Of a DNA stretch of 64,000 nucleotides, positions 1-64,000 are shown one piece after another. Below the pieces are notes generated by a model that was given only the letters and a program-made list of their open reading frames with translations, had not been told where the DNA came from and did no database searches. The DNA comes from Pectobacterium sp. PL152 (lineage in GTDB: Bacteria > Pseudomonadota > Gammaproteobacteria > Enterobacterales > Enterobacteriaceae). The translations under genes were made by a program, and so were the position numbers. Positions within the stretch are counted from its first letter, which is position 1. Each line of letters opens with the position of its first letter. The DNA is taken from NCBI GenBank assembly GCA_021907015.1, contig CP091064.1, positions 2,108,001 to 2,172,000 on the forward strand, written 5' to 3'.

Positions 1-928
1 AGCCCATCCTCTCCAGATGGCAGGGCGTGTGATACGCCACCCGCAGTGGCAATTTACGCAGCGGCAGCGTTCGCCCTTCTTCTTCCAACAGGCGATAGAG
101 CTGGCGCGTCACCAGTTCGACGCCATCGCGCACGTGACCGTTATCCACACCTAGCAGATGCGGATATTCATCACGCAGCGTGAACGTACAGCTGGATGAC
201 GTCGCGACCACCGGCAGGGATTTCTGATTGATCGCCTCATCCAGCGATTTGATATTAGCGTGCGCCTGCTTTCTGGCCTTGTCGTGAAAACCATTGGCGA
301 TCAGCGGTACGCCGCAGCACTTCTCTTTATTCAGCAACTGGACGCCAATACCCATCGCGTTAAAGACCTGTACCAGATCTTTACCCAACTGTGGATGGTT
401 ATAGTTCACATAGCAGCCGTGGAAGTAAGCGACCTGCTCATCATAGGCCTGCTGCTTTGCCGCCTGCTGACGATACCAGCGCCGGAAGGTACCGAACGAA
501 TATTTCGGCAACTGACGACGATGGTCGATTTTCAACGCCTTATCCAGCAGTTGGCGCACCGGCTTCAGGCTGGTAGCCGTGTTGACCAGCGGTGCAAACG
601 GCGTGGCAATCGACCCCATAAGATCGGTATGGCTCAGAATCGCGTCACGCAATGTCGGCTTGTGGCTGCTGTGCGTCGCTTTCGCACGCTGAATCATGTC
701 GCCAATTTTGACATCTGACGGACATGCGACTTCACAGCGTTTACAGTTGGTGCAGTATTTCAACGCGTCATCGTACAGTGCCGGGTCTTTACGCCGCAGG
801 CGTTCGCCGTCCGGTCCAGCCTGTTTCGGGCCGGGATAAAGCGGGTTCACGCGCGATACCGGGCAGTACGTGGTACAGACCGTACACTTGATACAATCTT
901 CAAAACTGTTATCGCTAAGCAGGCTCAT
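1..928 (-). CDS. glpC: Anaerobic glycerol-3-phosphate dehydrogenase subunit C, 3' end outside window
   Basis: Iron-sulfur subunit of the anaerobic sn-glycerol-3-phosphate dehydrogenase GlpABC, which passes electrons from the GlpAB catalytic dimer to membrane quinone. The visible 309 codons are open to the left edge. Two 4Fe-4S ferredoxin motifs are seen: Cys12, Cys15, Cys18 and Cys22-Pro, then Cys59, Cys62, Cys65 and Cys69-Pro. A later HGCYVNYN segment and a KCCGVP segment match the CCG-type cysteine-rich domain of the family. The ATG overlaps the glpB stop as ATGA, showing translational coupling. It is the last gene of leftward glpABC. The C-terminal part is outside the window. Identification is firm. 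Confidence 0.96.
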   Translation of the reverse strand, partial: MSLLSDNSFEDCIKCTVCTTYCPVSRVNPLYPGPKQAGPDGERLRRKDPALYDDALKYCTNCKRCEVACPSDVKIGDMIQRAKATHSSHKPTLRDAILSHTDLMGSIATPFAPLVNTATSLKPVRQLLDKALKIDHRRQLPKYSFGTFRRWYRQQAAKQQAYDEQVAYFHGCYVNYNHPQLGKDLVQVFNAMGIGVQLLNKEKCCGVPLIANGFHDKARKQAHANIKSLDEAINQKSLPVVATSSSCTFTLRDEYPHLLGVDNGHVRDGVELVTRQLYRLLEEEGRTLPLRKLPLRVAYHTPCHLERMG

Positions 929-2187
929 GGGTTGCCCTCCTTCAAAATCTGTTCGGCAACATGAAGGGCGCTAAGCAAGGACACCCCGGCGCCACATCCC
1001 TGCGCAATCGGGTCGAAGCCTTCCAGCACCGCGCCGATGGCGTACAGATTACCGATCGTTTCGCCTCCAATACACGGGTGGAGGTGTGCATCGACGATCG
1101 CTCCAAACTGCATATAGGGCTGCGGCGCGAACACGTCCTGCTGGCTCCAGCCTTCGCGCTGCTCCGCAAACCGAACATCCAGCCCAAAGACGGGCTCTGT
1201 CACCCGATCGAATTGCGTCACCAATCCGTTACTGAAGAAGCTGCCGCTCGCTAGCACCGCGTGCTTCGCCCGCAGCGGAATATCGCGGTGATGGTGGCTA
1301 TGGACGGCAATCTCCTGCGCCGACAGCGATGCACGCACCGCGCGGTCGCCCGGCATCACCATGCCACCCAGTTGACGAAAGCGCTGCGACAGCGCCTGAT
1401 GCAAGCGCAGTCCAAGAACTGACGGTGGTAAGGTCGGCAACAGCAGCACCGGTTTACCTAACGCCTCAGCGAGTTCACCCACCACCTCGGGGCTATCCAA
1501 TCCCAGACAGGCGGGCATGATGATGGCATCGTTACCGTTGGCCAGAAGCGACAACTCCTCCACCAGCGCAGCGCGGTTTTCCGGCCGGTCGAGCACGCGG
1601 GCGATATTTACCGCACGGAATTCACTGGGGTTTTGGCGTAATCGATCCAGAACCGGCAGCTTGAGGTCATCACTGCGCGCCGCGATCCCCTGCGCCTGAA
1701 GCGTACCGGCAACAATTCGGGACTGAAAATCCAGAAAACCGTCGATACCGGCAATAAGCGGGTTATCGCCAAAGCCGGAATCCGGCAGGCCACGCGTGAC
1801 GCCATCAACCGGGCTCAGCCAGCATGCGCGAAACTTGCCTAACGGCGTCATGCGCCAGTGGTTCTGCTGATAGCTGCCCAACAGGGAGATAGTGCTGCGC
1901 TCCAGCAATGCTTCAACCTGTGGCAGCAGTGCGGCAACCGCCGCCGCCCCCATGCGCGAATAAGGGTGGTGAGGGGCCTGACGCGCCAGCGCATCCAACG
2001 CCTCAAGCGGCTGGTTCACGGGCTGGCCGTCAGGGAGATGGGAGAGTAAATCCAGCGCACCGGAAGAAAAATGCAGCGCATTCTGCCCGGCGCTGACAAT
2101 CGCGCAGCGTTTTCCCTGCTCCGCTAAGCGAATACCGCAGGTCAGCCCCGCGAGCCCTCCTCCAATAATTACAACGTCATAGCGCAT
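925..2187 (-). CDS. glpB: Anaerobic glycerol-3-phosphate dehydrogenase subunit B
   Basis: Flavoprotein subunit B of the anaerobic glycerol-3-phosphate dehydrogenase, 420 aa (E. coli 419). The N-terminus carries a dinucleotide-binding motif, DVVIIGGGLAGLTCG, at residues 4-18, expected to bind flavin. A glycine-rich C-terminal segment (GCGAGVSLLSALH) closes the flavin fold typical of this family. The start overlaps the end of glpA by 11 bases and the stop overlaps the glpC start, so all three subunits are translated as a coupled unit. It works with GlpA to oxidise glycerol-3-phosphate to dihydroxyacetone phosphate when fumarate or nitrate is the terminal acceptor. No anomaly seen. Confidence 0.96.
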   Translation of the reverse strand: MRYDVVIIGGGLAGLTCGIRLAEQGKRCAIVSAGQNALHFSSGALDLLSHLPDGQPVNQPLEALDALARQAPHHPYSRMGAAAVAALLPQVEALLERSTISLLGSYQQNHWRMTPLGKFRACWLSPVDGVTRGLPDSGFGDNPLIAGIDGFLDFQSRIVAGTLQAQGIAARSDDLKLPVLDRLRQNPSEFRAVNIARVLDRPENRAALVEELSLLANGNDAIIMPACLGLDSPEVVGELAEALGKPVLLLPTLPPSVLGLRLHQALSQRFRQLGGMVMPGDRAVRASLSAQEIAVHSHHHRDIPLRAKHAVLASGSFFSNGLVTQFDRVTEPVFGLDVRFAEQREGWSQQDVFAPQPYMQFGAIVDAHLHPCIGGETIGNLYAIGAVLEGFDPIAQGCGAGVSLLSALHVAEQILKEGNP

Positions 2188-3844
2188 GGCGATCCTCCTG
2201 ACTGTCGCTGGCCGTCAGGCCGCACAAACCCTGATAAATCCAACTGGTAAACTCGCTTTCACGCAGGGCATTGCCCCACGCGACCGGGCGAATGCCTTTC
2301 CAGCGTTCGTTCAAAAACTGGCTGAGCTGTGTGAGCGACTGCTCCGGCGTCGCAGTACCCAGACGGCACAACAGACCCGCTGCACGACAGGCGCACAGTT
2401 CACCCTGACAGGTGCCCATGCCAACGCGAGTACGACGACGCAGGTCAATCAGGTTATTCACCTGCAATGATTCCACGGCGTAGCGCACTTCTCCCGCCGT
2501 CACGGCTTCACATTCGCACACCAGACTGCGATCAAGGCGCTCACCAGACAGCATTCTTCCGGCTCGTTCACCGTGGCGATAAATTGCCGAACCGCGCAGC
2601 GGCGCGGAGAGCGGTTTCGCCGCAGGATAAGCTGACAGAGCGTGAGGGGCGGTTTTCACCTCATCCAGCGACTCAGAGCCGGGCAGCGGCGTCTGTGCCG
2701 TCGAGCAGGCCACGTCATGACCCAGCTTTTTGCAGATGGCGTCCGTCACCCACTCCGCCATCAGACGGTAGGTCATCAGCTTGCCGCCGGTGATGGTAAT
2801 AAACCCTTCCAGCCCGTCGCGGCTGGCATGGTCGAGCAGCACAATGCCGCGGCTTACGCTACGCCCGCTGGGGTCACTGTCGTTGGCAACCAGCGGACGG
2901 ACGCCGGCATAGGCACGCAAAATTCGCGTACTTGCCAGCGACGGCGCCAGCATGGAGCCTTCGCGCATCAGCGTTTCCACCTCAGCAGGCGTCACCAGCA
3001 TATTGTCGATTTGGTCGTAGTCGATGTGCGTTGAGGTAGTGCCAATCAGCGAAATGGTATCGCCCGGCACCAGAATGTCGGCATCCGCCGGTTTACGGCA
3101 GCGGTTGATCACCATGTTGTTGATGCGGTGCCCAAGAATCAGCAGCGCACCTTTTGCCGGAAACATACGCACGCGCAGATCGGCATATTCCGCAATGCGT
3201 TGCCCCCAGATACCGCCAGCGTTGACGACCACCTGTGCGTATATTTCTGTTTCTACACCTTTTTTATGGTCGAAAACGCGCACGCCAGTAACCCTATCGC
3301 CCTGACGAATCAGCCCGATAACCTCGTGATAGGTCAAGACTTCCGCGCCGTGCTCGCAGGCATCGATCATGTTGGCCGCCGTCAGGCGAAAAGGATCGAC
3401 AGAACCATCTGGCACGCGTACCGCGCCAATCAACGCCGGATTAGCTGCTGGCTCCAACCGCAGCGCTTCCTGTGGGTCCATCGCTTGAGCACGAATACCT
3501 GCCTGCTGGCAGGAGGCAATAAACTGCGCCTGCCAGCCAAGATCGTCTTCCGGCAAGGTGATGAACAGACCATCGGTTGGTTCAATACAGTGGCGGGCAA
3601 TCCGCCGGAGAATCTGATTCTCTTCAATGCATTCGCGGGCAGACTCGCCATCGGTAACCGCATAGCGGGCGCCGCTGTGTAATAGGCCGTGATTACGTCC
3701 GGTTGCCCCGGTCGCAATATCATAACGCTCAAGCAGCAGGCAGCGCAGTCCGCGCAGGGCACAATCCCGTGCAGTTCCTGCCCCCGTCGCACCACCGCCG
3801 ATGACAACCACGTCAGTTTCACGCCAGTTCTCGTTTGTTCGCAT
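2177..3844 (-). CDS. glpA: Anaerobic glycerol-3-phosphate dehydrogenase subunit A
   Basis: Catalytic flavoprotein subunit, 555 aa (E. coli 542). An FAD-binding motif (VVVIGGGATGAG) lies near residues 12-23, followed by the DAO-type oxidoreductase domain. Near residues 440-500 there is a BFD-like cysteine segment with CECEAVTAGE and GMGTCQGELCACR, which in this family holds a 2Fe-2S cluster. The frame is open upstream to 3964, but the ATG at 3844 gives the family N-terminus (MRTNENW) and was chosen. It is the first gene of glpABC, divergent from glpT across a 314-base control region. Expression is expected under GlpR, CRP and FNR/ArcA control as in E. coli; of these only a CRP site is clear by eye. 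Confidence 0.96.
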   Translation of the reverse strand: MRTNENWRETDVVVIGGGATGAGTARDCALRGLRCLLLERYDIATGATGRNHGLLHSGARYAVTDGESARECIEENQILRRIARHCIEPTDGLFITLPEDDLGWQAQFIASCQQAGIRAQAMDPQEALRLEPAANPALIGAVRVPDGSVDPFRLTAANMIDACEHGAEVLTYHEVIGLIRQGDRVTGVRVFDHKKGVETEIYAQVVVNAGGIWGQRIAEYADLRVRMFPAKGALLILGHRINNMVINRCRKPADADILVPGDTISLIGTTSTHIDYDQIDNMLVTPAEVETLMREGSMLAPSLASTRILRAYAGVRPLVANDSDPSGRSVSRGIVLLDHASRDGLEGFITITGGKLMTYRLMAEWVTDAICKKLGHDVACSTAQTPLPGSESLDEVKTAPHALSAYPAAKPLSAPLRGSAIYRHGERAGRMLSGERLDRSLVCECEAVTAGEVRYAVESLQVNNLIDLRRRTRVGMGTCQGELCACRAAGLLCRLGTATPEQSLTQLSQFLNERWKGIRPVAWGNALRESEFTSWIYQGLCGLTASDSQEDRHAL

Positions 3845-3968
3845 TGTGTTCTCGCTTAAGGCGGAGGAGATATATGTTGCTATTGGGACACAGAAAGAAG
3901 GGTTAATGTTTGATAAAGAGCAAAAACGAACACTAAACGAAAATAAAGAGGTGTCTAAAAACAATAAG

Positions 3969-3984
3969 TGTGATTCAGGTCACT
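3969..3984. promoter_or_regulatory. CRP-cAMP binding site between glpA and glpT
   Basis: TGTGA-TTCAGG-TCACT matches the CRP consensus TGTGA-N6-TCACA at nine of ten core positions. It lies in the glpA/glpT divergent region (3845-4158), where E. coli glp promoters also use CRP. The rest of the region is AT-rich and also holds a GlpR-operator candidate. Confidence 0.75.
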
Positions 3985-4104
3985 AAAACCACACTGTGGA
4001 ATTTTCCGATTCTGTTAACATGAGCGCAAAAATCGTCACAGTTTCATAAAAGTGTAACATTAGCGTCATGAATCACACTCATTTGTACGCTAGCCCCTTA
4101 CAAT

Positions 4105-4124
4105 AACGTTCGTAATAGAACAAA
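4105..4124. promoter_or_regulatory. Candidate GlpR operator upstream of glpT
   Basis: AACGTTCGTAATAGAACAAA resembles the E. coli GlpR operator (two half-sites around TTCG and CGAAC). It ends 34 bases before the glpT start. A second partial match containing ACGAACA lies near 3927-3940. Assignment rests on recalled consensus only. Confidence 0.45.
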
Positions 4125-4158
4125 AAAGCTATCGTTTTTTTTCGCATTGGAGATATCT

Positions 4159-5508
4159 ATGCTGAGTATTTTTAGGCCCGCAGCCCACCAGGCGCGCGTA
4201 TCGCAGGATCGTGTCGATCCCCTCTATCGCCGTCTGCGCTGGCAGATCTTCATGGGGATCTTTTTTGGCTACGCCGCCTACTATCTGGTACGCAAAAACT
4301 TCACACTGGCAATGCCTTACCTGATTGAACAGGGCTTCTCACGCGGTGATCTTGGCTTTGCGCTGTCCGGCATTTCCATCGCCTACGGCTTTTCCAAATT
4401 CATCATGGGATCGGTATCAGACCGTTCCAACCCACGGGTTTTCCTGCCTGCCGGCCTGATTCTGGCGGCCGCCGTGATGCTGTTCATGGGCTTCGTGCCG
4501 TGGGCAACATCAAGCATCGCGATTATGTTCGTCCTGCTTTTCCTGTGCGGTTGGTTCCAGGGAATGGGATGACCACCGTGTGGACGTACCATGGTTCACT
4601 GGTGGTCGCAGAAAGAGCGTGGCGGCATCGTATCCGTATGGAACTGTGCTCACAACGTCGGCGGCGGGCTTCCGCCTCTGCTGTTCCTGCTGGGTATGGC
4701 CTGGTTTAACGACTGGAAAGCCGCACTCTACATGCCAGCTTTCGCCGCGATTCTGGTTGCTCTGATTGCGTTTGCCCTGATGCGTGATACTCCGCAATCT
4801 TGTGGTTTGCCACCGATTGAAGAGTACAAAAACGACTATCCGGTTGACTACAATGAAAAAGACGAAGAAGAACTGACGGCTAAGCAGATTTTCATGCAGT
4901 ACGTTTTCCCGAACAAACTGCTGTGGTACATCGCTATCGCCAACGTCTTCGTTTACCTGCTGCGTTACGGCATCCTCGACTGGTCACCGACTTATCTGAA
5001 AGAAGTGAAACACTTCGCACTGGATAAATCCTCCTGGGCCTACTTCCTGTACGAATACGCGGGTATTCCGGGTACGCTGCTGTGCGGCTGGATGTCAGAT
5101 AAAGTGTTCAAAGGCAACCGTGGCGCGACGGGCGTGTTCTTTATGGCGCTGGTGACGATAGCGACCATCGTGTACTGGATGAACCCAGCCGGTAACCCGG
5201 GTGTGGATATGGCCTGTATGATCGTCATCGGCTTCCTGATTTACGGCCCGGTGATGCTGATTGGTCTGCACGCACTGGAGCTGGCACCGAAGAAAGCAGC
5301 AGGTACAGCAGCGGGCTTCACCGGCCTGTTCGGCTACCTCGGTGGCTCCGTTGCCGCTAGCGCCATCGTCGGCTATACCGTTGACTTCTTCGGTTGGGAC
5401 GGCGGCTTCATGGTAATGATTGGCGGCAGCATTCTGGCGGTACTTCTGCTGATTGTTGTTATGCTGAATGAGAAAAAACATAAAGCAGAGTTAGCCAGCC
5501 GCGCTTAA
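4159..5508 (+). pseudogene. glpT: Glycerol-3-phosphate:phosphate antiporter GlpT, interrupted by in-frame TGA
   Basis: Organophosphate:phosphate antiporter of the major facilitator superfamily, which imports glycerol-3-phosphate (and fosfomycin) in exchange for phosphate. The start is ATG at 4159 ([11 protein letters not shown]); TTG at 4147 is in frame but less likely. Reading through gives 449 codons (E. coli 452 aa) with 12 membrane segments. After the motif GWFQGMG a TGA at 4570-4572 stands where E. coli has Trp ([15 protein letters not shown]). The frame is unchanged and the rest is intact, so one G-to-A change (TGG to TGA) explains the break. As written it would yield a 137-residue fragment. 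It could be a real nonsense allele or a sequence error. Confidence 0.93.
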
Positions 5509-5531
5509 CCCGCTCTTGTAAGCATCCCTCT

Positions 5532-5560
5532 GGCGGCGTCATGATGACGCCGCCTTTCTC
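5532..5560 (+). terminator. GC-rich hairpin between glpT and glpQ
   Basis: GGCGGCGTCA (5532-5541), loop TGA, TGACGCCGCC (5545-5554): a perfect 10-bp stem followed by TTTCTCTC. It sits 23 bases after the glpT stop and 29 bases before glpQ. It may act as a leaky terminator or as an mRNA-stability element within glpTQ. Confidence 0.6.
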
Positions 5561-5583
5561 TCAACAGAAAGAGGTTTGATCGC

Positions 5584-6669
5584 ATGAACGTTACCGTAAC
5601 ATCCCTACTCTCCGCCCTCGCACTCTCCGTTTCCCTTAGTGCTTCCAGTCACGCAAGTGACTCCGCTTCATCAACCGACAAAATCGTCATTGCCCACCGC
5701 GGCGCCAGCGGCTATCTGCCCGAGCATACGCTGCCGGCCAAGGCGATGGCCTACGCTCAGGGTGCCGATTATCTGGAGCAGGATCTGGTGCTCACCAAAG
5801 ATAACGCGCTCATTGTCCTGCATGACCACTATCTGGATCGCGTGACCGATGTGGCAGAACGTTTTCCGCAACGCGCCCGTAAAGATGGACGCTTTTACGC
5901 CATCGACTTCACGCTACAAGAGATCAAGTCGCTGAAATTCACCGAAGGATTCGACATCAAAGACGGTAAGCAGGTACAGAGCTACCCGAACCGCTTCCCG
6001 ATGTGGAAATCCGACTTCCGCATTCATACCTTCCAGGAAGAGATTGAATTTATTCAGGGTCTGAACCACTCAACGGGCAAGAACATTGGGCTCTACCCCG
6101 AAATCAAAGCGCCGTGGTTTCACCATCAGGAAGGGAAAGATATCGCCCGCGAAACGCTGGCCGTGTTGAAGCAGTATGGCTATACGAAAAAAAGCGATAA
6201 GGTCTTCCTGCAATCGTTTGATGTTGCAGAGCTAAAACGCATCAAAACCGAATTGCAGCCGCAGATGAAGATGGACTTAAACCTGATTCAACTGATTGCC
6301 TATACCGACTGGCATGAAACCTACGAGAAACAGGCCGATGGGTCGTGGGTGAACTACAACTACGACTGGATGCAAAAGCCCGGCGCCATGCAGCAGATTG
6401 CAACCTATGCCGATGGTATCGGGCCGGACTACCACATGCTCGTCCAGAAAGGTTCGACGCCTGACAACATCACCTTTACCGACATGGTGAAGGAAGCCCA
6501 CCAGCATAAACTTCAGGTACACCCATTTACGGCAAGGGCTGACAGGCTACCGGCGTACGCCAAGGATATCGATCGGCTCTACGATATTCTCTACTATCAG
6601 GCGGATGTTGACGGGCTGTTCACCGATTTCCCCGACAAAGCGGTCGATTTTCTGAAAAAACCGCGCTGA
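5584..6669 (+). CDS. glpQ: Periplasmic glycerophosphodiester phosphodiesterase
   Basis: Hydrolyses glycerophosphodiesters (for example glycerophosphocholine) in the periplasm to glycerol-3-phosphate plus alcohol, feeding GlpT. 361 aa (E. coli 358). A Sec signal peptide covers about residues 1-25 (hydrophobic LLSALALSVSLSA, cleavage near SHA-SD). The GDPD motif HRGASGYLPEHT starts near His38 and is followed by LEQDLVLTKDN, supplying the conserved His and acidic metal-binding residues. A Shine-Dalgarno-like AGAGG lies shortly before the ATG. It lies 75 bases after glpT in the same direction and is probably cotranscribed. Intact even though glpT is interrupted. Confidence 0.96.
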   Translation: MNVTVTSLLSALALSVSLSASSHASDSASSTDKIVIAHRGASGYLPEHTLPAKAMAYAQGADYLEQDLVLTKDNALIVLHDHYLDRVTDVAERFPQRARKDGRFYAIDFTLQEIKSLKFTEGFDIKDGKQVQSYPNRFPMWKSDFRIHTFQEEIEFIQGLNHSTGKNIGLYPEIKAPWFHHQEGKDIARETLAVLKQYGYTKKSDKVFLQSFDVAELKRIKTELQPQMKMDLNLIQLIAYTDWHETYEKQADGSWVNYNYDWMQKPGAMQQIATYADGIGPDYHMLVQKGSTPDNITFTDMVKEAHQHKLQVHPFTARADRLPAYAKDIDRLYDILYYQADVDGLFTDFPDKAVDFLKKPR

Positions 6670-6682
6670 GACTCAGCGTTCT

Positions 6683-6705
6683 CATCGGGCACTACGTGCC
6701 CGATG
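6683..6705. terminator. Hairpin between convergent glpQ and yigL
   Basis: CATCGGGCAC (6683-6692), loop TAC, GTGCCCGATG (6696-6705): a perfect 10-bp stem 13 bases after the glpQ stop. There is no clear T tract on either side, so it may protect the 3' end rather than terminate by itself. Confidence 0.5.
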
Positions 6706-6741
6706 ATGCGTCGGTCGATACTATACGGATTACTTCACGGC

Positions 6742-7542
6742 TTACTTCAGAAACAGTTCCCGCAGGTAATTCGGCACCGCGCTGTCTGCGTTAGACCCAA
6801 TCACTTCGCGATCCGGCAACATATCTTTCAGGCGCTGGTGCGCGTTCTGCATGACGCAGCCTTTACCCGCCATCGACAGCATTTCGTAGTCGTTCATACC
6901 ATCGCCAAACGCCACACACTCTTTGAGCGAGAAGCCGATGATCTTCGCCACCTGCTCCAGCGCATGGCCTTTAGATACGCCGCCCGCCATCACTTCCAGA
7001 CAGGTAAGCGTCGAAAAGCTCACGTTAACGCGGTCGCCCCAGCGCGCGTTGATCGCTTCTTCCAACGGCAGCAACTGTTCATGGGAATCGCAGGTAAAGA
7101 ACACCTTGCTGACGCCATCGGTCTCCAGCAGCGCAGGCTCGAACAACTTGTATTTAAAGATCGACTCTTTGAAGAAACGCTCTTCTTCCGCACGTGGACG
7201 GTTCATAAACCACTCATCATCGCGGTAAACGTGCGTCAGCATATCGGGGTTATTGTGTACGACGCTGTAAAGGTCGCGGGCGATATCCTGATCCAGATTG
7301 TGACTGAAAATCAGCTCGCCCTGCGAGTTGTGCACTCGCGCGCCATTCGAGGTAATCATAAACGCGCTGATACCGAGATTATCGCGAATCTGCGCGACGT
7401 CCATGTGGTGCCGTCCGGTCGCGAACACAAAGTGAATCCCTTTTTCCGTCAGCAGCCTGAGGGTTTCTTTTGCATACGGGGACAGCGAGTGGTCAGGTGA
7501 CAGCAGCGTGCCATCTAAATCGGAAGCAACGACATGGTACAT
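6742..7542 (-). CDS. yigL: HAD-superfamily phosphatase YigL
   Basis: Cytosolic HAD phosphatase of the Cof type. E. coli YigL dephosphorylates pyridoxal 5'-phosphate and sugar phosphates. 266 aa, the same length as E. coli. Motif I SDLDGTLLS is at residues 7-15 (nucleophile Asp8, acid/base Asp10) and motif IV FGDGMNDYEM is near residue 215. A type IIb cap domain lies between. The gene is convergent with glpQ and followed on the same strand by an independent-looking upstream neighbour, pldB. In E. coli yigL is next to pldB too, so the boundary with glp genes on its other side marks a rearrangement relative to E. coli. Confidence 0.93.
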   Translation of the reverse strand: MYHVVASDLDGTLLSPDHSLSPYAKETLRLLTEKGIHFVFATGRHHMDVAQIRDNLGISAFMITSNGARVHNSQGELIFSHNLDQDIARDLYSVVHNNPDMLTHVYRDDEWFMNRPRAEEERFFKESIFKYKLFEPALLETDGVSKVFFTCDSHEQLLPLEEAINARWGDRVNVSFSTLTCLEVMAGGVSKGHALEQVAKIIGFSLKECVAFGDGMNDYEMLSMAGKGCVMQNAHQRLKDMLPDREVIGSNADSAVPNYLRELFLK

Positions 7543-7592
7543 AACGATGAGATCTCACTTCTGGTGTGTTGTAGCGGCACACGCCGCAAAAA

Positions 7593-8630
7593 TTAATGAT
7601 AACGCGCAAAGTGCGCCAGAATCAGCGCAAATGCCTGAGCGCGGAGGTTATCCGTTTCAAAGAGAATTTCATGCCGCGCACCGGGGATAACCTGTAAAAC
7701 GCCGTTCGCATTGGCGTTACCACTCTGCGCCAGTGCCTGACAAAACGCATTCTGGCTGCGGTTATCCACCACGCGTTCCTCTCCCGCCTGCAACAGCAGC
7801 AGCGGCGTAGTGACGGCGCTGGCCTGCACCTGTAGCTGTTTCCCTGCCTGTATCGCTTCACGCACCCAATGATAGGTGGGGCCGCCTACACGCAAATCCG
7901 GCGAGTCTGCATAAAATCGAATGCTGCGCTGGTAGCGTTCACGGCTGTGCGTCAGCACATTCATTCGGTAAGGCAGCGGACGCCACTGTCCGGTGCCGAT
8001 AGCGTAATAATCACGTATCGCCGGACGACGCTCTGCCCAATCGACAATCCATCCGGCAACACAATGAGGAAGCGGCAAACGAATGCCAAACATCGGCGCG
8101 CACAGCGTAACGGCATCAAACGTCTCAGGCTGGCGAATCAGCAACTGTGCCAGAATCGCGCCGCCCATTGAATGCGCTAACGCAAACCGGCGGATATAGT
8201 GCTTCGGCCCTATGTGCTGCTGACACAGCGTTTCGGCGTCATCGACATAATCACTGAAACGCACAACGTGTCCACGGTGGCCGTCTTGCAACACGCGCCC
8301 CGATCGCCCTTGCCCACGGTGATCCATGATGAGTACATCATAGCCGCTATGAAAAAGGTCATACGCCACTTCGCTATATTTGACGTAGCTTTCGATGCGG
8401 CCTGAAAAGACAACGACAATCTTGTCGTGCTGTGGCGCGGTAAAACGAACAAACCGGATAGGGACGTCATCAACGCCAGAGAATTCGCCCTCTTCGCGCT
8501 GACGCCAAAAATCCAGTAATTCTCCGGTAGCAAAAGCGGCAAACTGCGCTTCTCGCGTTAGCAGGTTCGAGGTTAACCCCTCAGACGTTAACCGTTCCGA
8601 CGTAAACAACGTATTGTGGCGTTGAACCAT
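7593..8630 (-). CDS. pldB: Lysophospholipase L2
   Basis: Inner-membrane-associated lysophospholipase of the alpha/beta-hydrolase fold; it releases the fatty acid from lysophospholipids. 345 aa (E. coli 340). The nucleophile elbow AHSMGGAI is near residue 135 and the conserved segments DFWRQREEGEFSGVDD, SGRIESYVKY and DHRGQGRSG are present. The frame is open up to 8756, but the ATG at 8630 has a strong ribosome-binding site (GGAGAGG) seven to eleven bases upstream and was chosen. The first 25 residues (TSERLTSEGLTSNLLT) are a small imperfect internal repeat absent from E. coli PldB as I recall it. Divergent from rhtB. Confidence 0.93.
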   Translation of the reverse strand: MVQRHNTLFTSERLTSEGLTSNLLTREAQFAAFATGELLDFWRQREEGEFSGVDDVPIRFVRFTAPQHDKIVVVFSGRIESYVKYSEVAYDLFHSGYDVLIMDHRGQGRSGRVLQDGHRGHVVRFSDYVDDAETLCQQHIGPKHYIRRFALAHSMGGAILAQLLIRQPETFDAVTLCAPMFGIRLPLPHCVAGWIVDWAERRPAIRDYYAIGTGQWRPLPYRMNVLTHSRERYQRSIRFYADSPDLRVGGPTYHWVREAIQAGKQLQVQASAVTTPLLLLQAGEERVVDNRSQNAFCQALAQSGNANANGVLQVIPGARHEILFETDNLRAQAFALILAHFARYH

Positions 8631-8761
8631 CACACCTCTCCGGTGACGCGGGAAAACTAAAGCTAGCGGAAGAACATGACAAGCGGTAGAGCACCAGCGT
8701 ATTGTGACATAAAAAACAGACAGACTCTCGTAATACAGAACGTGATTCAGGGGCATGCTTC

Positions 8762-9382
8762 ATGACATTGGACTGGTGGTTAACCTATTTACTCACAACG
8801 CTTATTCTCAGCCTGTCGCCCGGCTCGGGCGCCATCAACACCATGAGCACCGGCATTAGCCATGGCTATCGCGGCGCGGCGGCCTCCATCTGTGGTTTGC
8901 AGGTCGGGCTGGCGATTCATATCGTGCTGGTCGGCATCGGACTAGGCGCGCTGCTTAACCAGTCGGTACTGGCTTTCGATATGCTGAAATGGCTGGGCGC
9001 GGCTTATCTGATTTGGCTGGGGATTCAGCAATGGCGTGCCGCGGGCGCACTGGACCTTCAGGCGATCGCCAGCGCGATGCCGCGTCGTAGACTGTTTAAA
9101 CGTGCGGTGCTGGTGAATCTGACCAACCCGAAAAGCATCGTGTTTCTGGCGGCGCTGTTCCCACAATTCATTATCCCCCACCAGCCGCAGGCCGCTCAGT
9201 ATCTGGTATTGGGCGTCACCACCATTGTGGTCGATATCATCGTGATGATTGGCTACGCCACGTTGGCCACGCGGATCGCCGGGTGGCTGAAAGGCCCACG
9301 GCAGATGAAGACACTCAACCGGATATTCGGTTCACTGTTTGTGCTGGTTGGCGCGTTACTCGCCACCGCGAGAAAGGCCTGA
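8762..9382 (+). CDS. rhtB: Homoserine/homoserine lactone efflux protein RhtB
   Basis: LysE-family inner-membrane exporter, 206 aa like E. coli RhtB. It exports homoserine and homoserine lactone and confers resistance to them. The N-terminus [20 protein letters not shown] is typical of RhtB, and about six hydrophobic segments can be seen. The ATG at 8762 gives the expected N-terminus ([11 protein letters not shown]). A 131-base divergent promoter region separates it from pldB. It converges with its paralogue rhtC, the same arrangement as in E. coli. Confidence 0.93.
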
Positions 9383-9387
9383 TAAAG

Positions 9388-9423
9388 ACAGCGCGTCGTA
9401 TCAAATTACGGCGCGCTGTTGTT
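9388..9423. terminator. Hairpin between convergent rhtB and rhtC
   Basis: ACAGCGCG (9388-9395) pairs with CGCGCTGT (9412-9419), giving an 8-bp stem in the 68-base gap between the two stop codons, followed by TGTTC. It probably serves both genes. Confidence 0.5.
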
Positions 9424-9450
9424 CTCCACCAGAAACGCTCTAGGGAAATG

Positions 9451-10074
9451 TCAGCGAGAGAAAATCAGGTGCAGGCCGAAACCGGTAAACAACACGCCCG
9501 CTACGCCATCCACCCATTTCGCCAGACGCTGATAGCCGCGACGCATTGCCGGCAAGGCGAAAACCATTGCGACCAGACTGAACCAGATCAGCGTTTCAAT
9601 CGAGATCAGCGCGAACAGTCCCCAGCGGGCACCGCTGCCAACGCTATCGCCAACAAACAGCGAGAACACGCTGCCGAAATAGATCAGCGCCTTCGGGTTA
9701 GCCAGATTCGTCAATAACCCGCGCATAAAGGTTTTGCCACGCTGAGGCAACACAACAGCCGTTTCCTGCGTGGTTTCCAGCTGCGCTTTACGCCGTGCGG
9801 AGCGCAGCATCTGCAAGCCCATCCAGCACAGATACAGCCCGCCGCCGACGGTAATAGCGGTATGCAGCCAGGCCATTTTTTGCAACAGCAGATGCAGCCC
9901 CAGCAGCGCGATCGCCGCCCAGACCACCACGCCCAGAGAAATACCCAGCACACCCATCATTGCTTCACGGCGGGAACGGCTAGCCGCGGTTTGTGAAACG
10001 AAAAAGAAATCCGGCCCTGGGCTCATCAGCGCAATAAAATGCACCAGCGCCACCGTCAGAAATAGCATCAGCAT
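9451..10074 (-). CDS. rhtC: Threonine efflux protein RhtC
   Basis: LysE-family exporter that removes threonine from the cytoplasm; 207 aa (E. coli 206). N-terminus MLMLFLTVALVHFIALMSPGPDFFFV carries the family motif MSPGPDFFFV. Five to six membrane segments are visible, with a conserved NLANPKALIYFGS segment near residue 125. It is transcribed leftward, 44 bases after recQ, and converges with rhtB. Gene order recQ-rhtC-rhtB-pldB equals E. coli. Intact. Confidence 0.93.
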   Translation of the reverse strand: MLMLFLTVALVHFIALMSPGPDFFFVSQTAASRSRREAMMGVLGISLGVVVWAAIALLGLHLLLQKMAWLHTAITVGGGLYLCWMGLQMLRSARRKAQLETTQETAVVLPQRGKTFMRGLLTNLANPKALIYFGSVFSLFVGDSVGSGARWGLFALISIETLIWFSLVAMVFALPAMRRGYQRLAKWVDGVAGVLFTGFGLHLIFSR

Positions 10075-10118
10075 CTTGGTTTTCCTGTTTTTTTAAATGC
10101 AATCAGATAAGGCGAGCG

Positions 10119-11945
10119 TTACTCGTCATCATTATCGACATGATCGCGAATCATGTTCATGAAGGGCGCACCAAAGCGTTCAAGCTTACGGTGACCGACC
10201 CCGTTGATATTCAGCAATTCACCCGCGGTGATCGGCATCAGTTCCGCCATCTCCAGCAGCGTCGCATCGCTGAACACCACGTAAGGCGGAATATTGTCTT
10301 CATCCGCAATGGATTTACGCAATTTGCGCAATTTGGCGAACAGCTTACGGTCGTAATTTCCGCCATAAGATTTCTGATTCGCGCGAGGCTTCAGGTTAAT
10401 CACTCGCGGCACAGCCAGCTGTAGCGGCACTTCTCCCCGCAATACCGGACGTGCCGATTCGGTGAGCTGTACGGCGGAATGCATCGTGATGTTCTGGTTC
10501 AGCAAGCCCAGATGAATCAGTTGGCGCAGCACGCTGACCCAATGCTCCTGCGATTTATCCTTGCCGATGCCGTAAACCGGCAGCTTGTCATGGCCGAAGT
10601 CCCGGATACGCTGGTTATTTGCGCCGCGCAACACCTCGACGATATACCCTAAACCAAAGCGCTGCCCGACCCGATACACGCAGGACAGCGCCTTTTGTGC
10701 CTCAACCAGCCCGTCGTAGCGCTTCGGCGGATCGAGACAAACATCGCAGTTACCGCAAGGCTGTTGGCGCCCTTCACCGAAATAGTTCAGCAGCACCAGA
10801 CGACGGCAGGTTTGCGCTTCGGCAAACGCCCCCATCGCATTGAGCTTATGGCGCTCAATATCCAACTGTGGCCCGGCGGGTTTTTCTTCCAGACAGCGGC
10901 GCAGCCATGCCATATCAGCCGGATCGTAGAACAGCGCAGCTTCAGCAGCGAGGCCGTCACGTCCGGCACGCCCCGTTTCCTGATAGTAGGATTCGATGTT
11001 GCGCGGAATATCAAAGTGCACCACAAACCGCACGTTAGGTTTGTTGATGCCCATACCAAATGCGACGGTCGCGACGACCACCTGAAGATCGTCACGCAGA
11101 AACGCTTCCTGCACCTGCGCACGCCGTTCATTATCCAGACCGGCGTGATAAGCCCCTGCGCTCAGCCCGCGAGCCTGCAAACGCGCGCAAATGTCTTCCA
11201 CGCGGGAGCGGCTATTGCAGTAGATGATGCCGCTTTTCCCCCGCTGCCCCTGCACGAACATCCAGAGCTGATCGAGCGGTTTGAATTTCTCTACCAGCGT
11301 GTAGCGAATATTCGGGCGGTCAAAACTGTTGATCTGAATGAGCGGCGAGTGAAGATCCAGCAGGCGAACGATATCGTTGCGCGTGGTTTCGTCAGCGGTG
11401 GCCGTCAAAGCAATGAAAGGAAGATGCGGAAAACGCTGTTTAATCTGCCCCAGCGCGCGGTATTCAGGGCGGAAATCATGGCCCCATTGGGAAATGCAGT
11501 GCGCTTCATCCACCGCGATCAGGGCGATCTGCCAGTGGGCGAGATGATCGAGGAAGCTGTCTGTCGTCAGGCGTTCCGGCGCAATATACAGCAGTTTGAT
11601 TTGGCCGGTACGACAACCCGCCATCACCTCAAGCTGCTGTTCACGCGTCTGTGTCGAATTCAGGCAGGCCGCCGACACGCCATAGGCCTGAAGCTGATCG
11701 ACCTGATCTTTCATCAGTGAAATCAGCGGGGACACCACCAGCGTCAGCCCGTCCATCACCAGTGCAGGGATTTGATAGCACAGCGACTTGCCGCCGCCTG
11801 TCGGCATGATCACCAGACAATCCTGCCCGCTGAGCGTCGCGCTGATAATTTCCTGCTGACCCGGTCGGAATTGCTGGTAGCCGAACGTGTCCCGCAGAAC
11901 CTGAACCGCCAGCGCTTCCTTATTCAATACTTCCGCCGTAGACAC
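10119..11945 (-). CDS. recQ: ATP-dependent DNA helicase RecQ
   Basis: Superfamily 2 3'-5' DNA helicase of the RecF recombination pathway, 608 aa (E. coli 609). The Walker A motif MPTGGGKS is near residue 49 and the DEAH box ([19 protein letters not shown]) near 145. SF2 motif VI ([10 protein letters not shown]) is near 325. The RecQ-C-terminal zinc module is shown by Cys-rich CGNCDVC near 398, and an HRDC domain fills about 530-605 ([17 protein letters not shown]). Start ATG at 11945. It lies between pldA and rhtC on the same strand, as in E. coli. Intact, with no anomaly. Confidence 0.97.
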
Positions 11946-11991
11946 GCCTTCCCCAATTCAATGAAATCAAACAGGCGCTATTTTCAGCGCC

Positions 11992-12026
11992 GTTTGGTAA
12001 AACTGCAATGGTTAGTTTGGTAAAAC
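11992..12026. repeat. 12-base direct repeat between recQ and pldA
   Basis: GTTTGGTAAAAC occurs at 11992-12003 and again at 12015-12026, in the 151-base gap between pldA and recQ. No gene or clear terminator is seen there. Function unknown. Confidence 0.6.
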
Positions 12027-12096
12027 GACACGGGTTAACAAAGACAGTCGTTAACGAAGGCAGTAGTCAAAACGGCAAGCGCTAAAATAACCGCTG

Positions 12097-12969
12097 TTAG
12101 AACATGTCGTTCAGCGTCACCCCAACGCCGAAGCGGGTCTGACGGTGGTTGTAGTCAATCAGTGATTCACCGTAACCGCTAAAGACCTTGGTATAAAAGC
12201 GAACATGACGCGTCAACGGGTAGCTCCAGCCCAGTTCGCCACCGCCGTAGCCGCTGTTCCAGTTATAACGCCCTTCCGCGCTAAACACGCTGTCGCCCCA
12301 CACATAGCCAACGCGTAAGCGGTAATGACCCATGTATTTGGTGATGTCCGGGTTATCGTCCTGGCTATCAGAGAAACGAATCCACGGTTTCACATCAACC
12401 TGCCAGTTACCGTTCTGTGCCATCAGGCGGGCATAGGCGCGGTTCCAACTGCGTGACGTGGGTTCGGAACGGCCGTTAGATTGGTGATTAAAGCCCACTT
12501 CCACATCCCGCAGCGTCCAGCCCGCGAAGGTGGAGTTCGTTGCCCAGCCCAAAAAGACCTGGGGTTCATAATCCGTTTCACGGAATGGAGAAGACTCGCT
12601 CTTATTCGACAGCTGCCACCATGAGCGCTGCGTATAGGAAGCCCCCAGCAGCGAGTTATCACCCAGAATACCACGCCAGATCGGGAACCCCAGACTCAAC
12701 TGGTAATGCACTTCATCTTTACGTGCTTCATCGCCCCAGTTATAGCTCTGTATCGCCGTTTTATTGATGTTGCTGGTATAGGTATACAGTATGTAGTTGC
12801 TCTCGTAAGGATAGAGGACAAACGGGGTGTTGTGCTCTTCTAACAAGCTGGCAATAATGCTGCCACGTACCACCGGTTGATTTGGCGCAGGCGCATTTAC
12901 GTTTGTTGTGTCTTCGGCATGAGCCTGTGCCATCAGTAATGCTGCCAGTACGAATCCGATTTTATGCAT
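12097..12969 (-). CDS. pldA: Outer membrane phospholipase A
   Basis: OMPLA, a 12-stranded outer-membrane beta-barrel that hydrolyses phospholipids reaching the outer leaflet when it dimerises with calcium. 290 aa (E. coli 289). Signal peptide at about 1-18 (MHKIGFVLAALLMAQAHA). The catalytic His and Ser lie in GFNHQSNGRSE and the catalytic Asn in SRSWNRAYA, matching mature His142, Ser144 and Asn156 of E. coli. The C-terminus ends in an aromatic residue (TLNDMF), as expected for barrel assembly. GGAGAA precedes the ATG. The upstream region carries an unusual tandem repeat. Confidence 0.96.
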   Translation of the reverse strand: MHKIGFVLAALLMAQAHAEDTTNVNAPAPNQPVVRGSIIASLLEEHNTPFVLYPYESNYILYTYTSNINKTAIQSYNWGDEARKDEVHYQLSLGFPIWRGILGDNSLLGASYTQRSWWQLSNKSESSPFRETDYEPQVFLGWATNSTFAGWTLRDVEVGFNHQSNGRSEPTSRSWNRAYARLMAQNGNWQVDVKPWIRFSDSQDDNPDITKYMGHYRLRVGYVWGDSVFSAEGRYNWNSGYGGGELGWSYPLTRHVRFYTKVFSGYGESLIDYNHRQTRFGVGVTLNDMF

Positions 12970-13000
12970 TCATTTTCTCCGACATGGTTTTTCTCCGGCA

Positions 13001-13055
13001 TTCTTTTTATCCAAATAAAATCTTTTATCTAAATAAACTCTTTTATCTAAATAGC
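13001..13055. repeat. Three tandem 18-base AT-rich repeats upstream of pldA
   Basis: Three imperfect copies: 13001-13020, 13021-13038 and 13039-13055. The last two copies are nearly identical over 16 bases (TCTTTTATCTAAATA). They lie 32-86 bases upstream of pldA in the 279-base gap shared with divergent yigI. Each copy reads TATTTAGATAAAAGA on the pldA strand and can mimic a -10 element. The rest of the gap has no gene. Confidence 0.75.
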
Positions 13056-13248
13056 GATGAGCCTTCCTTCCCCACTCAAGCCCGCCATTCTACACAGTTC
13101 CGCGACGTTTGAATTACCGTTCCTCCGTTTCTTAGCCTTTTCTGGCAAGAAACAAAATCAATGCATAAAATAAACACTTGCATAACCTTATCGCATCAAA
13201 TCACCTACATTTAATGTGTACCTCTTATTGCTCGGACGGAAAACAACG

Positions 13249-13737
13249 ATGGCTAACCTCCCCTCATTTCAGGGAACGACATTAACCAGAGATACCGTGC
13301 GCCAGCTCGTTGGCGAGATTTTCATTTACAAAATGCCATTCAACATTGAGCTAGGCCTTGAGCTACAGCAGTTTGACGCTGATAAAGCCGTCCTGACGTT
13401 CGCCCGGCAAGAGAAGCTCATCGGCAATGCGGCACAAAAGATTCTGCATGGCGGCGTGATTGCCGCCGGGCTTGACGTTGCTGCCGGATTGGTATGCGTC
13501 GGTAGCACGCTGCTGCGCCATGAGACGATCAGCGATCAGGAATTTCATCACCGACTCGCCCGCATGGGAACCATTGATATGCGCGTAGATTATCTGCGCC
13601 CGGGCTATGGGGAACACTTCACGATAACCAGCACGCTGCTGCGCGGCGGCAATAAAATCGCTGTCGCGCGTGCCGAGTTGCATAACGAACAGGGGTCACA
13701 TTTGGCCAGCGCGACCGCAACCTACATTGTCGGGTAG
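13249..13737 (+). CDS. yigI: Acyl-CoA thioesterase YigI
   Basis: Hot-dog-fold thioesterase, 162 aa. E. coli YigI (155 aa) is described as a medium/long-chain acyl-CoA thioesterase. The PaaI/4HBT-type core [15 protein letters not shown] near residues 75-90 contains the helix that lines the active site, followed by strands such as [10 protein letters not shown]. The frame is open upstream to 13216, but the ATG at 13249 gives the family N-terminus and has GGA nearby. Divergent from pldA and in the same direction as rarD, as in E. coli. Intact. Confidence 0.88.
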
Positions 13738-13852
13738 CCTTTCCCGTGGGCAAACAGGATTGTCAGGCAACATGGCCATTAACACTTTACGTGAAAGCGC
13801 TCACAGTTTTGGGTAGACTTAGCGTTTTCCCGCCGTCCTTATCGAGTCACCC

Positions 13853-14782
13853 ATGAACGCGCAACAAACCCGTGAGGGGATATTTTTCGCCCTCGGTGCG
13901 TATTTTATTTGGGGAATTGCTCCCGTTTATTTCAAGCTGCTTGAGCACGTTCCACCCAATGAAATACTGACGCACCGTATTATCTGGTCATTCTTCTTTA
14001 TGCTTATCCTGCTGACCATCGGCCGGAAATGGCGTCAGGTGAGCTATGCTTGCCGCAACGTCAAGCATCTGTTTCTGCTGGCATTAACGGCGGTGCTTAT
14101 CGGCGGAAACTGGCTGTTGTACATCTGGGCGGTCAACAACCATCACATGCTGGAAGCCAGTCTGGGGTATTTTATTAACCCGCTGGTCAACGTCATGTTG
14201 GGCATGATCTTCCTTGGAGAGCGCTTCCGCCGTTTGCAATGGCTGGCCGTGCTGCTCGCGGTGACAGGTGTACTGGTTCAACTGTGGACATTCGGATCGT
14301 TGCCGGTGATCGCACTGGGGCTGGCATTCAGCTTCGCGTTATACGGCCTGCTGCGCAAGAAGATTGGTATCGACGGGCAAACTGGCATGTTGATCGAAAC
14401 GCTGTGGCTGCTGCCAGTGGCGGTCATTTATCTGTTTTTTATTGCCGATACGCCAAGCAGCCATCTGACAGCCAATCCCTGGTCGCTAAACCTGCTGCTG
14501 CTCTCGGCGGGTATCGTCACCACGGTGCCGCTGCTATTTTTCACCGCGGCGGCCATGCGTCTGCGTCTATCGACGCTCGGCTTTTTCCAGTATCTCGGCC
14601 CAACCATCATGTTCCTGCTGGCGGTGGTGTTCTACGGTGAAACGTTCAGCAGCGACAAACTGGTCACGTTTGCCTTCATCTGGGGCGCACTGGGGCTGTT
14701 CATTCTGGATGCACTTTATACACAGCGTAAGCTACGGCGCACGCCCGCTACACCTTCCCAGCCTCAACACGGCGGGAAATAA
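13853..14782 (+). CDS. rarD: EamA-family permease RarD
   Basis: Inner-membrane DMT-superfamily protein, 309 aa (E. coli 296). Ten hydrophobic segments in two EamA halves can be followed. N-terminal FALGAYFIWGIAPVYFKLL and the GYFINPLVNVMLG segment are typical of RarD. The substrate is not established; the family name comes from a chloramphenicol-sensitivity phenotype in Pseudomonas. It lies 115 bases after yigI. Its last 35 bases overlap the 3' end of the convergent AbrB-family gene, so no separate terminator exists between them. Intact. Confidence 0.92.
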   Translation: MNAQQTREGIFFALGAYFIWGIAPVYFKLLEHVPPNEILTHRIIWSFFFMLILLTIGRKWRQVSYACRNVKHLFLLALTAVLIGGNWLLYIWAVNNHHMLEASLGYFINPLVNVMLGMIFLGERFRRLQWLAVLLAVTGVLVQLWTFGSLPVIALGLAFSFALYGLLRKKIGIDGQTGMLIETLWLLPVAVIYLFFIADTPSSHLTANPWSLNLLLLSAGIVTTVPLLFFTAAAMRLRLSTLGFFQYLGPTIMFLLAVVFYGETFSSDKLVTFAFIWGALGLFILDALYTQRKLRRTPATPSQPQHGGK

Positions 14783-15806
14783 AGCGCGATAAGATCGGGC
14801 TGAATACTAGCGTCGAAAACAGCCGCAGCGTCTGCATGGCAATGACAAACGCCATATCGACCCGACTGCCTGCGGCAATAATTGCAATCGAATCGAGCCC
14901 GCCGGGGCTGGTCGCCAGAAAGGCGGTCAGCATATCCACCGGCATCATTTTCGTCACCATCCACGCCATCCCGCCACAGAGCAGCATCAATCCGACGATC
15001 GACGCCATCATGTGCGGCAGCGTGCGTATTGCCAGTAGAAAGATGGGACGGGTGAAACATAAACCCACGCTCCAGCCAATCACGGCGTAGGCCAACGCCA
15101 GCAGCCACTCCGGGGTTTGCAAGTGCAAGGTGCCGCTGGCATGCAGCATCGAACCAATAATCATCGGCCCCAGCAGTGCCCCGGATGGAATACGCATGCG
15201 TCTTGCTAACCATGCGCTACCAAATGCCACGCCGAGCGTCGCCAGAAAACGCCAGTCCAGTGAAGGAAACCACACTAGCATCGCGCTGTTTTCTGCCGCT
15301 TCATCGCCTAAGCTCAGGCGAGCCACGAAGGCTGCCGAAGCGGTCACCATCAACACGCGTAAATATTGCATGAAGGCAACCAGTCGCACGTCCGCGCCGA
15401 ACTCACCAGACATGGCAACCATGGCAGACGCCCCGCCCGGCGATGCGCCCCAGGTTCCGGTCGTTCCGGGTAGCTCGCTAAATTTGACCAGTAACCAGCC
15501 AGATAATCCACTGGCCGCCAGCGTCGCCAACAAAATGAACAGCACCAGCGGCCATTCATTCAGCAAAGGAGTCAGGATAGAAAAAGACAGGCTTTGTGCG
15601 ACCAGACAGCCCAGAACGGCATTGCTGCCTGCAAATCCGACGGGCGGGATGCGAATCGTCGCACCGTTCAAGCCCATGACGACACCAACCATCATCGGCC
15701 CCAGCAACAGCGCGGCAGGAACATGGTAAACCTGTAGTCCAAACCCCAGTAATAACGAAACCGACAGCAATATTCCCCATTGCATCCAAGGAGACATCCC
15801 TTTCAT
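14748..15806 (-). CDS. AbrB-family membrane protein (putative ammonia monooxygenase regulator family)
   Basis: Membrane protein with two repeated AbrB domains, 352 aa from the ATG at 15806 (a GTG at 15812 would add two residues). Each half carries a Gly-Pro segment (ALLLGPMMVGVVMGL near 34 and ALLGPMIIGSMLHASG near 215) and a TxPGG motif (TWGASPGGASAM near 140, ATSPGGLDSIAII near 305). The family is often named AbrB or ammonia monooxygenase, but the transported substrate is not established. It is not present between rarD and corA in E. coli, so it is an insertion in otherwise conserved order. Function is left open; family assignment is good. Confidence 0.85.
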   Translation of the reverse strand: MKGMSPWMQWGILLSVSLLLGFGLQVYHVPAALLLGPMMVGVVMGLNGATIRIPPVGFAGSNAVLGCLVAQSLSFSILTPLLNEWPLVLFILLATLAASGLSGWLLVKFSELPGTTGTWGASPGGASAMVAMSGEFGADVRLVAFMQYLRVLMVTASAAFVARLSLGDEAAENSAMLVWFPSLDWRFLATLGVAFGSAWLARRMRIPSGALLGPMIIGSMLHASGTLHLQTPEWLLALAYAVIGWSVGLCFTRPIFLLAIRTLPHMMASIVGLMLLCGGMAWMVTKMMPVDMLTAFLATSPGGLDSIAIIAAGSRVDMAFVIAMQTLRLFSTLVFSPILSRFISRRVEAGKV

Positions 15807-15993
15807 GCACACGACCTGTTTTTAGTAATAGAAAGTAAGAATAGAAAGGACTGTCCGCCATTCTAAACAAGATGGCCGGAAAATGAACGGGCGCGGGAGA
15901 ATAAACAGAAAGAGTGAGTCGGAGAACGATGAAGGGAGGAAGGCATGTTGATACGCCTGATGGTTAATTTCCATCAGGCGTATCGGTAAAAAC

Positions 15994-16944
15994 TTAGAGC
16001 CAGTTTTTACGTTTAAAGTAGAGGTACGGCGCCAGTCCGGCGAGGATCATCAGCACAATCGCCCCTGGATAGCCAAACGACCATTTCAGCTCAGGCATAA
16101 ACTCAAAGTTCATCCCGTAGCTGGATGCCACCAGCGTCGGCGGCAGGAACACCACGGAGACCACCGAGAAGATCTTGATAATCCGGCTCTGCTCGATGTT
16201 GATGAAGCCCATCGCCGCTTGCATCAGGAAGTTAACTTTCTGGAACAGGGATTCATTGTGTGGCAGCAGAGATTCGATATCGCGTAAAATTTCGCGTGCC
16301 TGCTCTAACTGGCCGGATGGTAAGCGGGCTTTACGCACCAGAAAATTCAACGCGCGTTGGGTATCCATTAGACACAGGCGCACTTTCCAGCCCACGTCTT
16401 CCAGTTCCGCCAGCGTGGACAACGCCTCGTCGTACTCTTCACCCTGCCGCCCTTCCATTATGATGCGGCTCAGTGATTCCAGATCGCTGTAGATGTTCTC
16501 GATTTCGTCCGCCAGTTGCTCAATTTTTGTCTCAAAGAGATCGAGCAGCAGTTCGTAAGCATTACCGTCCACCAGCGTTTGGTTGCGGGCGCGCATGCGG
16601 TACAGGCGGAACGCGGGCAGTTCACGCTCGCGCAGGGTGTACAGGCGGCCATCGCGAATGGTAAACGCCACCGTGGAGTTACCAGCGTGATCCTCAGCAT
16701 CTTCAAAAAAGAAAAAGGAGTGAATATGCAAGCCATCTTCATCTTCAAAAAAACGTGCCGACGCTTCGATATCTTCCAGTTCCGGACGGGTTGCCAGGCT
16801 TTGTCCCAGTTCGTTTTGTACTTTTTCACGCTCATCGTCTTCCGGTTCGATCAAATCGACCCAAACTGACGTGGTGAGATCATCGGAGTCATCCAGTTCC
16901 AGACGAGATAAACGGCAATTATCCAGTTTAAATGCGCTCAGCAT
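15994..16944 (-). CDS. corA: Magnesium/cobalt transporter CorA
   Basis: Pentameric inner-membrane channel for Mg2+ (also Co2+ and Ni2+), 316 aa, same as E. coli. The large acidic N-terminal cytosolic domain is followed by two C-terminal membrane helices. The signature [13 protein letters not shown], with the GMN selectivity motif, is near residue 277, and the protein ends in basic KRKNWL. The frame extends upstream to 16995, but ATG at 16944 (MLSAFKLDN) matches the family. A second ATG, at 16953 and out of frame, begins a 7-codon reading frame overlapping the start and lies closer to the AAAGGGGAG ribosome-binding site; this could affect initiation. A long structured leader lies upstream. Confidence 0.96.
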
Positions 16945-17313
16945 GGGCCATAGCTCCCCTTTCAGTAGCAGAGATGGACAACGCGATTGAAGCACAGAAA
17001 CAAAGGTGAGGTGTCACCAGCAGGTTTCAGTCCGTTCGACGGATCTGACTCGTAGCGACAAAAACAGCGTCGCTGACAACCACGAAGGCTATCAGCAGAG
17101 GAAGATAGCCTTAGAAGTTGTACCTAATGAACAGGTTAGTGAGCCAGTATCGACTGGGTGTGTCCAAGGCGTTAGTCCTCCGAGAATAATGATGCGCGCA
17201 TGTTACGCCGAGATGAAAAAGACTTCAACTTTAAAACCTCGGCTGAAACACGCTGTAAAATATTGGCCAAACGCATGAGATTTTCCAATAAATTAGGCGC
17301 TGTAATCGGTAAG
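16945..17313 (-). promoter_or_regulatory. Structured corA leader with small reading frames
   Basis: The 410-base gap upstream of corA has no long gene. Reading in the corA direction it holds a 9-residue frame (ATG at 17201, stop 17172-17174). Overlapping its end is a strong GGAGGA (17176-17181) placed 8 bases before a TTG (17167) that opens 18 codons to a TAA at 17111-17113. Right at that stop begins a 9-bp hairpin (17104-17112 with 17085-17093), then a 6-bp hairpin (17069-17074 with 17054-17059) and a small TCCGT/ACGGA hairpin. In Salmonella, corA expression is known to depend on a translated leader frame (corL) and Rho. Similarity here is inferred from position and layout only. Confidence 0.5.
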
Positions 17314-17349
17314 AAACGCGGTCCCTTAAAGCAAAAAGGAGCCGCGTTT
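17314..17349 (-). terminator. Hairpin after the cyclase gene
   Basis: AAACGCGG (17314-17321) pairs with CCGCGTTT (17342-17349), and inner CC/GG pairs extend the stem. It starts 6 bases after the cyclase-gene stop. The U-rich tail is weak. Confidence 0.45.
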
Positions 17350-17354
17350 ATCGA

Positions 17355-18099
17355 TTAGGCATTGTCCGGCAGATAGGCGATGGCACGGACGGGGAAGCCG
17401 GGCGCACCGGCGAAATTAGGGTAGCTGACGTGGATATAAGCGCCGGTAGGCGGCAGCTGATGCAAATTGTTCAGCACTTCAACCTGCCAGGCATTCTGGT
17501 TCAGCACGAAGAACTCGCCAATCAGCCCGTTGTTACGACGGAAATCAGCGGCGGAGTCCGTATCCAGCGTTTCATGCCCAACCGCGCTAATACCGCGTTC
17601 TTCAAACAGGAACGTCAGCGCCTCAAGCGACCAGCCCGGCGTATGGCTGTTGCCTTGCTCATCTTTATTGGCGAAGGCGTCAATATCAGGCCAGCGTGTG
17701 CTCCAGCCGCTGGCAAACGCGACAAAGCTGCCTGACGGGATTTCCCCGTGTTCGCGCTCAAACGCCAGAATGTCATCAACCGACAGGCGGTAATCGTGAT
17801 CGTTCGCGACGGCGTCTTGTTTGTGGAGCACCCAGCGGCAGCAACAGCTCTTTATTATCAATGCGATCCAGATAACGTTTACCCGCGACAAAATGCCCCG
17901 GCGCGTCAATATGCGTCCCCGTCTGTGTCGCGAACGTCACGGCCTGCGCATAAAAGCCATGATCTTCAACGTTGAATAAGGTCTTACGCTGCAACACGCC
18001 TTCAAACGCGCCAAAAATAGGAATTGATTCCGTAATCGTATGCGTAAGATCGACCCATTTTTTCTTCTGCAATTCGGCAATAATCTGGTCTAGCGTCAT
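17355..18099 (-). pseudogene. Cyclase-family (kynurenine-formamidase-like) hydrolase, frameshifted
   Basis: Metal-dependent cyclase/formamidase family. The N-terminal part reads MTLDQIIAELQKKKWVDLTHT and carries the signature TGTHIDAPGHF (metal-binding His and Asp) near residue 60; the C-terminal part runs in another frame from about 17850 to the stop at 17355, with HETLDTDSAADF and AYIHVSYPNFAGAPGFP. The span is 745 bases, so one extra base or two missing bases near 17840-17850 (just after KELLLPL) explain the break. ATG at 18099 was preferred over 18105 because AAGGAG is then well spaced. The substrate is unknown; kynurenine formamidase is only one possibility. Not present here in E. coli. 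Confidence 0.8.
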
Positions 18100-18156
18100 G
18101 GGCATGCTCCTTTTTTATTGTGATACCACACATCCATGGATACGCGGCAGGCCACC

Positions 18157-18283
18157 TATACCCGTCATACTTCAAGTTGCATGTGCGTTGGCTACGTTCA
18201 CTCACCCGAATCACTTACCTGAGTAAGCTCATCGGGATTCCTTCTCTTGCCGCCTGCCTGAAACTCGAATTATTTAGGGTATA
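18157..18283. repeat. Palindromic intergenic repeat (YPAL-like)
   Basis: A 127-base element bounded by TATACCC at 18157 and GGGTATA ending at 18283. The ends are imperfect inverted repeats: left ...CATACTTCAAGTTGCA..., right (reversed) ...AATTCGAGTTTCAGG.... Internal GTAAGCTCATCGGGATTC is typical of small non-coding palindromes seen in Yersinia, Serratia and Pectobacterium. The name YPAL-like is from memory. Confidence 0.65.
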
Positions 18284-18333
18284 GCATTGTCGAAAATGAC
18301 GATAAAGACTAAGACAGGGTTTTTATAAGTTAT

Positions 18334-18362
18334 ATAACCCCGTCATACTTCAAACTGCATCG
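18334..18362. repeat. Truncated end of a second palindromic repeat
   Basis: A segment close to TATACCCCGTCATACTTCA, continuing into CAAACTGCAT, repeats the left end of the element at 18157. The copy stops just before the uvrD stop codon, so it looks truncated. Confidence 0.55.
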
Positions 18363-18368
18363 TGACGA

Positions 18369-20531
18369 TCACACCGTTTCCAGTCTGGCATAAGCGGCGA
18401 CCAGCCATTTAATGCCCTGTCCTTGAAACGCGACCTGAAGACGGGCGTGATCGCCGCTGCCTTCCAGATTCACGATCGTGCCTTCACCAAATTTCGCATG
18501 GCGAACCCGCTGCCCCAGTTTATAGCCGCTGTCGTTTTGCGTGATCGGCGTGCCAAGACGCTGGTGATTGACTGGACGCGAGACGCTGGCGCGTAACCGC
18601 ACTTCTTCAACACACTCTTCAGGCAGTTCGCCGACGAATCGGGAAGGTCGGTGATAGGCCTCTTTGCCGTATAAACGGCGGGATTCGGCGTAGGTTATCG
18701 TCAGCTTTTCCATCGCACGCGTCACGCCGACATAGGCCAGACGACGCTCTTCTTCCAGACGCCCACCTTCATCCAGCGACATCTGGCTGGGGAACATGCC
18801 CTCTTCCATGCCGACGATAAACACCTGCGGGAACTCCAGTCCTTTCGCCGAGTGCAGCGTCATGAGCTGTACCGCATCCTGATTGGCATCCGCCTGGCCT
18901 TCCTCCGCTTCCAGCGCGGCATGCGACAGGAAAGCCTGAAGCGGCATTAGATCCTGATCTTCTTCCTGATAGCTGAACTGGCGCGTCGCCGTCACCAGTT
19001 CCTCGAGGTTTTCTACCCGCGCCTGCCCTTTTTCGCCTTTTTCCTGTTCATACATGCTCCACAGGCCGGAATCTTTAATGACCCGGTCGGTTTGCACATG
19101 CAGCGGCAGTTCCGACGTTTCATAGGCCAGTGCATCGATCAGTTCAATAAAGCGCTGTAGCGATGCCGCCGCGCGTCCCGCCAGCACTTTCTCCTGCAAC
19201 AGCGCCCGCGTGGCTTGCCACAGCGTCAACTGACGATCGCGCGACGTCTGACGCACGACATCCAATGTGCGATCGCCAATACCGCGTGTCGGCGTATTTA
19301 CCACGCGCTCGAACGCCGCATCGTCGTTACGATTAGCGATCAGCCGCAGATAAGACAGCGCGTCTTTAATTTCCTGACGCTCAAAGAAGCGCATGCCGCC
19401 GTAAATGCGGTACGGCATACTCTGCTGCAACAGCGCCTCTTCCAGCACGCGCGACTGGGCGTTACTCCGATACAGAATGGCGTTATCTTTCAGCGCACCG
19501 CCATTTTCATGCCAGGTTTTAATCCGATTAACGACGTAGCGCGCTTCATCCAATTCGTTAAATGCGCAATACAGCGAGATGGGTTCACCCTCTACGCCAT
19601 CGGTCCACAGGTTTTTTCCGAGCCGCCCACCGTTATGCGCGATCAGCGCATTCGCCGCTTTCAGGATGTTGCTGGTCGAACGGTAGTTCTGCTCCAGACG
19701 GATCGTTTCTGCGCCGGCGAAATCTTTCAGGAACAGTTGAATATTTTCGACCTGCGCCCCGCGCCAGCCGTAAATCGACTGATCGTCATCCCCGACGATC
19801 ATCACCTTAGCGCTGTCGCCCGCCAGCATACGAATCCAGGCGTACTGAATGCGGTTGGTGTCCTGGAATTCGTCCACCAGAATGTTGGTAAACCGTTCGC
19901 GATAGTGGTTCAGCACATGCGGCTTGTTCAGCCACAGTTCATGCGCACGCAGCAGCAGCTCGGCGAAATCCACCAGCCCGGCACGATCGCACGCTTCCTG
20001 ATAGGCCTGATACACGCGCTGCCACGTTTGCTCGATAGGGTTGCCGTAGCTTTCAATGTGCTGCGGGCGCAGCCCCTCATCTTTCTTCCCGTTGATGAAC
20101 CACATCGCCTGACGCGGCGGCCACTGTTTCTCGTCCAGATTCAGCGCCCGAATCAGACGCTTCAGCAGACGTAGCTGATCTTCGCTGTCCAGAATCTGGA
20201 AATCCTGCGGCAGATTGGCATCCATATGGTGCGCACGCAGCAGACGGTGTGCCAGCCCGTGAAAAGTGCCAATCCACATACCGCCCTGACTGGTACCGAT
20301 CAGGTGATCGATACGATGGCGCATCTCCGCCGCCGCTTTGTTGGTAAACGTCACCGCCATGATGGAGTACGGCGAACAGTTTTCGACGGACAAGAGCCAG
20401 GCGATGCGATGAACCAGTACCCGCGTTTTGCCGCTGCCTGCCCCCGCCAGCACCAATAAATTGCTGCGCGGCGCGGCTACCGCGTCACGCTGTTTGTCGT
20501 TGAGGCCATCGAGCAGATCAGAAACGTCCAT
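18369..20531 (-). CDS. uvrD: DNA helicase II UvrD
   Basis: Superfamily 1A 3'-5' helicase for nucleotide-excision and mismatch repair, 720 aa, the same length as E. coli. Walker A LAGAGSGKT is at about residues 29-37, motif Ia (VTFTNKAAAEM) follows, and motif II DEFQDTN is near 220. Motif VI (VGVTRAMEKL) is near 605. The C-terminal 70 residues (KLGQRVRHAKFGEGTI...) form the Tudor-like domain. The gene lies 207 bases downstream of yigB on the same strand, with a LexA-type site in the gap. Intact. Confidence 0.97.
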   Translation of the reverse strand: MDVSDLLDGLNDKQRDAVAAPRSNLLVLAGAGSGKTRVLVHRIAWLLSVENCSPYSIMAVTFTNKAAAEMRHRIDHLIGTSQGGMWIGTFHGLAHRLLRAHHMDANLPQDFQILDSEDQLRLLKRLIRALNLDEKQWPPRQAMWFINGKKDEGLRPQHIESYGNPIEQTWQRVYQAYQEACDRAGLVDFAELLLRAHELWLNKPHVLNHYRERFTNILVDEFQDTNRIQYAWIRMLAGDSAKVMIVGDDDQSIYGWRGAQVENIQLFLKDFAGAETIRLEQNYRSTSNILKAANALIAHNGGRLGKNLWTDGVEGEPISLYCAFNELDEARYVVNRIKTWHENGGALKDNAILYRSNAQSRVLEEALLQQSMPYRIYGGMRFFERQEIKDALSYLRLIANRNDDAAFERVVNTPTRGIGDRTLDVVRQTSRDRQLTLWQATRALLQEKVLAGRAAASLQRFIELIDALAYETSELPLHVQTDRVIKDSGLWSMYEQEKGEKGQARVENLEELVTATRQFSYQEEDQDLMPLQAFLSHAALEAEEGQADANQDAVQLMTLHSAKGLEFPQVFIVGMEEGMFPSQMSLDEGGRLEEERRLAYVGVTRAMEKLTITYAESRRLYGKEAYHRPSRFVGELPEECVEEVRLRASVSRPVNHQRLGTPITQNDSGYKLGQRVRHAKFGEGTIVNLEGSGDHARLQVAFQGQGIKWLVAAYARLETV

Positions 20532-20615
20532 AGGTACGGGTTATCCGGTGAGGGAAACGCCGCATCAACATGTAAGTAATGTCGATCGTTTAAGCATCGA
20601 GATACACGGGGCGAC

Positions 20616-20653
20616 CACAGGGGTGAGGCCTCCCTGCGGGAACCTCCCCTGTG
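20616..20653. repeat. GC-rich nested hairpin between yigB and uvrD
   Basis: CACAGGGG (20616-20623) pairs with CCCCTGTG (20646-20653), then AGG with CCT and inner TCCC with GGGA. It lies inside the probable uvrD leader, between the LexA-type site and the start codon, so it could be a folded 5' leader or a repeat element. The strand is not decided. Confidence 0.55.
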
Positions 20654-20709
20654 TTTCCCCTAATAACGGGCTTAAGTGACCAGTATTAGCACATGCGAGG
20701 GCATTTCCA

Positions 20710-20725
20710 CTGGTGATTTATACAG
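20710..20725 (-). promoter_or_regulatory. Candidate LexA (SOS) box of uvrD
   Basis: On the uvrD strand the site reads CTGTATAAATCACCAG. As recalled, the E. coli uvrD LexA box is CTGTATATATACCCAG, with the same CCAG right half instead of ACAG. It lies 14 bases past the yigB stop and 179 bases before the uvrD start. Confidence 0.7.
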
Positions 20726-20738
20726 ATTAATGCAGTGA

Positions 20739-21455
20739 TTATAGCAATGCCGACAGCGATGCCAACCGCGAAATTTCAATATGCGGCAGCAGTCGGGCAT
20801 CCCCAATCTGCGTCAGGCAGCCTTCACGCAGGTTAATCCAGCAGGCTTGCATACCACAGCGGATCGACCCCGCGACATCGGTCGTAAGATCGTCACCCAC
20901 ATGCAGGATCTCATGCAAAGGCAAATTGAGCTTTTCCGCGGCCAGATGGTACATGTCATCAAACGGTTTGGCGCGACCGTGCGGGCCAGCGCGCAGGATA
21001 AACGAAAAATAGCGATCGAGGCCAAAACGGTGCGGCTCAGCGTTACCGTTGGTGATGGCGGCCAGCGGCACTTTCTCGGCTAACGCCGCTAACGTCTGGT
21101 GCGTCTCTTCCGTAATCGTAATTTGGCTGCGCCAGTGGGCAAAATTTTCCATTGCCGCTTTTGCGCCATCCTTAGCTTCTGCCGCGCTCAGTCCACGTTC
21201 TAACATCGCCAGCTCAGCTGCACGACGACGCCATTCGGTCACGTCGTGATAAATGTCCGGCTCGCGCTCAAGCAAGGTCTGGCGTAAGTCTTGAAAATCA
21301 TCTGCCTGAAAGTCACGCAGTGCAGGATGGTACTGTTGCAGAAAGCGAATTGACTCTTGCCCTGTGCGCCGGATGACGTCCGCGTTGTCGTACAGCGTGT
21401 CATCCAGATCGAACGTGATCGCACGGATCGGGCCAAGAGATCGGTAAAAATGCAT
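20739..21455 (-). CDS. yigB: HAD phosphatase YigB
   Basis: HAD-superfamily phosphatase, 238 aa as in E. coli. E. coli YigB acts on FMN and on 5-amino-6-(5-phospho-D-ribitylamino)uracil, the missing dephosphorylation step of riboflavin synthesis. Motif [12 protein letters not shown] is at residues 15-25, motif II (AITNGNA) near 133 and motif [15 protein letters not shown] near 186-198. The ATG overlaps the xerC stop as TGATG, so it is the last gene of the coupled dapF-yigA-xerC-yigB operon. Intact. Confidence 0.93.
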
Positions 21456-22387
21456 CAGGGTTTCCCTCGTTTGGCGCGTGGATGCGCGGCATCGTACACG
21501 GAGGCTAAATGTTGAAAATCAAGATGGGTGTAAATCTGCGTCGTGGACAGGTTGGCATGGCCCAGCAGCTCTTGGACCGCCCGTAAATCTCCGCTGGATT
21601 CCAGCATGTGCGTCGCAAAGGAGTGGCGCAGCTTATGCGGATGAACATGGCTATTCACGCCCTGCTTAATCCCCCATTCGGCAAAACGCTTCTGCACGTT
21701 GCGCATCGAGATGCGTCGCCCCTGATTGAGATAAACACGGCATCATCCTGTGGGCCAAACAGTTCGCGCAGCGCCAGCCAGCGTTCCAGCCAGGTTACCG
21801 CCGTTTTTCCTATCGGCAATTTGCGCTCTTTACTGCCTTTCCCCATGACCCAGATTTCACCGCTTACCAAATCAATATGCTGATAATCCATGCCGACCAG
21901 CTCAGCCAGACGCAGCCCCGCGCCGTACATCACTTCCAGCATCGTGCGGTCGCGCACCGCAAGGATCGTCCAGATCGATATCCAGCAGCCTGCCCATCTC
22001 GTCCACATCCATATTCTTGGGGAGTGGACGTCCGGATCGCGGCGTGGATACCCCTTTCGCCGGGTTCGCCGCCAGCACACCGCGTGACACCATCCAGTCG
22101 AGAAAGCTGCGCAATGCCGAGAGGCGCAGCGCCAAACTGCCTGAATGCAGTCCATCACGCTTGCTGCGGGACACCACGGAACGCACGCCAGCGGCATCCA
22201 GCTTACGCCAGTCAACCACACCCGCCGCAGAGAGGATCGTGATAACAGCGGACAGTTGGCGCAAATAGCTGGTCTGCGTGAGCGGACTAAGCTGACGCTC
22301 TACTTTCAGATAGCGCAGGAAAGCATCAACATCAGCTTGTAAGGGCGAAGAGGAAGGGGCCTCCGGTGACGCAGGCTGTCGGCTCAT
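21455..22387 (-). pseudogene. xerC: Tyrosine recombinase XerC, two frameshifts
   Basis: Site-specific recombinase that with XerD resolves chromosome dimers at dif. N-terminal core-binding domain is in frame 1 (MSRQPASPE... to LLDIDLDDP), the central catalytic part in frame 2 ([11 protein letters not shown] ... [12 protein letters not shown]) and the C-terminal part back in frame 1 ([13 protein letters not shown] ... HPRAKRGKP). The catalytic residues can all be found: Arg in GAGLRLAEL, Lys in GKGSKERKL, His-x-x-Arg in HPHKLRHSF, His in LLGHANLST and Tyr in TQIYTHLD. Breaks lie near 21964 (one extra or, more likely, two missing bases at Asp-Pro) and near 21730 (one base missing at SNQG). Net length is in frame (310 codons), which favours sequencing errors. 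ATGA overlaps yigA. Confidence 0.92.
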
Positions 22388-23088
22388 ACCCGCTCAATCC
22401 AGCGCGCCAGCATCGCTGGCAGCATCATGGCCATTTGCTGGAGCAGCACGGTTCCCATGCCATCCTGATAATGATGGGTGTCACGGCTGCTGAAAATCAG
22501 CACGCCCAAATCGTGATTATTGCCCATTAACGACAGCGCAACCGACCCAACCTGCCTGGCCTGCGGCAGCAGCAGGAGCAGTTCCGGCCCGTTCAGGCTG
22601 CCAAGATAGTGGTTACTTTGCCCGAAACGCTGAATGCGCAGCGGCTCAAACGTGGTGCGGTTTAGTCCGAGGTGGGTAAAACCAGACGGCGCGCCAATGC
22701 GCCATTTATCGCTGAACAGACGAACCGTCGCGCCCGCCAGACCAAGCTGACGCGCCCAGCGTTGCAACCGATCCAACATGTCCGTCAGGCTATCCGCCGA
22801 CGCCAATTCAGTTTGTAACCCAAGCAGGCGATTGAACAACGCTTCGTTCGCGCCCGCCTGCTCCATCAGCAGCGTGATTTCTTCCTCAAGCTGAGTAATG
22901 TGGTTACGCTGACGCGCCAGCTGCCATTCCACCAGCGACACGGTTCCCCTGACGGGGTGAGGAATGCGCATCTGCTCGACGGGACGCGCATTGCGGATAA
23001 AAAAATCGGGATTCTGTTGCAGGAACTGCAAAACCATCTCGTCACTGAGTGCGATCTCGCGCTCTGCCTGTTCCTCGACATTCTTCAT
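22384..23088 (-). CDS. yigA: DUF484 protein YigA
   Basis: Conserved protein of unknown function, 234 aa (E. coli 235), DUF484/GAF-like family. The N-terminus has [14 protein letters not shown], then a coiled-coil-like stretch (residues 55-80, [21 protein letters not shown]). The C-terminal half looks like a GAF-type sensory fold. The frame is open upstream to 23247, but ATG at 23088 overlaps the dapF stop (ATGA) and matches the family start MKNVEEQ. Its stop overlaps the xerC start in the same way. Co-translation with dapF and xerC is conserved, but its role is not known. Confidence 0.9.
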
Positions 23089-23909
23089 AAATGAATAAAT
23101 CCATCGTAGACATGCGTTGCAGGCCCGGTCATGAATAACGGATGTCCCGGCCCATCCCACTGGATATCCAAATCCCCGCCCGGCAGAGATACGCGAACGT
23201 TCGCGGACAATAACCCCTGCTGGATTCCTACTGCCACGGCGGCACACGCGCCGCTACCACACGCCTGTGTTTCTCCCGCACCGCGTTCGTACACCCGCAG
23301 ACGGACCGTGTGGCTATCAACAATTTGCATAAAACCGATGTTGGCACGCTCGGGAAAACGCTCGTGGCTTTCCAGCAGCGGCCCCAGCGTTTCCACCTTC
23401 GCCGTGTCCACATCCTCAACCTGAATCACACAGTGCGGGTTACCCATCGACACCACGCCACACAGCACCGTATGTTCGTCGGCACGCATGATGTAGGTTT
23501 TCTCTGCTTTGACCGCGCGAAAAGGCACCTGTTGCGGCTCGAAATTAGGTTCGCCCATATTAACGCGCACCAGTTCATCATCCGTCACAGACAGCACCAT
23601 CCGGCCCGTCTGCGTACTGACGGCAATATCACGCTTGTTGGTCAGCCCTTTCAGGCGAACAAAGCGGGCAAAGCAGCGCGCGCCGTTACCGCACTGTGCC
23701 ACTTCGCTGCCATCCGCGTTAAAAATACGGTAATGAAAATCCAATTCAGGGTCGTAGGGCGGCTCAACGACCAGCAGTTGGTCAAACCCCACACCACAGT
23801 GCCGATCCGCCAAACGGCGAATCAATTCGGGTGAAAAATAAACGTTTTGCGTAACGGCATCAACAACCATGAAATCGTTGCCTAATCCGTGCATCTTAGC
23901 GAACTGCAT
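23085..23909 (-). CDS. dapF: Diaminopimelate epimerase
   Basis: PLP-independent epimerase converting LL- to meso-diaminopimelate, for lysine and peptidoglycan synthesis; cytosolic. 274 aa, same as E. coli. N-terminus [17 protein letters not shown] is typical. The two catalytic cysteines are seen in [13 protein letters not shown] (Cys73 region) and [14 protein letters not shown] (Cys217 region). First gene of the overlapping dapF-yigA-xerC-yigB operon, 77 bases after lptM on the same strand. Intact. Confidence 0.97.
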
Positions 23910-23986
23910 TATCCTGACTCCCCCGCTTGCTTAACCGGGCGCGATCAACATCTACGTGACCTGTTATGTATTCTTGTCGTCACGCA

Positions 23987-24154
23987 TTAAGGACGCATTG
24001 ACGTTTTCTTTTGCGGCGGCTGGCTCTCGTTTTGCTGAGTCGTTGACGCACCGGATTTGCCATCGGCAGGCATATACAACGGACCTTTCAGGCCACAACC
24101 GAATAAACTCACTACTGCTAACACCAGAAAAAACTGGCGAAATACGTTCTTCAT
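23987..24154 (-). CDS. lptM: Small lipoprotein LptM (YifL)
   Basis: Short outer-membrane lipoprotein, 55 aa. E. coli LptM (formerly YifL) binds the LptD/E translocon and helps LptD oxidative maturation. The signal peptide ends in a lipobox LFGC (Cys near residue 20), followed directly by GLKGPLYMP, the conserved segment of this family. The tail is low-complexity Ser/Gln/Pro. ATG at 24154 was chosen; the frame is open to 24172. Divergent from cyaY across 77 bases. Confidence 0.9.
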   Translation of the reverse strand: MKNVFRQFFLVLAVVSLFGCGLKGPLYMPADGKSGASTTQQNESQPPQKKTSMRP

Positions 24155-24231
24155 CACGTTAAGACCTGTCATTAATACTCGTATGCTCTCTATAATCGCA
24201 GGTGGATCATGAAAATCAATAGGAATCGAAA

Positions 24232-24552
24232 ATGAACGATAGCGAGTTCCACCAATTAGCCGACGAACTCATGCTTCAGCTAGAAGAAATGCTGGATCGG
24301 TTTGAAGGGGATGCCGACATCGATTACGAAACCAACGGCGGCGTGATGACGCTGAGTTTTGAGAACGGCAGCAAAATCGTGATTAATCGGCAGGAGCCGC
24401 TGCACCAAATCTGGCTGGCGACCAAAGCAGGTGGTTACCACTTCAATCGTCAGGACGCACGCTGGATATGCGATCGCAGCGGTGAGGACTTTATCGCGCT
24501 GCTGTCATCCGCCTGTTCGGCTCAGGCCGGGGAAACCATTCGCTTCGGGTAA
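24232..24552 (+). CDS. cyaY: Frataxin-like iron-sulfur protein CyaY
   Basis: Bacterial frataxin, 106 aa as in E. coli. It binds iron and modulates the IscS cysteine desulfurase during Fe-S cluster assembly. The acidic first helix ([19 protein letters not shown]) and following acidic [10 protein letters not shown] ridge are the iron-binding face. The core strand region [19 protein letters not shown] and the motif [12 protein letters not shown] are conserved. ATG at 24232. It converges with the MFS gene rather than facing cyaA directly as in E. coli. Intact. Confidence 0.96.
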
Positions 24553-24588
24553 TGGCCACATGTTCCATGGCCTGCAGCGCACCGTACC

Positions 24589-25763
24589 TCAGCGCCGCCC
24601 CAGTAATGCCAGTGCCAGTAGCAGTAACAACAGCATGCCGATACCGACCATATTCACCAGCGGCCAGCCGCTGGTCAGCGCCATCAAGCTGCCAGCGGAC
24701 AGAGAGGCCAAGGCGTTAGGCACGTAAATCATCAGCGAATTAATGCCCTGCAAACGGGATTTATGCACGGAATGCGTAAAGGCGTTGAGCATAAAGGTCC
24801 CGCCGTTAAACATAAACGCCCACCCGATGCCGAACAGCGCCAGCGCAAAGAGGAAGTGCCAGAACGTCAAACCACTCAGCGCGACCGCCACGCCAACCAC
24901 GTTACACGCCATGCCAATCGCTACAACCTGAATCGGAGTCAGCCGTTGCGCCAGCAGCACTAACAGCAGCGCGGGCGCATACATGGACACAAAATGCCAT
25001 TGCAACACCGTCGCGCTATGGCTGACGGAAAATGGTGCTGGTGCATCGCCAGCGGCACTGAATTCATTAATAACGTCATCACCACAAACCCGACGGAACA
25101 GCTCGCCGTTCCCAAGACAAACGCCCGACTTTTCAGGATGGACGATAGCGGTTCACTACGCTGAGCGTTGGCCGTGGCAACGGACATCGGTGGCAGTTTA
25201 AGACCAAGCAACAGCAGTGATGTGATGACGCAGATGAACGCCGCCGCGATAAAACTGCCGAAAAACGGGTACGGCGCCCAGAGCTGAGATGATTGACTCG
25301 CAGCGAACGGACCGAGGAAGCCTCCCAGAATGCCGCCGCTGATCACCCAGGAAATGGCACGATTTTTCTGCTGACTGTCGGTAAAAATTTCAGCCGCGGC
25401 GAAACGATAATATTGATTGAAGGCGCAGGACATCCCCAGAACAAACGTCGAGAACACAAAGAGGAAGAAGCTGTGCAGCACAATCGCCAGCGCGGCCAGA
25501 AGCGCTCCCGCCAGCCCCAGCAGCGTGCCGATGATGAACGCGTTGCGTCTGCCATATTTCGTCATCAATGAGGAAACGGTGTAGATCATCAGCGCCGCGC
25601 CGCACACCGTCGCGGTAATCGGCAGCGTGGTCAACAGCGGAACAGGCGTCATGGATACGCCAACCAGCGTAGAACATAGCGTCATCAGGGAAATAATACT
25701 GCCGGTCAGCCCTTGTCCGAGCGCCAGCAGTATCAGGTTTCGGCGTTGCAACGAATCCATCAA
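24589..25763 (-). pseudogene. MFS transporter, frameshifted
   Basis: Major-facilitator-superfamily transporter of unknown substrate, 391 codons when repaired. The N-terminal part from ATG 25763 (MDSLQRRNLILLALGQGL) covers about seven membrane segments, with the loop motif KYGRRNAF near residue 70. It breaks after VPLAMHQHHFP. The remainder is in the next frame from about 25030 (VSHSATVLQWHFVSMYAPALL) to the stop at 24589. The span is 1175 bases, so one missing base near 25024-25032 (CCATTTTCC on the coding strand) accounts for it. It sits between cyaY and cyaA, which adjoin in E. coli, so it is an added gene. Confidence 0.82.
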
Positions 25764-25808
25764 TACATCCTTTTCTGAATACGCTGAAAGCCGAGTATCA
25801 GGAAGTGG

Positions 25809-28364
25809 TTATAAAATCTGTAGCCGCTGCTTCATGGTCATCACCTCACCATCCACGACTGGCGTAATGCACAGATGAGAAAGCGCGCTGCTGCGGAACG
25901 GGATCACCTGCGTACGGCCGTCCAACTGCACAATTTGGTAGAACTGCGGCAGGTTGAAATTGATAAAGCTGGAACCGTAAGTAAAGCGATCGTGCGAAGA
26001 CGAATAGAAGCGACTGACATCGCGCACCAGTTCTTCTTTACTGCCTTCACAGTGGTGATACACCTCAACGCGATTCGATTCATCCAGAATGTAGATATTA
26101 AAGCCCTGATTTTCTGTCAGATCTTCAAAGAAGAACTGGATAATCCCTTCGCTGGCGACGCCATCCACCACCGGCGGTAAATGTACATGGTTGGTTTCAA
26201 CCTGAACCGGCTGGCCTTGCAGTTTATTGTTGGAGATTGCGCCATAAAATTCGACCGCATTTTCCAGCTTCTGCACCGACACGCTCAGCCGCTCGAAGAA
26301 CAAGCCCCAGGTTTGCCCCGCCACTTTCACCGCTTTGAAGCGACCCGGCTCCTGACGCGTGCTGGTCAGACGCAGCTCAATGCATTCGGACACCAGTTGC
26401 TGCACACGGGTACGAATCAGCCCGCGCAGGTGCTGGCTGTAGCAGAACACTTCCAGTGATTCTGGCAGCGCCGCATCCTGGTGCATTTTGCCCAGAATGG
26501 TTTTCAGCGCTTCCAACACCGCCTGCTCGCCGCTGAAATGCAGGGTACGCACTTCGTTCCACGAGTTGCGATATAACAGGTCGATACTGCCGACCAGACA
26601 CTGCTGCTGCTGGCCGAAGCTAAAGACATCCAGATGACGGAAATCGAAATGCACCACCTGATTGCGGAAGGCCGCCGTCGGATCGTGTTCCAGATTGACG
26701 ATAATCGCCAAATGACGAATTTCACACGGGCTGTACAGCGCCTTCGGCGTGGGTGCAGGCAGTCGCAGCGGGAAGTGGCTGGCGACATCGTCCACCAGCG
26801 CTTGCAGGCGCGTGATATCGCACAGCTCGTTGCCTTTAATGTACAGACGCGTGCTTGGCGTCAGCAGGCCATTAAAATATGCCCACGCTACCAGCTTGTT
26901 CAGATAGCGGTTATATTCCAGCGGCTGATGGCTGACGATGGCATCCATCGACGGCGCCTGATTGTACAGGTACCAGCCAGAACGGTTCGCACGACCCGGC
27001 GGAACATAGATAAAGGTTAAATTCGGCTCCGACAAATCGGGCGAAATTTGTGGATTCAGCAGGGTAACTTTGCCCGGCAGCGCTTCAAACGCGGCATACA
27101 GTTTACGGGTCAACACACCGATATCCTGCGGGCTGGCGCTGACGCTCAGGTTATTACGGCGGGCGAAGCGGATCAGGTTGCGATAGGTCTGCATCATCGC
27201 ATCCAGCAGTTCATTATGCGCTTCGCGTACTTGTTCGATTTTCCAGTTAGCGCGGTTATCCAGCATGGCCAGATGTTCGTCGCTCCATCCCCATTCTTGC
27301 ACCAGTTGGCTCAGAATCTGGCGACGCCAGCCGACGCAGGCTTGTTCCCGGGAGAGCTTTTCACACACTTTTAAGTAGAAACATCGACGCGCCAGATCGA
27401 GGCGCGTGGGATCGTTGATCGCCGTCAGATAATGCGTCACGCGATCCAACATCATGCAGTAAGGATCCAGACCGAAAGAGACGATCTCGCCATCATGCAG
27501 ACGTTTTTTAATCTCGGTCGACAGCAGGCTGGTATCCGGGTATTCCCAGGAATAGGCTTCCAGCAGCAGCGTTTTCAGTACGGCTTTATAAGGAGAATCG
27601 ATGCTTTTATAGAGCTGCCAGAGGCTTGCGCCAAAATACTCTTCTGCCGACAGCGTACTTAAGCCGCCTAAATCCATCCACTCGTTAGGTGCCAGCGCCC
27701 CCTGTGAATATAGTGACAGCACATATTCGTCGTAGTGAGATTCTTCTTCGACTGGCACCATGTTCCACAGAATGCGTTTACCCGCCATACGCACAGCGGT
27801 ACGGTAGAATTCGTCGAGTAACAGAATATGCTGCGTGGTGCCGCAGTCTTCACCGCTCAGGCTGCCACTTTCATTGTGGCGGAAACGGCTTTCATCCATC
27901 AGGAAGAAGCTGACCTCAGCGCCTTGCGCCGCAGCCCACTGCTCCAGCAGCGTACATTTCTTCTGTAGGAGCTGGCGTTCTTCGCTGTCCAGCCAGGATT
28001 GGTGACACACCCAGATATCGAGATCGGAGCTACAGCTCTGCCCGATAGACGAGGTGCTTCCCATGGAATAGATGCCCGTGATCGGCAGTTCGCCCTGTGG
28101 ATGAGAACAGTCAAACTGACCCCAACGCAACGCAATGCCATCCAGGTACTGTTGTTGTTTTTCATCAGGCGTGTGAGTGCAGATACCGTGAGGCACCTTG
28201 CCTTCAAGGTAGCCGGGCATCAACGGGTGATGATGATGTAATAAAATGGGCAGAAGACTGTAAACCTGCTGAAAAGCGGGCTTCATTGCTCCCAGAGCAC
28301 GGTCAACACGCAGTTGGTTGATCGCATCCAGTCTTTGCTTCAAAGTCTCGATGTAGAAGTACAA
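25809..28364 (-). CDS. cyaA: Class I adenylate cyclase
   Basis: Makes cAMP from ATP; membrane-associated and activated by phosphorylated EIIA-Glc. 851 aa (E. coli 848). The start is TTG at 28364 ([13 protein letters not shown]), as in E. coli, where the weak UUG limits enzyme level. The catalytic N-terminal domain carries the nucleotidyltransferase pattern [20 protein letters not shown] near residues 99-118, with the two catalytic Asp. The C-terminal regulatory half is intact. A CRP site lies about 100 bases upstream. Divergent from hemC. Confidence 0.97.
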
Positions 28365-28460
28365 GACAGTTTCGCCTGATTTATCCCAGTGCCTAGAAAA
28401 ACCCCGTGTTCCAAATTCGCCATGATGAAATTAGAAGAATGTTGAGCGAATTATTGCTGG

Positions 28461-28482
28461 AAACGTGATCAATTTAACACCT
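28461..28482 (-). promoter_or_regulatory. CRP site in the cyaA promoter
   Basis: On the cyaA strand the core reads GTGTTAAATTGATCACGT, which as I recall is the same as the CRP site of E. coli cyaA promoter P2. It lies 97 bases before the TTG start. It supports negative feedback of cAMP-CRP on cyaA. The 334-base gap to hemC also holds the hemC promoter; no gene is seen in it. Confidence 0.78.
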
Positions 28483-28698
28483 TGCTGAATGGGCGTAAAG
28501 AAAGTAAAGAAAGTTAGACTTATCTATCTTGCTTTATTACGAATTTACCTACCCGACTGCATCAGCACGGCTTCCTATCTATGTATGCGGCACCCGAATT
28601 TCAGACCGTTTTAAAAGGCGCACCGCTAATGCCCACAACCTGACACCAACGCACCATCAATGATACGATGGCGGAAAATGATAAAAACGGTATCAAGC

Positions 28699-29640
28699 AT
28701 GTTAGCCAATATTATTAGAATTGCCACCCGACAAAGCCCGCTCGCCCTGTGGCAAGCACGATATGTTCAGCAGTGTCTGAATCACCTCTACCCGGATTTA
28801 CACGTGGAGCTGGTGCCGATGGTGACCCGCGGCGACATCATCCTGGATACGCCACTGGCAAAGGTCGGCGGTAAGGGATTGTTTGTTAAAGAGCTGGAAT
28901 TGGCGCTGCTTGAAGGGCGCGCTGATATTGCCGTCCATTCCATGAAAGATGTGCCCGTCGAATTCCCGGATGGCCTTGGCCTGACCACCATTTGCGAACG
29001 CGATGACCCGCGCGACGCTTTTGTTTCCAACCGTTACGACAGCCTCGAACAGTTACCGGAAGGCAGCTGTGTCGGCACGTCCAGCCTGCGCCGCCAATGT
29101 CAGCTGCGCGCCCGACGTCCCGATCTGGTGATTCGTGATTTGCGCGGCAATGTCGGAACGCGCCTGTCAAAACTGGATAACGGCGAGTATGACGCCATTA
29201 TCCTTGCCGTTGCCGGTCTAAAACGCCTCGGCCTTGAAGAACGTATCCGCAGCGCGTTGAGCCCGGAAGAATCTCTGCCCGCCGTCGGACAAGGCGCTAT
29301 CGGCATCGAATGCCGTTTAAATGACGATCGCATCCGCCAACTCCTTGCCCCACTCAATCACTCCGCTACCGCTGCCCGCGTCCTGGCTGAACGCGCCATG
29401 AATGTGCGTCTTGAAGGTGGCTGTCAGGTGCCGATTGGCAGCTACGCCGAACTGGAAGGCGATACACTGTGGCTGCGGGCGCTGGTTGGTGCCCCGGACG
29501 GTAGCCAAATGATCGTCGGTGAACGTAGAGGAAGCGTCTCCGACGCCGAACAAATCGGTATTGCGCTGGCGGAAGAGCTATTAGCAAAAGGAGCCAGCGC
29601 TATCCTTCAGGCCGTTTATCACGGGTCGAGCTCATCATGA
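28699..29640 (+). CDS. hemC: Hydroxymethylbilane synthase
   Basis: Porphobilinogen deaminase: condenses four porphobilinogens into hydroxymethylbilane for heme and siroheme. 313 aa, same as E. coli. N-terminal [13 protein letters not shown], the substrate-binding VHSMKDVPV (Asp near 84) and the dipyrromethane cofactor Cys in [13 protein letters not shown] (Cys242) are seen. The frame is open upstream to 28660, but ATG 28699 gives the family N-terminus [12 protein letters not shown]. First gene of hemCDXY; its stop overlaps the hemD ATG as ATGA. Confidence 0.97.
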
Positions 29641-30377
29641 CGATTCTGGTTACCCGTCCGTCACCAACTGGCGAACAACTGGTGACCCGTTTAAGAAAGC
29701 TTGGCTATAACGCCTGGCACAGTCCGCTGATCGAGTTTTCACCCGGACGAGAACTTGCCAGCTTGCCAGCACTATTACAGACGCTGCGCGCCGACGATCT
29801 GGTGTTTGCGCTCTCACAACATGCGATTCACTACGCCGATCCGATGCTGGCACGAGCGGGCATCAGTTGGCCTGCTCATCTCGCTTATTATGCGATTGGT
29901 CGCACCACGGCACTGGCGCTGCATAAAACCAGCGCCCATCCGGTAATCTACCCTCCCGAACGCGAAACCAGCGAAACGCTCCTGCAACTACCTGAACTGC
30001 AAAACATTTCCGGTAAGCGCGCACTATTACTGCGCGGAAACGGCGGCAGGGAACTGCTGGGAGAAACGCTAACTGAACGCGGCGTGCAGGTGACCTACTG
30101 CGAATGTTATCAGCGCAGAGACGTTCATTATGATGGGCCGGAGCAAAGCCGCCACTGGCAACAAATAGGCATCGACAAACTGGTGATCACCAGCGGAGAA
30201 ATGCTACAACGGATCTATACTTTAGTACCTGATTACTATCGGGCTTCCTGGTTACTCGGCTGCCGCTTGATCGTCGTCAGTGAACGACTGGCAGAACAGG
30301 CTCGTCAGCTTGGCTGGCGCGATATCCGGGTGGCCGATAACGCCGATAACGATGCGCTCGTGCGCGCACTACAATAA
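29637..30377 (+). CDS. hemD: Uroporphyrinogen-III synthase
   Basis: Closes and flips ring D of hydroxymethylbilane to uroporphyrinogen III. 246 aa, same as E. coli. The family is poorly conserved in sequence, but the N-terminal [19 protein letters not shown], the central [17 protein letters not shown] and TYCECYQRR, and the two-lobed length fit. Coupled to hemC by ATGA overlap and 23 bases before hemX. Intact. Confidence 0.95.
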
Positions 30378-30400
30378 ACCTGATCATGGGATGTACCATT

Positions 30401-31525
30401 ATGACGGAACACAATACCCCCACAGCTCCATCCGACGAGGTTGCTGAACGGGTTGAACCCGCGCATCAGCAGCAGGATCCCGCACCGCAACCCAAACGCA
30501 GTGGTGCCGTGCTGGGGGCAATCGCGATTGTCATTGCGCTGGCGATAGGCGCGGGGTTGTATTACCACGGCCACCAGCAGGCGCAGAAAGAAAATGCCAC
30601 GCTTCAACGTCTGGAAGCACAGTTAAACGCCTTGCAACAGCAGCACAAGCAGGAACAACAGCAGTGGCAGGACGCTCAGCAGCAGCAAAGCAAAGCGCAG
30701 GACACGGCCGCACAGCGTCTGGAGGCGCTAACGCGTCAGTCAGATGAACTGCGCGATAAACTGGCGGCACTTTCCAGCCATGACACCAATACCTGGCTGA
30801 TCGCTCAGGCGGATTTTCTGGTGAAACTGGCAGGACGTAAGCTGTGGAGCGACAAAGACGTCACCACCGCAGGCGCGTTGCTGAAAAGCGCGGACGCGAG
30901 TCTGGCGGAAATGAACGATCCCAGTCTGATAGAAATCCGTCGCGCGCTGACCAGCGATATCGGTGCGCTGGCAGGCGTGAGCCAGGTGGATTTTGACGGT
31001 ATCATCCTGAAAGTGAATCAGCTCACCGACCAGTTGGACAACTTGCAGCTCGCCGATAACAGCACCGATGAAGCGCCGATGGACGCCAACAGTACAGAAC
31101 TGTCCGCCTCCTTGAGCGAATGGCGACAGAATCTAAGCAAAAGCTGGCACAATTTCATGGCGGATTTTATCACCATTCGCCGCCGCGACAGCGCTGCCGA
31201 ACCGCTGTTGGCACCGAATCAGGATGTGTACCTGCGTGAGAATATCCGTTCACGTCTGCTGGTTGCCGCCCAAGCTATTCCTCGTCACCAGAATGAAGTG
31301 TACAAACAGTCGCTGGAAACGGCTGCAACCTGGGTTCGCGCCTACTTCGATACTACCGACCCCACAACGCAGGCCTTTTTGGATCAGCTCGATGCCTTAA
31401 GCCAACAGTCAGTTTCACTGGATGTTCCAATGGAGTTACAAAGTCAGGCGCTGCTGGAAAAACTGATGCAAACGCGCGTTCGTAACCTGCTGGCTCAGGC
31501 GCCAGCCACGCAGCAGGGAGAATGA
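30401..31525 (+). CDS. hemX: HemX family membrane protein
   Basis: Proteobacterial HemX (named as a uroporphyrinogen-III methylase, but the enterobacterial protein has no methylase domain); function unknown. 374 aa (E. coli 393). One membrane helix near residues 38-58 ([20 protein letters not shown]) follows a cytosolic Pro/Gln-rich tail. A Gln-rich coiled coil at about 65-125 is followed by the conserved domain [23 protein letters not shown] at 30401 was chosen over the in-frame 30386. The stop overlaps the hemY start (ATGA). Confidence 0.93.
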
Positions 31526-32721
31526 ACATGCTAAAAGTCTTATTGCTGTTCCTGATCCTGATCGCAGGCGTTGTGATCGGCCCGATCGTCGCGGGTCACC
31601 AAGGCTACGTCCTGATCCAGACGGATGATTATGATATTCAAACCAGCGTGACCGGTCTGGTCATTATGCTGGTGCTGTTTTTCCTCGCCTTTCTGGCGGT
31701 GGAATGGGTGCTCCGCCGGCTCTTTCGTACCGGATCCCGCACGCGCGGCTGGTTCCTCGGTCGCAAACGCACTCGCGCCAGAAAGCAAACCAAAGCCGCG
31801 CTCCTCAAACTGGCCGAAGGGGATTATTTACAGGTAGAGAAGCTACTGACGCGTAATGCCGACCATGCTGAGCAGCCCGTGGTTAACTACCTGCTGGCCG
31901 CCGAAGCCGCTCAGCAGCGCGGTGACGAATTCCGCACCAAGCAATATCTGGAGCGTGCCGCCGAGGTTGCAGATACCGATCAGCTTCCGGTGGATATTAC
32001 GCGCGTGCGTATTCAGCTAGCGCGTAATGAAGATCATGCCGCACGTCACGGCGTGGACAAACTGCTGGAAGTTGCGCCCCGCCACCCAGAGGTGCTGCGT
32101 TTGGCGGAGCAGGCTTTCCTGCGTACTCACGCCTATAGCGCGCTGCTGGATATTCTGCCTGCGATGCGCAAGATCAATCTGTACCCTGAAGAACGTTTGC
32201 TGGATCTACAGCAGCAGGCCTATATCGGTCTGATGAATCAGGCGATGGCGGATGGCGGCAGCGAGGGGCTGAAATCGTGGTGGAATAATCAGAGCCGTAA
32301 AGTGCGCCATGAGATTCCGCTTCAGGTCGCGATGGCTGAACATTTGATCGAGTGTGACGACCACGATACCGCTCAGAAGATCATTCTCGACGGTCTAAAA
32401 CGTCAATATGACGAGCGGTTGATCCTGTTGATGCCACGCCTCAAAGCCGGAAACCCGGAACAGCTGGAAAAAGTGCTACACCAGTACATCAAGCAGCAAG
32501 GAGCAACCCCGCTGTTGAGCAGCACGTTAGGGCAATTGCTGATGAAACACGGCGAATGGCAGCAGGCCAGCGATGCCTTCCGCACTGCGCTGGAGCTCCG
32601 TCCGGACGCTTATGATTATGCCTGGCGCGCCGACGCTCTCGATCGGTTACGTCTGCCGGATGAAGCAGCACAAATGCGGCGCGAAGGGCTACTGCTCACG
32701 CTACAGCAGCCTGCCGACTGA
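31522..32721 (+). CDS. hemY: HemY TPR membrane protein
   Basis: Inner-membrane protein with two N-terminal helices (about 3-25 and 43-63) and a cytosolic tetratricopeptide-repeat domain. Role in late heme synthesis is inferred from operon membership; it is unrelated to the protoporphyrinogen oxidase also called HemY in Bacillus. 399 aa (E. coli 398). Conserved [20 protein letters not shown] links the two helices, and [18 protein letters not shown] follows. The ATG at 31522 overlaps the hemX stop; the E. coli start corresponds to the ATG at 31528. Last gene of the operon, followed by a strong terminator. Confidence 0.94.
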
Positions 32722-32741
32722 TTCGCTACGCCATCCCTTTC

Positions 32742-32774
32742 ATAAGGCTCCTTTTTGGAGCCTTATTCGTTTTA
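32742..32774 (+). terminator. Rho-independent terminator of hemCDXY
   Basis: ATAAGGCTCC (32742-32751), loop TTTTT, GGAGCCTTAT (32757-32766), then TCGTTTTA. A 10-bp perfect stem 21 bases after the hemY stop. Confidence 0.88.
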
Positions 32775-32813
32775 TGTTTCGGAAGAAGGCCGTTACCGAA
32801 CATTTTCATCAGA

Positions 32814-32848
32814 CGAAAAAAAACGCTTACCGATAAACGGTAAGCGTT
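32814..32848 (-). terminator. Rho-independent terminator for a leftward transcript
   Basis: AACGCTTACCG (32822-32832) pairs with CGGTAAGCGTT (32838-32848). Read leftward the 11-bp stem is followed by eight T. It begins 36 bases after the stop codon of the gene remnant at 32885 and would serve it. Confidence 0.85.
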
Positions 32849-32884
32849 GAAAATATCAGGTCTGTCAGACAACAGAATGGTGCC

Positions 32885-33087
32885 TCACTCAACGTTATGT
32901 CCGGAAAGCCCGATGGAGATTTGCATCTTCATCTGGAGTTGGACGATAGGCACCTCAAATTGGCTCTGCATCATTCCCAGGATTATGAAGCCGAAGCAAG
33001 CATAGAAGGTGGAATGAGCATCTACACGTATATTTAAGCACAAATTATGCCAACATGCATAATTTTATTACCATCGTCTCTCAATTC
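32885..33087 (-). pseudogene. Degraded 3' end of a gene, possibly a GNAT acetyltransferase
   Basis: An open stretch of about 67 codons runs leftward from a TAA near 33090 to a TGA at 32885-32887. It has no plausible start until a Met-Met near its middle. The translation includes RVDAHSTFYACFGFIILGM and later QMKMQ. The AxxFYxxFGF pattern resembles the C-terminal part of GNAT N-acetyltransferases. A strong terminator follows in the right place. I read it as a remnant of a deleted gene; the family guess is weak. The rest of 32849-33303 is AT-rich with no gene. Confidence 0.4.
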
Positions 33088-33246
33088 AATGATAACCCGC
33101 TAATAATCAATGTTATTTATTTCCTCACGGGAAGAAAAGCAAACGTACACAAGGTGATAAAACGAGACCCCGCTCACAAAATATGTCGCTATTCAGAGAC
33201 GGATTTATCATAAAAAACATTAACCATTATTAATCAATGAATTAAA

Positions 33247-33264
33247 TGTCTCCTTTTTGAGACA
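33247..33264 (-). terminator. Hairpin after the GntR-family gene
   Basis: TGTCTC (33247-33252) pairs with GAGACA (33259-33264). Read leftward it is followed by TTTAATT. It lies 39 bases after the regulator's stop codon. Confidence 0.45.
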
Positions 33265-33303
33265 GCAGATCACCCCAAGTGTCGTGTTTTTCCGACAGTT
33301 CAA

Positions 33304-33954
33304 TCAAAGCTGCTGATTTAACATGCTTAGTCGGGCACGATAGCCGTTACGAATATGTTGGCAAGCCGCCTCTTGTGCCGCGTCCTTATCACGCCGTACC
33401 AGCGCTGCCACAATTGCCTGATGTTCACGCCGCGCCTCTTCGGTACGTTCCGTGGACTCATAAGTGGTTCCGCGCAGGAGCGACAAATGAATACGCAGAT
33501 TTTCCAGCATCTCATTCAGATACGGATTGTGAGTTGCCCGGTAAATCTGGCGATGAAAAAGCCGATTATGATCGTGCAGTTGTCGGCTGTCGGTGAGGGT
33601 CTTCTCCACGTCGACCATATCCTGAAGCAGCGCCAGTTCTTCTGCCGACGCAGACGCGACAGCAAGCTCCATCGCCAGCCGCTCTAACCCTTCACGCACG
33701 GCGAAAAGCTGACGCAGTCGCTCATAGCTGATCTGCGCGATCATCAGTCCACGCTGTGGACCCGGCTCCACCAGCCCCAACGCTTCCAGACGGTGCAGCG
33801 CCTCACGAATCGGCGTCCGGCTCAATCCAAACTGCTTCGCTAACCGCGTTTCCTGCAAACGCTCACCAGGCAGCAGCTCGCCTTTCTCTATCGCGTTAAT
33901 CAGTACCTCGAATGGCGACAGCGCCGATGCTTTGTCGTTAAGTGTTAAGTTCAT
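33304..33954 (-). CDS. GntR/FCD-family transcriptional regulator
   Basis: Cytosolic regulator, 216 aa. The N-terminal winged helix has RLQETRLAKQFGLSRTPIREALHRLE near residues 32-57. The all-helical FCD ligand domain follows (HNRLFHRQIYRATHNPYL near 128-145, then a metal-binding His set ending in ACQHIRNGY). The FCD subfamily usually senses small carboxylic or amino acids. ATG 33954 with AAGGGA upstream was chosen over the longer frame to 34008. It is divergent from the MmgE/PrpD genes across 331 bases. By position it should control the catabolic unit to its right; ligand unknown. Confidence 0.87.
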   Translation of the reverse strand: MNLTLNDKASALSPFEVLINAIEKGELLPGERLQETRLAKQFGLSRTPIREALHRLEALGLVEPGPQRGLMIAQISYERLRQLFAVREGLERLAMELAVASASAEELALLQDMVDVEKTLTDSRQLHDHNRLFHRQIYRATHNPYLNEMLENLRIHLSLLRGTTYESTERTEEARREHQAIVAALVRRDKDAAQEAACQHIRNGYRARLSMLNQQL

Positions 33955-34190
33955 AGTCCCTTGATATATCGTGTGACGGTCGGAATAAGGCCGCGAGCAG
34001 ATGAACAAACGCCTCGCCTTTTATAGCGGTTCGCACCTTCACGCTACGGATCGTCATGCATTGAGAAAAATTCAAGTTTGCCCGACGCCCTGCCTTTAGC
34101 AAGGTATCGCATCGCATATTTTGTACTTAGCTTAGCGAAAAAGCGTCTTTGTCACTGAATGGGCGATTGCATATGCTTTTCGCCACACAC

Positions 34191-34200
34191 TGTATACAAA
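34191..34200. promoter_or_regulatory. Candidate GntR operator upstream of the first MmgE/PrpD gene
   Basis: TGTATACAAA with an exact TGTATACA palindrome, 86 bases before the gene start. The same core recurs at 38007-38018 before the ABC transporter genes. The rest of 33955-34285 has no gene; the MmgE/PrpD gene has AAGGAG before its ATG. Confidence 0.5.
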
Positions 34201-34285
34201 TGCATTCAACAATACAAAACGCGAATCTTAGCACCGTTCGGTGTACTGGCAATCTCCTCGCGTTTTTGCTTAAGGAGCTCCTACG

Positions 34286-35638
34286 ATGTCTGTCACCCCG
34301 ACGTTTCCTCGCGGCAACGCGCTCAGTCAGTTTATTCACAACGCGCCCACAATGACGATCCCCGATGCCGTGTGGCACGAAGCCAAGCGGGCGCTCATTG
34401 ACTACCTGGGCGTCTCCATTGGCGCGACAGGAGACGATGCGGCCAGCGCGGTTCAACGCGTGGCGCAACGCTGGCAGGCTCAGGGAAAAGCGCAAATCAT
34501 TCTCGGTGCGAAAACCACACCGGCGCTGGCGGCGCTGATCAACGGCACGCTTTCTCATGCAGCCGACTATGACGATACGCATCCGGCTGGTGCGGGACAC
34601 CCTAGCGGCCCTTGCTGGTCAACCGCGTTGGCAATGGCACAGCATTACGGTGCGGACGAGCGCACGACGCTTATCGCGTTCATCACCGGATTTGAAGTCA
34701 TGGCCAGACTGGGAGGCGGCTGGGTGCCTGGCGTAGGTCGCAGCTTGCAACGTCGAGGCTTTCACCCAACGTCGATTGTCGGACGCGCGGGGGCAGCAGC
34801 CGTTGCCGCTTCCATTCTGCGTCTGGAACCCAACGCCATTGCCAATGCGTTGGGGGCGGCCGCGACAATGATGGGAGGATTGCAGAAATCATCCGGTACG
34901 CACGGCAAACCGTTTCATGCTGGCAAAGCGGCCATGGATGGCATCACAGCGGCAGAACTGGCTGAGGAAGGTTTTATTGCCGCCCATCACTTTTATGAAA
35001 CCGATGGCTGGGTAAAAACCTTTGTGCAGGACGGCAGCGCCGTCATCCCGCCACTCGATTTTGGCGACAGTTGGGAGCTATTGGGTAACGGCTACAAACT
35101 GTATGCCAGCTGTCGAGGAACCCATGCGTCAATTGAAACGGCGCTCAAGCTCTATCCACAGCTAAAAGGCCGCGCTATCACCCGTATTCATGCCAAAGTC
35201 CATCCAATGGGAATGGTGAACGCGGGGATCGCCAACCCGCAAACCCCGCTGGAGAGCAAATTCAGTATTCCGCACTGCATTGCGCTGGCGTTGAGCGGCT
35301 ACCGCCTCACCGATACGGACTTTACGCAGCAGACCGTTGACGACCCGGCTGCACGCCAGTTGCTGTCACGCCTACAGATCGATGCCGTCGAGGGGCAGTC
35401 GGCCAGTTCCGCGTTTATTGATATCGAACTGGAAGACGGCGAAATACTCCATGCCGAAACCGATGTTTATCGCGGCCACCCGCAAAATCCACTGACCGAC
35501 GTCGAGCTGCGCACCAAGTTTGACGCGCTGACCCTCCCCGTATTGGGGGAAGATCGCAGCCGTCGGCTCTATCAGGCAGCTTTCCACTTTGAGCAGCCGG
35601 GGTCGCTCGCGACGCTGACTTCGCTATTAGCGGGCTAA
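34286..35638 (+). CDS. MmgE/PrpD-family protein 1
   Basis: 450-aa member of the MmgE/PrpD superfamily (2-methylcitrate dehydratase, cis-aconitate decarboxylase, iminodisuccinate epimerase). The N-terminal helical domain contains HAADYDDTHPAGAGHPSG near residues 92-109, the equivalent of the family active-site segment, and KSSGTHGKPFHAGKAAMDG near 204. The C-terminal alpha/beta domain carries KLYASCRGTHASIE. No signal peptide, so cytosolic. AAGGAG precedes the ATG. It is the first of two adjacent MmgE/PrpD genes in a unit with a permease and an amino-acid ABC transporter. A true methylcitrate dehydratase is unlikely because no prp genes are nearby. The exact reaction is unknown; an epimerase is my preferred guess. 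Confidence 0.83.
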   Translation: MSVTPTFPRGNALSQFIHNAPTMTIPDAVWHEAKRALIDYLGVSIGATGDDAASAVQRVAQRWQAQGKAQIILGAKTTPALAALINGTLSHAADYDDTHPAGAGHPSGPCWSTALAMAQHYGADERTTLIAFITGFEVMARLGGGWVPGVGRSLQRRGFHPTSIVGRAGAAAVAASILRLEPNAIANALGAAATMMGGLQKSSGTHGKPFHAGKAAMDGITAAELAEEGFIAAHHFYETDGWVKTFVQDGSAVIPPLDFGDSWELLGNGYKLYASCRGTHASIETALKLYPQLKGRAITRIHAKVHPMGMVNAGIANPQTPLESKFSIPHCIALALSGYRLTDTDFTQQTVDDPAARQLLSRLQIDAVEGQSASSAFIDIELEDGEILHAETDVYRGHPQNPLTDVELRTKFDALTLPVLGEDRSRRLYQAAFHFEQPGSLATLTSLLAG

Positions 35639-35701
35639 CGCGCTTCAGTTAGACATAAACCATTCGATATAAAAATTTCACGATAACGACAGGACGCTTC
35701 C

Positions 35702-37027
35702 ATGACCATTGCCCGCCAGCTTGCCCATAATCTGCTGGAATTCTCTCGCCAGACGTTCCCTGCCGACGTATTGGCACACGCCCGCACTGCCGTAATTGAT
35801 ACGCTGGGCGTCACGCTCGCGGGGGGGATTCAGGACGGGGCGCAAAAACTCAGGGCGGTAATAGTGCCCTCCGCCGCCGCGGGAAAGAGCCGTATTTTCG
35901 GTACCGATCTCAAACTTAACGCGCTGGATGCGGCGTTATTAAACGGCACATCCGCACATTTGCTCGATTTTGACGACTCCAACTCCTGGCTGCACGGGCA
36001 TATTTCTGTCGCCGTGCTTCCGGCCCTGCTGGCATTGGCAGACGAGCAGGAAGCGAGCGGAGAAGCGATCCTGCATGCCTATTTGTGTGGTTATGAAACC
36101 GCGGTACGCATGGGCAAAGCCGTCAGCCCTTTTCAATATCGCAACGGCTGGCACCCCACAACGTCCGTCGGCATTTTCGCGGGCGTGGCAGCCTGCGCGG
36201 TGCTGCTGAAGCTTAGTGAAGAAGAAACGGCGACCGCCTTTGCAATCACGGCGTCACTCGCCTCCGGCATCAAATCCAACTTCGGCAGTCAAACGAAATC
36301 ACTGGCAGTCGGCCACGCCAATCGCAGCGCCGTCATGGCGGTATTATTGGCGCATCAGGGATACAGCGCGGGGGATAGCGCATTTGAACATCACCACGGG
36401 TATTTCAACGTCTACAACCGTGCCGCCGAAAACGTCGACACCACGCCGTTAACCGAACCTTGGTCCGCACCGTCTCATATTCTGGACCCCGTAAAAGGGA
36501 ATAATTTTAAATATTTCCCCTGCTGCTACGCCATTCTGGCACCGCTGGACGGCCTGCTGACACTACGCGAGGAAACCGGGCTGTCCCCAGAATCGCTGGA
36601 ACGCATTCAGATTGCCATCCACCCTATTCGCTTCCCGCACATCAACATCCCGACGCCGGATACGCCGCTGGCGGGGAAATTCAGCCTGCACTACTGTATT
36701 GCCCGTGCCTGGGTGCAGGGAAGGCTGACGCTGGACGATTTTATTGACGAAGCGGCGCTGGACGACCCCACCACACAATCGCTGATGGCACGCGTTGAGC
36801 TCATCTGTCATGACGAACCCACCACACACACGGCACACGTTACGCTAATCACTCGTGACGGCCACACCTATCATCGCCGCGTGGCAGGCGCGCGTGGCTC
36901 CAGCGCAGAGAACCCGCTGCCGGATAATCTGATTGCGGAGAAATTCATCGACTGCGCTAGTCAGGCTTTGCCACGCCCTGAGGCGCTGGCGCTGTATCAA
37001 CGCCTGCTGCATGACGATTATCGTTAA
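35702..37027 (+). CDS. MmgE/PrpD-family protein 2
   Basis: Second MmgE/PrpD superfamily protein, 441 aa, clearly diverged from the gene before it. Active-site segment LLDFDDSNSWLHGHIS near residues 88-103; conserved GWHPTTSVGIFAGVAAC near 149 and SNFGSQTKSLAVGHANRS near 195. The C-terminal domain has FKYFPCCYAILAPLDG in place of the CRGTHA segment. It starts 63 bases after its paralogue in the same direction. Keeping two paralogues side by side suggests either a heteromer or two stereochemically different substrates; this is inference. Confidence 0.83.
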   Translation: MTIARQLAHNLLEFSRQTFPADVLAHARTAVIDTLGVTLAGGIQDGAQKLRAVIVPSAAAGKSRIFGTDLKLNALDAALLNGTSAHLLDFDDSNSWLHGHISVAVLPALLALADEQEASGEAILHAYLCGYETAVRMGKAVSPFQYRNGWHPTTSVGIFAGVAACAVLLKLSEEETATAFAITASLASGIKSNFGSQTKSLAVGHANRSAVMAVLLAHQGYSAGDSAFEHHHGYFNVYNRAAENVDTTPLTEPWSAPSHILDPVKGNNFKYFPCCYAILAPLDGLLTLREETGLSPESLERIQIAIHPIRFPHINIPTPDTPLAGKFSLHYCIARAWVQGRLTLDDFIDEAALDDPTTQSLMARVELICHDEPTTHTAHVTLITRDGHTYHRRVAGARGSSAENPLPDNLIAEKFIDCASQALPRPEALALYQRLLHDDYR

Positions 37028-37090
37028 CGGCGGAACGGGTGCTTGATACGAATTGAACGCATCAGGCATTATCATTTGTTCGACCACGCG

Positions 37091-37864
37091 ATGGGTTTCA
37101 CCATGCTACATATTGTTCCACCCGACATTTCTCCGCTCTTTGCCGGTATCCTGATTTTTTGCAGTTTTTTGACGTCGGCGTTAACGGCTGCGCTGGGGCT
37201 AGGCGGTGGCGTCACATTGCTTGCGATCATGGGCCTCGGGATGCCAGTCAGCAGCCTGCTGCCGGTACACGGCATCGTCCAGCTAGGCTCCAACCTGAGC
37301 CGCAGCCTGATTCAGCGTTTGTATATCGTCTGGCCATTGGCGCTGTGGTTTTTTATCGGCAGCGTCATCGGCATCGCACTGGGCGCGCCCGTCGTCGTTT
37401 GGATCCCAGACAGCGTGGCAAAAATTGCGCTGGCTAGTTTCATACTGTGGTCGGTTTTCCGTAAACGCACCGCGCCAAAACCGGTTAATCGATTGTTCTT
37501 CATTCTCGGCGGTGCGCTCACCAGCCTCGGCACCATGATTGTTGGCGCAACGGGTCCAATGGTCGCCGGGCTTATCAGCTCTCAAGGGGTCACCAAGCAG
37601 CCGCTTATCGCCACGCACGCGCTCTGCATGGTGTTACAACACGGCCTGAAGATACTGGCATTTGGGATGATGGGGTTTGCCTATCACGATTGGCTGCCGA
37701 TGCTGGCTGCGATGATTGTCAGCGGCGTATTAGGCACCTGGCTGGGCACACGCCTGCTGGATAATCTGCCCGAAAAACTCTTCCGCACCACGTTTCGCCT
37801 CACCATGTTAGTGCTCAGCGCCCAGCTCATGTGGCAAGGCGTACAAAGCTTGCTCGCCCGATAA
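37091..37864 (+). CDS. TauE/SafE-family (TSUP) membrane permease
   Basis: Inner-membrane protein of the TauE/SafE family, about 257 aa with seven to eight membrane segments. The first helix carries ALGLGGGVTLLAIMGLGMPV, and the second half has a GATGPMVAGLISS repeat; both Gly-rich re-entrant motifs are typical. Family members move sulfite, sulfoacetate or other organic anions, usually outward. The start is uncertain: TTG at 37043, ATG at 37091 and ATG at 37103 are in frame and none has a good ribosome-binding site. It lies 63 bases after the second MmgE/PrpD gene and is probably in the same unit. A sulfur-linked substrate would fit the neighbouring cluster. Confidence 0.8.
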   Translation: MGFTMLHIVPPDISPLFAGILIFCSFLTSALTAALGLGGGVTLLAIMGLGMPVSSLLPVHGIVQLGSNLSRSLIQRLYIVWPLALWFFIGSVIGIALGAPVVVWIPDSVAKIALASFILWSVFRKRTAPKPVNRLFFILGGALTSLGTMIVGATGPMVAGLISSQGVTKQPLIATHALCMVLQHGLKILAFGMMGFAYHDWLPMLAAMIVSGVLGTWLGTRLLDNLPEKLFRTTFRLTMLVLSAQLMWQGVQSLLAR

Positions 37865-38006
37865 ATCATCCCTCTGTGCCTTGCTGACCGTGCGAGGCAC
37901 ACCTCCCTTTTTTATCCTTCTGGTCGTGCCCGAAATGGCTATATCCAATATTCAGATTTAGATAGAGAAATATGCTATTTGCCATTTAGATGCAACATTG
38001 AGAACA

Positions 38007-38018
38007 TTTGTATACAAA
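38007..38018. promoter_or_regulatory. Perfect TTTGTATACAAA palindrome upstream of the ABC transporter genes
   Basis: A 12-base perfect palindrome 69 bases before the binding-protein gene, sharing TGTATACAAA with 34191-34200. The 223-base gap 37865-38087 is AT-rich and otherwise empty, so it probably has its own promoter. Confidence 0.55.
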
Positions 38019-38087
38019 AGAGCGCGTCATAATAAAAATCATTAATTACAACAAATTAAAACAACACCGATCATTCTGAGGATACTT

Positions 38088-39140
38088 ATGCTGAGAAAAC
38101 TACTCTCGTTGACGACCGCCACAGCGCTGACTTTAGGGGGGCTTCTGCTGCCCGTCGCACACGCTAATGCCGCTGATACAGGAAATGGCGAAACGCTCAA
38201 AAAAATCAAAGCACGCGGTGAACTGGTGTGCGGCGTGCACCCAGCACGCCACGGCTTTTCCGCGATTGATAGCAAAGGACAGTGGACCGGGCTGGACGTC
38301 GATTATTGCCGCGCATTAGCGGCCGCTGTGTTTGGCGATGCGAATAAAGTACGCTTTGCCGCCCTTTCTACCGCCCAGCGCTTCCCCGCGATTCAGTCTG
38401 GTGAAGTGGACGTGCTGTCACGCAATATCACCGCTGATTTGTCTCGCGATACGTCGCTGGGGCTGAACTTCGCGCCGCCGACCTTCTATACCGGTACGGG
38501 CTTCATGGTGCGCACCAGCGCCAATGTGAAGAAGGTGGAAGATCTCGACGGCGCGACCGTCTGCATCACTCCGGGCAGCAGCACCGAACGTAACGTCGCG
38601 CAGATTTTTGCCTCACGCAACCTGCATTACACCCCGGTGGTTATCGAGAACAATAAAGAGTATGTCGCGGCCTACCTGTCTGGACGCTGCGACGTCATTG
38701 CCCGCGATAAAGTCGCCCTGCCCGGCGTGCGCACCTTTGATGCGGAAAAGCCGTCCGACCATGTGATTCTGCCGGGGATTTACTCAAAAGAGCCGCTGGC
38801 GATGGCGGTTCGTCAGGGTGACGACCAGTGGTACGACATTGTGAAATGGGTGGTTTACGCCACGTTCAACGCGGAAGAGATGGAAATCGGTCAGCAGAAC
38901 GTGGATAGCAAGCTTAAGTCGACAGACCCGGATATACAGGCGCTGCTTGGGGTCACTGGCGATTACGGTCAGAAACTGGGATTGAGTAACCAGTGGGCTT
39001 ACAACGTGATTAAGCAGGTCGGGAATTACGGCGATATTTATAACCGCCACTTCGGGCCAGATACCCCGGCCCCGCTGGAGCGCGACCTGAATAATCTCTG
39101 GACGAAAGGCGGTTTGCTCTACGGTCTGCCCATTCGTTAA
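38088..39140 (+). CDS. aapJ: General amino-acid ABC transporter, periplasmic binding protein (AapJ-like)
   Basis: Periplasmic solute-binding protein of the AapJ/BztA type, 350 aa. Signal peptide at about 1-28 (hydrophobic LTLGGLLLPVAHANA). The mature part begins with LKKIKARGELVCGVHPARHGFS, then GLDVDYCRALAAAVFGD and RFPAIQSGEVDVLSRN, all typical of AapJ. The matching permeases and ATPase follow immediately, making a full aapJQMP set. The family transports a wide range of L-amino acids including acidic ones. The name aapJ is by family resemblance. Confidence 0.88.
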   Translation: MLRKLLSLTTATALTLGGLLLPVAHANAADTGNGETLKKIKARGELVCGVHPARHGFSAIDSKGQWTGLDVDYCRALAAAVFGDANKVRFAALSTAQRFPAIQSGEVDVLSRNITADLSRDTSLGLNFAPPTFYTGTGFMVRTSANVKKVEDLDGATVCITPGSSTERNVAQIFASRNLHYTPVVIENNKEYVAAYLSGRCDVIARDKVALPGVRTFDAEKPSDHVILPGIYSKEPLAMAVRQGDDQWYDIVKWVVYATFNAEEMEIGQQNVDSKLKSTDPDIQALLGVTGDYGQKLGLSNQWAYNVIKQVGNYGDIYNRHFGPDTPAPLERDLNNLWTKGGLLYGLPIR

Positions 39141-39154
39141 TTCACCCAATCATC

Positions 39155-39188
39155 GGCGTCACCCCCCGAGAATATCCGGGCTGACGCC
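39155..39188 (+). repeat. Hairpin between binding protein and permease genes
   Basis: GGCGTCA (39155-39161) pairs with TGACGCC (39182-39188), with inner CCCG/CGGG. No T tract follows. It is of the kind that stabilises upstream binding-protein mRNA in ABC operons. Confidence 0.5.
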
Positions 39189-39266
39189 ATACCACCGTAT
39201 TCACGCACAGATCCCCTCGGATAGCGCGCTGCAATCGGTAATGATCAGAAGAAAAGACCGCCGGTA

Positions 39267-40490
39267 ATGAAATCACCACACCCAACGCTGCCGTCAGCCT
39301 CTGCACCGTCGTGGCTGGGAACGCCATCTTATGCGCGCCGTCTGTTGAATGCGTTTGACAGCAAGTCGCTGCGCGCCTGGATTTATCAGTGCCTGCTCGG
39401 CCTCCTGATTGTCGCTTTCAGCTACTGGCTCTATGCCAACGTGGTCGAAAACCTGCGCTCGCAAAATATCGCAACAGGATTTGGCTTTCTTGACCACACC
39501 GCGCAGTTTGAGATCGGTGAAAAGCTCATCGCCTTTACCCCACGCGACAGTTACCTGCGCGCACTGGGCGTCGGGTTACTGAATACCCTGTACATCACGC
39601 TGTGCGGCATCGTGCTCGCCACGCTGCTGGGCTTCTCCGTCGGCATCGCCCGCGTCTCTCGTAACTGGTTGCTGGCGCGGCTCTCCGGAGGATACATCGA
39701 GATGATGCGCAATATTCCGGTGATCTTGCAGGTGATTTTCTGGTCAGTGGTGATCCGCAACTTGCCCTCACCGCGGGATGCTATCGAACTGGGTAATCTG
39801 GGATTCCTGACCAATCGCGGGCTGTCTTTTGCCGTTCCCGCCGCACACCAGAGCTGGCTGTGGACGGGAATCGCCCTGCTCGCCGCCGTACTGATTAGCC
39901 TGATCCTGAACCGCGTAGCGCGCTATGTTCGGGAAAGTCGCGGGCGCTCTCTGCCGACAGGTCGTTTGACGCTGGCAGCCCTTATCGGGCTACCGCTACT
40001 GGTCTGGTGGCTTTCCGGCGCACCGGCAGAGCTCGATCGCCCGATCTTGCGCGGCTTTAACTTTCGCGGCGGCTTTACCGTCAGCCCTGAATTTACAGCG
40101 CTGCTGCTCGGCATTGCGCTCTATTCCTCCGCGTTTATCGCAGAAATCGTGCGGGCGGGGATTCAGTCTATCCCCAAAGGCCAGTTGGAAGCGGCACGCG
40201 CGCTGTCTTTTTCGCCGTGGCACATGATGCGCCACATCATTATCCCACAGGCCATGCGCGTCATCGTTCCACCGCTGACCAGCCAGTATGTCAGCCTGTC
40301 AAAAAACAGCTCGATCGCGGTCGTGGTCGGTTACCCGGAACTGGCAAACATCAGCAATACGCTAATGAACCAGACCGGCCAGGCGCTCGAAGTGATAGCC
40401 ATCATGATGGTGGTTTACCTGACGGTCAGCATCGTGACATCGCTGCTGATGAACCTGTTTAACCGCGTCGTCGCTATCAAAGAGCGCTGA
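39267..40490 (+). CDS. aapQ: General amino-acid ABC transporter permease (AapQ-like)
   Basis: Inner-membrane permease of the AapQ/BztB type, 407 aa. Long family-specific N-terminal region before the transport domain includes NIATGFGFLDHTAQFEIGE. The C-terminal half carries the EAA loop (QLEAARALSFSPWHMMRHIIIPQAM) contacting the ATPase, and YVSLSKNSSIAVVVGYPEL. It is larger than ordinary polar-amino-acid permeases, as expected for the Aap family. It ends 10 bases before its partner AapM. Start ATG at 39267; the 126-base gap before it holds a hairpin. Confidence 0.87.
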   Translation: MKSPHPTLPSASAPSWLGTPSYARRLLNAFDSKSLRAWIYQCLLGLLIVAFSYWLYANVVENLRSQNIATGFGFLDHTAQFEIGEKLIAFTPRDSYLRALGVGLLNTLYITLCGIVLATLLGFSVGIARVSRNWLLARLSGGYIEMMRNIPVILQVIFWSVVIRNLPSPRDAIELGNLGFLTNRGLSFAVPAAHQSWLWTGIALLAAVLISLILNRVARYVRESRGRSLPTGRLTLAALIGLPLLVWWLSGAPAELDRPILRGFNFRGGFTVSPEFTALLLGIALYSSAFIAEIVRAGIQSIPKGQLEAARALSFSPWHMMRHIIIPQAMRVIVPPLTSQYVSLSKNSSIAVVVGYPELANISNTLMNQTGQALEVIAIMMVVYLTVSIVTSLLMNLFNRVVAIKER

Positions 40491-40500
40491 GGAGCACCGT

Positions 40501-41610
40501 ATGTTATTTCCGGCCCTGTCACTCTCCGCCGTTCCCAGCCAACTGCGTACGCCGCTGCTGTGGCTGCGCCGCCATCTATTCAGCAGCGTGCCGCAAACGG
40601 TGCTTACACTGTTACTGGCAGTGCTAATGTGGAACGTCGGCAATAAACTGCTGCACTGGGGCATTCTCGATGCCGTGTGGTACACCGCTGACCCGGACAT
40701 TTGTCGTGCCGCCGCAGGTGCGTGCTGGGCGGTGATCGTGGAAAAACATCGCCCTATTCTGTTTGGTCTTTATCCTTACGATGAACACTGGCGGCTGGTG
40801 CTGGCGATGGGAATCTGGTTTTTGGCACTTGGCCTGTCGCTGATGCCGCGCTTCTGGCACTCGCGTATCCTCTTACCGCTGTGGCTCGTCGCGGTAGTCA
40901 GCATCGCCATCCTGATGTCCGGCGGCGTGTTTGGCTTATCTTACGTGCCTTCCAGTGAATGGGGCGGACTGCCGCTGACGATTCTGCTGTTTAGCGGCAC
41001 CGTCGTCATCGGTATGCCGGTTTCAGTTCTGCTGGCGCTGGGGCGTCGCTCACCGCTGCCTTTTCTACGCGGTCTGTCGGTTATTTTTATCGAAGGTTTG
41101 CGCGGCGTACCGCTCATCACGATCCTGTTCGTCGCCGTTAACGTATTCCCGCTGTTCCTGCCCGCCGGTATGGAAATCAACAAGCTGCTGCGCATCATCA
41201 TTGGTATCGCGCTGTTTTTCGCCTGCTATCAGGCTGAGGTGATTCGCGGCGGTTTGCAGTCCGTACCACGCGGGCAATACGAAGCGGCGATGGCGCTCAA
41301 TCTCGGTTATTGGCACACGACGACCAAAATCGTCCTGCCGCAGGCGCTGCGTATCTGCCTGCCTGCCATGACCAACCATGTTATCGCCGCTATGAAGAAC
41401 ACCTCGTTCGTCATCATTATCGGGCTGTTCGATATCCTCACCGCCACCAGTTCAGTGATGCAAGACCCGCTATGGCGGCGCTATTACATTGAAACCTATA
41501 TTTTCATCTCGGCTATCTATCTGCTATTTGGCTTCTTGCTCTCACGCTACGCGCTGTGGGTAGAAAAGCGCATCGATGCCAGCCGTAACCCAGAAACGTA
41601 TCACGGTTAA
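40501..41610 (+). CDS. aapM: General amino-acid ABC transporter permease (AapM-like)
   Basis: Second permease of the Aap system, 369 aa. Family features: TVLTLLLAVLMWNVGNKLLHW near residue 40, the insert GVFGLSYVPSSEWGGLPLTI near 145, and the EAA loop QYEAAMALNLGYWHTTTKIV near residue 260. The end reads ALWVEKRIDASR, with the usual VEKR. GAGGAG precedes the ATG. It pairs with AapQ to form the membrane channel. Confidence 0.87.
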   Translation: MLFPALSLSAVPSQLRTPLLWLRRHLFSSVPQTVLTLLLAVLMWNVGNKLLHWGILDAVWYTADPDICRAAAGACWAVIVEKHRPILFGLYPYDEHWRLVLAMGIWFLALGLSLMPRFWHSRILLPLWLVAVVSIAILMSGGVFGLSYVPSSEWGGLPLTILLFSGTVVIGMPVSVLLALGRRSPLPFLRGLSVIFIEGLRGVPLITILFVAVNVFPLFLPAGMEINKLLRIIIGIALFFACYQAEVIRGGLQSVPRGQYEAAMALNLGYWHTTTKIVLPQALRICLPAMTNHVIAAMKNTSFVIIIGLFDILTATSSVMQDPLWRRYYIETYIFISAIYLLFGFLLSRYALWVEKRIDASRNPETYHG

Positions 41611-41652
41611 GCGATAGCCGTTGATGAAAACACCGACAGGAGCCTGGTTATC

Positions 41653-42468
41653 ATGAACTTAGCCGCAGACACTGTAGTTACAAAGACTGTAGTTACAGAG
41701 ACGTCAATGACAAACCATGTAATGGCAGACAGCAACGTCATCATTGAGATCGACGCCGTCAGCAAATGGTACGGCGCGTTTCAGGCACTGAATAACGTGA
41801 CGCTGAACGTGCAGAAAGGCGAGCGTGTGGTGATTTGCGGCCCTTCCGGCTCCGGCAAATCCACGCTCATCCGCTGTATTAACCGACTGGAAGAGCACCA
41901 CGATGGGCACATCCGCGTAAATGGCATTGAGGTCAATGACAACATCAAGAACATCAACCGCGTACGCTCCGGCATCGGTATGCTGTTCCAGCAGTTCAAC
42001 TTGTTTCCCCACCTGAGCGTGCTGGATAACCTGACGATTGGCCCGACGCTGGTCAAGCAGCGTAAGAAGCAGGAGGCCATCGATTTAGCGATGCACTATC
42101 TGGAAAAGGTACATATCGCCAATCAGGCGCATAAGTTCCCGCTACAGCTCTCTGGCGGCCAGCAGCAGCGTGTGGCCATTGCCCGGGCGCTGTGCATGCA
42201 GCCGGAAATCATGCTGTTTGACGAGCCCACTTCGGCATTGGATCCAGAGATGATTAAAGAGGTGCTGGATGTGATGCTCGATTTGGCAGAATCCGGTATG
42301 ACGATGATCGTCGTTACCCATGAGATGGGCTTTGCCAAAACGGTGGCAGACAAGGTAATTCTGATGGCTGACGGCAGCATCGTTGAATCCGCTCCACCGC
42401 AAGACTTCTTCAACACGCCTTCACATCCGAGAACGCGCCAGTTCCTGGATCAGATTTTAAGTCATTAA
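41653..42468 (+). CDS. aapP: General amino-acid ABC transporter ATP-binding protein (AapP-like)
   Basis: ATPase of the Aap system, 271 aa. Walker [10 protein letters not shown] near residue 64, Q-loop FQQFNLF near 115, signature LSGGQQQR near 166 and Walker [13 protein letters not shown] near 185. The conserved N-terminus begins at [12 protein letters not shown]; the first 25 residues are extra and contain [10 protein letters not shown] from a 15-base tandem duplication at 41671-41700. A later start at the second or third Met (residues 19 or 24) would remove it. Last gene of the rightward unit; it converges with the M20 gene. Confidence 0.9.
41671..41700. repeat. 15-base tandem repeat inside the aapP 5' end
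   Basis: ACTGTAGTTACAAAG then ACTGTAGTTACAGAG, one mismatch, in frame, encoding [10 protein letters not shown] in the non-conserved N-terminal tail. Confidence 0.8.
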
Positions 42469-42480
42469 TAGACAGAAAAT

Positions 42481-42506
42481 ATCCGCGCCGGAAAACCGAC
42501 GCGGAT
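42481..42506. terminator. Hairpin between convergent aapP and the M20 gene
   Basis: ATCCGCG (42481-42487) pairs with CGCGGAT (42500-42506) in the 56-base gap between the two stop codons. Read leftward it is followed by ATTTTCTG. Confidence 0.6.
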
Positions 42507-42524
42507 AACATGCTTTAACAGGGC

Positions 42525-43681
42525 TTAGCGAGAGGAAAGCTGTTCCAGACTCTGCTTCGCCATCTGATACAGATAGTGCGCAGTCGGGAACAGGGCGCGA
42601 TCGTCAACGCGGAATTTCGGGTGGTGCAGCGCATACGGTCCGCCGGAGCCGACCATCATGAACGTACCCGGCAGTTTCTGCTGATAGAATGCGAAATCTT
42701 CACCAATCGGGCTGGCTTCCACGCGGCGTGCTTCAAACCCTTCGTCACTTGCCACATTCAGCGCAAACTCAACCCACTCTGGCGTGTTGATCACCGATGG
42801 TGGCCCTGCGTGCCACAGGAACTCAATTTCTGCGCCAAAGGTGCTGGCGATACCTGAAACGATCTGACGGAAACGCTGTTCAATCAAATCACGCGCGTCC
42901 TGGTTGAACGTTCTGACCGTACCTTCAACGTAGGCGGTATCCGGGATAACGTTCCAGGTGCTGCCGCTATGAACCTGAGTAATCGACACTACCGCGTTGT
43001 TGTCAGACGACACCGTGCGGCTGATGATGGTCTGTACAGCAGAAATCAACTGGCCCAGAATGATAATCGGATCGTTGCCTTCATGCGGTTTCGCCGCATG
43101 GCAGCCTTTCGCCGCAATCTTGATCTCAAAACGGTCAACGCCCGCCGTCAACGCGCCGTCTTTCCCACCGATGACGCCAACAGGCAGCGTTGGATCGTTG
43201 TGGATACCGAAAATCGCTACCGCATTGTCCAACGCACCAACCGCAATAACTTCTGGCGCGCCCAGCCCGGTTTCTTCAGCCGCCTGGAATAAAATACGCA
43301 CCGTACCTTTCAGCTCCGGCTCGATTTTTTTCAGCAGAATCGCCGCGCCCAGCGCAGCGGAAGAGTGAAAATCATGACCACAGGCGTGCATCACCCCTTT
43401 ATTGAGCGACGTAAATTCTACGCCAGACTCTTCTTCAATCGGCAGGGCGTCGATGTCCGAACGCACCACGACCAACGGGCCATCCTGAAGGCCACCCACT
43501 TCGGCAACCAGACCGGTTTTCAGCGGCAGATCGAGGACGCGAATCCCCTCTTTTCCAATACCGCACGAATCTTCTTCGTGGTCTCGAACTCCTGATTCGA
43601 CAGCTCAGGGTTACGGTGTAAATCGTGGCGAAACGCCTGAATAAACTGAGCCAGAGGCTCGTGCTGAGGTGCTGTTCTCAT
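42525..43681 (-). pseudogene. M20-family amidohydrolase / N-acyl-amino-acid deacetylase, frameshifted
   Basis: M20D peptidase-family metal hydrolase, 385 codons when repaired. The first 45 or so codons from ATG 43681 (MRTAPQHEPLAQFIQAFRHD) end with VLEK; one missing base in the TTTT run at 43551-43554 (AAAA on the coding strand) then shifts the frame. The rest (GIRVLDLPLKTGLVAEVGG onward) is open to 42525. Metal ligands are seen in VVVRSDIDALP, HACGHDFHS and QAAEETGLGA. Family members remove N-acyl groups from amino acids; B. subtilis YxeP deacetylates N-acetylcysteine in the yxe pathway. It is the last gene of the leftward cluster, matching that role. Confidence 0.85.
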
Positions 43682-43758
43682 TAATACTTGCTCCACATTA
43701 TCGTGCCCTGTCTGGCAGGGCCGCCTTGTTCAGGCGTGCAGGTGTGTCTACGTGTGCG

Positions 43759-44520
43759 TTAAATATCGTACTCAAGCGGCTCAGGCAGCTTGGTCAACTG
43801 ACGCAGGAAACGCTGGGTTTGCGGGTTGTCCGAGAAGCTAATCACCTGCTCCGCCGGGCCTTCTTCAACAATGTGACCGTCCGCCATGAAGATCACGCGG
43901 TCAGCCACTTCTTTCGCAAACTGCATTTCGTGGGTCACGATCACCATCGTGGTGTCGTTTTTCGCCAGCTTCTGAATCACCTGAAGCACTTCGTGTACCC
44001 TTTCCGGGTCCAACGCCGAGGTCGGCTCATCGAACAAAATTGCCTTCGGATCGACCGCCAGCGCACGTGCAATACTCACGCGCTGCTGCTGCCCGCCGGA
44101 TAGCGTCACCGGATACTGTGCCGCCTGCGGCAGCAGACCAACCTGCTCCAGCAGCGCCAGACCGATTTCATCCGCCTGCTTCTTCGGCATTTTTTTCACG
44201 ACAATCAGCGCTTCCGTCACGTTCTCCAGCGCCGTCTTATTCTTAAACAGGTTGTAACTCTGGAACACCATCGCCGTCTGGCGGCGCAGCGCATAGGCTT
44301 CTTTAGAGGAATAACGACGCGTATCCAGCGTTTGGTCGCCAATTTCAATCGTGCCCGACTCAGGCGTTTCCAGCAGGTTTAGACAGCGCAGCAGCGTGGA
44401 TTTACCCGAACCAGATGGGCCGATAATCGCCACGACTTCGCCCTTCGCGATATTCAGACTAATGTTGTCCAACACCACCTGATCGCCAAAGCGTTTAGAA
44501 AGATTCTTTACACTGATCAT
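43759..44520 (-). CDS. Amino-acid ABC transporter ATP-binding protein (YxeO/TcyN-like)
   Basis: ATPase for polar or sulfur amino-acid import, 253 aa. Walker [10 protein letters not shown] near residue 34, Q-loop FQSYNLF near 87, signature LSGGQQQR near 140 and Walker [13 protein letters not shown] near 159. It is closest by eye to TcyN/YecC and YxeO-type ATPases. It ends a three-gene import set (binding protein, permease, ATPase) and starts 9 bases after the permease stop. The 77-base gap to the M20 gene has no clear terminator. Confidence 0.9.
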   Translation of the reverse strand: MISVKNLSKRFGDQVVLDNISLNIAKGEVVAIIGPSGSGKSTLLRCLNLLETPESGTIEIGDQTLDTRRYSSKEAYALRRQTAMVFQSYNLFKNKTALENVTEALIVVKKMPKKQADEIGLALLEQVGLLPQAAQYPVTLSGGQQQRVSIARALAVDPKAILFDEPTSALDPERVHEVLQVIQKLAKNDTTMVIVTHEMQFAKEVADRVIFMADGHIVEEGPAEQVISFSDNPQTQRFLRQLTKLPEPLEYDI

Positions 44521-44529
44521 GTCAGCCCC

Positions 44530-45213
44530 TTATCGCTGTAGCGAGTGATTCAGTTTCTTCTCCAGCTGTTTTTGCAGCCAGGAATAAACAATGATCACCA
44601 ACCAGTAAATCAGCCCCACAACCAGGAAGGTCTCAAAGAAACGCAGAGATTCGGCGGCAATCATCTTGCCTTCCGCGAACAGTTCGGAGACACCCAGCGC
44701 AAAGGCCACAGAGGTATCTTTAATCAGGGAAATAAAGGTATTTCCCGTCGCAGGCAGCGCATTCAACATGGCCTGAGGCAACACGATGCGGCGATAGACC
44801 TGCGCTTTGCTCATACCAATGGACAGGCCCGCTTCCGTCTGGCCGAAATCCACCGAGGACAGGCCCGCACGGAAGATTTCTGCCATATAGGCGGACGTTT
44901 TCAGGCTAAAGCCGATAATCGCCGCCGTCATGGCATCCAGATTGGATAAGCCGGGGAACAGCTGCGGCAGGCCAAAGTAGATGATAAACAGTTGAACCAA
45001 CGACGGAATGCCGCGGAACAACGAGATATACAGTTCGACGATTTTTACTACCACGACGATCTTGCTTTCACGGACTAACGCCAGGATAAGGCCGAGAACC
45101 ATAGCAAAAAACATCGAAACCACGGCAAGGAATAGCGTGGTCGGCAAATACATTAATACCTGGGGAAAGACCTTTAACAGGTAGGCAAGATCGATATTCA
45201 TGAGTAATACCAT
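44530..45213 (-). CDS. Amino-acid ABC transporter permease (YxeN/TcyL-like)
   Basis: HisMQ-type inner-membrane permease, about 227 aa with five membrane helices. EAA loop QTEAGLSIGMSKAQVYRRIVLPQAM near residue 130-155; LFRGIPSLVQLFIIYFGLP is the family motif near 70. Starts at GTG 45225, ATG 45213 and ATG 45201 are in frame; 45213 has GGAAG at good spacing and was chosen. It is the only permease of this set, so it likely works as a homodimer. Confidence 0.88.
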   Translation of the reverse strand: MVLLMNIDLAYLLKVFPQVLMYLPTTLFLAVVSMFFAMVLGLILALVRESKIVVVVKIVELYISLFRGIPSLVQLFIIYFGLPQLFPGLSNLDAMTAAIIGFSLKTSAYMAEIFRAGLSSVDFGQTEAGLSIGMSKAQVYRRIVLPQAMLNALPATGNTFISLIKDTSVAFALGVSELFAEGKMIAAESLRFFETFLVVGLIYWLVIIVYSWLQKQLEKKLNHSLQR

Positions 45214-45267
45214 TAATGCTTCCACCGGCCATATTGCGCCGGTGGAACAGGGTTATGACTAGGCTAT

Positions 45268-45300
45268 ATAACGAATCATCTGGCGGCATAACGAATCATC
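45268..45300. repeat. 13-base direct repeat between binding protein and permease genes
   Basis: ATAACGAATCATC at 45268-45280 and again at 45288-45300, seven bases apart, in the gap between the binding-protein and permease genes. Function unknown. Confidence 0.7.
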
Positions 45301-45338
45301 ACGCGATATGACGACGCCGCCGAGATGACAACGCGAGG

Positions 45339-46130
45339 TTATTTAGCCGGTGATACCGTGATATCTTCGCCAAAATATTTTTCGGAGATCGCTTTCAGGC
45401 GTCCATCTTCACGCATTTTTGTTAATTCGGCGTCGAACTGCTTACGCAGCGCGTCGCCTTTTTCGTCCTTATGGAACGGGAAGCTCACTTCTTCAATCAC
45501 CAGCGGCTCACCAACCAGCTTGAACGGCAGATTACGCTTATTAATTTCCGCCAGCAGGATCGGACGTGAATTCACATAGCCTTCAACACGCTTAGACAAC
45601 GCGTCGTTCATCGCACCATCGCGCGTTTCATAGGTACGAATATTTACGCTGCCGTCGGCAAACGCTTTTTTCAGGTTGTTGACGTGGTTGGAACCCAGAA
45701 CCCCGGCAACGGTCTTCCCTTTCAGGTCGGCCAGCGTATTAATGTCCGCGTTGTCTTTGTGCGTCACAATCTGGCTGCCGTAGAAGCTGTACGGCTGGGC
45801 AAAATTGTATTTTTCCTGACGCGCAGGAGTAATTGCGACCACGTTTGCCACAGTATCCAGTTTTTTCGCTTCCAGTTGCCCCATCAGGCCGCTGAAATCG
45901 GCAGTGACCCATTCGACTTTGTAGTTCAGATCTTTCGCAATGGCTTCCGTCACTTCAACGTCAAACCCAACCAGCTTGTTATCTTGCTTGAAGCCGCTTG
46001 GATAACTTTGGCCAGTTGAACCCACTTTCAGGACTTTTTCCTGCTCGGCGCTGCTTTTCCCAGAATCACAGCCGGCTACAAGAAAGGCGGTCGTCAGCGC
46101 CAGAACAGACAACGTTACTTTTTTCATCAT
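45339..46130 (-). CDS. Amino-acid ABC transporter binding lipoprotein (YxeM/TcyJ-like)
   Basis: Solute-binding protein of family 3, 263 aa. Signal peptide with a lipobox (LVAGC, Cys21), unusual for enterobacterial amino-acid binding proteins, which are mostly soluble, but common in Gram-positive relatives such as YxeM. Core features: GFDVEVTEAIAKDLNYKVEWV and ANVVAITPARQEKYNFAQPY. The ATG overlaps the acetyltransferase stop (ATGATGA). It would feed the permease and ATPase downstream. Possible ligands: cystine-like or succinated sulfur amino acids; not proven. Confidence 0.88.
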   Translation of the reverse strand: MMKKVTLSVLALTTAFLVAGCDSGKSSAEQEKVLKVGSTGQSYPSGFKQDNKLVGFDVEVTEAIAKDLNYKVEWVTADFSGLMGQLEAKKLDTVANVVAITPARQEKYNFAQPYSFYGSQIVTHKDNADINTLADLKGKTVAGVLGSNHVNNLKKAFADGSVNIRTYETRDGAMNDALSKRVEGYVNSRPILLAEINKRNLPFKLVGEPLVIEEVSFPFHKDEKGDALRKQFDAELTKMREDGRLKAISEKYFGEDITVSPAK

Positions 46131-46669
46131 TTTACTGCCTCTCTTTTTGAGTTTTTATCTTTCCACTGGTCATACAATTGGTTATCAAGGATTTTTTCCA
46201 TCCAGATTGTCAGGTGTCCTTTTCCCAGATTCGTCTGCCCGACTTCCTTGAAACCATAATTTCTGTACATCTCAATCAGCCACGGGTGGTTTTGCGCAGT
46301 GCCAAGCGACACCGCAGGCGCTTTGAGCTGGTTAATCAGAATTTCTTCTTCCAGCCAGCCCATCATTTGCTTACCCAGCCCCTGCTTTTTATAGCCAGGG
46401 TGTGTTGCAAACCAGCCCAAATGGGGCAAACCGAACGGGCCAGGCTCCGGCCCCCACGGATAGCGGATGGTGAATGACGACACCATCTCCCCCTCTTTTT
46501 CCATTACATAAACGCCGTGTGAGGCAATATGCGTGCGCACCATGTCGATGTCCGCATGGGCGGCGGAAAAATTGATGCCCAACTGGCGAATCGGCTCAAA
46601 CGCCGCCAGCGCCAGCGCCAGAAAAGTCTCATCATCCGCAAGCGTAGCCTGACGAAATACGATACTCAT
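46127..46669 (-). CDS. GNAT-family N-acetyltransferase (YxeL-like position)
   Basis: GNAT acetyltransferase, 180 aa. The acetyl-CoA-binding motif A is seen at HLGWFATHPGYKKQGLGKQM near residues 83-102 (Q-x-x-G-L/G-K), and the C-terminal AQNHPWLIEMYRNYGF matches motif B. In B. subtilis, YxeL acetylates S-(2-succino)cysteine as the first step of its breakdown; the neighbours here match that setting, but substrate is inferred. Starts 9 bases after the lyase stop and overlaps the binding-protein gene, so it is clearly in the same operon. Confidence 0.85.
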   Translation of the reverse strand: MSIVFRQATLADDETFLALALAAFEPIRQLGINFSAAHADIDMVRTHIASHGVYVMEKEGEMVSSFTIRYPWGPEPGPFGLPHLGWFATHPGYKKQGLGKQMMGWLEEEILINQLKAPAVSLGTAQNHPWLIEMYRNYGFKEVGQTNLGKGHLTIWMEKILDNQLYDQWKDKNSKREAVK

Positions 46670-46678
46670 GATGTCACC

Positions 46679-48043
46679 TTATGCTGGCAGCAGGCCGGAG
46701 TTATCCGCATAACGAATCACGTCATCAACCTTCTGCGGCGCACTGCCAACGTAGTTAGCCGGATTCAGCCATTCGTCCAGATCGGCGGCGGTCACCTGCT
46801 CAGAAAGCACCGGATGAGCCAGCAGCACCGATTTAAAGGACTGATTTTGCTCGAATGCCTGCATTGAGCATTCGTAAACCAGATGGTGAGCAGTTTGCTT
46901 ACCAAGGCGTTTACCAATCTCGAACATGACTTTCTCGGACAAAAGCAGGCCATTTTGCAGATCGAGGTTCGCCAGCATTTGCTTCTCGTTGACGGACATC
47001 CCACGCAGGATGCCGAGCGCATTCTGAAGCTGAGCAGACAGATAGATATTGATTTCTGGCAACGCAATCCACTCCGCACGCCAGCTCATCGCATCACGCT
47101 CGTGCTCAACCTTCATGGATTCATGAATCAGCGCGGCGCTCTTGAACAGCGGTGCAGTCAGGCTCGCCAGCCCTTCCAATGCGGCAGGGTTACGTTTATG
47201 CGGCATGGTGGTTGAACCGATTTTCCCTTCGGAGAACGGCTCTTCAATTTCGTTAATCTCGGTGCGCATCAGGTTGTACAGTTCGTTGCCGATTTTACCC
47301 AGCGTACCGCTGATCAGCACCGCGACTGAGGCGTATTCGGAGAAGCGATCGCGGGCAGACTGCCAACCGATATTCGGCGTATTCAGCCCCAGTTTATCCA
47401 GCGTCAGACGCTCGATTTCCGGCCCTTGTTCGCCAAAAGAAGCATAGGTGCAGATGGCACCGTTGATGTTGCCGACGAGAACACGTTCCTTGATTTCACT
47501 CAGACGCTCGAGGTGACGGATAAATTCATCCAACCAGACGGCCAGTTTGAAGCCAAACGTGGTGGGCAGCGCCTGCATACCGTGGGTACGGCCCGCCATC
47601 AGCGTGTGCTGATATTTCTTCGCCAGACGCTTCAGTTCAACGGCCAGCAGTTGTGTATCTCTTACAACAATATCAAAAGATTGTTTCAGCTGTAACACTG
47701 TCGCGGTATCAACGATGTCCTGTGTGGTAACACCGTAGTGAATAAACTCACCCGCAGCGCCGCACTGTTTCTGAATCGCGGCAATCGTCGGCATCAGAGA
47801 GTGCTTCATGCGTGCCGCATCTTTTGCAATCTCTTCAACGTTAAGCGCGCTTGCATCAGCGTTTTCTGCAATGGTTTTTGCCGCATCCAGCGGAATGACA
47901 CCCAGCTCACCCTCAGCAAGCGCCAGGGCAACTTCGACTTCGACCTGTTTAGTCAGGCGATTATGCTCGGACCAGACGCCGCGCATTTCAGGCGTGCCAA
48001 AATTATTCCCTATAAGAAGAAAATCAATAAGATGTGATGCCAT
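46679..48043 (-). CDS. Fumarase/aspartase-superfamily lyase (adenylosuccinate-lyase-like)
   Basis: 454-aa lyase of the superfamily that eliminates fumarate from succinyl adducts. All three family regions are found: YGVTTQDIVDTA near 103-114, AGRTHGMQALPTTFG near 149 and the signature KIGSTTMPHKRNPAALEG near 275-292 (flexible loop serine). Length and C-terminal domain are of the adenylosuccinate lyase type, but context argues against housekeeping PurB: it heads an operon with a GNAT enzyme, an amino-acid importer and a deacetylase. Candidate reactions: splitting S-(2-succino)cysteine or another succinated amino acid to fumarate plus the amino acid. Such an S-(2-succino) lyase has been described in bacteria. 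ATG at 48043 has a weak ribosome-binding site. Confidence 0.85.
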   Translation of the reverse strand: MASHLIDFLLIGNNFGTPEMRGVWSEHNRLTKQVEVEVALALAEGELGVIPLDAAKTIAENADASALNVEEIAKDAARMKHSLMPTIAAIQKQCGAAGEFIHYGVTTQDIVDTATVLQLKQSFDIVVRDTQLLAVELKRLAKKYQHTLMAGRTHGMQALPTTFGFKLAVWLDEFIRHLERLSEIKERVLVGNINGAICTYASFGEQGPEIERLTLDKLGLNTPNIGWQSARDRFSEYASVAVLISGTLGKIGNELYNLMRTEINEIEEPFSEGKIGSTTMPHKRNPAALEGLASLTAPLFKSAALIHESMKVEHERDAMSWRAEWIALPEINIYLSAQLQNALGILRGMSVNEKQMLANLDLQNGLLLSEKVMFEIGKRLGKQTAHHLVYECSMQAFEQNQSFKSVLLAHPVLSEQVTAADLDEWLNPANYVGSAPQKVDDVIRYADNSGLLPA

Positions 48044-48142
48044 AATTAACTCGTTAGTGTTGGATTTATCAGGCGGGATTTATGTCGTCTTTTTAATTTT
48101 TAAAAATATAACATGCGGAAATTATGCGCTTTATACCTTTGG

Positions 48143-48157
48143 GATCTATCTTAGATC
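48143..48157. promoter_or_regulatory. Inverted repeat in the promoter region of the lyase operon
   Basis: GATCT-ATCTT-AGATC lies 100 bases upstream of the lyase start, in the 247-base divergent gap to the phosphatase gene. The flanks TTTG and CAAA-like bases extend it loosely. Candidate operator; no regulator recognised. Confidence 0.35.
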
Positions 48158-48290
48158 AAAAAGTTTGATTGCAAACTATGCATGTAGAAATGTTCGCTAA
48201 CACTCTCTGCCGAGCGAAAAAGCCCATTTGTCACCTTCCGCTTCCTACAATGAAATTCCTTATCCGAATGACCGCTGACGAAGGATTATC

Positions 48291-49598
48291 ATGCTTTCCC
48301 ACACGACATCGCGTATGCCCCGTACCTTATTGATTACCATGATCATTGTTTCAGCATTCTCTACTCAGGCCCAGGCTCAGGATCGCTACCAGTTGGAAAA
48401 GGTGGTTGAAGTCAGCCGTCATGGCGTACGCCCTCCAACAGAATCCAACACGACGACGCTGGAGTCCGGCACGGCACGAGAGTGGCCGCAGTGGGTCACG
48501 CGCGACGGTGAATTAACCGGACACGGCTATGCTGCCACCGTGCTAAAAGGGCGCGATGAGGGCGAGTATTATCGCCAACAGCACCTGTTCGCTTCAGGTT
48601 GTCCCACAGAACAGCAGATTTATGTGCTCGCCAGCCCGTTACAACGCACCCGTGCAACCGCACAGGCCTACGTGGATGGCATGTTTCCCGGCTGTGGCGT
48701 TGCGACACATGCCGTTGAGGATGAAAAACAGGACCCACTGTTCCACGGGGATAAAATGGGGATTGGCACGCTTGACCCCGAACGGGCCAAGGCCGAGGTA
48801 CTGAAAGCGATGGGAGGCGATCTCAATATCGCCTATCAGCAGCTTCAGCCCAGCGTCGAACAGTTGAAGCAGATCGTATGCAAAGCGGATAATCCGTGCC
48901 CGGTGTTTGATAAACCGTGGGCGATAAAACAGGATAAAGACGGTTCGATTTCTATCAGCGGTCTGAATACGCTGGCAAATATGAGCGAGGTTTTCCTGCT
49001 GGAGTACAGCGAGAATCTGCCACAGGCGCAGGTCGCGTTTGGTCACGTCCGCAACGTGCAGGATCTCACTCCACTAATGGCCCCGATGACGGCTAAATAC
49101 GATTTCACCAATGACGTTCCCTATATCGCACAGCGCGGAGGTTCGCTATTCATGCAGCAAATCGCGCAGGCTCTGGCACAGGGGACGCAGGAAGAGCAAG
49201 ACACCGCACAAGGGGAGCCGCCAGCAGCCCCCTACTTGCTGTATGTCGCCCATGACACCAACATCGCCTACCTACGCACGATGTTGCAGTTTCATTGGCA
49301 ATTACCCGACGATACCGCCGATAACATTCCACCCGCGGGTAGTCTGGTATTCGAACGCTGGCGTGACACCACCACTCAGCAGCGCTTTTTGCGTATCTAT
49401 TTCCAAGCGCAATCGCTGGATCAGATCCGTTCTCTGACGCCACTGAGCGGCCAGCAAACGCTACTGAGAGAAGAATTAACCTCTCAGGGCTGCCAGCAGA
49501 CGGAAAAAGGCACGCTATGCTCTTTCGATACCGCTTTGAAATCAATGCGAAAAAGTATCGATAGCAGCGCATTGGCACCTGTGCATTACGCGCTGTAA
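48291..49598 (+). CDS. Periplasmic histidine acid phosphatase / phytase (AppA-Agp family)
   Basis: Histidine acid phosphatase, 435 aa. Signal peptide at about 1-29 (second Met at 9; LLITMIIVSAFSTQAQA), so periplasmic. The catalytic RHGVRPPT is near residue 44 and the proton-donor motif HDTN near 322; HDTN is the form seen in the phytase AppA, while glucose-1-phosphatase has HDSN as I recall. Paired cysteines (SGCP, PGCG, CKADNPC, QGCQQ/TLC) suggest disulfides. AAGGA precedes the ATG. It could release phosphate from plant phytate, which would suit a plant-associated life; exact specificity is open. It ends at the tRNA operon. Confidence 0.88.
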   Translation: MLSHTTSRMPRTLLITMIIVSAFSTQAQAQDRYQLEKVVEVSRHGVRPPTESNTTTLESGTAREWPQWVTRDGELTGHGYAATVLKGRDEGEYYRQQHLFASGCPTEQQIYVLASPLQRTRATAQAYVDGMFPGCGVATHAVEDEKQDPLFHGDKMGIGTLDPERAKAEVLKAMGGDLNIAYQQLQPSVEQLKQIVCKADNPCPVFDKPWAIKQDKDGSISISGLNTLANMSEVFLLEYSENLPQAQVAFGHVRNVQDLTPLMAPMTAKYDFTNDVPYIAQRGGSLFMQQIAQALAQGTQEEQDTAQGEPPAAPYLLYVAHDTNIAYLRTMLQFHWQLPDDTADNIPPAGSLVFERWRDTTTQQRFLRIYFQAQSLDQIRSLTPLSGQQTLLREELTSQGCQQTEKGTLCSFDTALKSMRKSIDSSALAPVHYAL

Positions 49599-49688
49599 CG
49601 CACGATATCGCAGGGAACAACAACGTCTTGTCGGGTTAACGAATCCGACAAGATTTTCGCAAGAAGACAAATCGCAGACGAAAAAAAG

Positions 49689-49713
49689 CACATCGAAAGA
49701 TGTGTTTTTTTTT
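49689..49713. terminator. Bidirectional terminator between the phosphatase gene and tRNA operon
   Basis: CACATC (49689-49694), loop GAAA, GATGTG (49699-49704), then nine T on the right and seven A on the left. It ends the rightward phosphatase gene and the leftward tRNA operon. Confidence 0.88.
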
Positions 49714-49718
49714 GTAAT

Positions 49719-49795
49719 TGGTCGGCGAGAGAGGATTCGAACCTCCGACCCACTGGTCCCAAACCAGTTGCGCTACCAAGCTGCGCTACTCGCCG
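49719..49795 (-). tRNA. proM: tRNA-Pro (UGG)
   Basis: 77-base tRNA with encoded CCA. The T-loop GGTTCGAATCC and anticodon loop TTTGGGA (anticodon UGG) are seen. Sequence equals E. coli proM as I remember it. Last gene of the argX-hisR-leuT-proM operon. Confidence 0.97.
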
Positions 49796-49837
49796 AATGT
49801 ACTGCTTTTTTGAACATCACTGATGTTCTCGTTTGTG

Positions 49838-49924
49838 TGGTGCGAAGAGAGGGACTTGAACCCTCACGTCCGTAAGAACACTAACACCTGAAGCTAGCGC
49901 GTCTACCAATTCCGCCACCTTCGC
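49838..49924 (-). tRNA. leuT: tRNA-Leu (CAG)
   Basis: 87-base class II tRNA with a long variable arm (GTTCTTACGGAC) and encoded CCA. Anticodon loop CTTCAGGTG gives CAG. Third gene of the operon. Confidence 0.97.
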
Positions 49925-49966
49925 ATAACTCACAAACTGTCAATCAACTACTATAGCTGCAAAATC

Positions 49967-50042
49967 TGGGGTGGCTAATGGGACTCGAACCCACGACAAC
50001 TGGAATCACAATCCAGGGCTCTACCAACTGAGCTATAGCCAC
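49967..50042 (-). tRNA. hisR: tRNA-His (GUG)
   Basis: 76-base mature form with encoded CCA and discriminator C. Anticodon loop TTGTGAT gives GUG. The preceding G (position 50043) provides the extra G-1 typical of tRNA-His. Second gene of the operon. Confidence 0.97.
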
Positions 50043-50163
50043 CATCACCACACTTTACATCAACTACTTATTACGCGGTACTTCCTTTTTACGGGATACT
50101 TTCTTTGCGAAGAAAAGTGTACCACCGCAGCTCTTGCACACAACATACTTCATAAAAATATAA

Positions 50164-50240
<77 letters not shown>

Positions 50241-50261
50241 TTAGCGCCGTTGCGGGGCGGG

Positions 50262-50290
50262 ATATTACGGGCTTAGCGACTGGCTGTCTA
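50262..50290 (-). promoter_or_regulatory. Promoter of the argX-hisR-leuT-proM operon
   Basis: On the leftward strand TAGACA (50285-50290), 17 bases, TAATAT (50262-50267), followed by a GC-rich discriminator (CCCGCCCCGC) as in stable-RNA promoters under stringent control. The -35 hexamer includes the TAG stop codon of yifK. Confidence 0.75.
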
Positions 50291-51769
50291 GTGCTTTTTA
50301 TCGAAATGATGCGTTTGATTATGATTTGTCCATTCCAAGCTAAATAACATACAGTTACGCCCTTCCCGCCCCAAAACACTACGATTTACCCTCTGCCAGC
50401 GACGTTTTTTACCCAGTCCCAGAGCGAAATAACATAGGCTGACCACGGCTAAAAACGCGACACCGACCAGTAAAGACATCCGCGTATCGATATTGATGTA
50501 CATTCCCACCAGCACACACAGCAAAAATGCCATCGTCAGGTAGTTTACCCACGGGAACAGTATCGATTTAAACGGATGGGCGGCCAGCGCGGCACGATGC
50601 TGTTCACGAAAACGCAGTTGGCTAATCAACACCACAAACCATGGCACCATGCCCGGCAGTACGCTCGCGCTATAGACATAAACAAACACTTTTTCCGGGT
50701 TAGGGATAATGTAATTCAGCACCGACCCGGCCATCAGGCACAGAATCGAAATCATGACGCCCGCAGCCGGTACGCCGCTGGCCGTTACTTTACCTAACCA
50801 GGCAGGAAGCTGGCGATTGTTGGCCAACGAATACAGCATACGTCCACAGCTATACATGCCGCTGTTACAGCCGGACAGCGCAGCCGTCAGTACCACAAAG
50901 TTGATGATGCCTGCCGCCGCCGTAATACCAATTTTTCGCAAACGTCAGCACAAACGGGCTGCCAGACGTGCCGATTTCATTCCAGGGGAAAATCGTGACG
51001 ATAACAAAGATCGCGCCCACATAGAAAATCAGGATGCGCCACAGAATGTTGTTGATTGCTCGCTTCAGCGTTACCTGCGGGTTTTTCGCCTCGCCCGCCG
51101 TAATGCCTACCAACTCCACGCCCTGATAAGACGCCACCACCAGACAGAGTGCGAACAGCAGACCTTTCCAGCCGCCCGCCAGAAAACCGCCGTGTTCGGT
51201 CAGATTGCTGAATCCGGTTGCCTGACCGTGGTTACCAAAGCCGAAGAAAATAATGCCGACGCCGACGACAATCATCACAACGATGGTGGTGATTTTTATC
51301 ATTGCGAACCAGAATTCGATTTCGCCATACAGCCTGACTGCCGCAAGGTTTGCACCCGCCACCAGCGCAACTGCGGCAATAGCCGGTATCCATTGCGGCA
51401 AATCGGGGAACCAGTACTGCACATAGACGCCAATGGCGGTAATTTCCGAAATCCCAACCGCCATCCACATAAACCAATAACCCCATGCGGTGAGATAACC
51501 GAAAAAGGGATTCATGTATTTATGCGCGTAGACGGCAAACGATCCCGCGACCGGCTCCAGATACAGCATTTCGCCCATTGAGCGCATGATGAAGAAAACG
51601 AAGATCCCTGCGACAATATAAGCCAGCAATACTGATGGCCCAGCCCATTTCAACGCGCTGGCCGCGCCCATAAATAGCCCGACGCCGATCGTGCCACCCA
51701 GCGCAATCAACTCAATATGTCGGGCTTCTAACCCCGATGGAGTTTTTCCTGCTTTACATCTTCTGCCAT
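50288..51769 (-). pseudogene. yifK: Threonine/serine permease YifK (ThrP), two frameshifts
   Basis: APC-family inner-membrane amino-acid permease (12 helices), in the same place as E. coli yifK/thrP, upstream of argX. From ATG 51769 the first codons read [13 protein letters not shown], then one missing base in the C run at 51732-51735 hits a stop; the next frame continues [18 protein letters not shown] to SPFVLTFAK. One extra base in the T run at 50932-50936 then shifts again, and [20 protein letters not shown] runs on to the stop. The two changes cancel, giving 493 codons (E. coli 461) in total. All family motifs are present once repaired. Errors in homopolymers are more likely than true loss. 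Confidence 0.92.
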
Positions 51770-52023
51770 ATATCCTCTGTCTTTATGTTGTGCTTATCCC
51801 GACTGCTGCCGGTTATTGTTCTTATTCAGAAATGCGATCGAGTAGAAAGAATGTGCCCTTGCCTCAAATCAGCGGCCATGAAAATACCGTAATGTGAGTG
51901 TGAATAACACATCAGGGATGACGAATACGCCAAAGATAGAATTCTGTATTTCCGATTGGCTGGCAAACAGACAATTAAAATCGAATAGGAATAAAAAACA
52001 GAGCGATATATTGCAGAGAAAGG

Positions 52024-52044
52024 TTGGCGCGTTCAACGCGCCAA
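52024..52044 (-). terminator. Hairpin after wecG
   Basis: TTGGCGCG (52024-52031) pairs with CGCGCCAA (52037-52044). It starts 9 bases after the wecG stop and, read leftward, is followed by CCTTTCTCT. Probable end of the ECA operon. The rest of 51770-52023 is the yifK upstream region, AT-rich, with no gene. Confidence 0.6.
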
Positions 52045-52053
52045 TTCAGGAGG

Positions 52054-52802
52054 CTACAGGCGACCGCTGTAGTAATAAGCAACATACTTCAACAGCTTAA
52101 ACTGCCGAAAAATACGACTCGGCTGGGACAGCAAGCGATACAGCCACTCCAACCCTAAGTTTTGCCACACCAGCGGAGCGCGCTTCACATGCCCGGTAAA
52201 GACGTCATACGTTCCCCCACACCCATATACAGGGCGTCAGGATAGTGGTGACGACAATCGCGCATCAGAATTTCCTGTCGCGGCGACCCCATCGCGACGG
52301 TAACAATCTGCGCACCGCTGGCACGAATACGCTCAAACAACGCATCGCGCTGCTCTGGCGCAAAATAGCCATCCTGACTACCGACAATATTGACGTTCCA
52401 CTGTGCGCGCAGCTTCACTTCCGTTTGTGCCAGCACATCAGGTTTACCGCCCACCAGAAAAACCGGCGTTCCCTCTCTACCTGCCCGTTCCATTAGCGCT
52501 TCCCACAGGTCGGCGCCCGCAATCCGCGTGACGTCAGCCTGCGGGTATTTGCGCCGAATGGAGCGCACAATGCTAATGCCGTCCGCATACTTATACTCTG
52601 CACGATCGAGCAGCGTACGCAGAGCCACATCTTTCTCTGCCGTAAGCACTTTCTCAGCGTTAATCGCAACAAGTGTGCCCGTTTCAACCCGTTCTCCTGC
52701 AAACAGGTAATCAACGAACTGCGCCATATTGCGGAAACCGTGAATGGGCAAATCCCGAATGGTATACAGAGGAATTGTCTCTGTGGTTTTTAACGCTGTC
52801 AT
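52054..52802 (-). pseudogene. wecG: UDP-ManNAcA transferase WecG, frameshifted near the 3' end
   Basis: Adds ManNAcA to GlcNAc-PP-undecaprenol to make ECA lipid II; WecG/TagA/CpsF glycosyltransferase family, cytoplasmic face of the inner membrane. ATG 52802 ([19 protein letters not shown]). [25 protein letters not shown] and [13 protein letters not shown] are typical family segments. After ALYMGVG the frame is lost: one G is missing in the run at 52214-52218. In the next frame [29 protein letters not shown] and the tail follow to a TAG at 52054. Repaired length is 249 aa (E. coli 246). The start overlaps the wzyE stop by one base. Confidence 0.93.
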
Positions 52803-54190
52803 CACTGCTCCTTTATCACAGGATCCGGTACGGTATTGGATGTCGGCACCAGCGGCGTCGCACGCATACGCATCAGACGCTGCCGGATGAGCCCAGCGCT
52901 TTCCAGTAACCAGTAGAGCAGCTTGGCAACCAGCAGGCACAGGCCAAATACCAGACAGAAAAAAACCACGCGTGAAACAAAAGAATCGACGCCTTCACGC
53001 GTCAGCACAATAATATTGAACACCGCCCCAAAGCAGAACGCCTGCAAAATAGCAGCCTTATAGCGATTGCTGTCGTTCTTCCCTAACTCGTACACCCAGT
53101 CGAACCACTTGATCACTAACCCGACTGCAATTGCGCCGAGCGGGATAAACAGCACGCCGCCCATCACTACCAGTGACCCTAGCAGCGTGGGAGATATCGC
53201 CAGCCCGGAGTGGTTATTCAACACTTCCCAAGTGAAATAGTTCGCACTGTTCAACACCAGATTCGGACGGTCCGGCCATAGCCAGGAGGGAATGAAAACA
53301 TAGAAATCACGGGCAATCGGTGCCAACCCCTGAAATTCAATCTTGTCGTAGTTCTGCCACAGCAGCGCCAGATTTTCCCAGGGCGAAAAGGTATCACGGG
53401 TTAAATAGAGGAAGGTATAAAAGGCGTAATCACCACTGACGTCCAGCCCATAGCGCTTCAGCGCCAGCCAGAACATCCCGACAACCCCGAATGCGCCTGC
53501 CGCAACCAGCATCCACAGCGTAATCCAGCCGCGCACAATACCAATAAACAGAAACAGCGCGAAGGCGATGATCAGATTTGCACGCGTTCCGCCGACAATC
53601 ACGTAGGTCAGCATCCCAAATGCAACGGTACCGATGAGGAACATCAGCCACGCACGCTGCGTCTGACGCAGGAAATACACCACCAGCATCGCCGGAATGA
53701 AGAAGTAGAAGAAGCGTTTCAACGCCACGCCGGACACATCACTGGAGAATATCTGGCTGTAAGAGCGCAGCTTAAACAGCAAGAAGCCATTGTTGAGAAA
53801 GAAAATACCGACGGTGGCGACCGCGATCAACGCCAGCAACAGCCAGGTCAGATTGGCTTCAACCCGATTCACCGTCAGAAGTGGCGCACGCGGCACAGAG
53901 GTTTTCTGGCGCAGTCGCGTCTTATAGCTGACGTAATAGATTGCATAGAACGCCGTCGCAGACAGCATCGCCTGAAGCAGGAACTGTACCGGAACGACGT
54001 CAACGCCGAACCGGAACACCAGCACACAGGTAAACGGAAAACCAAAATAGAACGTCAATAAATAGAGCAGGGAAAACAGCACGTTAAAATTAAAACGCAC
54101 CCGCCGAAACTCCATCCAGGTCAGGCTCAGGATAAAGATGACTGACATCAGGTAGACGACAAACAGCCCACCAAATTGCCCCAGCGTCAT
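52802..54190 (-). CDS. wzyE: ECA polymerase WzyE
   Basis: Polymerises ECA trisaccharide units on the periplasmic side of the inner membrane; works with WzxE and WzzE. 462 aa (E. coli 450), with about 11-12 hydrophobic segments and few charged loops. The family is recognised by the N-terminal [27 protein letters not shown] and by [25 protein letters not shown] in a large periplasmic loop near residue 295. The start overlaps the wecF stop; the C-terminal 20 residues are variable. Intact. Confidence 0.94.
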
Positions 54191-55272
54191 GTTGGTTCTC
54201 CCGTCGCCAACGCCAGCGCCTCTCGCCAGCCCTGCAGATAATTGGGATTAAAGAACGCGATTTGGTGCTTATCGACCGATGCCAGTTGGCGCTGCGCCTC
54301 ACGCACCAGCGCTTCATCCAGCTCGTCACCGTAAAACAGCACGGGCAGTTCCTGTTCCGTCAGATCCTGCCAGAACGGATTTTGCCGACTGATCACGAAC
54401 GGCACGCCAAACTGAATCAACAAACATAGCGTCCCGATACCTTGCTGGCGGTCGAAAATAAAATAGCCCAAATCGCAGGTGCGCAGCATGTTGAGATAAT
54501 CATCAAACGCCAGTTGGTCTTTCAGCAGCTGGAAATTTTTCACGCCGAACAGCGCCAAACCGTCTTTTTCCACCTGCGCAATGTAGGATGCGTTATTCGC
54601 GGGGTAACCCATTGGCACAATCACCCGCACATTTTTCCCGAACTGTTTGTGAATCGCCCGCAGCGCTTCCTGATGACGATTCGTGCGATCGCCAGAATTG
54701 CCGACCAGAATCGTCATCGGCCCTGCCAGCGGTTTATCCACCTGCATGCCCGTTAGCGCTGGATTCATGCGCGTTGGGAAGTACAGCAATGACGTCGGCA
54801 CGCGAGGCGAACGCTGCTGATACCACGCCAGATCGCCACGCGTAGCAAACACGTGTCCAACACGCTTTTGCGCCATGCGCCGAAGCCAATAAAACAGGCG
54901 ATATTTCAGGCCGCTTGCTTCTTCATACAAATCCGCGCCCCACACGTGCCAGTAAACCTGCTCGGATTTGATTTTTCCGCTCAGCAGCGCCAGCCACAGC
55001 GTAGGGTTAAACTGCCCATGCAGGAAAAAGCGCATCTTACGGTTCGCTTTCGCTCTGGCAATGACGGCCTCGGCCAGCGTTTTCTTATCCACGCAGGTTT
55101 CGATACGCAACGCGGGAAAATCAGCCGATGAAATGCCATCGCGGGACGCCACGATGAAGTGCCGAATCTGCTGTTCGGGGAGTTCCGTCGCCAGTACGTC
55201 GTTAAAAAAACGTAAAACGGTCTGGTTATGATGCGGGATGTCAGATCCCAATACATGAATCAGTGTCGTCAT
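54187..55272 (-). CDS. wecF: TDP-Fuc4NAc:lipid II Fuc4NAc transferase WecF
   Basis: Glycosyltransferase (family 56) that adds Fuc4NAc to form ECA lipid III. 361 aa (E. coli 359). N-terminus [22 protein letters not shown], then [20 protein letters not shown] near 125 and [17 protein letters not shown] near 187 are family motifs. Cytosolic, peripheral to the inner membrane. Overlaps both wzyE and wzxE by four bases (ATGA), so it is translationally coupled. Intact. Confidence 0.95.
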
Positions 55273-56519
55273 GCTCGCCTACGGTAAATAATGAATACGC
55301 AACAACAAAGCAAAAAATAGACCAGGTAGGTTGCCATATAGGCCTGTGCCGCACCTTGTGCGCCATACAGCGGAATTAGCCAATGGGAAAAACCGGTCAA
55401 CAGGAGGAACTGGCTCACTTCCGTGAGTAGATAAAAGCGCAGCGCCGCTTTCGCAATGACCAGATAGCCAAAGACGTAAGCGCCCACTTTCATTACATCG
55501 CCTACCAATTGCCAAACGAAGAGATCTCGCATTGCCGTGAACTCGCTGGAGAACAGTAGCCAGATGGCAAAATCTCGCAGCAGCCACACGCAAAAGCTGA
55601 CGCCCGCCACGACGGGTAGTACAAACTTCAGTGAACGAACAATTTCCTGCGACAACGCGGCTTTATCCGTCAGGCGCGAGAGTGTCGGCAACAGATAAAC
55701 GGTAAAGGAGGCGGTAATGAATTGCAGGTAAGCATCGGAAATACTGCTGACGCCCTGCCAAATACCCACTTCATCCCAACTGTAATGCGCCGCCAACAGG
55801 TTACGCATCATGATGTACGCAACGGGCAGCGTCACCGCGGTCATCAACGCCATCAGCGTAAATTTGCCCAACTGCCCAGCAATGGCGCGATCCCACGCTG
55901 GTTTTAGCGACGCCAGCGACAGCGGTGTACGTCGCAGTAGCATGATGCCTGCTGGAATCACCAGCAGCGCGGGCACCAGCGCCAGCCCAGCCAGTGCGCC
56001 AACGTAGCCGCCCAGTTTCAGACAGAGCCAAAAGGCCGCCAGCCCGATCAGGCTACCACCGATGACGGCCAGCGCGTTGCCTATCGCATCCCGATAGCCT
56101 TTTAGGATCGCCAGAAACAGGTTGGCATAGGCGATACCCATTTGGATAAACGCCAGCGCACGCACCACATCGCGATAGTCGTCATGCCCAAATAGCAGAT
56201 TGGCAATAGGCGTGGCAGCGGTCAGAAAGAGTATCGCCAGCAGCGTGGAAAACCCCAGCACCAGCGTGACAGACGTACCGAGCAGCGGCCTCAGCCGTTC
56301 CGGCTGTTGCTGATACTCCGCCACGTATTTAGTGACGCCGTTGAAGATCCCTGCGCCGGCTAACACGCCCAGCACCGTAATCAGCTGGCGGAAATTCCCT
56401 GCCATTCCCACACCGCTGGGGCCAAACGTGACCGCCAGCAGTTTGACGACAACCAGCCCCGCGCCGATTTTTATCAGCGTGGAACCAGCCGTCCATATCG
56501 ATGCTTTCGCCAACGACAT
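55269..56519 (-). CDS. wzxE: ECA lipid III flippase WzxE
   Basis: Polysaccharide flippase of the MOP superfamily that moves ECA lipid III across the inner membrane. 416 aa, same as E. coli. N-terminus [30 protein letters not shown] and about 12 membrane helices. Conserved [19 protein letters not shown] near 32-50. Starts one base after the wecE stop. Intact. Confidence 0.95.
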
Positions 56520-56520
56520 A

Positions 56521-57651
56521 TCAGGAGAAGAAGCTCAGAATGGTATTGATGACCGTCCGCTGATTGACGTCTGACAGGTTATAGAACAGCGGTAAACGCA
56601 CCAGCCGCTCGCTTTCCTGCGTGGTATAGCGATCTTCACCGGAGAAATGACCAAAGTTCAGGCCGGCCGGGCAACTGTGCAGCGGGATATAATGAAAGAC
56701 CGTCATGATTTCGGCTTCTTTCATGTAATTGATAAACGCACTGCGGTCATCCTGATCGCGCAGTTTGATATAAAACATGTGCGCGTTGTGAATGCCATTG
56801 GCAGGTACGGTCGGCAGCGTAATACGCCCGGCGTCGGCCAATGATTTGAATGCCGCATAGTAGTTCTGCCACAGTTTCAGGCGACGCTCGTTGATCGGCC
56901 GTGCCGCTTCCAACTGTGCCCAGAGATAGGCAGCCTGAATATCCGCCATCAGGTAGCTTGAACCGATATCACGCCACGTGTATTTATCCACCTGTCCGCG
57001 GAAAAACTGGCTACGGTTAGTGCCTTTTTCACGGATGATTTCCGCGCGCTCCACCAGTCTGGCGTCATTAATCAGCGTGGCACCACCCTCACCGCCTGAG
57101 GTGTAGTTCTTGGTCTCATGAAAGCTGAAGCAGCCGATGTGGCCAATGGAACCCAAAACGCGGCCTTTGTAGCTGGACATCACGCCCTGCGCGGCATCTT
57201 CCACGACATATAAATCGTATTTCTTCGCCAGCGCCATAACCGCGTCCATCTCGCAGGCCACGCCCGCGTAGTGAACTGGCACGATAATGCGCGTCTTTTC
57301 CGTAATGGCCGCTTCGATTTTCGTCTCGTCAATGTTCATGGTATCCGGGCGGATATCGACAAACACGATTTTCGCACCACGCAGCACAAAGGCGTTAGCG
57401 GTGGAAACGAAGGTATAGCTCGGCATGATCACTTCATCACCAGGCTTAACATCCAGCAGGATAGCGGCCATCTCCAGCGAAGCCGTGCAGGACGGCGTGA
57501 GCAGGACTTTTTTACTGCCGGAATAATGTTCCAACCACTGCTGACAACGGCGGGTAAACCCACCATCGCCGCACAACTTACCGCTGCCCATGGCAGCCTG
57601 CATATAATCCAGTTCCGTACCGACAACCGGTGGCGCATTAAATGGAATCAT
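56521..57651 (-). CDS. wecE: dTDP-4-amino-4,6-dideoxygalactose transaminase WecE
   Basis: PLP-dependent sugar aminotransferase (DegT/DnrJ/EryC1 family) converting dTDP-4-keto-6-deoxyglucose to dTDP-4-amino-4,6-dideoxygalactose (TDP-Fuc4N) with glutamate. 376 aa, same as E. coli. The PLP lysine sits in FSFHETKNYTSGGEGGATL near residue 181; VVEDAAQGV with its Asp is near 155. ATG 57651 (MIPFNAPPVVGTELDYM) was chosen; the frame is open to 57735. Starts four bases after wecD. Intact. Confidence 0.96.
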   Translation of the reverse strand: MIPFNAPPVVGTELDYMQAAMGSGKLCGDGGFTRRCQQWLEHYSGSKKVLLTPSCTASLEMAAILLDVKPGDEVIMPSYTFVSTANAFVLRGAKIVFVDIRPDTMNIDETKIEAAITEKTRIIVPVHYAGVACEMDAVMALAKKYDLYVVEDAAQGVMSSYKGRVLGSIGHIGCFSFHETKNYTSGGEGGATLINDARLVERAEIIREKGTNRSQFFRGQVDKYTWRDIGSSYLMADIQAAYLWAQLEAARPINERRLKLWQNYYAAFKSLADAGRITLPTVPANGIHNAHMFYIKLRDQDDRSAFINYMKEAEIMTVFHYIPLHSCPAGLNFGHFSGEDRYTTQESERLVRLPLFYNLSDVNQRTVINTILSFFS

Positions 57652-57655
57652 GTGA

Positions 57656-58387
57656 TCACCTGTATAACCAATACGCCGTGCTCTCAATCGTGGCACCACG
57701 GCGAAGATAAAGACGAAGCGCCGCCACGTTGCCAACCTGCGTCGCGACCCGAAGACGAATCAATCCTTGTTGTCGACACCACGTTTCCGCCAGCGCCATC
57801 AGTTGTGAACCGACGCCCCGTACCGTAACGCCAGGCCAAACGCCCAGTAGTCCGATACGAGCATCCGATTCATTCACTCTGCGTAGCGTGACCCATCCCT
57901 GTGGATTGCCAGCGGCATCTTCCGCCAGTAAACAGCAGTGGTCGAACGTACCGCGCACGGCATTTTCAATCCACTGCGCATAGAAACGCCCGCTATCCTC
58001 CGGCTGGTACCACGGAGAACGAAAACGGCTGAGCGCAAAAACACGAGATGCCGCGTCCCTCAGTGCCGGGATATCGTCGGGCACGGCTTCACGCCAGCGC
58101 GGTAGCGGCGTAACCACTGTAGGCCGTTCCAGCGACAAACTGAGATCGACTTCGCCTTCCACCAATCGAAAACCAAGATCGGCAAGCGCATCAGCCAACA
58201 CCAGATTGTCCGCCGCAATTTTGGCCTGCGTCAGCGTAAATGCGCTCAGCGCATCAGGCGCCAACGCGGGCACAGACGGCGAAAAATTCAGCTTACCGCT
58301 GTCAATCTGGAAGAATTCACTCTCCCAGCCCAGCGGTTCAACCGTGGCGCGAATCTCTCCCTGTCCTACTGATACCGGATGGGTCAT
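57656..58387 (-). CDS. wecD: dTDP-4-amino-4,6-dideoxygalactose acyltransferase WecD
   Basis: GNAT-fold acetyltransferase that makes TDP-Fuc4NAc from TDP-Fuc4N. 243 aa. The acetyl-CoA motif is GVWPGVTVRGVGSQLMALAE near residue 180-199, with a C-terminal VATQVGNVAALRLYLRRGA. The frame is open upstream to 58486, but ATG 58387 with GAAGGAG upstream gives the normal size. In E. coli rffH lies between rffG and wecD; here only 38 bases separate them. Intact. Confidence 0.93.
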   Translation of the reverse strand: MTHPVSVGQGEIRATVEPLGWESEFFQIDSGKLNFSPSVPALAPDALSAFTLTQAKIAADNLVLADALADLGFRLVEGEVDLSLSLERPTVVTPLPRWREAVPDDIPALRDAASRVFALSRFRSPWYQPEDSGRFYAQWIENAVRGTFDHCCLLAEDAAGNPQGWVTLRRVNESDARIGLLGVWPGVTVRGVGSQLMALAETWCRQQGLIRLRVATQVGNVAALRLYLRRGATIESTAYWLYR

Positions 58388-58425
58388 TATTTCGCTCCTT
58401 CTTTTTCCGCCATCAGACGCAGGAT

Positions 58426-59499
58426 TTAATCGTTCAGCCCTAAACGTTCGCCGGCATAAGAACCATCCTGCACGCTGCGCCACCATTTTTCGTTATTCAG
58501 ATACCAACTGACGGTTTTTCTCATGCCCGTTTCAAACGTTTCTTCAGGACGCCAGCCCAGTTCACGTTCAATTTTCCCGGCATCGATCGCGTAGCGCATG
58601 TCGTGACCAGGGCGGTCTTTCACATAAGTGATGAGATCGCGGTAATGTTCCACACCCGCGGGTTTATTCGGCGCCAATTCTTCCAGCAGCGCACAAATGG
58701 TCTGCACGACTTCGATGTTTTTGCGCTCGTTATGGCCGCCGATGTTGTACGTTTCGCCGATTTCGCCTTCTGTCACCACCTTGTACAATGCGCGAGCGTG
58801 GTCTTCGACAAACAGCCAGTCGCGGATTTGCGCACCGTCACCGTAAACCGGCAGCGGTTTACCCGCGACCGCATTCAGGATCACCAGTGGAATCAACTTC
58901 TCAGGGAAGTGGTAAGGGCCGTAGTTATTCGAGCAGTTGGTGATAATCGTCGGGAACCCGTAGGTACGCAGCCAGGCGCGAACGAGGTGGTCGCTGGATG
59001 CCTTCGATGCGGAATAAGGGCTGCTCGGCGCATAAGACGTCGTCTCGGTGAACAGATCGTCTGTCCCGTGTAGATCGCCAAACACTTCATCAGTAGAGAT
59101 ATGGTGAAAACGGAACGCGCGCTTGTCCGCATCAGCCAGGCTCTGCCAGTAGTGGCGTGCCGCTTCCAGCATGGTGTAGGTGCCGACAATATTGGTTTCG
59201 ATAAACGCCGCCGGGCCGTCGATAGAGCGATCGACGTGGCTCTCTGCCGCTAAATGCATCACCAGCGCGGGCTGGTAGGCCTTGAAGACGCGGTCCAGCT
59301 CAGCACGATCGCAGATATCCACCTGCTCGAACGCGAAACGTTCGCTATCGGCAACGGGAGCCAGAGAAGACAGGTTACCGGCGTAAGTCAGTTTATCAAC
59401 AATGACGACGCTGTCCTGCGTCTCCGTCAGAATGTACCTGACCAATGCTGAACCAATAAACCCTGCACCACCTGTAATTAAAATACGTTTCAACGCCAT
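58426..59499 (-). CDS. rffG: dTDP-glucose 4,6-dehydratase RffG
   Basis: Extended-SDR enzyme converting dTDP-glucose to dTDP-4-keto-6-deoxyglucose for ECA. 357 aa (E. coli 355). Rossmann motif [13 protein letters not shown] is at residues 10-22, with [11 protein letters not shown] near 135 and catalytic [10 protein letters not shown] near 165. It overlaps the wecC end by 10 bases. The rffH gene that should supply its substrate is not next to it. Intact. Confidence 0.95.
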
Positions 59500-60752
59500 A
59501 CTCCTTTGGTATCAATCACCCACTGTTGTTTCACATCTTCTGGATTAATCGCTTTAAACTGACGGTGGTCGACCAACATGACCAGCACATCGGCTTCTTT
59601 TAATGCACTGCTAATATCGACCAGTTTCACCTGCCCGGCCAACACGGACGGCAGGTGTTTAACATTCGGTTCGACGGCTAACGTCACGCCGGTATTCCAT
59701 TGTGCAATCATGGACGTAATCCCTACCGCAGGGCTTTCGCGCAGATCGTCAATATCGGGCTTGAACGCCAGCCCAAAACAGGCCACCGTGACCTCGCTGG
59801 CGCGTTTATCCGTTTGTGCCAGATAATCCGCCACGGCTGCTTTAACGCGATCTACGACCCAGAGTGGCTTGCCATCGTTCACCAGTCTGGCGGTATGAAT
59901 CAACCGAGCCTGCTGCGGATTCTGCGCCACAATAAACCAGGGATCGACCGCAATACAGTGTCCGCCGACGCCAGGGCCGGGTTGCAGGATATTGACGCGG
60001 GGATGGCGGTTTGCCAATCGGATAAGTTCCCATACGTTAATGTTTTGTTCGGCACAAATCAGCGAGAGCTCATTGGCGAAAGCAATGTTGACATCGCGGA
60101 AGCTGTTTTCCGTCAGCTTGCACATTTCGGCAGTGCGGGAGTTAGTAACCACACACTCACCCTCGAGGAAAATTTTATATAACCCACAGGCGCGCGCAGA
60201 GCACACCGGGGTCATTCCGCCAATGACGCGATCGTTTTTAATCAGCTCAACCACAACCTGGCCGGGCAGCACGCGTTCAGGACAATAGGCAATATTGATG
60301 TCCGCCGTTTCTCCCACCTGCTGCGGAAACGTCAAGTCTGCACGCGCATCGGCTAGCCATTCAGCCATTTGCTCGGTTGCACCTACGGGGGATGTCGATT
60401 CCAGAATCACCAGATCGCCTTTCTTCAGAACAGGCGCAATGGACGCTGCCGCAGCCTGAACGTAAGCCAGATCGGGTTCGTGATCGCCTTTGAATGGGGT
60501 AGGAACGGCGATCAGGAAAGCGTCGGCTGGCACAGGCTTTGTCAGCGCCTGAAGGTAACCATTTTCCACTGCCACTTTGACCAACGCATCCAGATCGGGC
60601 TCGACGATATGGATTTCGCCGCGATTAATGGTTTCTACCGCCAGTTTGTTCACATCGATACCGATGACTTTTTTCTGGCGCGACGCAAACGCCGCAGCGG
60701 TGGGTAAACCGATGTAGCCCAAACCTATTACGGAAATGGTAGTAAAGCTCAT
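59490..60752 (-). CDS. wecC: UDP-N-acetyl-D-mannosamine dehydrogenase WecC
   Basis: NAD-dependent UDP-ManNAc dehydrogenase giving UDP-ManNAcA, the WecG donor. 420 aa, same as E. coli. N-terminal Rossmann motif [16 protein letters not shown] at about 8-23; central [19 protein letters not shown] helix; [15 protein letters not shown] near 260 contains the catalytic Cys. C-terminal UDP-binding domain with [15 protein letters not shown] near 335. In E. coli it adjoins wecB; here a 286-base non-coding stretch with repeats intervenes. Intact. Confidence 0.96.
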
Positions 60753-60767
60753 AGTGTCACCTGATAA

Positions 60768-60997
60768 TTTTTATGTCGGGCCGTCGCAAGGCGACGTTCA
60801 ATTTTCGAGCGCTGATGGATGCATTGAGCGGAGATAATGGATAGATCGTAAAGACGCTGTGAATACATCCCTGTACGCTCGGATTGCGCCATCCATGGCG
60901 CAAACGCTTTACTCTTCTATCCCATTATCTCCGTTTACACACTGTCAATCAGCTATTCTCAGCCCGAAAATACACTTAGCGATTTTTTATGTCGGGC
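60768..60997. repeat. 14-base direct repeats around the wecC-wecB spacer element
   Basis: TTTTTATGTCGGGC at 60768-60781 and 60984-60997, flanking the inverted repeat at 60829-60933. The right copy continues into a GTCGGGC...GCCCGAC hairpin (60991-61011). No gene is seen in 60753-61038. Confidence 0.6.
60829..60933. repeat. MITE-like nested inverted repeat between wecC and wecB
   Basis: A 105-base palindrome: CGGAGATAATGG (60829-60840) with CCATTATCTCCG (60922-60933) as ends, and an inner TTGCGCCAT (60884-60892) with ATGGCGCAA (60895-60903). Similar elements (CTGTGAATACATCCCTGTAC-type text) recur in soft-rot genomes as I recall. No coding capacity. Confidence 0.65.
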
Positions 60998-61038
60998 TAT
61001 CCCTGCCCGACTCCCTTCGGGTCGCTGGAAAAGCAGCG

Positions 61039-62169
61039 CTAAAAATCATTGCCTATGATTTTTAACGCCTCAACAATGCGTTGACAGGCCTGACCATCGC
61101 CATAGGGATTGTGGGCGCGGCTCATTGCCTGATACGCCTCGTCATCCGTTAGCAGCATCGATACCGCCTCGACAATGCTGGCCACATCTGTTCCCACCAG
61201 TTTAACCGTGCCCGCTTCAACCGCCTCCGGCCGCTCTGTCGTATCACGCATCACCAATACGGGCTTGCCTAACGACGGCGCTTCTTCCTGAATGCCGCCA
61301 GAGTCGGTCAAAATCATGTAAGAACGATTCATTAAATACACGAAAGGCAGATAGTCCTGCGGCGCAATCAGCATCACGTTATCAATGCCGCTCAGGATTC
61401 GATTAACGGGTTCACTAACATTAGGATTCAGGTGAACCGGATACACAATCTGCACTTCAGGGTGGCGACGGGCGATATCCGCCAGCGCGCTACAAATGCG
61501 TTCAAAGCCACCGCCAAAACTCTCGCGTCGGTGTCCGGTAACCAGAATCAGCTTCTTGTTGTCGTCTAAAAAGGCATATTTTTCATCAAGGCTGTGGCGT
61601 AGCGTGGCATCTCCAAGGATACGGTCACGCACCCAGAACAGCGCATCGATCACCGTATTACCGGTCACAAAAATATGCCGTTCAGACAGGTGCTCACGCA
61701 GTAAATTCTGACGGGAATTTTCCGTCGGGGCGAAATGGTACATCGCCAGATGCCCAGTCAGTTTACGGTTAGCCTCTTCCGGCCAAGGCGAATACAGATT
61801 GCCGGTACGCAATCCCGCTTCTACGTGGCCGACAGGAATACGCTGATAAAAGGCCGCGAGACTGGTTGCCAGCGTCGTCGTGGTGTCACCGTGTACCAAC
61901 ACCAGATCCGGCTTGAACTCTGCCATGACAGGTTCAAGCCCCGATAAAATCCGGCAGGATATCTCACTAAGCCCCTGCCCCGGTCGCATAATATCCAGAT
62001 CGTAGTCCGGCGTAATATCGAACAAACGCAGCACCTGATCCAACATCTCCCGATGCTGGGCTGTTACGCAAATTTTCGATTCAAAGGCTCCATCCTGAGC
62101 CAGAGCATGAACCAGCGGCGCCATTTTAATGGCTTCCGGCCGGGTGCCGAAAACAGTCAGTACTTTCAC
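61039..62169 (-). CDS. wecB: UDP-N-acetylglucosamine 2-epimerase WecB
   Basis: Non-hydrolysing epimerase giving UDP-ManNAc from UDP-GlcNAc, cytosolic. 376 aa, same as E. coli. N-terminus [36 protein letters not shown] near 94; conserved [18 protein letters not shown] near 117; [12 protein letters not shown] near 210 and [20 protein letters not shown] near 287 are family active-site segments. Lies 70 bases after wzzE. Intact. Confidence 0.97.
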
Positions 62170-62239
62170 ATTGAATCTCTTTAATCAGGTTAGACGCAGA
62201 CGCTCGCGAGCGCCCAACACACATTAGCAAGCTGGTTGG

Positions 62240-63286
62240 TTAGCGCGGACGGCGAGCCAAGGCAACACCGGCACCAACGAGCGCACCAATCGCACCCCAC
62301 ATCACCATCAGGAATGCCCGGCGTGGGCTGTCGCGCTTCACCGGTTCTTCCGGCGTCCGCAAATAACGATACGTCTGGAAACTGGCCTCAAGCGTTGGGC
62401 CAACGTTCAGCGTCGCTAACATCGCGCGATTTTGATCGTAATCCAGTTCGTAATGTGGGCCGCTGGTCTGCAACGTCTCCAGTCGGGCTTGAAGCATCGG
62501 CCTGCCGAGCAGGAACATTTCCGATGCGGGGATTTCGTCTGCTGGCGTATCCGTCTGGCTACGGCTAATACCTTGCTGCTGGGCGATTTTCAGCGCCAGT
62601 TCAACGCTGCGGACCTCGCGATCGTAAATCGCTTTTGCCACCGCTTCCTGACGTTTGATCTGCGACTTCATGAAAATGGTTCTGGCAGCCCAGGCACCCT
62701 TGATCTCTTCATTCAGGTGGTTGGCGGCACGCTGGCTGGCAAAAGCCACATACTGACGAAGCAATGTGTTGGAATCCGCAGAGGTTTCCGCCACCAGCTT
62801 CACGGAATCATTGGTTTTTTTGCCATCGTCACGCGGCATAAACTGAATATTGCTGACCATTTCATCCAATAGAGCGGCATCCGCTTTCGCGTCGCCTTCC
62901 AGACGCTGCTTGTAATAGTCAGTCTGCAGCCAGAAATCGCGACGGGTATCGTAAGCCGCTAATTGCATGATGAATTCATCATAAGCATCAGCCGAAATAG
63001 ACGGCTGCTCTGGCTGAGGAGTGGAAAAAGACCGGGCGTCGAGGTTACGCAGGAATTGCTGCTGCGAATAATACCCCCCTAGCATATTGACCGTCGGCTT
63101 GTCGGTAATCGCTGTCGCGCTCCACTCCTGTTTAACAAGATAGGAATAGCCTAATGCCACTACGGCAAAAAGCAGGCCGAACGCTATCGGCCACACCTTT
63201 CCCTGCCACAGCAGGCGAAATAAACCACGGATATCCAGTTCGTTATCAATCAACGCATTCCCGGTAGACAAATTCTCTGATTTCAT
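62240..63286 (-). CDS. wzzE: ECA chain-length regulator WzzE
   Basis: Polysaccharide co-polymerase that sets ECA chain length. 348 aa (E. coli 348). One membrane helix near residues 32-50 (WPIAFGLLFAVVALGYSYLV), a long periplasmic coiled-coil domain, and a second helix near 322-342 (AFLMVMWGAIGALVGAGVAL) preceded by the proline-rich RTPEEPVKRDSPRRAF. The tail is basic (RRPR). It follows wecA by 21 bases. Intact. Confidence 0.94.
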   Translation of the reverse strand: MKSENLSTGNALIDNELDIRGLFRLLWQGKVWPIAFGLLFAVVALGYSYLVKQEWSATAITDKPTVNMLGGYYSQQQFLRNLDARSFSTPQPEQPSISADAYDEFIMQLAAYDTRRDFWLQTDYYKQRLEGDAKADAALLDEMVSNIQFMPRDDGKKTNDSVKLVAETSADSNTLLRQYVAFASQRAANHLNEEIKGAWAARTIFMKSQIKRQEAVAKAIYDREVRSVELALKIAQQQGISRSQTDTPADEIPASEMFLLGRPMLQARLETLQTSGPHYELDYDQNRAMLATLNVGPTLEASFQTYRYLRTPEEPVKRDSPRRAFLMVMWGAIGALVGAGVALARRPR

Positions 63287-63307
63287 TACTTCCCCAAAAT
63301 TATTTGG

Positions 63308-64000
63308 TCAGGATGACTGCTTTTGCTCATCGGTATGCCGCATACGGCGTTTGATTCGCTTGATAAAACGGGCGACCCGCCATGCTCGTTTCAGGCAGTA
63401 GCCATACAGTAGAAATGCAAGCAAAAATAATGCCAACATAAACCATTCGGGTATAAAAAAGAAATATTCTCCCAACACGCCGACTGTAGCCAGCAAGGCC
63501 GCAGCAAGCGTAATCAGCACAAATGCCTGGCGGGAAGAAAACCCCGCCCGCATCATTAAATGGTGAATGTGCTGTCGGTCAGGTGAGAACGGGCTCATCC
63601 CTTTGCGTAAGCGCCGATACATAATGGCGATCATATCAATCAGCGGGATAGCGATGATCCACAATGCCGTTACCGGATTAATCGGATGCTGTGGGCCTTG
63701 TGTCGTTTGAATCAGGATCCAGATAGCCGTGAAACCAATCATCGTGCTTCCCGCATCCCCCATGAAGACCTTGTAGCGTCGCCCAAAGATACCGAGATTA
63801 AGCAGAATATAAGGCAGCGTCGCCGCGATCATGGCAAAACACCACAATGCCAGATTCGTATGGCCGCTCAGATACAGCAAAATCCCCATCGCCCCAAACG
63901 AGACACTGGACAAGCCGCCGAGCAACCCATCGATGCCGTCCACCATATTGAACGCATTAATCGCTGCCCAAACGGCAAACAACGTGACCAGATAACCAAA
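63308..64000 (-). CDS. wecA: UDP-GlcNAc:undecaprenyl-phosphate GlcNAc-1-phosphate transferase WecA, 5' end outside window
   Basis: Starts ECA (and often O-antigen) synthesis by making GlcNAc-PP-undecaprenol; polyprenyl-phosphate transferase family, many membrane helices. About 231 C-terminal codons are visible and the frame is open to the right edge, so the start is missing (E. coli 367 aa). Signature INAFNMVDGIDGLLGGLSSV (Asp-rich motif), VFMGDAGSTMIGF and DRQHIHHLMMRAG (His-rich cytosolic loop) are all present. First gene of the leftward wec operon. Confidence 0.96.
   Translation of the reverse strand, partial: FGYLVTLFAVWAAINAFNMVDGIDGLLGGLSSVSFGAMGILLYLSGHTNLALWCFAMIAATLPYILLNLGIFGRRYKVFMGDAGSTMIGFTAIWILIQTTQGPQHPINPVTALWIIAIPLIDMIAIMYRRLRKGMSPFSPDRQHIHHLMMRAGFSSRQAFVLITLAAALLATVGVLGEYFFFIPEWFMLALFLLAFLLYGYCLKRAWRVARFIKRIKRRMRHTDEQKQSS

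Follow-up and report, generated by a model that had tools for sequence, protein, structure and literature searches.

A six-gene operon of Pectobacterium sp. PL152 raises the question of which compound is handled when a lyase, a GNAT acetyltransferase, a substrate-binding lipoprotein (SBP), a permease, an ATPase and an M20 deacetylase are encoded in this order. The operon lies on the minus strand and runs from position 48043 to 42525 of the window, i.e. the analysed stretch of 64,000 nucleotides of contig CP091064.1. Very probably it is a scm/yxe-type operon for the salvage of S-(2-succino)cysteine (2SC) in its lyase form, to judge from the gene content and the residues of the encoded lyase.

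The salvage of succinated cysteine is an already published idea and not a new one. According to Hillmann et al. (2022), S-(2-succino) lyase (2SL) takes the place of yxeK in yxe loci (PMC9706529); the proof reported there used the 2SLs of D. dadantii and E. italicus and consisted of complementation of B. subtilis delta-yxeK, plus kinetics. A reading of the present DNA made from the letters only (the sequence-only reading) had proposed a yxe-type 2SC salvage operon with a lyase replacing YxeK, which matches this biochemically proven pathway, the Dickeya enzyme included (PMC9706529). Here we present the features of the locus, the evidence for the identity of the lyase, and a proposal for the associated gene yxeQ.

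Locus organization

The features of the locus are listed in Table 1. ORF coordinates together with NCBIfam and Pfam matches bear out the number of genes, their order and their strand as first proposed. The accompanying claim that neighboring genes overlap or are a few bases apart holds at three junctions, lyase-GNAT (gap of 9 nt), GNAT-SBP (overlap of 4 nt) and permease-ATPase (gap of 9 nt), but not at SBP-permease (113 nt, with an uncertain permease start) and ATPase-M20 (77 nt).

Table 1. Features of the operon and its flanks (window coordinates)
Feature	Position	Strand	Evidence
Predicted S-(2-succino) lyase (2SL), 454 aa	46679..48043	-	Pfam Lyase_1 + ADSL_C; orthologues in named loci
GNAT acetyltransferase, YxeL/ScmL position	46127..46669	-	Pfam Acetyltransf_1/7/10
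SBP_bac_3 substrate-binding lipoprotein, YxeM position	45339..46130	-	Pfam SBP_bac_3
ABC permease, YxeN position, start codon uncertain	44530..45225	-	cystine permease is best NCBIfam match
ABC ATPase, YxeO position	43759..44520	-	TcyN is best NCBIfam match
M20 deacetylase gene, YxeP/ScmP-like, frameshifted, two pieces	42525..43681	-	PDB match, two-frame alignment
Inverted repeat GATCTA-N3-TAGATC, candidate operator	48143..48157	.	recurrence upstream of lyase
Terminator-like hairpin directly 3' of M20 gene	42480..42507	-	consensus scan only

The exact order lyase, GNAT, SBP, permease, ATPase, M20 recurs in 35 of 70 named loci, and the GNAT gene directly follows the lyase gene in 69 of them, a conservation far beyond chance; in this set other Dickeya orthologues stand in for the 2SLs of D. 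dadantii (E0SKP1) and E. italicus. With acetyltransferase, transporter and deacetylase present, the operon has at least three yxe components with yxeK absent, and the NCBIfam and Pfam searches detected no LLM monooxygenase within it. One monooxygenase of the NtaA/DmoA family scores over its cut-off at 85.8 kb of the contig, where the family models do not discriminate YxeK.

The inverted repeat is a candidate operator. Of 25 Pectobacterium genomes, 23 have it exactly once, some 100 bp 5' of the lyase gene (a control pattern gave 0); it is also present at 15 of the 70 named loci. A sigma-70 scan of the region gave nothing above chance (1 found vs. a mean of 5.0) and was less informative than conservation 5' of the lyase gene. 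The hairpin behind the M20 gene consists of a 12-pair stem followed by a T-rich tail; the terminator scan used the consensus only and returned 9 in the region, vs. a shuffled mean of 7.4.

Identity of the lyase

Scores of 158 bits to PF00206 and 71.5 bits to PF10397 place the lyase in the class I superfamily; its fold is not in doubt, solved relatives being retrievable by sequence. It is 98-100% identical across all 25 Pectobacterium genomes and 88-89% identical to the orthologues of D. oryzae and D. undicola, both of which lie in loci with the full six-gene order. With 373.4 bits it exceeds the cut-off of 326.2 bits of TIGR00928, the NCBIfam purB equivalog, as do four other 2SLs checked against this automatic purB threshold; in our reading, TIGR00928 picks up 2SLs as well. 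The sequence-only reading hinged on the presence of another purB in the genome, and purB proper is found at 4785854-4787218 (NF006764, 802 bits vs. a cut-off of 446).

The residues R4, Y5, N276, S306 and R310 of PurB are contacts of the AMP phosphate (PMC2917274). In the lyase they correspond to N, F, G, W and W at positions 14, 15, 291, 321 and 325. Across 67 aligned 2SL rows the R4 column holds N in 56, S in 1 and a gap in 10, the Y5 column F in 57 and a gap in 10, and the N276 and S306 columns G and W, respectively, in all 67; W is likewise invariant (67 of 67) in the R310 column, which is aligned in only 2 Bacillus-type PurBs and is a gap in the 5 other PurBs. Most catalytic and succinyl-binding residues (taken from PMC2917274) are kept across the 67 rows, and PurB Ser94 is Thr in every one. 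Because the AMP-phosphate contacts are replaced, a lyase acting only on adenylosuccinate is unlikely. An identity as adenylosuccinate lyase was considered and rejected on the basis of the active-site residues, the separate purB and the gene context.

In a tree of 35 2SL and 7 PurB rows the 2SLs lie on one side of a branch (95/99), and ten rows from Pectobacterium, Brenneria, Samsonia, Dickeya and Symbiopectobacterium group together (99/94); with midpoint rooting, PurB falls among the 2SL rows. In a second tree, of 17 2SLs and 9 others, the lyase groups with D. oryzae and Brenneria (95/90), while a long row that we label PcaB-like joins the Sporolactobacillus 2SL and the one-clade test is borderline (p-AU 0.05). 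Because of this p-AU value and the midpoint-rooted position of PurB, the claim is limited to a grouping of the lyase with Dickeya 2SLs, as judged from the aligned sequences; both trees were built without the two proven enzymes of D. dadantii and E. italicus.

Acetyltransferase, transporter and deacetylase

The second gene product has both the GNAT fold and the operon position of YxeL/ScmL and is a predicted 2SC N-acetyltransferase; no relative was found in the PDB at E 1e-3. By profile score the three transporter components come nearest to models of cystine transport: the best NCBIfam matches are a cystine-binding protein for the SBP (148.7 bits, cut-off 312), a cystine permease for the permease (210.8 bits, cut-off 300) and TcyN for the ATPase (315.6 bits, cut-off 406). 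Since all three score below the curated cut-offs, sequence does not pin down which compound is imported.

The M20 gene had been read as an ORF at 42525-43499, which proved to be only its C-terminal part; the gene starts at 43681, and its reading frame shifts at about 43.54-43.55 kb. The P. aroidearum L6 protein matches it in two separate frames, one covering residues 1-47 and the other residues 44-385. All 10 named Pectobacterium loci examined have the gene as a single open frame of 385 codons. For the C-terminal piece the best PDB match is 1ysj, 'protein yxeP' (E 7.2e-99, 334 bits; next match 183 bits), so that among solved structures this piece of the M20 protein is nearest in sequence to B. 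subtilis YxeP. ScmP, which is YxeP, is reported as a proven N-acetylcysteine deacetylase (PMC12757645).

Proposed pathway and alternative readings

For this genome we infer the whole scheme from homology, gene order and active-site residues. The ABC transporter would import 2SC, the GNAT enzyme would N-acetylate it, 2SL would strip the succinyl group by beta-elimination, converting N-acetyl-2SC to fumarate and N-acetylcysteine, and deacetylation of the latter by the M20 enzyme would yield cysteine. Two of these steps, those of the lyase and the deacetylase, have been shown elsewhere for orthologues or homologues. In the account of Hillmann et al. N-acetyl-2SC is the best substrate tried for both characterised 2SLs and is strongly preferred over 2SC (PMC9706529, Table 1), which explains the presence of GNAT and M20 genes.

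Two other readings concern the lyase and its substrate. That it is a PurB paralogue, adjoined by transporter and acyl genes by chance, draws on the exceeded TIGR00928 cut-off, the ADSL_C domain and the place of PurB in the midpoint-rooted tree, but is scarcely credible given the exchanged phosphate contacts, the bona fide purB elsewhere, the near-constant GNAT neighbor and a higher-scoring PurB in all six genomes with a 2SL locus that were run against the purB model. Improbable, if less so, is an operon whose main substrate is a different S- or N-succinated amino compound (succinated homocysteine, cysteamine or iminodisuccinate, for example) and which handles 2SC on the side. The below-cut-off cystine matches of the transporter would suit it, as would the reported action of 2SLs on DTT, 2-mercaptoethanol and CoM (PMC9706529) and a cluster with an iminodisuccinate-epimerase-like gene 5.5 kb away; yet both characterised 2SLs work best on N-acetyl-2SC, and the six genes are arranged as in Dickeya, from which one of these two enzymes comes.

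A further reading accepts 2SC salvage and takes the locus of the isolate to be decaying, the M20 frameshift being a real mutation after which the pathway stops at N-acetylcysteine or uses another deacetylase. Relatives have an uninterrupted frame where the present one is broken, and three redundant N-acetylcysteine deacetylases are described in B. subtilis (PMC12757645). Against decay, lyase-superfamily genes are also in pieces at 3240325-3241319, 4385661-4386965 and 4971016-4972007, broken genes elsewhere in the genome fit indel errors of the assembly, and the five other operon genes are open and 99-100% identical to their counterparts in P. aroidearum L6. We consider decay unlikely, and whether the last step of the 2SC pathway works in the isolate depends on whether the frameshift is real.

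A possible epimerase, YxeQ

YxeQ homologues occur at 43 of the 70 2SL loci, and all 43 carry both proposed epimerisation bases (His and Tyr), the catalytic pair of iminodisuccinate (IDS) epimerase. The closest solved relative of two YxeQ homologues searched is 'B. subtilis IRG1', whose active site is completely conserved with IDS epimerase (PMC7347537). From these residues it is possible, if doubtful, that YxeQ/ScmQ, of the MmgE/PrpD family, epimerises 2SC or N-acetyl-2SC at C2 of the succinyl group. Both C2 epimers are expected from chemical succination, but only one of them is expected to be a substrate for a superfamily lyase, so that an epimerase would open the whole pool to use, the role that IDS epimerase has for the nitrogen analogue.

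At 27 of the 70 loci, the Pectobacterium operon included, the fetched flanks gave no YxeQ match, and a search of the 25 Pectobacterium genomes at E 1e-60 with a Pasteurella protein as query and no positive control found YxeQ in none. An IDS-epimerase-like gene lies in the convergent neighbor cluster (window 35702-37027) and is present in 14 of the 25 genomes; judged by this resemblance its protein could fill the YxeQ role in some Pectobacterium. As 27 loci are without YxeQ and the neighbor gene is confined to 14 genomes, epimerase activity is not indispensable.

Significance

Across the 25 Pectobacterium genomes examined the 2SL route is conserved, and it spans Enterobacterales, Orbaceae, Pasteurellaceae and Bacilli. 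In a soft-rot bacterium, the gene set is predicted to recover cysteine from fumarate-damaged cysteine. What is new is small: the purB cut-off exceeded by the lyase, the upstream inverted repeat, and the catalytic pair of YxeQ, which suggests an epimerase role. As this lyase and four other 2SLs pass the automatic threshold, 2SLs may hide under the name adenylosuccinate lyase, and the phosphate-pocket residues offer a simple discriminator of 2SL and PurB. The residue pattern of YxeQ provides a testable enzyme proposal for a pathway gene.

Comparison with known systems

PurB and the lyase have in common the superfamily domains, the GSTTMPHKRNP loop and the catalytic His, Ser, Lys, Asn and Glu; they differ in the AMP-phosphate pocket, the residues of which are replaced in the lyase, and the genome also has a separate purB. 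The second-best NCBIfam match of the lyase, XcbD (NF052536, 3-sulfopropionylcysteine synthase of bacterial CoM synthesis; 441 bits, below the 600-bit cut-off), likewise works on a cysteine thioether, by its family name. With the B. subtilis scm/yxe operon (YxeK-L-M-N-O-P-Q) the Pectobacterium operon shares acetyltransferase, ABC transporter and M20 deacetylase, whereas it has a lyase instead of the YxeK monooxygenase and is without yxeQ. The 2SL-type yxe locus of D. dadantii (E0SKP1) is described as likewise having a lyase for YxeK and as otherwise similar to the B. subtilis operon (PMC9706529). Two other Dickeya species show the same six-gene order, with lyases 88-89% identical to that of PL152; points of difference are the frameshift in the M20 gene of PL152 and the inverted repeat GATCTA-N3-TAGATC, which is absent at the two named Dickeya loci.

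Operon organization

The gene content gives good support to the view that the window carries the known salvage pathway for S-(2-succino)cysteine (2SC), in the form that uses an S-(2-succino) lyase (2SL). The sequence-only reading was thus correct in proposing a 2SC-type salvage operon with a lyase, but such operons had previously been published (PMC9706529). The genes are listed below with a neighboring cluster that is convergent to the operon.

Features of the operon region and the neighboring cluster (window positions)
Feature	Position	Strand	Remarks
GntR/FCD regulator	33304-34008	minus	
First MmgE/PrpD gene	34286-35638		
Second MmgE/PrpD gene	35702-37027		
TauE/SafE-type protein	37043-37864		
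Amino-acid ABC transporter	38088-42468		
M20 hydrolase gene	start 43681	minus	frameshifted, two pieces
ABC ATPase	43759-44520	minus	
ABC permease	44530-45225	minus	
SBP_bac_3 lipoprotein	45339-46130	minus	
GNAT acetyltransferase	46127-46669	minus	
Lyase (2SL)	46679-48043	minus	Pfam Lyase_1 and ADSL_C
Candidate operator GATCTAAGATAGATC	48143-48157	minus-strand reading	perfect inverted repeat, two GATC (Dam) sites

From lyase to M20 gene the intergenic distances are 9, -4, 113, 9 and 77 nt; the overlaps or gaps of a few bases described earlier apply to 9, -4 and 9 nt and not to 113 and 77 nt, so the spacing is less uniform than claimed. The M20 gene was rightly recognized, but its start had been placed at 43499, and the frame proposed there is the C-terminal part of the gene. 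Residues 1-47 and 44-385 of the Pectobacterium aroidearum L6 protein align with two different window frames, which indicates a frameshift near 43.54-43.55 kb. All 10 named Pectobacterium loci have one uninterrupted frame of 385 codons. The window represents positions 2,108,001-2,172,000 of a 5.02-Mb single-contig genome, in which further lyase-superfamily genes are in pieces (3240325-3241319, 4385661-4386965 and 4971016-4972007). Because of these other split genes an assembly error is the likely cause of the M20 frameshift, and the pattern agrees with an indel-prone assembly. Should the frameshift be real, the final step of the pathway would require another deacetylase, such as B. subtilis possesses.

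The closest named DNA found is that of P. aroidearum L6, with 95.8% identity across 7605 bp of the operon region and 96.6% over a longer stretch of 10,972 bp. Past a phytase-like gene this strain has roughly 2.3 kb (locus L028, 4113-6390) that include a second binding protein and a stretch resembling a dehydrogenase; in the window this place is taken by about 20 bp (49653-49675), beside clustered tRNA genes for Pro, Leu, His and Arg (49719-50240). The M20 frame change falls at 43541-43553, and an amino-acid permease gene at 50288-51710 is split, as judged by eye.

Identity of the lyase

Against the NCBIfam purB equivalog TIGR00928 (cut-off 326) the lyase scores 373 bits, and four other 2SLs score 363-386 bits. 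Since all five exceed the cut-off, automatic pipelines leaning on this model may hide 2SLs under the name adenylosuccinate lyase. That the window protein is in fact an adenylosuccinate lyase is countered by a separate purB and by the replaced phosphate contacts of PurB. The sequence-only reading would have been withdrawn for lack of a purB elsewhere in the genome; one is present at genome positions 4785854-4787218 (NF006764, 802 bits, cut-off 446).

Residues were compared in an alignment of 67 2SL and seven PurB sequences, with contact residues taken from the S. aureus PurB structure (PMC2917274), the numbering of which agrees with that of the Lysinibacillus PurB that served as reference sequence. 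Among the phosphate contacts, Arg4 is replaced by Asn in 56 of the 67 2SLs (Ser in one, gap in 10) and Tyr5 by Phe in 57 (gap in 10). Asn276 is Gly, Ser306 is Trp and Arg310 is Trp in all 67, the last position being aligned among the PurBs only in two Bacillus-type sequences, with a gap in the other five. His68, Thr93, Ser262, Lys268, Asn270, Glu275 and Arg301 are unchanged throughout, and His141 (66), Gln212 (64) and Thr140 (64; Ser in the other three) nearly so. Ser94 is Thr in all 67, and Asp69 is Ser in 65 and Thr in two.

In a first tree (50 rows) a branch with supports 95/99 separates 35 2SLs from seven PurBs; with a midpoint root, PurB falls among the 2SL rows. In a second tree (26 rows) the 17 2SLs are not all joined, a long-branched PcaB-like row standing beside the Sporolactobacillus 2SL, and the one-clade test for these 17 was borderline (p-AU 0.05). 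The trees therefore do not firmly support a single origin of 2SL. In both trees the window lyase groups with 2SLs of Dickeya and other Pectobacteriaceae (99/94 and 95/90).

Distribution and gene order

The lyase is 98-100% identical across all 25 Pectobacterium genomes. In a sample of 119 genomes from across the GTDB family, eight contain it at E 1e-130 or better, counting the genome of the window itself. When named genomes were scanned, 70 loci emerged, from Pectobacterium, Brenneria, Samsonia, Dickeya (88-89% identity), Symbiopectobacterium, Gilliamella and other Orbaceae, Pantoea, Providencia, Rahnella, Klebsiella michiganensis, Kosakonia, Pasteurellaceae and others, and from the Bacilli Sporolactobacillus, Lysinibacillus and Ureibacillus (56-63%). 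To score gene order, the best match per gene was taken, on the lyase strand only. The order lyase, GNAT, binding protein, permease, ATPase, M20 occurs in 35 loci, the same without M20 in 20 (all Gilliamella or other Orbaceae), and lyase, GNAT, M20 in 10; the remaining five are single arrangements. Among these five, L097 no longer has the lyase, and L042 was miscounted, its best binding-protein match being on the opposite strand and the protein lying in two pieces at the expected place. In 69 of the 70 loci GNAT comes next after the lyase.

Beside the lyase, matches to iron-type (YbdH-like) dehydrogenases occur at 20 of the 70 loci, a second related binding protein at 16, an aminotransferase at 10 and an NtaA/DmoA-family monooxygenase at nine (for example L049 4026-6554, L047 4437-7835 and L085 3675-6776); several of these matches are weak, with 26-34% identity. 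The extra genes may provide the same compound with an additional route.

Candidate operator

The inverted repeat precedes the lyase gene by about 100 bp. Of 25 Pectobacterium genomes, 23 contain GATCTA-N3-TAGATC, each of them a single time and at about this distance from the lyase, on its upstream side; a control pattern gave no occurrences. It is present in 15 of the 70 named loci, exclusively in Pectobacterium, Brenneria or Samsonia, and is missing from both named Dickeya loci. The arms are conserved and the middle is variable. The repeat is a candidate operator of some regulator.

MmgE/PrpD proteins and YxeQ

The second MmgE/PrpD protein of the neighboring cluster has iminodisuccinate (IDS) epimerase as its best solved relative (196 bits) and carries both the His and the Tyr proposed as bases of that enzyme; in the first protein the Tyr column reads Gln. 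The second gene occurs in 14 of 25 Pectobacterium genomes, each time about 11 kb from the lyase. This fixed distance is a weak sign of shared function, because one inherited event accounts for the linkage.

At 43 of the 70 2SL loci the flanking sequence retrieved contains a homologue of YxeQ, which is labelled as of unknown function in PMC9706529; the one homologue tested is MmgE/PrpD in Pfam. IDS epimerase and Bacillus IRG1 (7bra) have a completely conserved active site; His99 and Tyr145, the proposed bases of the epimerase, are kept in the Bacillus protein and not in mammalian IRG1, although human His103 is nevertheless equated with the Bacillus His in the same paper (PMC7347537). In the passages of that paper available, no decarboxylase assay of Bacillus IRG1 was found and the term 'activity assay' is absent. 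For two YxeQ homologues the nearest solved relative was 'Bacillus subtilis IRG1' 7bra (295 and 317 bits), followed by IDS epimerase 2hp3 (144 and 162 bits). From its length of 445 residues one may guess that 7bra is YxeQ itself. In an alignment, the His and Tyr of IDS epimerase are present in all 43 homologues. On general chemical grounds, chemical succination is expected to give both C2 epimers, and lyases of this superfamily are expected to be stereospecific. Given that a succinated amino acid has its nitrogen analogue in IDS, YxeQ is tentatively proposed as a C2 epimerase of 2SC or N-acetyl-2SC, an assignment we regard as less likely than not.

Proposed function and comparison with known systems

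Among solved structures the C-terminal M20 piece is closest to 'protein yxeP' (1ysj; 334 bits, next 183 bits), and the transporter parts are closest to NCBIfam cystine-transport models, below the cut-offs of those models. In the most likely pathway 2SC would be imported by the ABC transporter and N-acetylated by the GNAT enzyme, as shown for B. subtilis ScmL; 2SL would cleave N-acetyl-2SC by beta-elimination, as its Dickeya and Enterococcus counterparts do, and the M20 enzyme would deacetylate the product, as shown for ScmP (YxeP), a specific N-acetylcysteine deacetylase (Zmuda et al. 2025, PMC12757645).

Hillmann et al. (2022) surveyed about 2000 genomes and reported 102 yxe loci. In 27 of these there was a lyase, which they named 2SL; it co-occurred with the monooxygenase gene yxeK three times. 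The D. dadantii and E. italicus 2SL genes complemented a B. subtilis yxeK deletion; both enzymes cleave N-acetyl-2SC reversibly to fumarate and N-acetylcysteine, with about 60- and 320-fold higher efficiency than 2SC (PMC9706529). The word Pectobacterium is absent from the main text of that paper, figure contents aside, and a search found no paper linking Pectobacterium with 2SC, a weak result as other query terms were oddly spelled. Added here are the description of the Pectobacterium 2SL operon, the misannotation warning, the candidate operator and the YxeQ idea; the pathway itself is the one already published.
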